42,526 bases of DNA, from NCBI GenBank assembly GCA_012517325.1, contig JAAYVF010000092.1, positions 1 through 42,526 on the forward strand. Direction: 5' to 3'. Position 1 is the first letter of the stretch; the number at the start of each line of letters is the position of its first letter. Under the pieces are notes generated by a model. The model ran no database searches. It was not told the DNA's origin and worked only from the letters and a program-made list of their open reading frames with translations. Origin of the DNA: Myxococcales bacterium (GTDB taxonomy: Bacteria; Lernaellota; Lernaellaia; Lernaellales; Lernaellaceae). This document shows positions 1-42,526 of this stretch, one piece after another. The position numbers were made by a program, and so were the translations under genes.

Positions 1-1
1 C

Positions 2-265
2 GGAGGGCGGGCCGGAAGAAGTGGCTTGGTGATCTACTCCGACGAATACGGCCCCAATCCCGAACTTACCGGAACAAGCCCAATCGACGGCAGTTTCTGG
101 ATTCTCGGCTATCCCGTATCAAGTTCTCCGACCAGCGCCACTGTCACCCTGACGGACGGCATCACTTCTCCGTGGAGAGGAATGACCGTTTACGCCAACG
201 CGGTCAATATCCTCTATACAGAGCCGTTCGGAGGCCCGACAAACCCCGGCTGTTCCGAGGAATAA
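2..265 (+). CDS. C-terminal fragment of an unidentified protein (enters from the left edge)
   Basis: The reading frame is open from the first bases of the window to a TAA at 263-265, giving about 87 residues. It has no convincing internal start with a ribosome binding site: a TTG at 26 is possible but has no Shine-Dalgarno sequence. The sequence is rich in Gly, Pro, Ser, Thr and aromatic residues and looks like beta-sandwich or secreted-protein sequence (stretches such as SATVTLTDG). It ends close to a Cys in NPGCSEE. I do not recognise a family. It is most likely the end of a larger exported protein whose body lies upstream of the window. Confidence 0.5.
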   Translation, partial: GGRAGRSGLVIYSDEYGPNPELTGTSPIDGSFWILGYPVSSSPTSATVTLTDGITSPWRGMTVYANAVNILYTEPFGGPTNPGCSEE

Positions 266-270
266 TTTAT

Positions 271-353
271 ACCGGCTGAACCGAATCGAGCGGCCGGGGG
301 GCCAGCGCCTCTCGGCCGCTTTGATAGCGCTTGAATAGCCTCATTCAGCCGGC
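271..353. repeat. Nested inverted repeats between two convergent genes
   Basis: CCGGCTGAA at 272-280 is exactly complementary to TTCAGCCGG at 344-352. Inside it, AGCGGCCG at 289-296 is exactly complementary to CGGCCGCT at 313-320. The two stems are nested and could form one long interrupted hairpin in RNA from either strand. The element lies just after the stop of the fragment at the left edge and before the 3' end of the minus-strand hydrolase gene. It could therefore be a transcription terminator for either side, although no long T tract follows. The rest of 266-455 shows no gene. Confidence 0.5.
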
Positions 354-455
354 AATCGTTAAAATTGGGAAATGACGAATGATGACCATGCGTCAAGAAG
401 CATTATCTCTTCGGAAGACCTTGCCATTATCGGCATAAAAACCAGTGAACGCCGC

Positions 456-1346
456 TCAATCCAGTTTGAATTTGGGTAGGTGGTCGCGGAAGAAGCGCTC
501 CAGGCGGAGGTTGATGATTTCGGGATACTCGACCACGGTGTAGTGCGTGCCGTTGGGAACCACGAACAATTCGGCGTCCTTGATGCGATCCGTCATGAGT
601 TGGGCGGTAGCCAGTGGCGTCATCAGATCCTTGGTGCCGGCCGTGATCAGCGTCGGCACGGCGACCTCCGGCAGATAGGGCGTGGCGTCGTGCTCGTTGA
701 CCAGCAGCATCATCCGCCAGTAAACCGGGAAATCCAGCGAGGCGAACCCCGCCACCATCTCGCCGAAGAAGTCGTCGTTGGCGGTAAAGATCTGCATTTT
801 ACGCATGACCGGAAGCGTCCAGGATTGTTGGAGGAGCCAGGCGAAAAGTTCCGCCGGCGCCTGCCCCAGCAGCGAAGCGAACTTCAACACCGAAACCGCC
901 AGCTTTTCGAAGCCCGGGACGCCGTAGGCGGTCGACAGCAGGTGCCCCGGCGCGCCGTTGATGAGGACTAGCAATTTCACGCGGTCGGGACGTTGGTGAT
1001 AGGCTTCGAGCGAAATCTGTACGCCCATCGACCAGCCGCCCAGCACGAAACGTTTCATGCCGAAGTGATCGGCCAGCGCGAACAGGTCGGCGGCGTGGTC
1101 CTCGATCCGCAGCTTGTCCCAATCGGCCGGCGTCCCCGAGGAATAATTGCCGCGCGCTTCCCAGGTCAAAATCCGGCAGGCCCGGCCGAAGCGTTCGGCG
1201 ACGTATTTCCAGGTGATCAGCGGCGTGCCCAGGCCCGGCGCGATGATCCAGTCGACGGGTCCGTCGCCGTAAAGGCAGGCGGTCAGCGGCGTGCCGTCGT
1301 GTCCCGGCACGACGACTTTTTGCACGGGGGCGTATATCTCGGCCAT
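456..1346 (-). CDS. Alpha/beta hydrolase
   Basis: The product is a 296-residue single-domain alpha/beta hydrolase. The nucleophile elbow is GWSMG with Ser106. The acid is probably Asp240 in AGTKD and the base His268 in PNGTHY, which is the usual order and spacing for the fold. GLGTPLITW near residues 38-46 supplies the oxyanion-hole segment. There is no signal peptide, so it should act in the cytoplasm. The substrate cannot be told from the sequence; esterase, lactonase and C-C hydrolase activities all occur in this family. The ATG at 1346 is preceded by only a weak GAG-type ribosome binding site. The gene lies 55 bp after the AAA ATPase gene on the same strand, so it may be the third gene of that operon, though nothing in the sequence ties their functions together. 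Confidence 0.85.
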   Translation of the reverse strand: MAEIYAPVQKVVVPGHDGTPLTACLYGDGPVDWIIAPGLGTPLITWKYVAERFGRACRILTWEARGNYSSGTPADWDKLRIEDHAADLFALADHFGMKRFVLGGWSMGVQISLEAYHQRPDRVKLLVLINGAPGHLLSTAYGVPGFEKLAVSVLKFASLLGQAPAELFAWLLQQSWTLPVMRKMQIFTANDDFFGEMVAGFASLDFPVYWRMMLLVNEHDATPYLPEVAVPTLITAGTKDLMTPLATAQLMTDRIKDAELFVVPNGTHYTVVEYPEIINLRLERFFRDHLPKFKLD

Positions 1347-1401
1347 GTGTCACTCGCGTTCGCTGGTCGCCGGGGACGCCGCGCGGCCGTCCCGCGGCGC
1401 C

Positions 1402-2337
1402 TCATTTTTTATCGAGAAAGCCCAGCAGTTTGTTCAGATCGACTTCCTGCCACTCGTCCTTGCTCTTCCGGCCGGGCTTGACCGGCCGGTGGCCGAGGAT
1501 GTCGGCGAGCGGATCGGGCTGGCTTTCCTGAAGATTCAGCTCCGCGGCGACCTTGTCGAGCATCGCCACGGTCAGAGTCCGGGTCTTTTGCAGAAAGCCC
1601 TCGAGCAGGAGGTTGTCGGCCAGCGCGTTGAGCACCCGCGGCGATCCCTGGCCGTGAAAATGCAGCCGCGCCGCCACGTCGGGCGGGATGAGGCCTTTCT
1701 TGCCGCCGGCGACGTTGACGCGGTGAGCCAGGTAAGCCAGGGTATCGGCCTCGTCGTACCGTTGCAGGTTGACCCGCAAGGCGACGCGCTGGCGCAGCGG
1801 TTCGTCCAGTTGCAGATTTTCCTCGACCTCGGGCAGGCCGAAGAACACGAAATTGATCAGCTTGCGGCCCTGCGCCTCGATGTTGAGCAGGCCGCGGAAT
1901 TCCTCCATCAACTCGCGCGTGCCGAACATTTGCGCTTCGTCGATGAGCAGCGCGACGATCTGCCCCTTTTCGTCGATGATCCGCAGGCGGTCGTAGATCT
2001 GGCCGAGGACCTCCAGCTTGTTGTGCTTGGGGTGTTCGACGCCGAGCAGTTGGGCAAAGCGATGCAGCAGCCAGTCGGCGGTCACCTCGGAATGGATGAC
2101 GATCAGCAGCGCTTTGTGGAAGCGCGTTTCGTCGAGGCTTTCGAACAGGCGGCGGGAGAGCGTCGTTTTGCCCGCGCCGATTTCGCCGATGACCAGACTC
2201 AGGCCCCGGCGCTGTTCGAGGGCGAAGCGCAGCTTGTTCAGGGCGGTTTCGTGCGAACGGCCGTTCCAGAAGAAGATCGGGTCCGGCACGTTGGAAAACG
2301 GCTCGCGCTGCAAGCCGTAGAAATCAAGATAGCTCAT
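1402..2337 (-). CDS. ExeA/GspA-type AAA ATPase without a peptidoglycan-binding domain
   Basis: The product is a 311-residue AAA ATPase. The N-terminus MSYLDFYGLQREPF matches the typical opening of ExeA/GspA proteins (YxxFYGLxxxPF). Walker A is GEIGAGKT at about 51-58 and Walker B is LIDEAQ at 131-136. A sensor-like segment follows (FFGLPEVEENL), then a helical lid with GSPRVLNALADN. True ExeA proteins have a transmembrane helix and a C-terminal peptidoglycan-binding domain. Both are missing here, and the protein ends in a short charged tail, so it is probably a cytosolic ATPase. The start ATG at 2337 overlaps the stop of the giant TPR gene (TGATG), which indicates translational coupling and probably a physical complex. 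Related ATPases work in secretin assembly, transposition and exopolysaccharide export. Which of these applies here is open. Confidence 0.85.
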   Translation of the reverse strand: MSYLDFYGLQREPFSNVPDPIFFWNGRSHETALNKLRFALEQRRGLSLVIGEIGAGKTTLSRRLFESLDETRFHKALLIVIHSEVTADWLLHRFAQLLGVEHPKHNKLEVLGQIYDRLRIIDEKGQIVALLIDEAQMFGTRELMEEFRGLLNIEAQGRKLINFVFFGLPEVEENLQLDEPLRQRVALRVNLQRYDEADTLAYLAHRVNVAGGKKGLIPPDVAARLHFHGQGSPRVLNALADNLLLEGFLQKTRTLTVAMLDKVAAELNLQESQPDPLADILGHRPVKPGRKSKDEWQEVDLNKLLGFLDKK

Positions 2338-5300
2338 CAAACATACCCGATATTGTCGTCGCCGCCCTTTTTGCCGCGGCCTTTCGAGCACTCGGCGATT
2401 TCCGCCTTGGCGCCGCGGTAATTGCTGGATTTCTTGTCGACCTCGACGAACAGCGCCTTGGCTTCCTTGAAGTTCCCTTGCTTCTTGAGCGCCACCGCCA
2501 ATTCGAAGGTCAAATCCAGTTGCACTTGCTCGTCCTCGCCGCCGGATTGCCTGGCGGTTTCGAGGTATTCGACGGCCATGTCGTATTTGCCCAGGCTGGA
2601 ATAGCACTGGCCGAGTTCGTAATTGACCTCGAAGGTCAACGAGCCGTCGTCCTTGGTCAGCGCCTTTTCGAATTCGGCGATGGCCTCCTCGATTTGGTCC
2701 ATTTCGCGGAACGCGATGCCCAATTCGTAATGCGTCTGCGCCGAGCTGGAGGACCGCATGTCGTCCGGCAGGCTGGACACGAAGGATTTGAACACGTCGC
2801 CGTTGGTGTCCGCCGCGGCGGCTTCCTTTTCGCCCGTGCCCAGGTCGTCGATCAGGTCGGCGAGCATGTCGCCGCCGGCCGGCGCTTCCTTCGCCTTGCC
2901 GGTTTCGGCAAAGCCGAAAATTTCATCGAGCAGATCGGGCGCCGCGGCCGATTTCACCGCCGGCTCCGCCGGCATCGCGCCGCCTTCGAGTTCGTTGATC
3001 AGCTCGGCCATCAAATCGTCGCCGGTTTCGGCGAACACTTCGCGCACGGGTTCGGCCTTGGCTTCGGCCAACCGGTCCGCGGCGCTCTCCGCCGCCACGC
3101 TCTCGCCTTCCACCTCGGCGATCGCCTCGGCCCTGGCCTCGGCGAGCGGCAAGGTTTCGTCCGGCGTGCTTTCGGTGAACGGCCGGAACTCTTCCAGAAT
3201 GCGGCTGGGCGTCTCCGCGGCTTTCGCCTGGCTCGCGCTGGTGGTCATGAACTCGTCAGGCGAAATTTCCGCGGTGGTGAACAGCGTTTCCTTGGCGGCC
3301 TTTTCCTGCGCCGCTTTTTTCTCGGCGAAGATGTCGGAGGTGCCGTAGACGATCCCTTCGACCAGATCAACCTTTTCCCGTTGGGCCGGTTCCGCTTTCT
3401 CCACCGGTTCGGCGACGCCGGTGCTGCTCAACAAGCCATCGAGCGCCTCGACGAATTCTTCCTCGGCCGGCTTGCTCTCGAACAGTTCGGCTTCGAGATC
3501 CGCCGCCTCGGCGGCCAGGGCGGCGTCGACTTCCTTGGCGCCTTCCTCGGGGAACAAATCTTCTTCCGCCGGGACGGGTTCGGTCGCTTCTTCCAGCAGG
3601 GCTTCCACCTTTTCCTCGGGAGCGACCACCACCGGTTCGGCCGGCGGTTCGGGAATCCGGAACTCCTCTTTGGCGGAGGGTGCGCCGGTTTCGCCGACAT
3701 CGCCGAAGACATCGATATCGTCGACCTCGGCAGCGGGGGCTTCGGCGAAGACGTCCTCTTCGACCGCATCGGCGACGTCGGCGGTTTTTTCCGCCTCGGA
3801 CTGGATTTGTTCGGCTTCGCCCCAATTGATGTCGATCTCTTCGTCGCTGGCCACGGAGGTTTCATCCAACTGCTGCAGCGTGAAGACATCGTCGGCGATC
3901 GGTTCTTCCATGCCTTCGGCCGGCGCCACGGCGGGCGCGGTCTCGACGTGCAGGGACGCGAGGCGGGATTTCGCTTCCGGATCGTCGGGCCGGATGACCA
4001 GGATCTGCTTGAGCGATTGAACGGCGCCGTTGTGATCGCCCATCGCCAGCGCTTCCTCGGAGCGGGCCAACAGGTCGGCGACTTTTTCCTCGTCGGTGAC
4101 GCCGGCCTTGAAGAGGTCGAAGACCTTTTCCTTGGCGACGGCGTTGGTCGGATCCAACTCGAGGATTTCGCGCAGATGCTTTTCCGCGGCGCGGCGCTTT
4201 TTCGCGGCGAGTTCGATGCTATACAGGGTGAAGAGCGTTTCGATGGCGCGGTCGCGTTGTCCGACCTCGAGGTATGCGTCCTTCAGGCGGCGCTGCACCG
4301 GTTCGTTGTCGGCCTGGAGCCCGGCGGCTTCGCGGAGGATATCGATCGCCTCGGCGGTCCGACCTTCGGCGATGCCTTGATCGGCCAATTCGAGCAGTTG
4401 AATGATCGCCTTGCCCGGTTGGCCGGAGGCTTCGTAAAGCGTGATCAGTTCCCGCCGCAGGGCGCCGTCTTCCGGCTGCAACTGCAGCATTTCGTTGAGC
4501 GCGTCTTCCACGTCGTCGGTTCCGCCGGCGGCCTTGGCGGCCTCGGCCAGGAAGCGCAACTGTTCGACGGCTTCGGCGGGCCGGTTCGCCTCGATATAGA
4601 GGTTCTTCAGACGGCGGCGCGCCTTGGCGTTTTGCGCGTCGAAGGACAACACTTGCCCGTAACGCCGGATTGCCTCGTCGACCTCGCCGTCCTTGCGGGC
4701 CGCGTCGGCCAGAATCATCGCCTGCGTGGCGGCGTCGCCGGTCCGCTCATGGGCGGCAAACAGGTCGATCAAGGCATCGCGAGTTTCGCGATCCTCGGCG
4801 TTCGCGGCCAGGATATCGTTGTAATACCCGATCGCCCGGTTCAGATCGCCGCGCTCGGCGGCCAGTTGCGCCTGTTCGAGTTGCACCGCCCGGCGCGGTT
4901 CGCTGCGGCCGAACGCCGCATAAAGCGACAGCAATTCGTCGAGGGCTTTTTCGCGGTATTTTTCGAGCCCGGCGGCCTGGCGCAGAATCCGTTCGGCTTC
5001 GCCCTCCTGACCGGCGGTCTGGAGCAATTTGCCGATGGCGAACAATTCGGCCGCATAGGCCTCGTTGTCACCGCGCCGCTGATGAATATCGGCGATCCGC
5101 TGGTGCACCGCGAGACTGGCCGGATTGAGCGACAACGCTTCCTGCAAGGTCTTCTGGGCTGGTTCCCACTCGGCGGCATCGATCGCCAGGTCCGCCAACC
5201 GCAGCAACACTTCTTCGGCGCGCTCCGGCTGCCGGCTTTCTTTGTACAGATCGGCGGTGCGGCGCAGCGCCTGGCGGTTGGTCGGATCGATCTCCACGAT

Positions 5301-8300
5301 CTCCGCCAGATTCGCCAACCGGCGCGGGCCGTCCCACGCGGTCATTTTCTGATCGGCGACGAACAGCAGCGCGATGGCCTGTTCCGCCTGACCGGCCGCC
5401 AGGTAGCGTTCCTTCAGATCGCGCCTAGCCTCTTCGTTGATCTCGTCCAGATCGAGGATTTCCACGAGCGCGGCGATCGCCTTCTGCGGCTCTTCGCGCT
5501 GGTCGGCGGCGACCACCATCCGGAACAGCACTTCCACCGCCTCGGCCAGATCGGCGGTGAAGAGGTAGGAATCCTTCAGCTTCCGCAACGCGTCCGGGTG
5601 GCCGTCCCGCAGTTCCAGCACGCGTTCGTAACTGTCGCGCGCCACTTCCACGTTGCCGGCGTCGCCCTGGGCGTCGCCGAAGGACAGCAGCGTGCGGATC
5701 GCCTCTTCGGACCGGTTGGAATCCAGGTAGAGGCGGGTGATTTCGTCGACCGCCAGTTCGTTGGTCTGGTCGAGCGCCAGGATTTCCCGGAGCAGGGTTT
5801 CGGCTTCGCCGACGCGTTGCCCGGCCATCGCCAGATCGACCAGTGCGAACAGTTCGCCGACGGCTTGCTGCGAATCGCCCGCCGCCTTGTACGCGTCGAC
5901 CAGCATGCGGTGAGCCGTTTCGTGGCTCGGATCGAGTTCGAGAATCCGCTGCGCCACGCTGAGGACGACTTCGTGATCGCCGGCCGCGATGGCCGCGGCG
6001 TGGAAGCGCAAGAGTTCCTCGATCAGCGGCTGGGTTTCGCCGGTCCGCGCCAGCAGATCGACGAGTCGGTCGTGAATGGTTTCGGAGAACGGCGCGAGTT
6101 TCTGCGCCTGCCGCAAGGACCGCAGGGCGTCGCTGAGCAATTCGCGGGCGACTTGGACGCCGGCCAACTGCTCCAACGTGATCACCGCGGCCTCGGGCTG
6201 TTCGAGCATTTCCTCCAGGACGGCCCGGCTGGACAAGGCCGAAAGGTTTTCGCCGTCGAGTTCGAGGATTTGCTGGATCGACGACAGGGCGGCGGCGTAA
6301 TCGTCTTTCTTCTCGGCGGCTTCGGCCAGTTGGAACAGTTCGCGGATCGCCTGGCCGGTATCGCCGGAGGAGATGTGCACCTGGCTGAGCAGTTCGAGCG
6401 CCCGACCGTTCTCGCTTTCCAGGTCGAGGATCTGGCGCAGGTATTTTTCGGCGCGCGGGTAATCGTTTTTGCCCTGCGCCATTTCGGCCAACTGGAACAT
6501 TTCGTCGATCGCCGCGGCGCCTTCGCCACCGGCGACCAACAAATCGACCAGTTGTTCCAGCGCCTGTTCGTTGCGCGAATCGATCGCCAGCACTTCCCGG
6601 CAAAACGCCTTGGCGTCCTCGGTATCGCCCTGCCGGGTCGCGATTTCCACCAGCGCGAACAGTTGTTGAACGGCGCCGCTCTTTTCGCCGCCGGCCAGCA
6701 ACAAGGCCTTCAGATCGGACCGCGCCTCGCGATGATCCGGATTCAGCCCGATGACCTTGCGCAGGTAGTTCTCGGCCAGATCGCCGCGGTTTTCATCCTG
6801 AGACAAGGTCGCCAGATACAGGTAACGGACCACGGCGGCGTCGGTATCGCCCGCTTGCACGGCCATTTCGGCCAGGGCCAGCAAGGCGCGCCGATCTTCC
6901 GCGGCGAGCGACAACATTTCCTCGGCGTACTTCGCCGACTCGGCCAGATCGCCGGCCTGGCGGAAACGGACGACGAGGCCGTAAAGCAGATCCAGCGCCG
7001 GCTCGAGGCGGCCCAAGTCGAGGTAATAATCTTTGAGCGCCAGCACGGCCGGCAGGTGGTCGGGAGAAAGCTGGAGAATCTGGCGGTACGCTTCCTCGAC
7101 CCGCCCGACTTCCTCGGCTTGCCGGTACAGACCGGCGAGGGCCGTCAATTCGTCGATCGCGAATTCCGGCCGGTTCAATTCGAGGTACAGGTCGCGCAGC
7201 CGTTCATGGGCGACCACGTGAGCGGCGTTCACCTCGACGATCCGGCGATAATATTCGAGCGCCTTCATGAAGCGATTGGCTTCGCGCGCCTGATCGCCGA
7301 CCAGCAACAGCGATTGCACGGCGCGTTCCGGCTGCTTGGTCTCGAAATACAATTCGATCAGCCGCAACGCCGCGACTTCGTTCTCCGGATCACTGGCCAA
7401 AGCCTGATTGAGCGTGTCGATGGCGCCCGTGCGGTCGCCGCGGCGCTCCTGCAATTCGGCAACCGCCAGCAGTTCGGCGACGGCCTTGCCGACATCGCCG
7501 CGCGCCACGTAGACCCGGGCGATGCCCTGGCGCGATTCGAGGTTTTCGGGATCCAACCCGGCGATTTCGCCCCAATAGGTCAGCGATTCGTCGAGCCGAT
7601 CGGCGGCCTCGGCGGCCGCGGCCAACGCGCCGAGTTCGGCGACGGCTTTTTGCGATTGTCCCGCGTCGAGATACAAATCCTTGAGCGCGACATGCGCCTG
7701 GCGGGCTTCCGGATCGAAGGTCAGCACCTCGCGCAGGGCGTTTTCGGCTTTATCCATTTCGCCGGCGCGCCGCATGTCGTCGGCGATGTCGAAGAGGATG
7801 TCGATCGCTTCGGCCGTGCGGTCGAGGTCATGCAGAATGCTGATCTTGCGCCGCTTGGCCTGCTCGTAGCGCGGTTCCAAATCGAGCACACGGTCGAGTT
7901 GCGCCAGCGCCGCCGGCAGATCCTCCCGATCCAGCGAAGCCTTGGCGAGCAACATCATTTCGCTGATCGCCTGTTCGCGATCGCCGGTCACCAGGTAAAG
8001 CGCGCACAATTCCTCGTGCGTTTCCAGGCCGGCCGGTTCGAGGGCGAGGATTTCCTGCCAGGCCTCGATGGCCTTGGCGTGCAGGCCGCCGTCGGCCGCC
8101 TGGCGGGCGATGATCTGCAATTCCGCGATCGCCTTCTCGGTATCGCCGGCTTCGAGATACAAGTCTTTCAGATGATGATGCGCCGCCGCGTTTTCGGGCT
8201 CGAGATCCAACAGCCGCAGGAAATAAGCGATGGCCTGATCGCCCTTGCCGGCGGCCGCGAACCGATCGGCCAACCGCCGCAGCAAGTCGGCCTGCTTGTC

Positions 8301-10445
8301 GTTCTGATCGGTCAGGTCGTACAACTCGAGCAGGGATTCCTGGGCCTTGTCTTCGAGCGGACGCAATTCGAGGATGCGCCGCAGATAGCCTTCGGCGCTG
8401 GCCGTATCGTCGGCGGTCATGGCCCGGTCGTAGAGGAAATACAATTTTTCGACCGCGCGATCGATCTGCTCGGTCTGCTCGTACAACCCGAGCAATTCCT
8501 GGTGCGCCCCTTCGTTTTCCGGATCGAGCTCCAGGATGCGGGCGAATACTTTTTCGGCTTCGTCGAATTGTTCCAGATCGCGGTAGCGGCCGGCCAATTC
8601 GAACAGATGAATCACCGCCCGTTCGGGCTCGCGGTCGACGAAATAATCGGCCAGTTGGCGCGCCGCGTCGAGGTTGTCGGGCGCGTACTCGACCATCAGG
8701 GTCAGATATTGTTCCAGCTTGGCGGCCCGATCCTGCGCCCGGGCCAGCTCGATCAACCGCTCGAGAATTTCGGTCGCCTTCTCGTTGTTGCCGCCGTCCC
8801 GGTGAACGGCCATGACTTTTTCGAGAATCGGCAGCGATTCCGGATTGCGGGCCAACGCGAGATTCAGGTATTCGATGGCCTTGTCGCGCAAATTGTATTT
8901 GAGGTAAATGTCGATGGCTTCCTCGATCCGCGAGGTCGCCTCGTCTTCGCTCATGCCGCTCAGGTCGATCTGCTCGGGGCCTTCCTCTTCCGGTTCGGCC
9001 GCCGCTTCTTCCGGCGCCGCGACTTCCGCCGCCGGTTCTTCCACCTCGAAGGTCACGGCCTCTTCCTCGACGACGATGTCCTCGTCCAGGGCCGGTTCCT
9101 CGGGCAGTTCCTCGATGGCGATTTCCTCGATCGGCAGCTCTTCCATCCGCCGGTTCACTTCCGCCGCGATATCGTCGGCGACCGGCGTTTCCTCCTCGAG
9201 CGAGATTTCCTCGACCTCCGGCTCCAACTTCGTTTCCCGGACCGGCTCTTCCTCCTCGATCGGCAATTCCTCGATGACGATTTCTTCCTCGGCCGCCGGA
9301 GCCGCCGCGACGGGGATTTCTTCCTCGAGTTGAACTTCCTCGATGGCGACCTCTTCCTCGCCGGCGGTCTCGATCGGAATCTCTTCCTCGATCGGCAATT
9401 CCTCGATCGCCGCTTCCGTGGGCGCGGCTTCCTCGATTTCGATTTCCAGTTCGTCGAGCGCCGGTTCCGCGGCCGGTTCGGCGACGGCCTCGATGACCGG
9501 TTCTTCCTCGACGGGCGCGACCGGCTCGGGCTCGGGTTCCGGGCCGATTTCGTTCAATTTCTGTTGCGCGTATTCGTCGCCCGGCGCCAGGCGCAGAATG
9601 TGGTGACAAACCTCGCGCACTTTGTCGAGCCGGTTGATTTGCTGATAGAGCGCGCCGGCGCGTTCCAGCGCCTTGACGGCCACCGCCGGCTTGCCGAGTT
9701 CCTCGGCCAGTTCGGCGGTCAATTCGAGGGTGCTGCTGCTGCCGGCCAATTCGCCGGAAAGCTTGGCCAGCCGGGCCAATGCCAGGGCGGGCTTTCCCTG
9801 ATGGCGATAAATTTCCACCAGGCGATACAGGATGTCGAAATTTTCCACACCGCGATCGAGAATGCCTTCGAGCAATTTCTGCAACTCGGCGTGCTTGCCC
9901 TGCTGTTCGAAAATATTCGCCGCCCGCAGGAATTCCGCCACCGCTTCGGCCGTGAATCCTTTTTCGAGGTAGCGCTGCCCCAGCTTGAGCCGGCCGATGA
10001 CGTTGGTCGGGTCGAGATCGAGCATCATGCGGCGGATGTCGAGCGCTTCGCGTTCCTTGCCTTGTTCCTCGTAAATCGCCGCGGCCTTCTGGTATTGCTC
10101 GACGACCTCGGGCATGAGCCCGAGCTTGTGATAAAGGCTGGCCAGCTTGAGGTAGACCTCGATCATGCTGGGTTTGATTTGCAGCGCTTGTTTGTAAACG
10201 GCGATGGCTTTGGGATAAAAGCCCTTTTCCGCGTAGGTTTCGGCGACGGTCAGATATTGATCGAGTGCCCGAACGCTTTCGCCTTGCTTCAGATAGTAGT
10301 CGGCCACCTTGAGCCGAATGCGCATGTTGTTGGGATCCGCCTGCATTTCCTGGAGCAGCGATTGCAGCTCCGGATCGCTCTTCTGTTGTTTGGCGCCCCG
10401 CAGCTTCTGCAGCAAGCCATCTTTTTTCTTCCGCTCCTTGGCCAA
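2337..10445 (-). CDS. Giant TPR protein (2702 aa) with two acidic linkers
   Basis: The protein has no signal peptide or membrane helix. Residues 1-300 and about 490-2170 are helical repeats. Residues 300-487 are an acidic Pro/Glu/Val linker with repeated ELPIEEE-like motifs. Residues 2172-2550 are a second acidic linker holding several short amphipathic helices (LMAELINEL, MLADLIDDL, LLDEIFGFA). Residues 2570-2702 form a separate C-terminal TPR domain. The repeats are TPR-like but recur every 54 residues rather than 34: conserved Ala2, Ala22, Pro34, Ala39, Leu43, Tyr47 and Gly51 line up in every unit I aligned by eye. The start is TTG at 10445, supported by GGGAGAG five bases upstream; no ATG fits. 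The ExeA-like ATPase follows with a 1-nt overlap. The likely role is a very large protein-binding scaffold in the cytoplasm. Its partners and process are unknown. Confidence 0.9.
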   Translation of the reverse strand: MAKERKKKDGLLQKLRGAKQQKSDPELQSLLQEMQADPNNMRIRLKVADYYLKQGESVRALDQYLTVAETYAEKGFYPKAIAVYKQALQIKPSMIEVYLKLASLYHKLGLMPEVVEQYQKAAAIYEEQGKEREALDIRRMMLDLDPTNVIGRLKLGQRYLEKGFTAEAVAEFLRAANIFEQQGKHAELQKLLEGILDRGVENFDILYRLVEIYRHQGKPALALARLAKLSGELAGSSSTLELTAELAEELGKPAVAVKALERAGALYQQINRLDKVREVCHHILRLAPGDEYAQQKLNEIGPEPEPEPVAPVEEEPVIEAVAEPAAEPALDELEIEIEEAAPTEAAIEELPIEEEIPIETAGEEEVAIEEVQLEEEIPVAAAPAAEEEIVIEELPIEEEEPVRETKLEPEVEEISLEEETPVADDIAAEVNRRMEELPIEEIAIEELPEEPALDEDIVVEEEAVTFEVEEPAAEVAAPEEAAAEPEEEGPEQIDLSGMSEDEATSRIEEAIDIYLKYNLRDKAIEYLNLALARNPESLPILEKVMAVHRDGGNNEKATEILERLIELARAQDRAAKLEQYLTLMVEYAPDNLDAARQLADYFVDREPERAVIHLFELAGRYRDLEQFDEAEKVFARILELDPENEGAHQELLGLYEQTEQIDRAVEKLYFLYDRAMTADDTASAEGYLRRILELRPLEDKAQESLLELYDLTDQNDKQADLLRRLADRFAAAGKGDQAIAYFLRLLDLEPENAAAHHHLKDLYLEAGDTEKAIAELQIIARQAADGGLHAKAIEAWQEILALEPAGLETHEELCALYLVTGDREQAISEMMLLAKASLDREDLPAALAQLDRVLDLEPRYEQAKRRKISILHDLDRTAEAIDILFDIADDMRRAGEMDKAENALREVLTFDPEARQAHVALKDLYLDAGQSQKAVAELGALAAAAEAADRLDESLTYWGEIAGLDPENLESRQGIARVYVARGDVGKAVAELLAVAELQERRGDRTGAIDTLNQALASDPENEVAALRLIELYFETKQPERAVQSLLLVGDQAREANRFMKALEYYRRIVEVNAAHVVAHERLRDLYLELNRPEFAIDELTALAGLYRQAEEVGRVEEAYRQILQLSPDHLPAVLALKDYYLDLGRLEPALDLLYGLVVRFRQAGDLAESAKYAEEMLSLAAEDRRALLALAEMAVQAGDTDAAVVRYLYLATLSQDENRGDLAENYLRKVIGLNPDHREARSDLKALLLAGGEKSGAVQQLFALVEIATRQGDTEDAKAFCREVLAIDSRNEQALEQLVDLLVAGGEGAAAIDEMFQLAEMAQGKNDYPRAEKYLRQILDLESENGRALELLSQVHISSGDTGQAIRELFQLAEAAEKKDDYAAALSSIQQILELDGENLSALSSRAVLEEMLEQPEAAVITLEQLAGVQVARELLSDALRSLRQAQKLAPFSETIHDRLVDLLARTGETQPLIEELLRFHAAAIAAGDHEVVLSVAQRILELDPSHETAHRMLVDAYKAAGDSQQAVGELFALVDLAMAGQRVGEAETLLREILALDQTNELAVDEITRLYLDSNRSEEAIRTLLSFGDAQGDAGNVEVARDSYERVLELRDGHPDALRKLKDSYLFTADLAEAVEVLFRMVVAADQREEPQKAIAALVEILDLDEINEEARRDLKERYLAAGQAEQAIALLFVADQKMTAWDGPRRLANLAEIVEIDPTNRQALRRTADLYKESRQPERAEEVLLRLADLAIDAAEWEPAQKTLQEALSLNPASLAVHQRIADIHQRRGDNEAYAAELFAIGKLLQTAGQEGEAERILRQAAGLEKYREKALDELLSLYAAFGRSEPRRAVQLEQAQLAAERGDLNRAIGYYNDILAANAEDRETRDALIDLFAAHERTGDAATQAMILADAARKDGEVDEAIRRYGQVLSFDAQNAKARRRLKNLYIEANRPAEAVEQLRFLAEAAKAAGGTDDVEDALNEMLQLQPEDGALRRELITLYEASGQPGKAIIQLLELADQGIAEGRTAEAIDILREAAGLQADNEPVQRRLKDAYLEVGQRDRAIETLFTLYSIELAAKKRRAAEKHLREILELDPTNAVAKEKVFDLFKAGVTDEEKVADLLARSEEALAMGDHNGAVQSLKQILVIRPDDPEAKSRLASLHVETAPAVAPAEGMEEPIADDVFTLQQLDETSVASDEEIDINWGEAEQIQSEAEKTADVADAVEEDVFAEAPAAEVDDIDVFGDVGETGAPSAKEEFRIPEPPAEPVVVAPEEKVEALLEEATEPVPAEEDLFPEEGAKEVDAALAAEAADLEAELFESKPAEEEFVEALDGLLSSTGVAEPVEKAEPAQREKVDLVEGIVYGTSDIFAEKKAAQEKAAKETLFTTAEISPDEFMTTSASQAKAAETPSRILEEFRPFTESTPDETLPLAEARAEAIAEVEGESVAAESAADRLAEAKAEPVREVFAETGDDLMAELINELEGGAMPAEPAVKSAAAPDLLDEIFGFAETGKAKEAPAGGDMLADLIDDLGTGEKEAAAADTNGDVFKSFVSSLPDDMRSSSSAQTHYELGIAFREMDQIEEAIAEFEKALTKDDGSLTFEVNYELGQCYSSLGKYDMAVEYLETARQSGGEDEQVQLDLTFELAVALKKQGNFKEAKALFVEVDKKSSNYRGAKAEIAECSKGRGKKGGDDNIGYV

Positions 10446-10630
10446 GGCAACTCTCCCGTCGTGTCAGATAAGGACGCTATCCGCTCGTTAAATGAGTAAA
10501 AACCCCTCTCCTTTTCGGGGGAGGCGTAACGTGCCGCGCTGGATACTTTTATTCTATCTTATTACCCAGCAAAAAACTAATGGATTCCTCCCCGGCAATC
10601 AAGCCGTAAGCGAAGAAAAAAACCCGGAAA
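10446..10630. other. Intergenic region upstream of the giant TPR gene
   Basis: This 185-bp gap separates the peptidase gene from the giant TPR gene, both on the minus strand. It holds a C-rich/G-rich imperfect hairpin at about 10503-10525 followed on the minus strand by TTTTTA, a possible weak terminator of the upstream operon. An AT-rich stretch lies at 10541-10580. On the minus strand it contains TAGAAT, a plausible -10 box, but I find no good -35 at the right distance. The promoter of the giant gene is probably here but is not resolved. Confidence 0.35.
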
Positions 10631-11707
10631 TCAGACCATGGATCGCCACTCTTTGGGAAGGGTGGTCAACTTTTCCAGGCCCGTTTCGGTGACCAGAACG
10701 ATATCCTCGAGGCGGACGCCGAAACGCCCCGGCAAATAGATGCCGGGCTCGATGGTAAAGACCATGCCGACTTCCGCCGCGCCGCTGCCGAGCGGGCTGA
10801 CGCGCGGTTCCTCGTGAATTTCCAAGCCCAGGGCATGTCCGGTGCCGTGACCGAACATCGCGCCGAATCCCGCCTGCTCGATAATCTCCCGGGGCACGCG
10901 GTCCAGAGCCGGGAATTCGTAACCCGGCTTGCCCGCGGCCAGACAGGCCTGCTGGGCTTCATAGACCACCTGGTAGACTTTTTTCGCGTCCGGGTCGAGC
11001 GGCTCGCCGACGGCCAAGGTCACCGTCTGGTCGGAGCAGTAACCGTCCACGATGCAGCCCCAGTCGATCACGATCAATTCACCGGCGGCGATCACTTTAT
11101 CGGAGGCCGTACCGTGCGGCATCGCGCCGCGCGGGCCGGAGGCGACGATCGTCGCGAAGCTAACGTCGGACGCGCCCAGCCGGCGCATTTCGGTGTCCAG
11201 CGCAAAGGCGATGCCCCGTTCCGTCACCCCGGGCTGGATCAGCGGTAGGATCGTTCTCAAGGCCGCTTCCTGAACCTGGACCGCCTTGCGAATCGCCGCG
11301 ATCTCGCTCGCGTCCTTGATTTCCCGCAGGCGGGTGATCAGCCTTCCCAACGGCCGCAGGGTCACCGGCCCGGCGTCTTCCGCCAGTTGACGATGCTGTG
11401 AAACGGTCATCGTTTCGTCTTCGACGCCCAATTCGGCGACGCCCAATTCGCGCAGTTTTCCGGCGATTTCCTTGAATTTTTGCCGGAAAGTGACCACCGA
11501 AAAACCGTGCGGGGTCACCTGGTCTCCGGCCTGCTCGGTGTAGCGGGAGTCGGTAAGAAACCAGGCGTCCCGTTCGGTCACCAGGAGCGTGCCTTCCGTT
11601 CCCGTGAACCCGCTGAGATAGCGGACGTTCGCCGGATTCCAGACCAGTGCCGCTTGGCAAGCGGCTTCTTTCAAGGCGGCGCGCAGACGCGACAATCTAG
11701 ATGTCAT
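10631..11707 (-). CDS. pepP: M24-family Xaa-Pro aminopeptidase
   Basis: The 358-residue product has the two-domain layout of aminopeptidase P-type enzymes: a creatinase-like N-domain (about 1-125) and a pita-bread catalytic domain (about 130-358). The five metal ligands are visible: Asp215 (VIDWG), Asp226 (YCSDQT), His291 (HGTGH), Glu320 (TIEPG) and Glu334 (RLED). His298 in EIHEE matches a conserved active-site His. It should remove N-terminal residues before proline in the cytoplasm, using two divalent metals. The start ATG at 11707 lies inside the end of aroQ, with an 11-nt overlap, so the two genes are co-translated. The aroQ-pepP pair is a familiar arrangement in many bacteria. The family also includes prolidases and creatinase homologues, so substrate preference is inferred. 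Confidence 0.9.
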   Translation of the reverse strand: MTSRLSRLRAALKEAACQAALVWNPANVRYLSGFTGTEGTLLVTERDAWFLTDSRYTEQAGDQVTPHGFSVVTFRQKFKEIAGKLRELGVAELGVEDETMTVSQHRQLAEDAGPVTLRPLGRLITRLREIKDASEIAAIRKAVQVQEAALRTILPLIQPGVTERGIAFALDTEMRRLGASDVSFATIVASGPRGAMPHGTASDKVIAAGELIVIDWGCIVDGYCSDQTVTLAVGEPLDPDAKKVYQVVYEAQQACLAAGKPGYEFPALDRVPREIIEQAGFGAMFGHGTGHALGLEIHEEPRVSPLGSGAAEVGMVFTIEPGIYLPGRFGVRLEDIVLVTETGLEKLTTLPKEWRSMV

Positions 11708-12143
11708 GACCGACCAACCTTTCCAGGCAGTAACGCAACGCCAAACGATAACCGTCCGGGCCGAGGCCCTCGATCCGGCCCACCACCACGCTGGAGATCG
11801 TGCTTTGCCGACGGAACGGTTCGCGCGAGGAGAGATTCGACAAGTGGACTTCGATGACCGGCACCTGGGAGAAAATCACCGCGTCGTACAGGGCGACGCT
11901 GGTGTGCGAATAGGCCGCCGGATTGATGATCAGGAAATTGTACTTGCCGCGGCAGTCGGCGATTTCCCGCACCAACTCGCCTTCCAGATCCGACTGAAAA
12001 GTATCGACCTCCACGCCGACGGAATTACCCATCGCCTGGAGCGAGGCGTCGATTTCGTCCAGCGGTTCGGTGCCGTAGAGGTCCGTTTCCCGCTCCCCGA
12101 GCCGGTTCAGCAAAGGGCCATGGATCACTTTGATGCGAGCCAT
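11697..12143 (-). CDS. aroQ: Type II 3-dehydroquinate dehydratase (variant active site)
   Basis: The 148-residue product has the length and fold signature of type II dehydroquinases, which convert 3-dehydroquinate to 3-dehydroshikimate in the shikimate pathway. Arg18, catalytic Tyr23 (DLYG), His80 (NPAAYSHTS), His100 (EVHLSN) and the FRRQS segment are all in place. However, the family motif GPNLN reads GPLLN here, so the conserved active-site Asn is Leu11. The start is ATG at 12143, with AAGGAGA eight bases upstream. A longer frame reading back to 12170 is rejected because it lacks such a site. The ATG overlaps the stop of the upstream TPR gene (TGATG), and the gene's end overlaps the peptidase gene. 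The fold assignment is firm. Full catalytic activity is less certain because of the substitution. Confidence 0.88.
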   Translation of the reverse strand: MARIKVIHGPLLNRLGERETDLYGTEPLDEIDASLQAMGNSVGVEVDTFQSDLEGELVREIADCRGKYNFLIINPAAYSHTSVALYDAVIFSQVPVIEVHLSNLSSREPFRRQSTISSVVVGRIEGLGPDGYRLALRYCLERLVGHDI

Positions 12144-13285
12144 CAGTTTTTCTCCTTTCGCGACCGCCAAGTTTTCCAGAATTTCTTGCGATTTTTCTCC
12201 CCGTTAGCTTCGGACTGTCGCTCCTCTTGTCCAAAACCGACCAGCGGTTCGGCTTCTTCCGGGGACGGCGGTTCGACCGCGGGAATCAATTTCTGATGGG
12301 GCTCTTTCTTTTCGGCCGGTTCGCGGGATTGCAGATCGCCGAAGACATCGATCTCGTTGATCACCAACTCTTCATCCATGCCGTCGGTCGGATCGTATTC
12401 GACGCCCTGATCAACCCCGTCTGCCTCCGGCCCCGTCGGGGCCTCTGTTTCTTCACTCTTTTCCGCCGGCTCGTCCGCGGCGGCTTCGCTTTCCGCCGGT
12501 TGCGCCGGCGGCTCGTAGATTTCTTCCTTGTCGTCCGCCTGCGGTGCGGCGACGGGCGCGCCGTTTCCGTTATCGCCGGCGACCAGCGGCGCCTCACCCG
12601 TCGTCAACAGCGGATCGAAGAAATCGCTGACCAGCCGATCGGCTTCCTTGGCCGCCAAGCCCGCCAGGGCCGCGTTATGGGCGGCGCTTTCGGTCCCTTC
12701 GCTTTGGGTCACGTCCGCCAACGATTCCCGCGGCAGTTCGGGTTCGACGGGCTTCTCCGGTTCGGGCGCGGCGGCGACCGGAACGACCGCTTCGGCCTCG
12801 GCCGTTTGCGAAGCGGCTTCGTCCGGCCATGGCCGGTCCGCGGTGATCGGATTCGGCAAGGCGTGCCGGCCCTCGGCCAGCAACCGGCGAAGCTCGGCGT
12901 GAAACGGATTTTGTTTCAGCAGTTCGTCGCCAAGCCGGCGGGCCTCGTCCTCCCGCGACACGCCGAACAACGCCTGGGTCAAATGCAATTTGGCTTCGAA
13001 GGAACCGACCCGCTTCACCACATCGGAAAGTACTTCGACGGCTTCCGGCCAGCGGCCGAGGGTGATGAGCACGACGCCTTTGATGTCCAGGTAGGACAAG
13101 TTTCCGGGATGAACGGTCAGTCCGGTTTCGAGAACTTCCAAGGCTTCATGCGGCCGCCCGGCGGCCGTCAGAACTTCCGCGATTCGATGATGCAACCGTT
13201 TATTGGGAAATCTCTGCAACTCTTGTCGCCAAGCGGTAATTTGTCGAAGTTGATTGTCTTGCATAGCCGTCACTTTCCACGACAT
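12143..13285 (-). CDS. TPR protein with acidic C-terminal tail
   Basis: The 380-residue protein has a short helical-repeat N-terminal part (about 10-150) with TPR-like motifs such as HEALEVLETGLTVHPGN and WPEAVEVLSDVV. A Pro/Glu/Ala-rich acidic tail (about 160-360) and a basic end follow. There is no signal peptide. The tail contains NEIDVFGDL, which recurs as DDIDVFGDV in the acidic linker of the giant TPR protein about 8.6 kb away. Two ATG starts are possible, 13285 and 13264; the second has a weak GGAAAG site upstream. The stop overlaps the aroQ start, so aroQ expression is coupled to this gene. I infer a scaffold or adaptor role related to the giant TPR system, not a shikimate-pathway role. 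Confidence 0.75.
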   Translation of the reverse strand: MSWKVTAMQDNQLRQITAWRQELQRFPNKRLHHRIAEVLTAAGRPHEALEVLETGLTVHPGNLSYLDIKGVVLITLGRWPEAVEVLSDVVKRVGSFEAKLHLTQALFGVSREDEARRLGDELLKQNPFHAELRRLLAEGRHALPNPITADRPWPDEAASQTAEAEAVVPVAAAPEPEKPVEPELPRESLADVTQSEGTESAAHNAALAGLAAKEADRLVSDFFDPLLTTGEAPLVAGDNGNGAPVAAPQADDKEEIYEPPAQPAESEAAADEPAEKSEETEAPTGPEADGVDQGVEYDPTDGMDEELVINEIDVFGDLQSREPAEKKEPHQKLIPAVEPPSPEEAEPLVGFGQEERQSEANGEKNRKKFWKTWRSRKEKN

Positions 13286-13381
13286 CCGGTCAAAAATTTC
13301 TCACCGCGGAGAGCTATAAAGAAGCACGGCGGCGCGCGATCGTCAAGCGATGGCAGCGGAAAGCGCAAAGAATTAACGGGC

Positions 13382-14812
13382 TCATTCGCCCGCCGTCAGG
13401 TCGCGCCCGGCGATGGTCCGTACGCCGCAGCCGACGGCCACGAAAAGCCGGTCCCGCGGCTGATCGAAATACAGGCCGCGGAACAATTCGCCGACGAACA
13501 GGCGCTGGAGTCGCCGGCCGTCCGCCAGACTCACCACGTCGAGCGTGCCGTGGTAATAATTGCCGATCAGCAGCAGTCGCCGTCCCGGATCGAAATCCAG
13601 ATCCCGCGGCCCGTAACCGGCGGCGATCGTGCGGACGATGTTCAACGTGCGCGGGTCGAGCACCTGGACGCGCCGATGAAACATCTGGGCGATGTAAAGC
13701 AGCCCGTCCGGGCCCAGCGCGATGCCGTAGGACGAAAAACCGACCCACTTTTTTCGCGCCACGGTGAAGCGATCGAGGTCGACCTCCATCACCCACGGCG
13801 CCGCCCAATCGGTGACGTAGGCCACCCGGCGCGCCGGGTCGACGGCCAGGTCGTAGGCGTCCAGGCTGGGCAGCTTCAGCGAGCGGCGCAAGGTAAAAGG
13901 CGGTTCGGCGTCGGATTCGTGCAGCGAGTGCGTTACCTCGCAAAGGGAATACATCTTGTCGCCCAGAAATTCGACCTCCAACAGATTCCGGCAGCCGGGG
14001 ACGGAAGCTTCCGCAACGGTTTCATCGATTTTTTGGCCGGTTTCGGCATCGACGAAATAGACGCGGCCGTCCGGATCGTGCTGTTCCCACAGCGGCAGCG
14101 CCAGCCAGAGATGCGCCGGGTGCGGCGTGACGCGCTGAATGCCGCGCGTTAAAAGCGCCGTCTCGCGACCGGCAAGAGCCTCTTTATCCAGAAGGAAAAA
14201 TTTTTCATTTTGACCGCAGGCCACGCCCAACTGGCGATCCGCCGGTTTGCCGCCGAAATCGTAAGGATGCAACGGCAGACCGGCGACCGGACGCACCGCG
14301 GCCGGCAACCGCGCCGCATCGCTCCGGCAACGTTCCTGGCGATCGAGAAACGAATACGTGCGCAGCACCAATAAAAGAATCACGCCGAGAAAAAGAGCGG
14401 CGTTCAATCCGTTGAGCGCCCGCCAGAGGCGATCGCGCCGGCGAAAAACCAAGTATACGGCGCCGGCCAGAGCGGCGAACGCCGGCAACGCCCACCAACC
14501 CCAATAGGCGTAACCGCCCAACGCCATATGAACATTGTAAAGGCTGAGAAAAAAAAGCAGGAAAGTGATTTCATGTCCGGCGCGCGGCCGGCGAATTCGA
14601 TAAATCAGCGCGACCAGCACGGCAACGCCGAGCGCGAGATACCGTCCCCATTCGGGAAACAGATAAAGATTGACGGCCAGAACCCACTGAATGCCCACCA
14701 GCAACAATCCCAACAGGGCGCCGAGCACCGTCACCAGGCGCGAAGGGCGCTTCGCCGCCGGCTCCGGCAAGGCCGGTTTTTCCCTGCGATGATCCTTGCT
14801 TGCGTCATTCAT
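13382..14812 (-). CDS. Polytopic membrane protein with C-terminal beta-propeller
   Basis: The 476-residue protein starts with a basic cytoplasmic segment. About five hydrophobic helices follow, at roughly 26-50, 57-73, 82-100, 105-124 and 133-153. The C-terminal 320 residues look like an NHL/YVTN-type beta-propeller, with recurring blades such as YDLAVDPARRVAYVTD, YGIALGPDGLLYIAQ and RDLDFDPGRRLLLIGN. The propeller probably lies outside the cytoplasm and binds a protein or carbohydrate; no enzyme motif is visible. The ATG at 14812 has no Shine-Dalgarno sequence, and a -10-like box lies only about 9 nt upstream, so its mRNA may be leaderless. It is probably the first gene of the operon running to the peptidase gene, with a 96-bp gap before the TPR gene. 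Confidence 0.7.
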   Translation of the reverse strand: MNDASKDHRREKPALPEPAAKRPSRLVTVLGALLGLLLVGIQWVLAVNLYLFPEWGRYLALGVAVLVALIYRIRRPRAGHEITFLLFFLSLYNVHMALGGYAYWGWWALPAFAALAGAVYLVFRRRDRLWRALNGLNAALFLGVILLLVLRTYSFLDRQERCRSDAARLPAAVRPVAGLPLHPYDFGGKPADRQLGVACGQNEKFFLLDKEALAGRETALLTRGIQRVTPHPAHLWLALPLWEQHDPDGRVYFVDAETGQKIDETVAEASVPGCRNLLEVEFLGDKMYSLCEVTHSLHESDAEPPFTLRRSLKLPSLDAYDLAVDPARRVAYVTDWAAPWVMEVDLDRFTVARKKWVGFSSYGIALGPDGLLYIAQMFHRRVQVLDPRTLNIVRTIAAGYGPRDLDFDPGRRLLLIGNYYHGTLDVVSLADGRRLQRLFVGELFRGLYFDQPRDRLFVAVGCGVRTIAGRDLTAGE

Positions 14813-14828
14813 ACTGCGCCAATATATT
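14800..14828 (+). promoter_or_regulatory. Sigma70-type promoter of the radical SAM gene
   Basis: TTGCGT at 14800-14805 and TATATT at 14823-14828 are separated by 17 bp. A start of transcription about seven bases after the -10 box falls on the ATG at 14835. With no ribosome binding site visible, this predicts a leaderless message. Confidence 0.5.
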
Positions 14829-14831
14829 GGC
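14818..14831. promoter_or_regulatory. Perfect 14-bp palindrome containing a symmetric -10 box
   Basis: GCCAATATATTGGC is its own reverse complement, so TATATT is present on both strands (14823-14828 plus, 14821-14826 minus). It sits in the 22-bp gap between the divergent starts 14812 and 14835. It could act as a two-way -10 element or as an operator that blocks both genes. A good -35 exists only for the plus direction. Confidence 0.5.
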
Positions 14832-14834
14832 TCG

Positions 14835-16304
14835 ATGCAAAAAACGCTAGTCGTGCTGGTTTATACGCGCACGGGTTGGGACATTAAAAATGTCACCGCT
14901 TTGCTGCCTTTGTCGGTGCTGTACCTGGCTCGGCCGCTCAGCCGCGCCGGTTTTCAGCCGGTGATCATCGATCAGCGCATCCAACCCGATTGGGCGGCCC
15001 GATTGGCGGAACTGGCGCCACAAGCCCTGCTGGTGGGCATCAGCGCGATGACCGGCACGCAAATCGCCTGGGGACTGAAAGCGGCCGCGGTGGCGCGCCA
15101 GGCCGCGCCCGCGACCCGAATCGTCTGGGGCGGCATTCACCCCTCGCTGCTGCCGGAACAGACCGCCCGCCATCCCCTGGTCGATTTCGTCGTCCGCGGC
15201 GAAGGCGAAATCACCCTGCCGGAACTGGCCGCCGCCCTGGCCGCGAACGAAGCGCCGCGCCACGTCGCCGGCCTGACCTGGTTCGACGGCGAAACGCTCG
15301 TGCAGACGCCCGACCGCCCGCGCCTCGCCGATCTGAGCGAAGCGTTGATCCCCGATTACGGCGCGCTGCGCGTCGAGGATTACCTCACCACGCAAACGCT
15401 CGGCCTGCGCGACCTGGCCATCACCACCAGCCGCGGCTGCCCGAACGGCTGCCGCTATTGCTACAACCTGCCGTACAACGGTCGCCGGTGGCGCGCCCAA
15501 CCGGCCGAGCAGGTGGTCGAACACATCGCGCAAATAGTGCGGCGCTTCGGCGTGCAGGGCATCTTGATCAAGGACGACAACTTTTACGCCGACCGCCGCC
15601 GGGTCGAAGCGATCGCCGCCGGGCTGAAGAGCCGGAATCTGGCGGTGACGATCCGCGGCGAGTGCCGCGCCGATTACATTGCTCGGCATTGGGACGAACC
15701 GTTTCTGGACTACTTGCGAAACAACGGTTTTCGCGAAATGACCGTCGGCGCCGAAAGCGGCGACGACAAAACGCTGGCGCGGCTGGGCAAGGACATCACG
15801 GTAGCGGATATTCGCGAGGCCAATCGGCGCCTGGGCCGGGCCGGCATCCCGACCAAATTCACCTTCATGACCGGGTTCCCGGAAGAAAGCGAAGCCGCGC
15901 GGCGCCGCACCATCGACCTGATGCTGGAGTTGACCGACGCCAATCCGACGGCCCGCCTGACGCCGCTGCACCTCTATACCCCCTACCCGGGCACGCCGCT
16001 TTTCGCCGAGGCGGTCGCCGCCGGCTACCGGCCGCCCGCCGATCTCGCCGAGTGGGCCGCGGTCAGTTTTCACAATCTCGATCTGCCGTGGATCGATCGG
16101 CGGCTCAGCCGGAAGCTGGAAAAACTCAGCGTGGCGACGTATTTTCTCGACCGGCAGACGGTGGCGGAATACTTCACCGGCCGGCCGCTGATTCAGTGGG
16201 CGGCGCGGCTTTACAGTCGGATCATCCGCTGGCGCGCCCGCCGGATGTTTTTATCCTGCATGCCCGAAACCGCGCTGATCAATTTTTACCGGCAACGCCA
16301 TTAA
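14835..16304 (+). CDS. B12-binding domain radical SAM protein
   Basis: The 489-residue protein has a cobalamin-binding-like Rossmann domain (about 1-140, with [11 protein letters not shown] and VVRGEGE, typical of the BchE-like class). A radical SAM barrel follows, with the cluster motif CPNGCRYC giving Cys202, Cys206 and Cys209. GAESGDD and FMTGFPEE are the conserved later strands. Such enzymes perform methylations, cyclisations or rearrangements on lipids, cofactors and natural products. The substrate cannot be deduced. I chose ATG 14835 over an in-frame TTG at 14796 because the latter lies inside the divergent gene and the promoter predicts a start at 14835. The 3' end overlaps the convergent gene by 26 bp. 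The last 40 residues are basic and hydrophobic, which suggests membrane association. Confidence 0.88.
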
Positions 16305-16815
16305 CGCCGGCCGGCTTGGGCGTTTCGACCTTCGCCCGCCCGGCTTCGGCGCGGGCCCGCAAACGCAGCGTCCACCAGATCCAACCGAAAGCGGCGGCTA
16401 AAAGCAGAGCGGACAGCAGGTGCGAGGGCAACCCGTGCCATCCCGCCGCGGGGTAGATGACCACCTCGGTCGGATGCACGGGAAAGCCCTTCGGATCGAA
16501 CAGGCTGTAAAAAATCTCGTTTTGAAAAATCAGCGAAGCGCTCCAGGCGACCACGGCCGTCGCGGCGAAACCGACCAGCGGCCCCCATTCCGCTTTCGCG
16601 TCGCCGATCCGCCCCAGGCGCGAGCCCGACAAGGCGCAACCGATCGAAGCGGCGACCAGGGCGAGGAAGCGGCAAAGCGGCACGGTCACTTCATGGTGCT
16701 GACCGTAATCGCCGGCGCTGCGGGCGAAGAAAATCGTCAGCCAAAGCGCCTCGCCGGCCAGGTAAATACCGGCCGCCACCAAAACGGCGCCGCCGATCAA
16801 ACGCACCAGTTTCAA
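16279..16815 (-). CDS. Small polytopic membrane protein, unknown function
   Basis: The 178-residue protein has about four hydrophobic helices, near residues 6-30, 47-60, 79-95 and 130-150, and a basic Ala-rich tail. I recognise no family. The start is a TTG at 16815 that overlaps the stop of the preceding gene (TTGA) and has AAGGAG five bases upstream. Upstream parts of the same frame read through another gene and are not real. The gene is last in a coupled three-gene minus-strand set and runs 26 bp into the end of the convergent radical SAM gene. A His/Pro-containing extramembrane segment (FPVHPTEVVIYP) lies between the third and fourth helices. Confidence 0.65.
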   Translation of the reverse strand: MKLVRLIGGAVLVAAGIYLAGEALWLTIFFARSAGDYGQHHEVTVPLCRFLALVAASIGCALSGSRLGRIGDAKAEWGPLVGFAATAVVAWSASLIFQNEIFYSLFDPKGFPVHPTEVVIYPAAGWHGLPSHLLSALLLAAAFGWIWWTLRLRARAEAGRAKVETPKPAGVNGVAGKN

Positions 16816-17480
16816 CGCGACTCCTTGCCCCGGCGCCACCAGGCGGCCATCGCCGCCAGGATCGCCGCCACCAATAAAACCGCGCCGAAGGGATCGGCCT
16901 TCGGCAAGGTATCCCGCGCAAAAAAACGATCCAACTGTTCCGGCTGCACCAGCAGGCTGTAGAAAAGCAGTTTGATCGCTTCCAGGCCGACGGCGAAGGC
17001 GAGCAATCCGGCCAGTTTGCGAGCCAGATCCACGACATCGCGCACCGCCAGGCCGAACCGGTCCAACTGTTTCACCGGACCGAAGACGATTTGAAAGCCG
17101 CCGACCGCCAGCAAAAAGGCCGTCAGCGACAAGAGCAGCATTTGCAGCGGATAAATCAGGTGAACCACGACGTTGCCCGCCGTCTTCGGGAGGCTGTCGA
17201 GCAATTGAAACCACTCGCCGTGCAAGAGGGCGAATACGTACATCAACGCCACGCCGGCAACGAAAACCAGCAGTACCAGCAATAACAGAAACAAGGCGGC
17301 CCAAACGAAAAGCGGCACGGCCAACAACTTACTGAATCCGCCTTCGCTCCGCCGTACGTACTGTAACAATTCACTGCGAGCGACGGCGCGCGGCATCAGC
17401 ATCACCCGCAGCGCCGCGATCGCGGCCGCGGCCGCGATCAAGGCGAGCAGGATCAGAATGACGATCATCAACCAATTCAT
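16812..17480 (-). CDS. Membrane protein resembling the YqhA/UPF0114 family
   Basis: The 222-residue protein has an N-terminal signal-anchor-like helix (residues 5-25), further helices near 52-85, 108-132, 150-172 and 198-214, and a charged C-terminus. The central part (LTAFLLAVGGFQIVFGP, then VRDVVDLARKLAG) resembles UPF0114/YqhA proteins, which also join two helices by a segment ending in a D-L-x-x-K-L-like motif. I made this match from memory of the family and hold it loosely. The function of UPF0114 is not established. ATG 17480 follows GGGGAGGGG and overlaps the stop of the upstream gene (ATGA). A longer frame to 17681 is discarded because it runs through that gene. Confidence 0.65.
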   Translation of the reverse strand: MNWLMIVILILLALIAAAAAIAALRVMLMPRAVARSELLQYVRRSEGGFSKLLAVPLFVWAALFLLLLVLLVFVAGVALMYVFALLHGEWFQLLDSLPKTAGNVVVHLIYPLQMLLLSLTAFLLAVGGFQIVFGPVKQLDRFGLAVRDVVDLARKLAGLLAFAVGLEAIKLLFYSLLVQPEQLDRFFARDTLPKADPFGAVLLVAAILAAMAAWWRRGKESR

Positions 17481-18562
17481 CGCCCCTCCCCGTCGGACAA
17501 ACGAATGCGGTTCGTTTCCCGCCATTGCGCATCCCAACCGACCAGGCAGTTCGCCGCCTCCAGACCGATCCAGAGCCGATCCCGGTCGGCCCACAAAACC
17601 CGCGGCGCGCCGCCCAGACCGGTTTCGCGGACGATTTTTCCTCCGGCCGGCTCCAGCGCCACGATGCGGTCGCCGGCCCAATCGGCCGCCACCACGAGGT
17701 CTTGAAACAACACCACATCGGTCAGGCCGCGGCCGACATCGGTTTGCCAGGCTTTGGCGCCATCGGCCAGCCTAAACCCCTCGATCACGCCGTCCTGCCC
17801 GCTGGCCACGATTACCAGATCGCCGTCTAACAAAGCGGCGACCGGCCGTTTGGCGGTGACGGACCGCCATTGCAACTCGCCGTCGGCTCGCCGCAAGCTG
17901 GCGACGCTTTCCGCCTGATCGTTCACCAGGATGAGCGAATCCCCGGCCGGAAGCAGCGACCAACCGCCGCCGGATTCCTCGTGCCAGGTTTCATTGCGAA
18001 ACAACCGCACTTTGTCGTCGACCGCGAGACGCGCCGGCAGAGGTGGCTTTTCGTGCAATATAAACCACTCGAAGGTTCCGTATTCAGGCAGGTAAAAATG
18101 ACGCTTTTTCTCGTCATCAACCCGGCCTTTTAAGAAACCGGCGATCCAGGCGCCGTCCGGCTCCACGGCCATTCCCTGCACATAGCAACTGGGAGAAAAG
18201 GCGATTTCACGCGTCGATAAATCAGCCGCCCGCAACCAGGTGACGACGCCGCGCAACAGACTCAGTACGTAGAAATCGTTCCGTCCGTCGGGGATCAACC
18301 GAAGGGGCCGGGGAACGGTGATCGGCTGCGAGCGCGAAGCAGTGATGGACCAGACTTGATTGCTCTGCATTCGGGCCAGAAAAAGCCGCCCGTCACCGCC
18401 GATCAAATCGTTCATGCCGCCGGTTTTCATCGCCCGCGACCAGACGGCGGAATCGGTGGCGGCAAAACGGAGCATTCCGCCGGCCAGCAACGCCACGGCG
18501 CCGATAAAAAGAAGGCGCCCCATCAAGGGGCGCCTTCCGGAATCGCTGACTGATTTGTTCAT
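17477..18562 (-). CDS. Membrane-anchored beta-propeller (PQQ-like) protein
   Basis: The 361-residue product has one N-terminal hydrophobic helix (MGRLLFIGAVALLAGG at about 14-29) that serves as signal anchor. Propeller blades with PQQ/WD-like alternation follow, such as GELQWRSVTAKRPVAALLDG, AKAWQTDVGRGLTDVVLFQD and IVALEPAGGKIV. It is probably periplasmic and tethered to the inner membrane. Two starts are possible. ATG 18562 has only a weak upstream GGGAC. ATG 18523 lies in the loop of a strong terminator hairpin and follows GGAAGG. The gene sits 46 bp after the Cys-rich lipoprotein gene and is translationally coupled to the membrane gene that follows (ATGA). It contains no obvious enzyme motif. 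An assembly or binding role like BamB would be speculation. Confidence 0.7.
   Translation of the reverse strand: MNKSVSDSGRRPLMGRLLFIGAVALLAGGMLRFAATDSAVWSRAMKTGGMNDLIGGDGRLFLARMQSNQVWSITASRSQPITVPRPLRLIPDGRNDFYVLSLLRGVVTWLRAADLSTREIAFSPSCYVQGMAVEPDGAWIAGFLKGRVDDEKKRHFYLPEYGTFEWFILHEKPPLPARLAVDDKVRLFRNETWHEESGGGWSLLPAGDSLILVNDQAESVASLRRADGELQWRSVTAKRPVAALLDGDLVIVASGQDGVIEGFRLADGAKAWQTDVGRGLTDVVLFQDLVVAADWAGDRIVALEPAGGKIVRETGLGGAPRVLWADRDRLWIGLEAANCLVGWDAQWRETNRIRLSDGEGR
18506..18537 (-). terminator. Intrinsic terminator inside the 5' end of the propeller gene
   Basis: On the minus strand GAAGGCGCCCC (18537-18527) and GGGGCGCCTTC (18521-18511) form a perfect 11-bp stem with the 5-nt loop TTGAT. 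Five T residues follow directly (18510-18506). This is a textbook Rho-independent terminator. It most simply ends the pil/lipoprotein transcript, yet it lies within the coding frame of the next gene. Confidence 0.75.
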
Positions 18563-18608
18563 CGCGGTCGAAGTCCCGCGCACGACACCGTCGAGAATGC
18601 CAAACACC

Positions 18609-19439
18609 TTACTTCGTTGCGGTGTCGTCGTCGGCCGACTCGGTGTCGTCATCCGTGGAGGTGCTTTCACCGGCGGTGACGGTGAACTTGACGCCCGCAA
18701 CCGCGGTGCCGACATCGGCGGACAGTTGGTAAGTCATCTCGGCGCCGCAGACATTCGGGTTCGGGATGCGATATTTCACTTCGCTGATGCCGCGATCGTC
18801 GGTCCGGTCGTAATAGGGATTGGCCAACGGGGCGACCGCGCCGGGCACGTCTTCCGGTTTGTACAAATCGCCGCCGGTGGTAACCCAACGGACCTCGATG
18901 TCGTTCATCGGCACGGAACCGCTGGAGGCCGACGAAGAGCCACCCGTCGCCGCCGAGGAAGTCGAAGTGGAAGTGGCCGCCTGGACCAAGGCGCTGACCA
19001 GCCAGTATTGATAGCCGCAACTGCCTTCCTTAGCCCGGAGGGTATTCTGCGCCTGAAGCTTGTTTTTCCGGATTTCACAATAGGTCAGCCAATAGCTGAG
19101 CGTGTCGCAGACATAGGCGGAGCAATCGCCCTCGGAACCGACCCCCGTGGTTTCCACGCAGGACTGGTAAGTAGAAAGAGCGATCTCGCTGCCTTCTCCA
19201 TCTTGAAGCGAGAGCGCGCAGTTGTCGATGCAAGCCTCACGGAAGGAATTGTAGCAGGAGTTCGGCACATTCCAGGTATCGTCGCAGGCAAACGTGACCG
19301 TCTCTTCGGCATCGTAGCCGACCAAAGTGATCGTTGACCCGGCCGGCGCCATCGCCGGATCGGTTTCGCCACAGCCGAAAATATAGGCGCCAATTGACGC
19401 GAGCAAAACGCCAACTGTGACAACCAACAACCGTTTCAT
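18609..19439 (-). CDS. Cys-rich lipoprotein at the end of the pilMNOPQ operon
   Basis: The 276-residue protein begins with a lipoprotein signal (MKRLLVVTVGVLLASIGAYIFGC). The N-terminal half contains nine further cysteines, with one more in the C-terminal half, enough for five disulfides. A Ser/Thr/Ala-rich linker (about 158-180) follows. The C-terminal domain looks like an Ig-type beta-sandwich (EVKYRIPNPNVCGAEMTYQL), and the end is an Asp-rich tail. ATG 19439 has an excellent GAGGAGG five bases upstream, so the longer frame is rejected. The gene follows pilQ after 60 bp on the same strand and precedes a strong terminator. Position and export suggest a periplasmic or outer-membrane partner of the secretin, perhaps a pilotin-like or gating factor. 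I know of no family that fits. Confidence 0.8.
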   Translation of the reverse strand: MKRLLVVTVGVLLASIGAYIFGCGETDPAMAPAGSTITLVGYDAEETVTFACDDTWNVPNSCYNSFREACIDNCALSLQDGEGSEIALSTYQSCVETTGVGSEGDCSAYVCDTLSYWLTYCEIRKNKLQAQNTLRAKEGSCGYQYWLVSALVQAATSTSTSSAATGGSSSASSGSVPMNDIEVRWVTTGGDLYKPEDVPGAVAPLANPYYDRTDDRGISEVKYRIPNPNVCGAEMTYQLSADVGTAVAGVKFTVTAGESTSTDDDTESADDDTATK

Positions 19440-19499
19440 CAATGCCTCCTCATTAGCTCCGCTTGCGCGGATCCTTGACACCGGGTTCCGTTGGCCCGA

Positions 19500-20975
19500 T
19501 CACACCGCCGGGCGATCGCGCACGATGCGCGGGGTGATAAAGATCAACAGCTCGCTACGCTTTTTAATCTGCTCCCGATCCCGGAAGAAAATGCCCAGCA
19601 CGGGGATCCGGGCCAGCCATGGCACCGCCAATTCGGTGCGCGATTCCTCTTCCGAGAAAATGCCGCCGATCACCGAGGTTTCGCCGTTGCGAACCAGGAC
19701 TTCGGTAACCGCTTCTTTTTTGTCGATCGCCGGGTCGCCGGTCGAGGTCGGAATGGAGGTGTTCGGAGCGTTCTTGGCGATTTCGATCTTCATGATGATG
19801 GATTCGTCAGCCGTGACGTGCGGCGTGACGGTCATGTTCAAGTTGGCTTCGATGAACGACAGCGCCGTTTCGCCCTGTTGCCGGATTTGGAACGGGATGC
19901 TCACGCCTTGGGTGATGCTGGCTTCTTTGTTGTCCAGGGTGGTCACTTCCGGACGCGAGATCACGCGGCCTTCGCCGCGGCTTTCCAAGGCGGAGAGCTG
20001 CAGGTCCAGGGCGATCGTATCGTTGACGCTGCCCAGGGTGATGCCGACGCCGCCGCCGCTGCCCAGGCCGATCGCGGCCGGCAGGTTAACCAGATAGTTG
20101 GCGTTGCTGATGCTGGTGATCGAACCGCCCGCGCCGCTAGTGCCGACGGCGGATTGCGACGAGGCGTTGGTTTGCTGGCCGGAGACTTCCGGACCGGTCA
20201 CGCGCACGGAATTGGGGAAAGCCATGCCCGTCGGATTGCCGTGAGCCGCGTCAGCGGTGTACCGACCGCCCCATTTGATACCCATTTCGCGAGTGAAGTC
20301 GGTGCTGGCTTCCACGATACGCGATTGGATGTAGACCTGGGGGGTCTGGCTGTCGAGGCTGGCGATCAGTTGCTTGGCCTTTTTAATGTTCTTTTCGATA
20401 TCCTGGATGACGATGATGTTCGTGCGCTTGTCCACGTTGGCGACGCCGCGGTTGGACAGAATCGAACGAATCTGAACCAACAGATCATCGGCGCTGGCGT
20501 AGCTCACCGGCACCAACGACATGACCAGCGGCTCCAACTGCAAACCGACCTGTTGGCGCGCCAGTTCTTCCTGCCGTTCGGAGGTCAACGTCGAAATCGG
20601 CGCCACGCGCAGAATGTTGCCCTCACGCTCGATCGCCAGTTTCTTCGTCCGCAGGATGATTTCCAACGCTTGGTCCCAGGGGACGTTGTGCAACTTGATG
20701 GTGAGTTTGCCCTGCACGTCGTCGCCCGCCACGATATTCAGGCCGCTGACTTCGCTGATAATGCGCAAAACGGACTTGATATCGGCGTCTTGGAAATCCA
20801 AGGTAATTTTTTTGCCGAAATATTGCTCTTCGGTGAAGGTGGTGTTTTCCGGGCTGATGAACCCACCTTGCTGCGCAAAGGCTGGAAGGGCGACCAGGAG
20901 CATAAAGAGGGACGCCGCAAACAGACCGGGCAACCGGTTTGCGCGCCCAATGCTTCCGCTTCGCGTCGTGGCCAT
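19500..20975 (-). CDS. pilQ: Type IV pilus secretin PilQ (short form)
   Basis: The 491-residue outer-membrane secretin has a signal peptide ending near ALPAFA. It then has an STN/N0-type domain (ITLDFQDADIKSVLRIISEV), an N1 domain (SLVPVSYASADDLLVQI to IIVIQDIEKNIKKA) and the secretin barrel domain (from VYIQSRIVEA to the conserved VPWLARIPVLGIFF and ELLIFITPRIV). It lacks the AMIN domains usual in proteobacterial PilQ, so it is clearly shorter than those proteins. ATG 20975 is chosen because GAGGAGG lies six bases upstream; an earlier in-frame ATG at 21014 abuts the pilP stop and lacks a site. A Gly/Ser-rich insert (about 260-295) lies within the barrel domain. It forms the pore through which the pilus leaves the cell. 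Confidence 0.93.
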   Translation of the reverse strand: MATTRSGSIGRANRLPGLFAASLFMLLVALPAFAQQGGFISPENTTFTEEQYFGKKITLDFQDADIKSVLRIISEVSGLNIVAGDDVQGKLTIKLHNVPWDQALEIILRTKKLAIEREGNILRVAPISTLTSERQEELARQQVGLQLEPLVMSLVPVSYASADDLLVQIRSILSNRGVANVDKRTNIIVIQDIEKNIKKAKQLIASLDSQTPQVYIQSRIVEASTDFTREMGIKWGGRYTADAAHGNPTGMAFPNSVRVTGPEVSGQQTNASSQSAVGTSGAGGSITSISNANYLVNLPAAIGLGSGGGVGITLGSVNDTIALDLQLSALESRGEGRVISRPEVTTLDNKEASITQGVSIPFQIRQQGETALSFIEANLNMTVTPHVTADESIIMKIEIAKNAPNTSIPTSTGDPAIDKKEAVTEVLVRNGETSVIGGIFSEEESRTELAVPWLARIPVLGIFFRDREQIKKRSELLIFITPRIVRDRPAV

Positions 20976-21014
20976 ATGGAGCCTCCTCAGAAGAATCGTT
21001 GTCTCTGATTCCAT

Positions 21015-21596
21015 CTATTTCACGTTTTCGTCCGACCGAAGTCGGATTTTCATCTCGATCGTTTCCGTGCCGTCCGTCCGCCAGCTGATCCGGGTTTCGG
21101 TAACGACGACCGAATCGTCGAAAATGGCGCGGATGATGCCGCCGTTTTTACCGATCACGTCGCCGACGTGCACGGTATAGGACTTGCCGCTCGGATCTTC
21201 GAAGATCGCCAGCGGATTTTCGGTATCGCGCACAACCCCCACCAGTTTGAAGTAGCGCACTTCATACTTCAGCAAGGGGTTGTCCGACGCGCCGCTCATG
21301 ATCGCCGAGGTCGGTTGATACGGACGGAAGGGATCGGGCTTGTTGATCGGATCGTATTGGTGAACCAGACCCACTTCATCCAGCACTTCCTGGGCGGTGG
21401 TCATTTTAATTTCCGTGGTCGCCGCCGGTGATTGCTGGGGAGTGGCGTTTTTCAACTGCGCCAGCTTCTCTTCCGCCGCTTTTTTGGCGTCTTCGGCGCC
21501 TTTCTTGCCGCCGCCGCCACCGAGCAGGCCGCATGCGGTCAAGGCAAACGCCAAGAGCACCAAAACAACTCCGAATTTTAATCCGCGCAAACGCAT
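21015..21596 (-). CDS. pilP: Pilus alignment lipoprotein PilP
   Basis: The 193-residue lipoprotein has the lipobox LTAC at residues 19-22, a Gly-rich then Lys/Ala/Glu helical linker to about residue 75, and a small beta domain. That domain carries the family segment DPFRPY and a KLVGVV strand with a following VGDVIG turn. PilP bridges the PilN-PilO dimer in the inner membrane to the N-domains of the PilQ secretin. The ATG at 21596 has GGAG nine bases upstream. It lies between pilO (22 bp gap) and pilQ (39 bp gap) in the expected order. Nothing is missing compared with the family. Confidence 0.93.
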   Translation of the reverse strand: MRLRGLKFGVVLVLLAFALTACGLLGGGGGKKGAEDAKKAAEEKLAQLKNATPQQSPAATTEIKMTTAQEVLDEVGLVHQYDPINKPDPFRPYQPTSAIMSGASDNPLLKYEVRYFKLVGVVRDTENPLAIFEDPSGKSYTVHVGDVIGKNGGIIRAIFDDSVVVTETRISWRTDGTETIEMKIRLRSDENVK

Positions 21597-21618
21597 GGTG
21601 TTTTACTCCACCGCGCTG

Positions 21619-22272
21619 TTACAGTTTCTTCTTCTTCGCTTCTTGCTTCTCTAACATATCATCGCCCGGCGACGGCGTTTTCGGCTTCGCCGCCTGGGGC
21701 GGTGGCGCCGCCGGAGCGGCCACCGCGGTTTCGCCGGGGGCCAGGAAACGGAACGTGGTGGCGATGCAATTCGCGGAGATCTGAATCTCGCCGTTGTTGT
21801 CGACGGGGCTCGAGAGCTTCAGATTGCTGATGTTCACCACGCGTTTCAGCTTACTGATTTTATCGAAAAAGATGGCGATATTGTGGTAACCGCCCTTGAT
21901 TTCCAGTTCGATCGGGATTTCGGCGTAAAAATCGCGAGGCACTTCCGCATTGGGAGTGACCTTGTTGATTTCCAGGCCGGAAGCCGAGGCCAGGTCATCC
22001 AAGCTGATCAAGAGCGCCTCAATCTGCTTTTTCTCGGGCAACTGTGCGAGTGATTGACCGAGTTGCTGATTGAGGGTCTCGATTTCCCGCTCGATGGGCT
22101 GCAAGACCTGGGCCACCGCTTTGACCTGGTTAAGTTGCGCCGTCAATTCGGCAAGCTGCTTGTCGGCCTGATCGATCTCGTTTTGCTTGACGCGGAATCC
22201 GAAGATGAAATACGCCAGAAAAACCAGAACGACCAATGCCAGAATTATGACGATCTTGACCGTATTACTCAT
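21619..22272 (-). CDS. pilO: Pilus assembly protein PilO
   Basis: The 217-residue protein has a short cytoplasmic start, one transmembrane helix (about 7-26), a coiled coil (about 30-80, heptad-like Gln/Glu/Leu pattern) and a ferredoxin-like periplasmic domain. The domain contains FYAEIPIELEIKGGYHNIA, the typical PilO core. It ends with a Pro/Ala-rich and Lys-rich tail. PilO pairs with PilN in the inner membrane and connects the cytoplasmic PilM ring to PilP. The start at 22272 follows GAGGGTG. The spacing to pilN is 58 bp and to pilP 22 bp. Confidence 0.93.
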   Translation of the reverse strand: MSNTVKIVIILALVVLVFLAYFIFGFRVKQNEIDQADKQLAELTAQLNQVKAVAQVLQPIEREIETLNQQLGQSLAQLPEKKQIEALLISLDDLASASGLEINKVTPNAEVPRDFYAEIPIELEIKGGYHNIAIFFDKISKLKRVVNISNLKLSSPVDNNGEIQISANCIATTFRFLAPGETAVAAPAAPPPQAAKPKTPSPGDDMLEKQEAKKKKL

Positions 22273-22330
22273 CGAGCACCCTCATTTTTCAAAACCGTCA
22301 GGCTGACGACTCATTCCCGTCTATGCGCGA

Positions 22331-22924
22331 CTACATCTCTTTCAAGACGTTCAACTGACAATTCAACTGGAACGATTTCACCGGCATGCTCGCGGCGCCC
22401 TTGGTCTTGCCGGCTTGCGCCTCCGCGGTCGAGGAAACCAACTCGACGTTGGAGAAGATCGGCGACTTTTCCAGATTTTCCATGAACAGGGCGATTTGCT
22501 TGTGATCCAGCGAGTAGCCGGAAAGCGACATCGAGGAGGTCGTCTCATTCATTTCGGTGACCCACAACTTGGCGGGAATCGCCCCGGCCAATTCGTCGAG
22601 CAACCGCACCGGCCCCGTTTGCCGCTTCTTCAACGTGCTGATGATTTCCAGCTTTTGCGCCAGGGCGTTGCGCTGTTTGCGCGCTTGTTCCACGAGGCCC
22701 TGATGCACTTTGTACTGCTTGATGTCTTCTTGAATTTGCGCCATCTGCTGTTGCCGTTTGTGCAGTTCGTCCACCATGCGCAAATGGATGAATAGCGACG
22801 CCGCTCCGGCGAGGATCACCGCGATCAAGGCGGAAATGATCCAGGTGAACGGAATCTGCCGGGCTACTTTGACCCGTTTCGGCGCTTTTCGCTTAACCTC
22901 GGGGAGTAGGTTTATTCTGATCAT
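22331..22924 (-). CDS. pilN: Pilus assembly protein PilN
   Basis: The 197-residue protein opens with MIRINLLPE, the conserved cytoplasmic motif by which PilN binds a groove of PilM. A transmembrane helix (about 27-47), a coiled coil (about 50-90) and a small periplasmic domain (KLWVTEMNETTSSMSLSGYS and after) follow. The start overlaps the pilM stop by four bases (ATGA), so PilM and PilN are made in a coupled way, as fits their direct contact. All family landmarks are present. Confidence 0.94.
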   Translation of the reverse strand: MIRINLLPEVKRKAPKRVKVARQIPFTWIISALIAVILAGAASLFIHLRMVDELHKRQQQMAQIQEDIKQYKVHQGLVEQARKQRNALAQKLEIISTLKKRQTGPVRLLDELAGAIPAKLWVTEMNETTSSMSLSGYSLDHKQIALFMENLEKSPIFSNVELVSSTAEAQAGKTKGAASMPVKSFQLNCQLNVLKEM

Positions 22925-23973
22925 TTATCGCCGGGCCTCCGTAAGGCTAATCCGACCACCACGCCGCACAGCGGCGCATTTTCCTTGATGTACTCCAGGT
23001 CGAAGCTCTTGGCGGGAATCTCGATATTGTTGAAGGGGTTGATCATCTCCACCGGAATGCCGACCTGCTGTTCGATGGCCTGCTGCAGGCCGGCCGTTTT
23101 CGCGGCGCCGCCCGACAGGTAGATTTTGGTGATGTGGCCGAAATTGCTGGTCGCGGTGAAGAAATCGAGCGAACGCTGGATTTCCAGGGCGATGCTGCCG
23201 CTGATGGAATCCAGGATGGGTTGGATGTTTTGGGGCGAGCTTTGCTTGCCTTTTTTGATCTGCTCGGCTTCGTCGAAGCTGACCGAAAGCTGTTTTTGCA
23301 ACTCTTCGGTGTAGTGATGGCCGCCGATCGAAATATCGCGCGTGAAGACCGAGTTGCCGTTATGCACGATATTGATGTTGATGACGCTGGCGCCGATGTT
23401 CACCAGGGTGATGACCTTGCCGCGTTCCATCTCGTAGTTGATCTCGTACATGTTCTGGCAGGAAAACGCGTCTACGTCCATCACCACCGGGTTCATCCCG
23501 GCCTCGGTGATCACGGCCACGTAATCGTTGACCATCTCTTTTTTCACCGCCACCAACAGCACGTCCTGGCTTTCCTGATCCGCCGCTTCCATTTCGAGCC
23601 GTTGGTAGTCGATGTTCACTTCGTTGATGTCGAAGGGGATGTATTGCTCGGCTTCCCATTGGATGTTGCCGGCGATTTCCTCTTCGGTCATCAGCGGCAA
23701 GGTGATCTTGCGGATGATCACCGAGTGCCCGCTGACGCTGGTGGCGATGTCGCGCGGAGCCTTGATGTTGTTGTCGGCGATCAGTTTGCGGATCGCATTC
23801 ACCACGGCCGGCGCGTTCATGATCGTGGAATCCACGATCGTCTCGTGCGGCAGCGGCTCGATCCCGAAGTTAATCAACTGATAGCCGTTCTTCGTCTCCG
23901 CCAGTTCAAGGATTTTGATGGAACTGGAGCCGATATCCAGGCCCAAAATGTCCTTCTTCCTCGAAAACACCAT
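22921..23973 (-). CDS. pilM: Actin-like pilus assembly ATPase PilM
   Basis: The 350-residue protein has the actin/FtsA-like fold. The phosphate-1 segment is LGLDIGSSSIKIL, the second nucleotide segment is VINIGASVINI-like (TLVNIGASVININI), and the adenosine motif is KIYLSGGAAKT. It lies on the cytoplasmic face, binds ATP and PilN, and forms the inner ring of the pilus machine. The ATG at 23973 follows TGAGG at seven bases. It is the first gene of the pilMNOPQ-lipoprotein operon and has a clear promoter about 60-90 bp upstream. Confidence 0.95.
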   Translation of the reverse strand: MVFSRKKDILGLDIGSSSIKILELAETKNGYQLINFGIEPLPHETIVDSTIMNAPAVVNAIRKLIADNNIKAPRDIATSVSGHSVIIRKITLPLMTEEEIAGNIQWEAEQYIPFDINEVNIDYQRLEMEAADQESQDVLLVAVKKEMVNDYVAVITEAGMNPVVMDVDAFSCQNMYEINYEMERGKVITLVNIGASVININIVHNGNSVFTRDISIGGHHYTEELQKQLSVSFDEAEQIKKGKQSSPQNIQPILDSISGSIALEIQRSLDFFTATSNFGHITKIYLSGGAAKTAGLQQAIEQQVGIPVEMINPFNNIEIPAKSFDLEYIKENAPLCGVVVGLALRRPGDK

Positions 23974-24020
23974 GTGCGTGCCTCAACGAATTACGTGTTT
24001 CGCTTCCTGGCTTTATATCC

Positions 24021-24037
24021 TGTATGCATCGTATACA
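24021..24037. promoter_or_regulatory. Imperfect palindrome over the pil -10 box
   Basis: TGTAT at 24021-24025 and ATACA at 24033-24037 are complementary arms around the -10 box of the pilM promoter. Upstream of the -35 there is a perfect palindrome TTGATATCAA at 24074-24083. Either could be an operator or activator site. No known regulator site is recognised. Confidence 0.3.
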
Positions 24038-24059
24038 AAACACCATCCCCATGTGTCAA
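24030..24059 (-). promoter_or_regulatory. Sigma70-type promoter of the pilMNOPQ operon
   Basis: On the minus strand a perfect -35 TTGACA (24059-24054) and a -10 TATACG (24035-24030) are separated by 18 bp. Transcription would start near 24023, leaving a leader of about 50 nt before the pilM ATG. The -35 lies within a direct repeat (GTGTCA at 24053-24058 and 24060-24065). Confidence 0.6.
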
Positions 24060-24209
24060 GTGTCATTTCGCGTTTGATATCAAGAGTGATTTTATAGATT
24101 TTGAGAGGATTTGCAAGAAAAACTTTAGGGGTTGCCTGAATAGGCCTCGCGGAAGGCGCCAAATGTCGCCGAAATCCCCGCCGATTGGGTGATTTTTAGG
24201 GAAATTAAT

Positions 24210-24241
24210 GCGGGCCGGACGACCGCCGCCGCCCGGCCCGC
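24210..24241 (-). terminator. Probable terminator of the minor-pilin operon
   Basis: GCGGGCCGG (minus 24241-24233) and CCGGCCCGC (24218-24210) form a perfect 9-bp GC stem with a 14-nt GC-rich loop. ATTAATTT follows on the minus strand. The T tract is interrupted, so efficiency is uncertain. Confidence 0.45.
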
Positions 24242-24315
24242 GATTTATCAAACAAACTTGATCGTCCCGCTTTCGGACTGAGGCCGGCCGCCTCCCGCCC
24301 GAAACAACCTTCCGG

Positions 24316-27300
24316 CTAATACGCGCAACCGGACGGGATGATTCCTTCAAACCTGATTTCCGCCGCCGGCGTGATTTCCATACCGCTGCAGGCCGCGTTC
24401 GGATTTCTCGTCGTGTCATTGAGCCAGCAATCCCGCGGCGGGGTGCCGCCGGCCGCCGAGGTATCGATGCGCGTTTCAATGGTGTAGCAGTAATACCGCT
24501 GGCGAGCCGATCCGCCGATACTCTGGAATTTACGAGGCACGTAATCCCAGAATTGCCCGCCGAGGTAATCGCCCCAATCCTGCACCTGGAAGCGAGTCAG
24601 GTAATCGTAATTGGTGGTCAACATGGCCGGGTTGGTACGCGTCGCATAAGTCAGCCACCAGGGAGTGTTTGTTGCCCAGGCGCCGAGGCCGGTCCAATAA
24701 ATCGGATAGTACCGCGGATCCAATTTCCCGACGACCGGACCCGTGTAGTAATTCCAGTAGGTGGAAACGTCGGTGTCCGCGTAATACACGCCCGGCGAGG
24801 TGGTATCGGCTCGCACCAGCCATTCTTTGGTCGGCCACTGAGGATAGCCGGAACAATAGATCGTCAACCCCCCGGATTCACCATTCCATTTCTCGTAGCG
24901 CGCGATGCGATACCACAGCCGGTCTTTTTGCGTCTGGTTCAGCAAGGGCCGAGGATAGGTGGTGCCGGACGTCGGGGCCGGTTTGGCCAGGTTATCGTTC
25001 CAGGCGAAGTAATTTTCATAGTAGCAGGCATTCATGATGTTGCCTGGAGTGTTGGTTTTGTTGTACGCGGAAGAGGAGCTCCGAATCGTCACCGGGCCCG
25101 GCTCCAGACCGATGATATCGGCGCCCAACATGACCCGGTGGGAGCAACCGTTGCTGCAGGTCAGATTCAGGCTGTAGCGATAGAACTGGCCGGAGGTCTG
25201 TAGCGAACGCGGATGCTCCATATAGTAGCGGGTTCCGGTCGCCCACGTGCCCGGCGACAAGGTAGTCGCCGTGTACCAAACGCAATTGTTGGAAGAGGGG
25301 GCCGTACAATAATCCAGCGTCACCGACGAGCTATCCGGCGGTTTGACATCCCAATACCAACTGACGTAGATGCTGTCGTTGGCCGGCGTGTAGGCGGAGT
25401 AGGCATCGCCGTAATAGGATGCCTGGAACGAGAAGATGGAGGCCGCATTGGGAAGCGCGACGCAAGAGTCGTTGCAGGTAAAGCCGCCTGAGCTCGGCAA
25501 GCTATGGCCGAAAACCCAGGGGCTCGCCGGTGCACCCGTGGAGATATTGGCGTTAACCGCCGCGACGATATAAGAATAAAGGTCTTCGGTCTGGTTGCCT
25601 AAGGTGGGATAAATGATCGGGTAATACCCGGCGCTTGTCGGAAAACCGGAAGGCTGACCATTCGCGGTCATTGTAGCGCCCAAATGGGTGTTGTCACCCG
25701 ATGTGTTCTGATCGTAAAGCGTCGCGGTATCGCTGAAGGTATAAGTCCGTGGACTCCCAGTGCCACTGCTCGTAATGGGAACGCCCGCGAAAACCAGAAG
25801 CAAACCCGCATCAACAAAAACGCCATCGTTGTTCGCGGTATCAAGCACATTGCTGGGCCAGGCAGAGGCCTTTCTGCGATAAATGTAGTAATAGTTCGGC
25901 CGATTCGCCGCGGTCGGGCAAAATTGATCGAGACTGGCGTTGAAGGTGACGCCCAGGCCCGCATTGGTTGCTACCCCAGGAATCCAATCCAGTTGGGTGA
26001 TATCGGAGACCGCCGTGATCGTCGGCGGCGAGAACCTGGCGCGGGAAACACTGCCGCCCAAACCCGTGGAGGCCGGATCGAAACTCTGCGATTCGATCAA
26101 CGGGTAATAAGGATTTCCGGCCTTTTGGGTAGTCGGCGTGGATAAGCACTTGGTGCTTGGGTTGTAGGTGGCGACTTCATAATAGTAATAATTTCGTTCG
26201 GAACCCGACCATTGGTTGCCTTGCCGCGGCGGTTGCACGCCGCCCACCCGGCCGACATTACCGTACTCGTCCCGATAGACGTAATAACCGTTCCAGGTAA
26301 ACAATGTCGGGTTGGGATCGGTTTCCGCGGCGGTCGCCAGGGCGTTGAACAACGTGCTGGTAGTGGGCACCGAGCTGGTTGGGAAGCTGCTGATCGGCAC
26401 CTGGGCGATCGGGAAAGTGCGCGCGTTCACCATCGTACCGTTGTCAGCTCCCAGATCAGCGCGATAGATCCAATATTCGCCGTTGGCCGGTTCGGTGGCC
26501 GGTTTATACCAAACGAGGGTGATGCTGCCCATCGAGGAATTGGTGTAACAGGGCGAATCGAAGGCGTAGAGGCTGCCATCGAGCGGCGCCAATACCGCGG
26601 TCTGGGTCTGCGTGGCGGACAGCGTACCGGAAGCCGTGCGGCCGTCACCGCAATCCACCGCGACGATCTGGTAATAAAAAGTCGATAATTCGGTAGATTT
26701 CGTCGCCATATCGAAGTCGGTATAGGCGTAGGCCGAGCTTCCCGTCGCCGGAATCAGGCCCAGGAATTTACCGACCGCCGAGCCGCCACTCGGGTTCGAA
26801 GAGTAGCGCATGACTTCGTACCATTGCACGTCGTTGGATCCGGCGCCGTCGTCGGAACTGGCGGACCAGGCCAATTTGATCTGGGCACCGCACTGATCCA
26901 CCGCCGCCGTATTCAAGGTCGGTGCGGTCGGCGGGCCGCCGCAATCGGATTTATTCTTAAAATTTAGATTGCGCGGCTCCACCGCGGTGCGGACCCAGGC
27001 TTCCCGGTAATGGAAGTTGTATTCGCGTTTGTGGTGATACGAAGGATCGGGCTTGCTGGCCATGGTGGTGATGTTCAATTCGACCCGGTGAATCACCGAA
27101 TCCAGAATATTGCGATCGATCCGGCCGTTGCGGTTGATGTCCAGTGTGGTTTCTCTATTGGTGCTCGTCCCCACCAGATAAATGGCTCCGCCATTGGAAG
27201 CGGTCACGGTTTGGGTGGTGCCGTCAGGTTTGGTGTAGGAAAAGGAATAGGAGCCACCCAGCAAAGCGGCGATTTCCGCGTCGCTCAGATGACCATCAGC

Positions 27301-28026
27301 ATTGGAATCGCCCCACAAAGTATCGGGAGTGCTGGGATTGAAATCGAAATCGCCCCAATAGGTGAACAGCGGCACCAGGTGTCGTAAGGGAGGATCGGAA
27401 TTGGCGATGTTGTAATAACCCGAACTGCCGCTGTCATACCGTACCCCGAAAGCGATGATATCGTCGGTCACGGTGGTGCCGGTGGCATCGGCGGCATGGT
27501 AGGACTGACGCCGCAATACCCGGTCGAGCGTGGACCAACTGAAATCGCGCTCGTCGCTCAACGGCGAGGTTTGCGCGTCATGCAGGTAATAACGGATCGT
27601 TTCGGAGAGGTTCGGCCAATCGGCCGCGCCGCCGGAACCCGGCGCCGTCATGGGAGTATACGGCGTATCGGGACCGCCGAAGGCGACGGTGGTGGTGGGA
27701 TGACTCAAGCCGCTATCGGTATCGGCATTGAACACAAATTCCCAGGGCGCCGCATAGATAATGGCTTCCTGTCCCCAATCGGTTTCCACGTTGCGGCCCA
27801 TCATCATGATATCGCTTTGCATCTTGGCCAGGGCGCTACGACCCATCTGCTGGATTTCGACCAGGTCTTCCTGTTGCATAACGGCTTTATCGTAGGCGTT
27901 GAAAACCGTGAAAATCGCCAAAACCAACACCGCGGTCAGCAGCAGCGCCAGCATCAATTCGATGAGGGAAAAGCCGCCCTGCCCGGCGGAGGTCCGTTTC
28001 GCGAATCGCGTTTGCTTGGCTCGCAT
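24316..28026 (-). CDS. Giant PilW-like prepilin (1236 aa) with EF-hand and fibronectin-like modules
   Basis: A prepilin peptidase site QGG/FSLIE (cleavage after Gly18, Glu at +5) and a hydrophobic pilin helix (19-43) identify a type IV prepilin of the PilW/PulJ kind. Ordinary PilW-like proteins have roughly 200-350 residues; this one has 1236. Residues 240-251 (DSNADGHLSDAE) form a complete EF-hand calcium loop, and 296-304 (DINRNGRID) is a second, incomplete, dockerin-like loop. From about residue 366 come several beta-sandwich modules resembling fibronectin type III (PPTAPTLNTAAVDQCGAQIK, then VWYKPATEPANGEYWIYRAD). Paired cysteines occur through the C-terminal half. The ATG at 28026 follows AGGGAGAG. 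It is last in a four-gene minor-pilin operon. It probably sits at or near the pilus tip and could be an adhesin. The enzyme-like or binding role is not shown by sequence. Confidence 0.85.
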   Translation of the reverse strand: MRAKQTRFAKRTSAGQGGFSLIELMLALLLTAVLVLAIFTVFNAYDKAVMQQEDLVEIQQMGRSALAKMQSDIMMMGRNVETDWGQEAIIYAAPWEFVFNADTDSGLSHPTTTVAFGGPDTPYTPMTAPGSGGAADWPNLSETIRYYLHDAQTSPLSDERDFSWSTLDRVLRRQSYHAADATGTTVTDDIIAFGVRYDSGSSGYYNIANSDPPLRHLVPLFTYWGDFDFNPSTPDTLWGDSNADGHLSDAEIAALLGGSYSFSYTKPDGTTQTVTASNGGAIYLVGTSTNRETTLDINRNGRIDRNILDSVIHRVELNITTMASKPDPSYHHKREYNFHYREAWVRTAVEPRNLNFKNKSDCGGPPTAPTLNTAAVDQCGAQIKLAWSASSDDGAGSNDVQWYEVMRYSSNPSGGSAVGKFLGLIPATGSSAYAYTDFDMATKSTELSTFYYQIVAVDCGDGRTASGTLSATQTQTAVLAPLDGSLYAFDSPCYTNSSMGSITLVWYKPATEPANGEYWIYRADLGADNGTMVNARTFPIAQVPISSFPTSSVPTTSTLFNALATAAETDPNPTLFTWNGYYVYRDEYGNVGRVGGVQPPRQGNQWSGSERNYYYYEVATYNPSTKCLSTPTTQKAGNPYYPLIESQSFDPASTGLGGSVSRARFSPPTITAVSDITQLDWIPGVATNAGLGVTFNASLDQFCPTAANRPNYYYIYRRKASAWPSNVLDTANNDGVFVDAGLLLVFAGVPITSSGTGSPRTYTFSDTATLYDQNTSGDNTHLGATMTANGQPSGFPTSAGYYPIIYPTLGNQTEDLYSYIVAAVNANISTGAPASPWVFGHSLPSSGGFTCNDSCVALPNAASIFSFQASYYGDAYSAYTPANDSIYVSWYWDVKPPDSSSVTLDYCTAPSSNNCVWYTATTLSPGTWATGTRYYMEHPRSLQTSGQFYRYSLNLTCSNGCSHRVMLGADIIGLEPGPVTIRSSSSAYNKTNTPGNIMNACYYENYFAWNDNLAKPAPTSGTTYPRPLLNQTQKDRLWYRIARYEKWNGESGGLTIYCSGYPQWPTKEWLVRADTTSPGVYYADTDVSTYWNYYTGPVVGKLDPRYYPIYWTGLGAWATNTPWWLTYATRTNPAMLTTNYDYLTRFQVQDWGDYLGGQFWDYVPRKFQSIGGSARQRYYCYTIETRIDTSAAGGTPPRDCWLNDTTRNPNAACSGMEITPAAEIRFEGIIPSGCAY

Positions 28027-28035
28027 CGTCTCTCC

Positions 28036-30579
28036 CTACCAAACACTCGCCGAGATATCGGTCGAGTTGCTTAATTCTTCCCAGGACAGGATATCCCAGG
28101 CCGCGTAACCGTAAGGCACCCGGCCGTAGGTGGTGATCAGCCGCGGCATCGGCGGCAGCATGTAATCCAATCGCGGATCGCGAACGTAGTTGACGCCCGA
28201 GAACCCGATCCGGTTGCAGGCCGCGCCGGTTCCCTGACTGCATCCGGAAACGCCCGAACCGAATTGATAGTCGTAAGCCAGGCGACCGGGGATGTTCTGG
28301 ATCACCGCGCCGACGATCGTCAACCGCCCGGAGCTGTTGCCGCCGTTCAGGGCATTATCGAAACTGCCGCCGGACGTGTAGGCCGAATCGTTGGTGGCCG
28401 ATCGGGTTCGATAGGTATTGTAGGTGCGCGGCATGACGTACAAACCGGTTTGAAAATTTTGAATCTCGGAAGTGGTGACAACGGAGCAGGAAATGGAACC
28501 GCCGGACGCCGTGCACGTCTGGCCGTAGGACATCATCACCGCGTGGATATCCTCGTCGCCGATGTCGTCGTAGACCGGGACATAGTCGGTGCGACCGGTG
28601 GGCGGGAAAGCGGTGGCGCCGGTCGCCGACGGATTGTAAGTCGGGTCGGACCAATCATCCCGCCAGGGATGATTGCGCATGATCGCCGCATTCATTCCGG
28701 TCCGCATTTCCGGGTAGCTGTTGGGGATGATGATGTTGCCGCCGGCATACAAACCCAAAATATCGGCTTGTTTCGGATCCAATAAGGCGCCGGCATGAAC
28801 GCGGGTCGGATTGTTTTCGTATTCGATTTCGTGGTCGATATAAATGTTGCCGCTGGCCACGATCGTCAACTGGCCGTCGAGGATGCCCGAAACGATCACG
28901 TCGCCTTCCACATAAATAATACCGCTGTAAGTGCCGCTGCCGGTGCAGCTCGCGCCGGTCATGCCGGATACCGCCATGCCGCGGCTCGGCACGTAAATGA
29001 ATTCGTAGGTGCCGGTACCCGGCAAGCCATTGGTGGTAGAAAGAGTATTATCGATGTCCCCGCGCGGTATCGCATAGGCATCGTCCGGTTCGAAAGTCTT
29101 GGAACAGCGGCGATTGGGGGTGAAAGAAAAGCTGGCGTTGCTGCTGTACCACATCTGAGCGCCCTGATTCATCATGGCCAGGTGCCGCTTTTTCATGGTG
29201 TCGCCATAAAAAGCGGCGCGCATGTAACCTTCCTCGGTATCGGCGATCGCCTGGGAGCCCGGAGTGCCGTTGTAGCGCAGGGGCACCTTATAAAGCATCA
29301 TCGTGCCCGGATCGTCGTTGGCGAAGGCGTTCATGTTCGGACCGGTTCCAGGGTTGATCGAAGGGGTAATCGCAGAGGCGACCCGGTACATGCCCGTCAT
29401 GTCGGTACTGGAAGAAGGCACCACGTACGGATCGGTCGACGACCCGTCTGAATTGATGTCGTTGCGGAAGATGATGCGATACGCCCATTTGTAGGAACTG
29501 CCGCTCGGCGTCGGGTCGGGCAGAATCCAATCGTAGACTTGCGGCGAGGTGTTGTGGTAACCGCCGCTGGAATTGTCGGCGAGGATGCCGATCGGCGGCA
29601 TCAAAACCGATTTGGCGTTCGGCCGCATGCTGCGGTCGGCGTCGGGCCATTTGTTGGTGGCCGAATTGATGCTGATGCCGCCCAGGGTCTGGTTTTTGGC
29701 GGTTTCGTAATAATTGGGCGCCCGCCAACGAACCTGGCCGCGGAAATCGGGCAAGCCCCGCATGAACAACCGGCCGGGATTGGTGAGGTCCGTGACATAG
29801 CCGGTCGCGCCGGAATAGGCGACGTTGCTGACATAGACGTCGCCTTCGAAACGATCCCTGGCCAGGGTGCTGTCGACCGGATCCGCGATGCCGGTGCCGT
29901 CCATCAACACCGTCTGGCAATTCCACCAGGTCGTGCTGTCGCCCGAACAGGATTCGCCCCAGCGAGCCGTTTTACGCGCGGACGGTTCGTTGTTCATGGC
30001 GTAGTAGGCAAAATCCCAGACCGACCGCGGTTTGGCCCGGATGCGGAACACTTTGGAAAACAAGGCGCTGCCGCCGGTGCCCGGATTGTAGGCGGTGACG
30101 CGGGCGGTAATGGCGATCGGCCGGGACACACCGCGATCCCACCAGCCCTCGAAATCCAGCGGATCGATATAGGCATCGACTTTGTACTGGGAGTTGGAGG
30201 CGATGTAGTCGTTGCTCGTGCCCATGATCAGGGCCGAGGCGCTGCTGAGAATTTGTTTGGGAGAAAGCGTGTTGGCGGCGTTGGGGTTGGTATAGACGGC
30301 GGTTGGCGGAGTCGGATCGTACCCCAGGCCGTAGGTGCTGGAACTCGCGACCGTGAACAAACCGCCGTCCAGATAATGCAGGTGCAACAGGATGCGGTCC
30401 ATACTTTGTTCGGCGATCGCAAACAGGTATTGGTCTTCCGCCAGGTTGGTGGTCAGGTACTGCTCGCTGACGCTGCTGAACATCGACAAGACGCCCAGAC
30501 CCGTCACCATGAGCAGAATCATCATCGCCGCGACGACCGCGTAACCCTTGTTCGCTCCGGCTTTACGGTAGTTGACCAT
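28036..30579 (-). CDS. Large PilX-like minor pilin (847 aa) with beta-helical region
   Basis: The N-terminus NKGYAVVAAMMILLMVTGLG followed by Glu/Gln/Asn-rich helix matches the PilX N-terminal family: Gly before an aromatic residue, a long hydrophobic helix and no Glu at +5. The body is far longer than usual. A stretch near residues 545-610 (GIIYVEGDVIVSGILDGQLT, then NIYIDHEIEY and GGNIIIPNS) has the short-strand periodicity of a right-handed beta-helix, as in bactofilin-like or polysaccharide-associated domains. Cysteines are few. The start is placed at ATG 30579 because AGAGG, overlapping the stop of the upstream gene, lies six bases before it but directly abuts the alternative ATG at 30585. 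Probably a core-tip minor pilin. Large size and the beta-helix are unusual. Confidence 0.8.
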   Translation of the reverse strand: MVNYRKAGANKGYAVVAAMMILLMVTGLGVLSMFSSVSEQYLTTNLAEDQYLFAIAEQSMDRILLHLHYLDGGLFTVASSSTYGLGYDPTPPTAVYTNPNAANTLSPKQILSSASALIMGTSNDYIASNSQYKVDAYIDPLDFEGWWDRGVSRPIAITARVTAYNPGTGGSALFSKVFRIRAKPRSVWDFAYYAMNNEPSARKTARWGESCSGDSTTWWNCQTVLMDGTGIADPVDSTLARDRFEGDVYVSNVAYSGATGYVTDLTNPGRLFMRGLPDFRGQVRWRAPNYYETAKNQTLGGISINSATNKWPDADRSMRPNAKSVLMPPIGILADNSSGGYHNTSPQVYDWILPDPTPSGSSYKWAYRIIFRNDINSDGSSTDPYVVPSSSTDMTGMYRVASAITPSINPGTGPNMNAFANDDPGTMMLYKVPLRYNGTPGSQAIADTEEGYMRAAFYGDTMKKRHLAMMNQGAQMWYSSNASFSFTPNRRCSKTFEPDDAYAIPRGDIDNTLSTTNGLPGTGTYEFIYVPSRGMAVSGMTGASCTGSGTYSGIIYVEGDVIVSGILDGQLTIVASGNIYIDHEIEYENNPTRVHAGALLDPKQADILGLYAGGNIIIPNSYPEMRTGMNAAIMRNHPWRDDWSDPTYNPSATGATAFPPTGRTDYVPVYDDIGDEDIHAVMMSYGQTCTASGGSISCSVVTTSEIQNFQTGLYVMPRTYNTYRTRSATNDSAYTSGGSFDNALNGGNSSGRLTIVGAVIQNIPGRLAYDYQFGSGVSGCSQGTGAACNRIGFSGVNYVRDPRLDYMLPPMPRLITTYGRVPYGYAAWDILSWEELSNSTDISASVW

Positions 30580-30588
30580 GATCATCCT

Positions 30589-31206
30589 CTAAAATCCCGC
30601 GATATACTGAAAGCGATAAATCGTGTGAAGGCCGAAATTGTCGTTCCATTGCACCCGCACCCGGATGATCTTGAAATCCTCGCCGCGCGTGCCGGAACTG
30701 CAGTATTCACCGGTGGTGAAAGTGTTGAGCGACGTGCCGGAAGCAATGCCGGCGGATTCGTCGTAGCCCTTGCCGGTTGTCGGCGAGGTTTTAAACAGGT
30801 ACGGAGCACAATCGCCGCCGCCGCTGAACAGCGTATCGTAGCCGTTCCGCAGGATCGTCGTGGTGATGTAATAGGTTTCAATGCCGTTATCGCTGAGAAT
30901 CGCTTCCGTGGCGCCCGAAGGAAACAGCTTGGTATTGGCGATGCCGATGCCGGTGGTATCCGCGGTGGACAAGCCGCTGTTGCCGGCGTAGATCGGCCAA
31001 CTGCGGATCTGCTCCAGCTTGCGGGTCGCCAGATAGTTGGCGTAGCCGAATTTCCCGCCGGAAGTATTGGCCTTGACGTTGAACGCCAACATCGGAACCG
31101 TCGCCAGGATACCGATCACCAGAATGCTGATGGCGACGATGACCTCGATTAATGAATATCCCGTCTGACTGCCGAACCCGGCTCGCCGTGCATTGGTTCG
31201 TTTCAT
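30589..31206 (-). CDS. PilV-like minor prepilin
   Basis: The 205-residue prepilin has a class III signal QTG/YSLIEV (Glu at +5), the hydrophobic helix VIVAISILVIGILATVP typical of PilV/GspI proteins, and a beta-rich head with three cysteines (Cys at about 132, 168 and nearby). It should be cleaved by the prepilin peptidase encoded downstream at 35128-35907 and be part of the complex that primes pilus assembly. It is second in the operon, 81 bp after the FimT-like gene and overlapping the ribosome binding site of the PilX-like gene. Confidence 0.85.
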   Translation of the reverse strand: MKRTNARRAGFGSQTGYSLIEVIVAISILVIGILATVPMLAFNVKANTSGGKFGYANYLATRKLEQIRSWPIYAGNSGLSTADTTGIGIANTKLFPSGATEAILSDNGIETYYITTTILRNGYDTLFSGGGDCAPYLFKTSPTTGKGYDESAGIASGTSLNTFTTGEYCSSGTRGEDFKIIRVRVQWNDNFGLHTIYRFQYIAGF

Positions 31207-31287
31207 TTTATCCGCCGATCCTCACATGGCCGCCCGGCGAGGCTTGCGCCGGCGGTTCGCCCCATCGTTTTACCGAAGTCCGGGACC

Positions 31288-31914
31288 TTAGTACCAGGAT
31301 TGGGTCTGTCGCGACCACTTCCACAAGCGTATCCGTCCCGTCGGGCCTTCCCAGTCCACCGCCCGCTGGCGGTCGTCGCGTTTGCCGGTGCAGGCTGGGC
31401 AAACGTCTTCATAGGGCGCCAAATAAACCACGCCCTGGTAATTGGCCCCGCCATCGCGGCGGAAATACACGTACATCCGGGAGCAACTCTCGCTGGGATT
31501 GATATCGACTCCGCAAGCGGCATTGCGCCCGGGACTTTTATGCCCCGGAACGTTTTGCATGGTCGGGTAGTATCCGAAGACGATATTTTCTTCCAGTTTG
31601 TAGGTTTTACCCGAGGTGAAGCCGTTCGTCGGATTCTCGTCGTTATCCTTGGCGACCATGTAGGTATCGCCGCTGGAGCCGCCCGGATAGAAATAAACCA
31701 ACGCCGGCGCGTCGTCGTGGATCGCCTGCGCCCGCGCCTGGCGAATCTGCCCGGCCAGATCGCGCGCGGACGAGTTGACTCGGATCACCATGCGGTAATG
31801 CAAAATGGAAAGAAAGGCGACAGCCGCCATGATGCCGATAATGGCGATCACGATGACCAGCTCGATTAACGTAAAACCTCTGCGTCCCTTGGTTTTGGCT
31901 GGGGTTTTCATCAT
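31288..31914 (-). CDS. FimT/GspH-like minor prepilin
   Basis: The 208-residue prepilin has the signal KGRRG/FTLIELVIVIAIIGIMAAVA, the classic type IV N-terminus with Glu at +5. The head starts with SSARDLAGQIRQARAQAI, typical of FimT/GspH. The C-terminal half contains five cysteines, two of them in a CPAC pair. The start at 31914 (with a second ATG directly after) follows AAGGGGG. It is first in the minor-pilin operon and has a sigma70-like promoter about 70-95 bp upstream. Confidence 0.87.
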   Translation of the reverse strand: MMKTPAKTKGRRGFTLIELVIVIAIIGIMAAVAFLSILHYRMVIRVNSSARDLAGQIRQARAQAIHDDAPALVYFYPGGSSGDTYMVAKDNDENPTNGFTSGKTYKLEENIVFGYYPTMQNVPGHKSPGRNAACGVDINPSESCSRMYVYFRRDGGANYQGVVYLAPYEDVCPACTGKRDDRQRAVDWEGPTGRIRLWKWSRQTQSWY

Positions 31915-31982
31915 TTTTCCCCCTTTTGATTGGGATCATTAAGCAATAATTATGCCTTATCCGGTGGTGGAATCTCGAATGT

Positions 31983-32010
31983 ATTCTACAAATTTCCCAA
32001 GCGTTTGCAA
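31983..32010 (-). promoter_or_regulatory. Sigma70-type promoter of the minor-pilin operon
   Basis: On the minus strand TTGCAA (32010-32005) and TAGAAT (31988-31983) are 16 bp apart. Transcription would begin near 31976, giving a leader of about 60 nt. No sigma-54 box with correct spacing is found here even though a sigma-54-class regulator gene lies next door. Confidence 0.5.
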
Positions 32011-32086
32011 GAAACTTCCGCCACCGGCCTTCCGTTAGGTGTGAAAACTTTTCACTATCTTGAAAAAAGTTTGCCGGCCGGTCTTT

Positions 32087-33472
32087 TCATTCCGCGGAGG
32101 CGCGGGAAACCGCTTCTAATTGATAGTCTTTGATTTTATACAGCAAGGCGCGGAGCGACAGATCCAGCATCTTGGCCGCCTTCGTCTTGTTTCCGTGGGC
32201 GCGCTGGAGGGCTTCCTCGATCAGGCGACGTTCGACTTCACGGATGTTTTGCTTGACCGACAAATTGCCGCTGTCGATCGGCAGGCGCTCGCTTTGTTCC
32301 CGCCGAACCCGCTCGGGCAAGTCGGCCGATTCGATCGCCCGCCCGCCCGCCAGCACCACCGCGCGTTCCATGGCGTTTTCCAGCTCGCGGACATTTCCCG
32401 GCCAGGAATAACCCTCGATCGTTCGCGCCGCTTCCGGCGACAATTCACAACTCGGCAAGGTGTGCTGTTTGGCGATTTTCTGGATGAAATGCCGCGTCAG
32501 CAGCGGCAGATCAGCCGGGCGTTCCCGCAGCGGCGGCACGCGCAGATGAAAGACGTTGAGGCGATAATAGAGATCCTCGCGAAAGCGACCTTCGGCCACC
32601 AGACGATCGAGATCGGCGGCCGTGGCGGCGACTACCCTTAGATCGACGGCGATTTCCTGGTTGGAACCGACGGGGCGCAGTTTTTCCTCCTGCAGCACCC
32701 GCAGCAATTTGACTTGCAGCAACAGCGGCAATTCGCCGACCTCATCCAGAAAAAGCGTGCCGCCGCCGGCGGCGGTGATCAAGCCGACCTTGCTGCCGAC
32801 CGCATCGGTGAAGGCGCCCTTGGCATGGCCGAACAGCTCGCTTTCCAGCAAATGCTCGGGGATCGCGCCGCAGTTGATCGCGATGAACGGTCCGGCGCTC
32901 CGCGGGCTGTGGCGGTGGATCATCCGGGCGATCAATTCCTTGCCCGTTCCCGATTCGCCGGTAATCAGAACGGTCGTTTTGAAAGCGGCGATCTTGCGGA
33001 CCAGGCCCAGCAGTTCCCGCATGCGCGGATCGTCGGTCAGGATTTCCCGATCCGCCGCCGCGAGCGCGTCCTGTCGCAACTGCCGGTTTTCGGCCCGCAG
33101 CATCTCCCGTTCGACCGCCCGGTCCAGGACCACCTGGATTTCATCTCGCTTAAAAGGCTTGCTGATGTAATCGAACGCGCCCAGGCGCATCGCCTCGACC
33201 GCTTCGTCGACCGTGCCGTAGGCGCTCATCATGATGATGGGTTTGTCGAAACCGCTCTGGATGGCCCGCCGCAGAAAATCCATGCCGTCGATTTCGGGCA
33301 TGCGCAGATCGCACAGGATGAAATCGGGCGTCAGGCTGGCCAGCGCGTCGAGGGCGACCTTGCCGTTTTCGGCCGTGCTGACGCGAAAACCCCGTTTCTT
33401 CAGCAAAACGCTCAGGGTATAGCGCAGCCCTTCCTCATCGTCGACCACCAGCACGTGCTTCAAATCACTCAT
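32087..33472 (-). CDS. pilR: Sigma54-type response regulator (PilR-like)
   Basis: The 461-residue protein has a receiver domain (acidic pair Asp11-Asp12, phosphorylated Asp55 in LCDLRMPE, Lys105), an AAA+ domain and a Fis-type helix-turn-helix near 420-455. The AAA+ domain has Walker A GESGTGKE at 172-179 and Walker B GGGTLFLDE at 236-244. The sigma-54 contact motif reads GAFTDA (219-224) instead of GAFTGA, a variant also seen in other members. The gene overlaps the kinase gene by 8 nt, so they form a pair. Its place in a pilus locus with pilD suggests that it controls pilin transcription through sigma-54. The identity as PilR rests on context, since NtrC-class regulators are very alike. Confidence 0.85.
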   Translation of the reverse strand: MSDLKHVLVVDDEEGLRYTLSVLLKKRGFRVSTAENGKVALDALASLTPDFILCDLRMPEIDGMDFLRRAIQSGFDKPIIMMSAYGTVDEAVEAMRLGAFDYISKPFKRDEIQVVLDRAVEREMLRAENRQLRQDALAAADREILTDDPRMRELLGLVRKIAAFKTTVLITGESGTGKELIARMIHRHSPRSAGPFIAINCGAIPEHLLESELFGHAKGAFTDAVGSKVGLITAAGGGTLFLDEVGELPLLLQVKLLRVLQEEKLRPVGSNQEIAVDLRVVAATAADLDRLVAEGRFREDLYYRLNVFHLRVPPLRERPADLPLLTRHFIQKIAKQHTLPSCELSPEAARTIEGYSWPGNVRELENAMERAVVLAGGRAIESADLPERVRREQSERLPIDSGNLSVKQNIREVERRLIEEALQRAHGNKTKAAKMLDLSLRALLYKIKDYQLEAVSRASAE

Positions 33473-35138
33473 GCTCGCCGTCAGTCTCCACCGCGGGATA
33501 AATCAGGGTGACCCGCGTGCCCACGCCCGGCCGGCTTTCCACCCGGATGATGCCCCCCAGCGCCGAAACCAGGCGATGGCACACCGCCAGGCCCAATCCC
33601 GTCCCCTTGCCGGGCGGTTTGGTCGTAAAGAACGGCTGAAAAATCTGGCCGAGCACTTCCGGCGCCATTCCGGGACCGTCGTCGGTAATGGAAAAATGAA
33701 CCGTCGGCGCGCCCGGACCCGGCCCGATGCCGTCGGAAAAAACAATACCCCGCGCCTGGAGGTCGGTAAAGGGGACTGCCTCTTCCGGCGGCGCTCCGGG
33801 CAGCCGGGCTTCCATCAATTCCGACTTGTCGAACGCCCGCCGTTCGGCGTCGATCCGGATCGCGCCTTGACCGTTCATCGCGTCGGCGGCGTTCAATAAA
33901 ATATTGAGCAGGGTTTGTTTGAACTGCTGCGAGTTCAGTTCGACCGTCGGCGGCGCGGCGGCGGGTTCGATCGTCACCCGGACCTTGTCCAGGCCGCGCT
34001 GGCCGCGCATCAGTTCGACCGCTTCGCCGGCGGCCCGCAGCAGATCAACCTGATCGGGTTTCTCGTCGCGCAAGCGGGAAAAATCGAGCAGCTCCTTCAT
34101 GATTTTATCGATGCGGGAGATTTCGGTTTCCAACCGGCGGATGATTTCCGACGATTCGCGGCCGCTTTCAGCATCGTGCAGAATTTCCAGATACCCGTAA
34201 ATCGCGCCGAGCGGATTGCCGACTTCGTGCGCGACTCCAGCGGCCATGCGGCCGACGTACGCCAGGCGATCGGAATGCAACAATTGATCGTGCGCCTGTT
34301 GCAGCTCGAGATTCGTCTTGGCCAGCTTTTCCAGTTGCCGCCGATTGACGGCGTCGCGGTCTTGCAGGGTGGTCGCCAGCTTGTGCAACGCGCGGCTCAA
34401 TCGGCCGATTTCGTCCTCGCCGCGGTGGCGCAGGGACACGCGGTAATCGCCCGCCACCATGCGTTCGGTCGCCGCCGACATCGCCTCGACCGGCCGGACC
34501 AGCGCCCACCAGAGAAACAGCGAGCCGAACAGCACGATCACCAGGGCGTCCATCAGGGCGTAGAGCATGAGAATGCGGCGGGTGCCGGCGAGCGCCGCGT
34601 AGAGGTCGTCGAGCGGCAGGCTGAACCGGACGCCGCCCAGAATCTTGCCGCGTTGATAGAGCGGCCCGTAAAAAAGCATTTCGGGCTTGTCGGTCTCGGC
34701 GCCGATCGTGCGGTGCAGCAATTTCCGTTCCTGAATGGCGCGCGCCAATTCCGGTTCGGACAGCACGAAGCCGAGCAACGCCGAACGGCTGTGGCCGATG
34801 ACGTTTTGTTTTTCGTCGACGATGACCAGGCTGGACAATTCGAGGTTGTAGGCCATTTCCTGCACGAACATCGTCAGCGGCGGCAAGGTGGTCCGGCCGG
34901 CGCTATGTTCCCGGACATCTTCCCACAAATCGAAATGCGCCTGCATCGCCAGCAGGATCGACCGGCCCTGTGCGCGCTTCTGCTGAATCAGGTGATGTTC
35001 GAGCAGCCGAATGACGACGAAACCGAACAGGACGACCATCAAAGTGGTCAAGAGCGCCATCAGCAGGACGATCCGCGCGCGCAACCCGGTGATCGGGCCC
35101 AGGCTCATCGACCGCAATAGGCGCTGTTTAATACCCAA
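33465..35138 (-). CDS. pilS: Sensor histidine kinase (PilS-like, two-helix type)
   Basis: The 557-residue kinase has two transmembrane helices (about 22-45 and 190-212) around a periplasmic sensor of about 145 residues, then a HAMP domain (about 212-262), a short coiled coil and the kinase core. The H box is AAGVAHEVGNPL with His304. The ATPase shows an N box (LLNAADAM), DDGPGM and GTGLGLAV. Canonical PilS has six membrane helices, so this protein is built more like AtoS/ZraS kinases; the name is by context. The start is TTG 35138, overlapping the pilD end by 11 nt. ATG 35108 is an alternative that would shorten the basic N-terminus. It overlaps pilR by 8 nt. Confidence 0.8.
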   Translation of the reverse strand: MGIKQRLLRSMSLGPITGLRARIVLLMALLTTLMVVLFGFVVIRLLEHHLIQQKRAQGRSILLAMQAHFDLWEDVREHSAGRTTLPPLTMFVQEMAYNLELSSLVIVDEKQNVIGHSRSALLGFVLSEPELARAIQERKLLHRTIGAETDKPEMLFYGPLYQRGKILGGVRFSLPLDDLYAALAGTRRILMLYALMDALVIVLFGSLFLWWALVRPVEAMSAATERMVAGDYRVSLRHRGEDEIGRLSRALHKLATTLQDRDAVNRRQLEKLAKTNLELQQAHDQLLHSDRLAYVGRMAAGVAHEVGNPLGAIYGYLEILHDAESGRESSEIIRRLETEISRIDKIMKELLDFSRLRDEKPDQVDLLRAAGEAVELMRGQRGLDKVRVTIEPAAAPPTVELNSQQFKQTLLNILLNAADAMNGQGAIRIDAERRAFDKSELMEARLPGAPPEEAVPFTDLQARGIVFSDGIGPGPGAPTVHFSITDDGPGMAPEVLGQIFQPFFTTKPPGKGTGLGLAVCHRLVSALGGIIRVESRPGVGTRVTLIYPAVETDGEHE

Positions 35139-35907
35139 GATACCACCGCACCAACGGCGGGCCGACCCAGACGTAAAGCACCGCGCCCAACGACAGGAAC
35201 GGCCCGAACGGAAATTCGAACCGGCGGTCCTTGCCGCCGAAACCGATCGCCAGGATGCCGACGATCGTGCCGACGACGCTGGCGACCAGCAGGGTGAACA
35301 CGACGCCGGTCCAACCGACGAACGCCCCGATCATCGCCAGCAGCTTCGGATCGCCCATCCCCATCCCTTCGCGCTTGAAGATGGCGTAATAGCCCAGCGC
35401 GACCGCCAGCAGCAGCCCGCCGCCGAGCAAAATGCCGATGCCGCCGTCGATCAACCCGTTGCGCCAGTCCCGCGACAGCCAGAACATATTCAACAACAGG
35501 CCGAGCGGAATGCCGGGCAGACTGATGACGTTGGGGATGATCTTGTGATCCAGATCGATCATCGTCACGACCAGCAACGCCGCGAAAAACAGATACCAGA
35601 CCAGCCCGACCTTCAGGCCGTACCGGTACAGCGAAGCCGCCAGAAACACCCCATTGGCCAGTTCGATCAGCGGATAGCGGATCGCGATCGGCTCGCCGCA
35701 GGCGCGGCATTTTCCGCCCAACAACAGGTAGGACAGCACCGGGATATTGTCGTACCAATGGATCGGCGTCTCGCACTTCGGGCAATGGCTGCCCGGAAAC
35801 GCCAGCGATTCGCCCCGTGGTAGCCGCCAGATGACGACGTTCAGAAACGAACCGATCGTCAGACCGAACAACAGCCCCACCACCGCCATGAACAATGTCG
35901 GACTCAC
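35128..35907 (-). CDS. pilD: Prepilin peptidase / N-methyltransferase PilD
   Basis: The 259-residue inner-membrane aspartyl protease has an N-terminal methyltransferase region with the zinc-binding tetrad Cys42, Cys45, Cys67, Cys70. About seven further hydrophobic helices follow. The catalytic aspartates lie in IDLDHKIIPN (118/120) and GMGMGDPK (Asp186). It cleaves the leader of prepilins after Gly and methylates the new N-terminus, so it should process the minor pilins at 24316-31914. The start is GTG 35907, next to a strong GGAGGAGGG. The gene is 37 bp after a glycosyltransferase gene and overlaps the kinase gene. Confidence 0.95.
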   Translation of the reverse strand: MSPTLFMAVVGLLFGLTIGSFLNVVIWRLPRGESLAFPGSHCPKCETPIHWYDNIPVLSYLLLGGKCRACGEPIAIRYPLIELANGVFLAASLYRYGLKVGLVWYLFFAALLVVTMIDLDHKIIPNVISLPGIPLGLLLNMFWLSRDWRNGLIDGGIGILLGGGLLLAVALGYYAIFKREGMGMGDPKLLAMIGAFVGWTGVVFTLLVASVVGTIVGILAIGFGGKDRRFEFPFGPFLSLGAVLYVWVGPPLVRWYLGY

Positions 35908-35944
35908 TCACCCTCCTCCGGTCACCCAGCCTCACGCCCCGCGG

Positions 35945-37561
35945 CTACGGCCCGCCGGGCTCCGCCGTCTTCAATCTAAGGATGATATATTCGCCCGTCG
36001 ACGCGGCGCCGGGAAGCCGGTCGACCACCTCGAACGATTTCGTCCAATCGTCCCGGGAAATCGCCGCGTAGAAGGCCAACACCCGCTGATGATCCGCCAG
36101 CACGAAAATCCGGCGGTCGCGCAGATAACCAACCAGTTCACCCCGGCCCACCGCGCGCGCGGCTTCCGGATTGACGACCCCGTCCAGGTTGACCACCGGC
36201 AGACCGCTGAACGCCGAGACCATCCCGCTGTTGAACGCCCCGACCCGGCTGTCCGGGATTTCGCCGGCCAGGCGGCGCAGTTCCGGCGCGGCTTGCAGGT
36301 AATTGCGCTGCCAGGGATAAAAGCCGCCGCGCCACAATTGCGCCGTCACCCGGACAAAACCGGCGACGATCGCCAGACAGATCGCGAGCAGGACGATCCG
36401 CGCCGCGACTCGCCGCGCCAAAGCCGCATCCAGGTAACCGATCGCCAAGGCGCCGGCGAGGCCGATCCATAAGTACACGGGAAGGAAATACCACATTTTC
36501 TGGTGGTAGAAATAAAACAAATAGAACGCCCAGACGATGCCGCCCCAGGCCAGCAAGACCCACGCGGGCCGATTGGCGGCCGTCCAAAAAGGCAGGCCCG
36601 TCGCCAACCGCGTCACGAACACCCCGCCGGCCAGCAAGGCGCACAACGCCAGCGCCACGGCCGGGTTCGGTTGCGCCGCGAGGCGCAAGAAAAAATCGAT
36701 CAGGCCTTTAAACGCCTGCCCCGAAAACTCCTGCCAAAAGGTTTCGTTGCCCGACGCCAGAATCAAACCCTTGGCCTGCAATAGCGCCCGCGCCGAATCC
36801 TGCACCACCGTGCCGAATCGCCATTCATTAAAAACGATCCACGGCGACACGACCGCCAAGGCCGCGCCCGCGGCGAGCCGGCCCGCGCGCCGGCGCGCCG
36901 ATCGGCCGGCGGCGCCAGACCGCAAGGTCAGGCCGAAATCCAGGGCCAGCGGCACCGCGAAAAGGATCGCGTCGGTCCGCGCCAACAACGCCAGGCCAAG
37001 CAAAATCCCAATCGTCAGCCAGCGGCGGCGAGCGGGCGCCGTTTCGTCCCGCGCCGCCAGGTAGCGATCGAACGTCGCCAGAACCAGCAGCAGCATCAGC
37101 GGCGCTTCCACACCCATCAGTTCGGTGAAAAAAACGTACGGCGACAAGGCCCAGAAGCCCGCGGCGAACGTTCCGGCGACCGGCCCGGCCAACCGGCGGA
37201 CCACCCGCCCGCCCAGCCAAATATTGCCCGCGCCGATGAAGGCCGACAGGATCAACAGCAGCCGCGCGCCGCCCGGCGAGCCGCCGCCGAAGAGCACCGC
37301 CGGCAGGCTGATCAGCATCCAGAGCGGGTGAAAACCGTTGGTGGCGGTGACGCCGTCGAAGGTGAGGCCATGACCGGTCAGCAGGTTTTCGGCGATGCGC
37401 AGGTAGTAGAACGCGTCATCCGCCAGGCAAACCCGCGCCAACCGGTCGAGCGGGCGCGTGGCGATCCACAGGCGGATGACCAGGCCGAGGCCGACCAAAC
37501 CCCAGTCGATAAATTCCCGGCGAAGGCCCGGTTTTTGCGTTTCGTTGCGGCCCGCGTCCAT
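35945..37561 (-). CDS. GT-C fold glycosyltransferase (GT39/ArnT-like)
   Basis: The 538-residue protein has about eleven or twelve transmembrane helices. The first periplasmic loop carries DDAFYYLRIAENLLTGHG, the acidic GT-C motif of polyprenyl-phosphate-sugar-dependent transferases, followed by FDGVTATNGFHPLW. The C-terminal 110 residues form a soluble periplasmic domain (GAFNSGMVSAFSGLPVVNLDG). Such enzymes move a sugar from a lipid carrier to protein, lipid or glycan. It is the first gene of a minus-strand unit that continues into pilD, pilS and pilR, so pilin or envelope glycosylation is a reasonable guess. The acceptor is not visible from sequence. A weak GCGTGAG precedes ATG 37561. Confidence 0.82.
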   Translation of the reverse strand: MDAGRNETQKPGLRREFIDWGLVGLGLVIRLWIATRPLDRLARVCLADDAFYYLRIAENLLTGHGLTFDGVTATNGFHPLWMLISLPAVLFGGGSPGGARLLLILSAFIGAGNIWLGGRVVRRLAGPVAGTFAAGFWALSPYVFFTELMGVEAPLMLLLVLATFDRYLAARDETAPARRRWLTIGILLGLALLARTDAILFAVPLALDFGLTLRSGAAGRSARRRAGRLAAGAALAVVSPWIVFNEWRFGTVVQDSARALLQAKGLILASGNETFWQEFSGQAFKGLIDFFLRLAAQPNPAVALALCALLAGGVFVTRLATGLPFWTAANRPAWVLLAWGGIVWAFYLFYFYHQKMWYFLPVYLWIGLAGALAIGYLDAALARRVAARIVLLAICLAIVAGFVRVTAQLWRGGFYPWQRNYLQAAPELRRLAGEIPDSRVGAFNSGMVSAFSGLPVVNLDGVVNPEAARAVGRGELVGYLRDRRIFVLADHQRVLAFYAAISRDDWTKSFEVVDRLPGAASTGEYIILRLKTAEPGGP

Positions 37562-37574
37562 CTCACGCTCGTGG

Positions 37575-37604
37575 TTGCCACCGATCGGTGTCGCATCCTA
37601 TCAT
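37575..37604 (+). promoter_or_regulatory. Sigma70-type promoter with palindromic operator candidate
   Basis: TTGCCA at 37575-37580 and TATCAT at 37599-37604 are 18 bp apart. The start would be near 37611, a leader of only about seven bases before ATG 37618. The 12-bp perfect palindrome CACCGATCGGTG at 37579-37590 lies over the -35/spacer, in the gap between two divergent glycosyltransferase genes, and is a good operator candidate. Confidence 0.45.
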
Positions 37605-37617
37605 CCGGATCAAATCG

Positions 37618-39375
37618 ATGTCTATCAACGATTCCCCAAATCGGCTCGGGCGACTGCTGCCCCTGCTATTACTGGCGGCGGTTTTCGCCGCTTACGCTCC
37701 CGCCATACCCGGGCCTTACGTCTGGGACGATCTTTCGTTGATCGCGCAAAATCCGACCCTCGACGACGACGGCAATCTGGCGCGGTATTTTTTCGAGGAT
37801 CTCGGCCATTTCAACCAGCAACCGCGTGAAATGGGTTTCTATCGCCCGTTGCAGGCGCTGACCTTTCATCTGGAGGTGAAAATTTTCGGCCGGAACGCCG
37901 CGGCGCAACGAATCGACAATCTCCTTTTGCACGTGATCGCCGTTCTGGCGCTCTTCGGGCTGGCGCGCCGGCTGCTGCGGTCCGACGGTTGGGGTTTCTT
38001 CGCCGCCTTGCTTTACGCCTGGCACCCGCTCTGCACCGAGCAGGTCTGCTTGATCGCCAACCGCGGCGGCATGTTGACCGGCGCGTTTTCCCTGACGGCG
38101 CTTTATTGCCTGGCCCGCGCGGCCGAAAACCGGGTTGGCGCCGCCTGGCATTGGTATGTCCTGGCCGGAGCGTCGCAACTGGCCGCCTTGCTCGCCAAGC
38201 CCGAAGCGCTGGTTCTCGTCGCCCCCGCCCTCGCCTGGCTTTGGCTGCAACCGGAAAGGCCGCCGCGCTCCCGCGGGTTCGTTACGGGCATCCTGACCGG
38301 CGGGCTGGCCGCGCTTTTCGCGATCTGGCATTGGTTGGTGCTGGGCATATCCCACGCGCACAAAGCGGTGGCGGTTCCGTTGCCGACCCGGCTGCTGGCG
38401 GTTCCGTTTCTGACCTTGCACGCCCTGCAATTGAGCCTGCTGCCGGTTTCGTTGCGCGCGATCCGCAAAGTGGATCTGGCGGACTGGGCCGCGCCGTCGC
38501 GGCTGATTCCGGCGATGATCTGCTGGGCGTTGATTCTCCTGCTTGCCTGGCGGCTCCGGCGGCGTTCGCCGGCGTTCGCGTTCGCGACGTTGCTGTTTGC
38601 CGCGACCATGGCCCCCGGTTCCGGCGTCATCGCCCTGGTCCGGCCGGTCGCCGAACACTACTACTATCTGCCCGCAGCCGGCGCCTGCCTGATGCTGGCG
38701 GCGCTTTTCCACCTCGTCTCGCCATCCTTGGCGGGGCGCGGGCAATCCGGTCGGGCGAGCCTCATCCGCTGCCTGGCTTTCGTCCTGGCCGCTCTTTTTC
38801 TGCTCGGCACGTCCAACCGCGCGACGATCTGGGCCGACCCCGAACAGTTGTGGACCGACAACGTCGCCAAGGAACCACGCTCTTCCGAAGCGCTCAACAA
38901 TTTGGGAACGGTCGCGATCGAAAAGGGGAACGCGACCACCGCGGTCGCCTGGTTCGAGAAAGCGGTCGCCGCCAATCCCGCCAATCAAAAAGCCCGGTTG
39001 AACCTCGCGCACGGTTTGATCCTGCTCGAGCGTCTGGCCGACGCGTTTGCCGCGTTGCAACCGGTTTTGCAGGCCGACCCTTGCCAGACGAAAGCGCTGT
39101 TGCTGTTGGGCCGACTGCTGGCGACAAGTGAACTGCCCGCCGCGCGGCAAACGGCCGAGGCGACGCAACCGGCCGAAACTTGCCGGGCCTGGATCGTCCT
39201 GGGCGAAGCGTTGGGGCTGGAAAACGCCGGAAACGCGATCGCGGCGCGGCTCCGTTACGAACATTTCCTGGCGCTGTCCCCCCGGCATCCGCTGGCGCCC
39301 GCCGTCCGGCAGCGTCTGGCGGCGGGAAACCGTCCCGCGTCCGATCCGTTACCCTCGCTTTCCGAACCTTTCTGA
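37618..39375 (+). CDS. TMTC-like GT-C glycosyltransferase with C-terminal TPRs
   Basis: The 585-residue protein has about ten membrane helices and then a soluble TPR region (about 430-580, with EALNNLGTVAIEKGN and AVAWFEKAVAANPAN). The first loop has the acidic GT-C motif (PYVWDDLSLI), followed by FYRPLQALTF and HLLNL-like HVIAV segments that match TMTC-type O-mannosyltransferases and many bacterial relatives. RPVAEHYYYLPAAG is another family mark. It probably glycosylates exported proteins using a lipid-linked sugar, with the TPRs holding the acceptor. I chose ATG 37618 over an in-frame GTG at 37588, which lies in the predicted promoter. The divergent neighbour is also a GT-C enzyme, which suggests a shared pathway. 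Confidence 0.82.
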   Translation: MSINDSPNRLGRLLPLLLLAAVFAAYAPAIPGPYVWDDLSLIAQNPTLDDDGNLARYFFEDLGHFNQQPREMGFYRPLQALTFHLEVKIFGRNAAAQRIDNLLLHVIAVLALFGLARRLLRSDGWGFFAALLYAWHPLCTEQVCLIANRGGMLTGAFSLTALYCLARAAENRVGAAWHWYVLAGASQLAALLAKPEALVLVAPALAWLWLQPERPPRSRGFVTGILTGGLAALFAIWHWLVLGISHAHKAVAVPLPTRLLAVPFLTLHALQLSLLPVSLRAIRKVDLADWAAPSRLIPAMICWALILLLAWRLRRRSPAFAFATLLFAATMAPGSGVIALVRPVAEHYYYLPAAGACLMLAALFHLVSPSLAGRGQSGRASLIRCLAFVLAALFLLGTSNRATIWADPEQLWTDNVAKEPRSSEALNNLGTVAIEKGNATTAVAWFEKAVAANPANQKARLNLAHGLILLERLADAFAALQPVLQADPCQTKALLLLGRLLATSELPAARQTAEATQPAETCRAWIVLGEALGLENAGNAIAARLRYEHFLALSPRHPLAPAVRQRLAAGNRPASDPLPSLSEPF

Positions 39376-39426
39376 TCGCCTCGTTCTTTCCGGGTTAACT
39401 TAAAGGAAAAGCAAAAAAGCCACCGT

Positions 39427-39456
39427 TTGACCGGCACTCTCCGATTAACTTATAAT
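39427..39456 (+). promoter_or_regulatory. Strong sigma70-type promoter of the propeller lipoprotein
   Basis: TTGACC at 39427-39432 and a perfect TATAAT at 39451-39456 are 18 bp apart. The predicted start near 39463 leaves a leader of about 27 nt with GAGGGA before ATG 39490. It is the best match to the consensus in the window. Confidence 0.65.
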
Positions 39457-39489
39457 TTTTCTGATTTGCAACCGACGATCGAGGGATCC

Positions 39490-40689
39490 ATGGCGATCAG
39501 CCGTTGGGGGATATTGTCGTTGCTGACGGTCGCGTGCCTTTGCGCGCTTCCGATCGCTTGCGAGGACAAGGACGATCCGGCCGCGGAAATCCCGGACGAC
39601 GACGACACCTCGCCGGAATACACTCCTCCGCCCGACGACGACAACGATACACCCGATGAAAAATGGGGGCTCTGGCACGGCGTCTGGCTCGACGACGATC
39701 TGAAATTCGAGGATATTCCGACGCTGGGCACCCTCTCCCCGTCGACGGTTTTCACTCCCGGCGGCGACCTGGCCGTGATCAGCATGCGCAAAACCCAGGA
39801 GCAGGTCGGCGGCGAAACCGTCTATCGCCAGATTCTTTACCTGACGCGCCAACTGGCCGGCGGCGAATGGCGCGACCCGCTGGAGCTGGCCAACTTTTCC
39901 TGGGCGTCGCAAAACTCGGCGGTGATCGCCGATTCCCGGGACCGGTTGCACGTGGTTTATTCGCACCAGGGCCAGCCGACGCACCTGATCGTCGAGGGCA
40001 ACAAAGTCACTTCCATCCCGATGCAGAACGGTCCGTCCTCGCCCGAATATTTCGCGCTGATCGAAGGCCCTTATCAATTGATTCATGCGGTATTCGGCTA
40101 CTGGAGCTTGTCGCACCAGGTCTTCATCGGCGACGTGTGGTACGTCATCGACACCTTCAGCGACGGCAGCTACCCCGATTTGAGTTACAACCCCGCCATC
40201 GAAAACGGGTCCCGGCTGGTGTTTCTGCGTTACAAAGGGGTCGGCGACGCCTGCACTCTGATGCACTTCACCTGGACCGACAACGGTTGGATCGGCGACG
40301 AGGTGCTTCCCGAAGTCGATTTTTACCCGCGCCCGCACCTGGCCATTGACGACGAGGGGCAATCCAACATCCTCGTGCCCAGTTCGCAGGGGCTCATGTA
40401 CCTGACGCAGAATCCAATGTGCATCGCCGGCGGCTGGTGCTCGGAGATCATCGCCGGCGACAGCCGCGACATGGGGCAGGAGCACGCGGATCTGACCATG
40501 TCGGCGGGAATGCCGGTCGTCGCCTACCGCGATGCCCGCACCTCGCGCGGCTACACCGCCTGCCGGATCGACGGACAGTGGATCACCGACGAACTCAGCG
40601 GGTTCAACGGCGGTTTTATCGGCTTGACGTTGACCGTCGACCAGGATCAGACGCCGCACCTGGTGTTCGCCGGTTCGGGGATGGAATAA
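39490..40689 (+). CDS. Lipoprotein with Asp-rich linker and beta-propeller
   Basis: The 399-residue protein has a lipoprotein signal ending in LPIAC (Cys at 24). An Asp/Pro-rich linker of about 35 residues (containing IPDDDDTSPEY and PPPDDDNDTPDE) follows. The rest is a beta-propeller of the BNR/sialidase-like kind, with blades such as SAVIADSRDRLHVVYSH, PHLAIDDEGQSNILVPS and LTVDQDQTPHLVFAG. I see no catalytic set of a sialidase, so binding rather than catalysis is likely. The protein should be lipid-anchored and displayed on the membrane. ATG 39490 is chosen because the signal peptide begins there and GAGGGA precedes it. The 3' end faces the MaoC genes with only 22 bp between. Confidence 0.8.
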   Translation: MAISRWGILSLLTVACLCALPIACEDKDDPAAEIPDDDDTSPEYTPPPDDDNDTPDEKWGLWHGVWLDDDLKFEDIPTLGTLSPSTVFTPGGDLAVISMRKTQEQVGGETVYRQILYLTRQLAGGEWRDPLELANFSWASQNSAVIADSRDRLHVVYSHQGQPTHLIVEGNKVTSIPMQNGPSSPEYFALIEGPYQLIHAVFGYWSLSHQVFIGDVWYVIDTFSDGSYPDLSYNPAIENGSRLVFLRYKGVGDACTLMHFTWTDNGWIGDEVLPEVDFYPRPHLAIDDEGQSNILVPSSQGLMYLTQNPMCIAGGWCSEIIAGDSRDMGQEHADLTMSAGMPVVAYRDARTSRGYTACRIDGQWITDELSGFNGGFIGLTLTVDQDQTPHLVFAGSGME

Positions 40690-40711
40690 TCCGGGCCTGC
40701 CGCGACGCGCG

Positions 40712-41116
40712 TCACTCGGCCAGCTTGACCTCGGCCTTTGCCATCGAGATGACTTCGTCGCCCTTCTGATTGACCGCGTTGAATTCGGTGTGCGCCACGC
40801 CGTTTTCGACGCTCGTCACCGTGGCTTTGACGGTCACCGTATCGCCCGGCAGCACCGGCTTGGAGAACCGCACCTTGAGGCGCTTGAGGGCGTAGGGATC
40901 GCCGGCCCAGTTCGTGTGGGCGCGCGCCGTGAACGCCATGGTGCACAGGCCCTGCAGAATGTTGTTTTCCAGGCCGACCATTTTGGCGAATTCCGGGTCG
41001 ATGTGGATCAGGTTGAAATCGCCGGAAGCCCCGGCGTAGAAGATCGGATCGTACTTGCCGATGTTCTGCTTCAGTTCGAAGGTCTGACCGGCGGCCACTT
41101 CGGAAAGCTTTTTCAT
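40712..41116 (-). CDS. MaoC-like hydratase/dehydratase, catalytic subunit (HadB-like)
   Basis: The 134-residue single hot-dog protein has the hydratase motif in AGASGDFNLIHIDPEFA, with catalytic Asp33 and His38. Proteins of this type add or remove water on (R)-3-hydroxyacyl-CoA or acyl-ACP. The start overlaps the stop of the preceding gene by four bases (ATGA). That neighbour is a second, non-catalytic hot-dog protein, so the two most likely form a heterodimer like mycobacterial HadA-HadB. Cytoplasmic, in fatty-acid synthesis or breakdown; which of the two is not decided by sequence. Confidence 0.88.
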   Translation of the reverse strand: MKKLSEVAAGQTFELKQNIGKYDPIFYAGASGDFNLIHIDPEFAKMVGLENNILQGLCTMAFTARAHTNWAGDPYALKRLKVRFSKPVLPGDTVTVKATVTSVENGVAHTEFNAVNQKGDEVISMAKAEVKLAE

Positions 41117-41553
41117 AACGCGCCTCCCCGTACCAAGAAGGTGTAAATGCTGGTCGTGACCAGATCGCCGTCGACGCGGCTCTCGGCCTCGAACGTCACC
41201 ACGAGGTTCTGCTTGCGCGCTTCGGCCGAAACCAGCTTGCCGGTGGTCAGGACCACGTCGCCGTGCTTCACCGGCCGGTGAAAAACAAATTCCTGCTCGC
41301 CGTGGACCAGCATCGGGATGTTGAGGTTCAGATCGGGATCGAACAGCATCTGGGCCGCGATATCCTTGGTATAAACGACGGCGAACGTCGGGGGCGCGAC
41401 GATCTGGCCGTACGGGCCCTTGGCCGCGGCATTCTCGTCGCGGCACAGCGGGCTGGTTTCACCGATGGCGTTCACGTATTCCTTGATTTTCTCGATGCCG
41501 ACGACGTACTTCGTCGGCGAATACGTTTTGCCGATGAATTTTGGATCGATCAT
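41113..41553 (-). CDS. MaoC-like dehydratase, N-terminal-type subunit (HadA-like)
   Basis: The 146-residue hot-dog protein belongs to the FAS1-like/MaoC N-terminal dehydratase class. It begins IDPKFIGKTY, continues with an IKEYVNAIGETSPL helix and a GPYGQIVAPPTFAVVY segment, and has HGEQEFVFHRPVKHGD, a strand-turn hallmark of that class. It lacks the Asp-x4-His catalytic pair, so it should provide the acyl-binding half for the catalytic subunit at 40712-41116, with which it is translationally coupled. ATG 41553 follows GGAGG at five bases. A TTGACA-bearing promoter lies about 40-65 bp upstream. Confidence 0.88.
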   Translation of the reverse strand: MIDPKFIGKTYSPTKYVVGIEKIKEYVNAIGETSPLCRDENAAAKGPYGQIVAPPTFAVVYTKDIAAQMLFDPDLNLNIPMLVHGEQEFVFHRPVKHGDVVLTTGKLVSAEARKQNLVVTFEAESRVDGDLVTTSIYTFLVRGGAL

Positions 41554-41588
41554 GAGAGCCTCCGGAAAGATGTATTGAGACAGCGGGC

Positions 41589-41617
41589 ATCTTGGCCCGC
41601 GGCCGGCGGCTTGTCAA
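41589..41617 (-). promoter_or_regulatory. Possible promoter of the MaoC gene pair
   Basis: On the minus strand a perfect TTGACA (41617-41612) is followed after 17 bp by CAAGAT (41594-41589), which matches the -10 consensus at only three positions. The spacing to the ATG at 41553 fits. The rest of 41554-41749 holds no gene; a weak plus-strand promoter (TTGCCT near 41667, TAAAAC near 41691) may serve the START-fold gene. Confidence 0.35.
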
Positions 41618-41749
41618 ATTGCGCGCCCGCCGCCGACGGCGTTTCGGCTGGCGCGGCGACGCGTTTGCCTAGACCCGCCTTTTTAATGTAAAACCATCCC
41701 GATTGCTGTTGAAATCGATCACGAATCCACCGGAGAGAGGCTACGACCG

Positions 41750-42232
41750 ATGAAAATCGAACAGACTTTTACGATTGATGCGCCGCTGGACAAAGTGTTG
41801 ACCGCCATGCGCGACCCGGCCCTGATCGAGGAAGACGCCAAATCGCGCAACTGCGTCTCGATGAAAATCATCGACGTCAAAAAGACCGCCGACACGCACG
41901 TGTTCGAAATGCACTCCGTCGACTACGCGGTCGGCCTGACCGGCATCGACAAGAAAAAGACGGAAAACAACACCAACTACGTGGAATGGGATCTGAAAAA
42001 AGGCGTGTCGACCTGGAAGTGGAAGGGCGGCAACGAAATGTCGAACAAGGCCAAGATCACCGGCGGCACCACCCTCGCGGCCCAGGGCAAAAGCACCGCG
42101 GTGACGATGTGGGTCGACATCGACGTGCCGATTCCCATCGTCGGCAAGAAAGTCTCCGAGATGGTCGGCAAGAACTTCAAGGCCGAGTGGCCGAAATACA
42201 TGGAACGCCTGGCCCGGTGGGCGAAGAAGTAA
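41750..42232 (+). CDS. START/SRPBCC-fold protein (DUF2505-like)
   Basis: The 160-residue protein begins MKIEQTFTIDAPLDKVLTAM, the usual first strand and helix of SRPBCC lipid- or ligand-binding folds. It ends in a long C-terminal helix (VSEMVGKNFKAEWPKYMERL) that closes the cavity. The overall plan resembles DUF2505 proteins. It has no signal peptide and no catalytic motif. A role in binding a hydrophobic ligand is inferred from the fold only. GGAGAGAGG precedes ATG 41750, and a strong terminator follows the stop. The divergent neighbours are hot-dog dehydratases, so a lipid-related role would be consistent but is not proven. Confidence 0.75.
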   Translation: MKIEQTFTIDAPLDKVLTAMRDPALIEEDAKSRNCVSMKIIDVKKTADTHVFEMHSVDYAVGLTGIDKKKTENNTNYVEWDLKKGVSTWKWKGGNEMSNKAKITGGTTLAAQGKSTAVTMWVDIDVPIPIVGKKVSEMVGKNFKAEWPKYMERLARWAKK

Positions 42233-42254
42233 ATCAGCCGAGAAGTGCGAACAA

Positions 42255-42284
42255 AGCGCGGCCCCCGTGGGTCGCGCTTTTTTT
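42255..42284 (+). terminator. Intrinsic terminator after the START-fold gene
   Basis: AGCGCGGCCC (42255-42264) and GGGTCGCGCT (42269-42278) pair over 10 bp with one G-T wobble and a CCGT loop. Seven T residues follow (42278-42284). It lies 22 bp after the stop codon at 42232. Confidence 0.85.
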
Positions 42285-42526
42285 ATCGCAATGAACCTGT
42301 TCAGGCCGACAATCGGGTGCCATGGTCTTCGATCCGTCCGGATCACATTTTCCCCAGCTTTGAGGAGGCCCTTGGCCGTCTCATTTTAACCGCATCCCTT
42401 CTCGGAAAGGACAAGTGGTTGTCAAGATATAACTTTCCTCTAGTTCGACTGTCGGTCGAATTTTTCGGTTCACCGGATGATCTGGGCGATGCCACATCCC
42501 GAATCATTTTGGAAAGGGGACGAGCC
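42285..42526. other. Intergenic region at the right edge
   Basis: No credible gene is seen in the last 242 bp. The final bases (GGAAAGGGG near 42512-42520) look like a ribosome binding site for a plus-strand gene that would start just beyond the window. TTGTCA at about 42420 could be a -35 box, but no convincing -10 follows. Confidence 0.3.

Follow-up and report, generated by a model that had tools for sequence, protein, structure and literature searches.

A giant PilW-position minor prepilin with an EF-hand-type loop in its head and a long Fn3-led tail as a candidate fused pilus tip adhesin

The window, i.e. the whole stretch of 42,526 nucleotides analyzed here, which comes from a bacterial lineage without cultured members, carries a pilus gene cluster in the order FimT-PilV-PilX-PilW-PilMNOPQ, with all genes on the minus strand. 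FimT, PilV and PilX are encoded upstream and PilMNOPQ downstream of an unusually large protein in the PilW position. The same FimT/PilV/PilX neighborhood, which is that of a PilW core minor pilin, was found in another genome of the class (G001). The features of the locus are as follows.

24316..28026, minus strand: giant PilW-position minor prepilin, a single intact open reading frame of 1236 aa with collinear homologues
27973..28026, minus strand: class III leader, residues 1-18, ending in G before FSLIE; N_methyl (PF07963); predicted cleavage G18/F19
27274..27309, minus strand: EF-hand loop 1, residues 240-251, DSNADGHLSDAE, conserved across 20 heads
27115..27141, minus strand: loop 2, calcium-type, residues 296-304, DINRNGRID, shared by part of the head family
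26617..26949, minus strand: Fn3 module 1, residues 360-470, with a conserved Cys pair; Foldseek match to 3mpc (TMt 0.75, prob 1.00)
24319..26616, minus strand: remainder of the tail, residues 471-1236; weak Fn3 likeness of modules 2-3 by hhalign, modules 4-5 unassigned, low-confidence model
28036..30585, minus strand: PilX_N protein of 849 aa (PF14341, 25.8 bits), encoded directly before the giant PilW
30589..31206, minus strand: PilV-like minor prepilin of 205 aa (TIGR02523, E 2.9e-8, below cut-off; N_methyl above cut-off)
31288..31914, minus strand: FimT/GspH-like minor prepilin of 208 aa, by profile matches
32087..33472, minus strand: sigma-54 response regulator in a PilR-like position, by profile match
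33465..35138, minus strand: sensor kinase in a PilS-like position, by profile match
22921..23973, minus strand: PilM (PF11104, 276 bits)
22331..22924, minus strand: PilN (PF05137)
21619..22272, minus strand: PilO (PF04350)
21015..21596, minus strand: PilP (PF04351)
19500..21014, minus strand: PilQ secretin (TIGR02515, 436.9 bits)

Several further genes were observed. A lipoprotein-like gene after PilQ (18609-19481, minus strand), which gave no Pfam match, was present close to PilQ in each of the six sister loci. At 2337-10445 on the minus strand, the window encodes a 2702-aa protein rich in TPR repeats throughout, with a 2673-aa open frame antisense to it. The same genome contains a second minor-pilin cluster (L053:3200-6805, on contig G000:C133) with another giant prepilin in a 1202-aa open frame, which matches the Fn3/Ig-like family PF25523 and is followed by a PilX_N gene; large prepilins similar to it occur in G002 and G005. 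Adjoining this cluster (L053:479-2065, minus strand) lies a gene whose product is probably a lipoprotein and has a long linker rich in Asp/Asn (DDDDNDDN).

A preceding sequence-only reading had placed the giant gene at exactly these coordinates, leaving the strand unstated, and its class III leader, complete EF-hand loop at residues 240-251, second loop at 296-304 and length of 1236 residues were all confirmed. GGFSLIE occupies residues 17-23, and G18, F19 and E23 are invariant in the alignment of giant PilW homologues. N_methyl was the sole Pfam match of the protein up to E=1 (20.6 bits, cut-off 21.2) and exceeded the cut-off in the homologues of G001-G005. In the same search up to E=1 no Pfam PilW domain was detected beyond the leader, and the N-terminus displayed weak similarity to gspJ. 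The predicted loop 1 conforms to the 12-residue EF-hand consensus with conserved ligand residues, and weak EF-hand Pfam matches below cut-off were obtained for the G002 homologue. Both loops exceed chance expectation: among 20,000 shuffled sequences of the same composition, the strict EF pattern arose in 11 and the second-loop pattern in 86. All 18 cysteines are located at residue 362 or beyond.

Each of the other six genomes of the class has a homologue of the giant PilW head. The five wholly aligned homologues share 40-49% identity with the window protein; those of G002 and G004 are truncated at contig ends, and the G006 homologue (L060) is broken by frame shifts in its metagenome-assembled genome. 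Three full-length homologues of 1592-1659 aa, counted from the chosen start codon, are collinear with nearly the entire window protein, and GC3 is uniform over the whole open reading frame. The frame is therefore sound, and a frame error that would make the tail a separate gene was ruled out; tail and pilin head are encoded by one gene. Six of the seven class members have an intact loop 1, which is lost in G003, whose full tail remains. Loop 2 is present as DxNxNGxxD in all seven. A further C-terminal domain, about 400 residues long, was found in the six sister genomes, in the same gene wherever the gene is complete. This domain is absent from the window genome (G000), where no remnant was detected after the stop codon or elsewhere in the genome, so that the window protein represents a shortened member of the family. 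The sisters' domain had no Pfam match; a jelly-roll identity, suspected by eye, was not adopted.

The tail had been described as a series of Cys-containing beta-sandwich modules of fibronectin type. This holds for module 1, which is identified as Fn3 by Foldseek. Its cysteine pair is common to the relatives (C3 and C100 of alignment A5 are invariant), and cysteines and tyrosines of the module are invariant in nine aligned sequences; the pair would be expected to form a disulphide. Modules 2 and 3 resemble module 1 only weakly (hhalign probability 47-48%), and no likeness to module 1 was detectable by hhalign for modules 4 and 5. Profile searches of the PDB gave no match for Fn3 module 1 and, for the head, mostly pilin N-termini at weak E-values. 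AlphaFold models computed from shallow alignments were of low confidence for both residues 19-608 (mean pLDDT 40.3) and residues 360-1236 (mean pLDDT 37.4), so that their use was restricted to the Fn3 region, where confidence was locally higher. The head, inspected for an EF-hand helix-loop-helix, was modelled at pLDDT below 50. Within the limits of these low-confidence models, the first Fn3 alone was recovered of the proposed pilin head with a string of Fn3 domains. Taken together, the giant PilW is predicted to be a modular pilin, with a class III leader and a hydrophobic pilin helix at its N-terminus and, according to the model of module 1, a domain that is not pilus-specific in the same polypeptide.

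Head profile A3 matched 25 of 386 genomes. As the profile was built with the loops included, these matches are somewhat biased towards loop-bearing proteins; G337 with its degenerate loop was still recovered. Beyond the class, nine genomes of seven families contain open frames of about 940-1205 aa, and two further families (G103/G369 and G241) have heads without a tail, measuring 283-291 aa in G103 and G241. The tails are diverse. SdrD_B and FG-GAP domains were detected by Pfam in G140, G178, G135 and G272, with weaker scores in the latter two, and the G212 tail resembles this type by eye. By eye and without Pfam support, the tails of G160 and G299 were read as Fn3-like repeats and those of G224 and G082 as propeller-like. 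An Acidobacteria metagenome-assembled genome (L061) combines the head with Fn3-like modules and a YCF48/BNR propeller. The head defines a family spanning several phyla, in which tails are swapped among relatives.

These diverse tails bear on a further explanation, according to which the tail is a non-adhesive spacer or stabilizer serving, for instance, filament mechanics. No ligand-binding site was identified in the tail, and the window copy does without the C-terminal 400-aa domain that its sisters keep. However, the corresponding position in relatives is occupied by FG-GAP and YCF48 propellers and by SdrD_B repeats, which are domains common in adhesins, and we regard a mere spacer as very improbable.

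Conservation of the calcium loop followed the head. Of 20 heads including those without a tail, 17 have D as the first residue of loop 1, all 20 have D or N as its fifth and 19 have E as its twelfth, in agreement with the expectation that the EF-hand residues are conserved in homologues; loop 2 is present in 10 of the 20. Since loop 1 occurs in the tail-less heads of G103 and G241 and was lost in the fully tailed G003, tail and loop 1 are separable. The loop is an old feature of the pilin head, older than the tails. The idea that a calcium switch arrived together with the adhesin is not supported by the same distribution. Because the loop is found in tail-less heads and its loss can leave the tail in place, its most likely role would be to stabilize the globular pilin head by binding calcium.

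PilY1 is treated as a core component of the type IVa pilus tip. The whole window genome, a 134-contig draft of 96.75% completeness, was searched with PF05567, and no match was obtained at E<=1, the giant PilW included; PilY1 is absent from the window as well. None of 22 head-bearing genomes had a PilY1 above the Pfam cut-off. Profile A8, built from eight PilY1 proteins, recovered all eight held-out PilY1 genomes and detected no PilY1 in any of the 22 head-bearing genomes, that of the window among them; it contains a PilY1 of family f28, which favors detection in that family. A divergent PilY1 overlooked by Pfam was rejected on these grounds, and the absence of PilY1 that had been stated for the cluster holds by both profiles for the searched genome. 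The combination of a PilY1 gene with non-conserved EF-hand residues, like a frame error, was not encountered.

Among 129 genomes with a strong PilQ match, PilY1 was present in 0 of 19 with the head versus 46 of 110 without it (p=1.4e-4), and 0 of 12 with the head remained when close relatives were collapsed (p=0.003). As 64 of the 110 head-less PilQ-positive genomes likewise have no PilY1, its absence alone is common. In the phylum of G178 the head occurs in 34 of 80 genomes, and PilY1 was found in 2 of 34 genomes with the head versus 31 of 46 without it (p=1e-8), a contrast that mostly sets family f28 against the others and falls to p=0.16 when f28 is excluded. The anticorrelation in this phylum is therefore largely a between-clade contrast. 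G391 and G463 carry both head and PilY1, and family f260 includes members with PilY1 only, with the head only and with both, as expected from turnover.

Coexistence of the two in G391 and G463, together with the draft state of the window genome, is consistent with a PilY1 that exists in the species and is missing from the assembly, the tail then being an addition to a standard tip. As all seven genomes of the class are devoid of PilY1 by two profiles, this seems highly unlikely to us. Another protein might serve as PilY1 analogue, leaving the PilW tail unrelated to that role. A secreted PQQ/BamB-like propeller protein (17477-18715, minus strand) is encoded downstream of PilQ; it matches PF13360 and is kept near PilQ in G001, G002 and G004. 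However, it was not recovered beside PilQ in G003, G005 and G006 by tblastn, and the PF13360 match spans only part of the propeller model, which makes this assignment quite improbable.

We therefore favor, with somewhat better than even confidence, the explanation that the giant PilW belongs to the modular minor pilins and that its fused tail takes the place of PilY1 as tip adhesin. The PilW-type head, composed of the leader, a long helix and a globular domain with the EF-hand-type loop, would polymerize into the type IVa pilus tip complex. The C-terminal tail, beginning with the Fn3 module and its conserved cysteine pair, would project from the head and bind surfaces or other ligands. With the tail built into the pilin itself, no separate PilY1 would be needed to present it, and the tail would supply the binding function that PilY1 gives elsewhere. 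Of the originally proposed fusion of adhesin and calcium switch, the adhesin part gains from relatives that attach different binding-type tails to this head, mostly in genomes without PilY1, whereas a switch fused with the adhesin is not retained.

Exposure of the tail at the tip is deduced from the minor-pilin position, and the argument is weakened by the modelled Myxococcus xanthus complex, in which PilW lies below PilV, PilX and PilY1 (PMC13190605). The very large PilX is accordingly the main rival. The giant PilW could be an ordinary modular pilin decorating the tip complex, while the 849-aa PilX, as uppermost pilin, plays the PilY1 role. Besides the PilX_N protein found here, large PilX-position genes in homologous loci, the placement of PilX above PilW and in contact with PilY1 in the M. 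xanthus model (PMC13190605) and the capping of the type II secretion system tip by GspK with its large domain (PMC4471445) point in this direction. However, apart from PilX_N no Pfam domain was detected in the PilX protein, and its tail had no PDB match by sequence. We consider a PilX in the role of PilY1 unlikely, and prefer the fused PilW adhesin.

Raynaud et al. have already reported modular pilins, Fn3 grafts among them; they list Fn3 (IPR003961) among the 15 commonest grafts and point out that the same effector modules occur in PilY1 and in modular pilins (PMC8179133). Like the bimodular PilB and PilC of Streptococcus sanguinis, the window protein joins a pilin N-terminus to a C-terminal non-pilin binding module (PMC8179133). 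In contrast to S. sanguinis PilB with its one vWA module, it comprises 1236 aa (sisters: 1592-1659 aa), occupies the PilW position of a diderm PilMNOPQ pilus and possesses a conserved EF-hand head. With PilY1/PilC it shares large size, a tie to the minor pilin operon, a calcium motif and a presumed adhesive function, and some of its relatives carry propellers, but of other families. Unlike PilY1/PilC, it is not a separate secreted protein: a class III prepilin leader replaces the type I signal peptide, the C-terminal PF05567 propeller is absent, and the calcium loop resides in the pilin head instead of the propeller. The operon position beside PilX, PilV and FimT and the leader correspond to PilW/GspJ core minor pilins, whereas the much larger size, the EF-hand loop in the head and the long tail do not. 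GspK and ComZ-type proteins likewise bear a large extra domain on a tip-complex minor pilin (PMC8179133, PMC4471445), but that of GspK is inserted in the pilin fold and that of ComZ is a beta-solenoid, whereas the window protein has a C-terminal Fn3-led tail and the PilW position. In the open-access literature searched, no precedent was found for a pilin of this size, for its conserved EF-hand head, for tails exchanged on one head across phyla or for the anticorrelation with PilY1.

On a broader scale, calcium-loop PilW heads of several phyla may have repeatedly gained exchangeable adhesive tails that took over the role of PilY1, which was then dispensed with; we regard this generalization as plausible but somewhat short of an even chance. 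Many PilQ-bearing genomes are without PilY1, and a family of pilins that have one type of head in common but differ in their exchangeable tails, and that occur mostly where PilY1 is missing, provides a concrete candidate for its replacement. Two functions merged in PilY1 would be separated here, the pilin head being responsible for putative calcium binding and the tail for the binding of ligands. If this is true, the pilus tip adhesin of these bacteria would be covalently part of a pilin.
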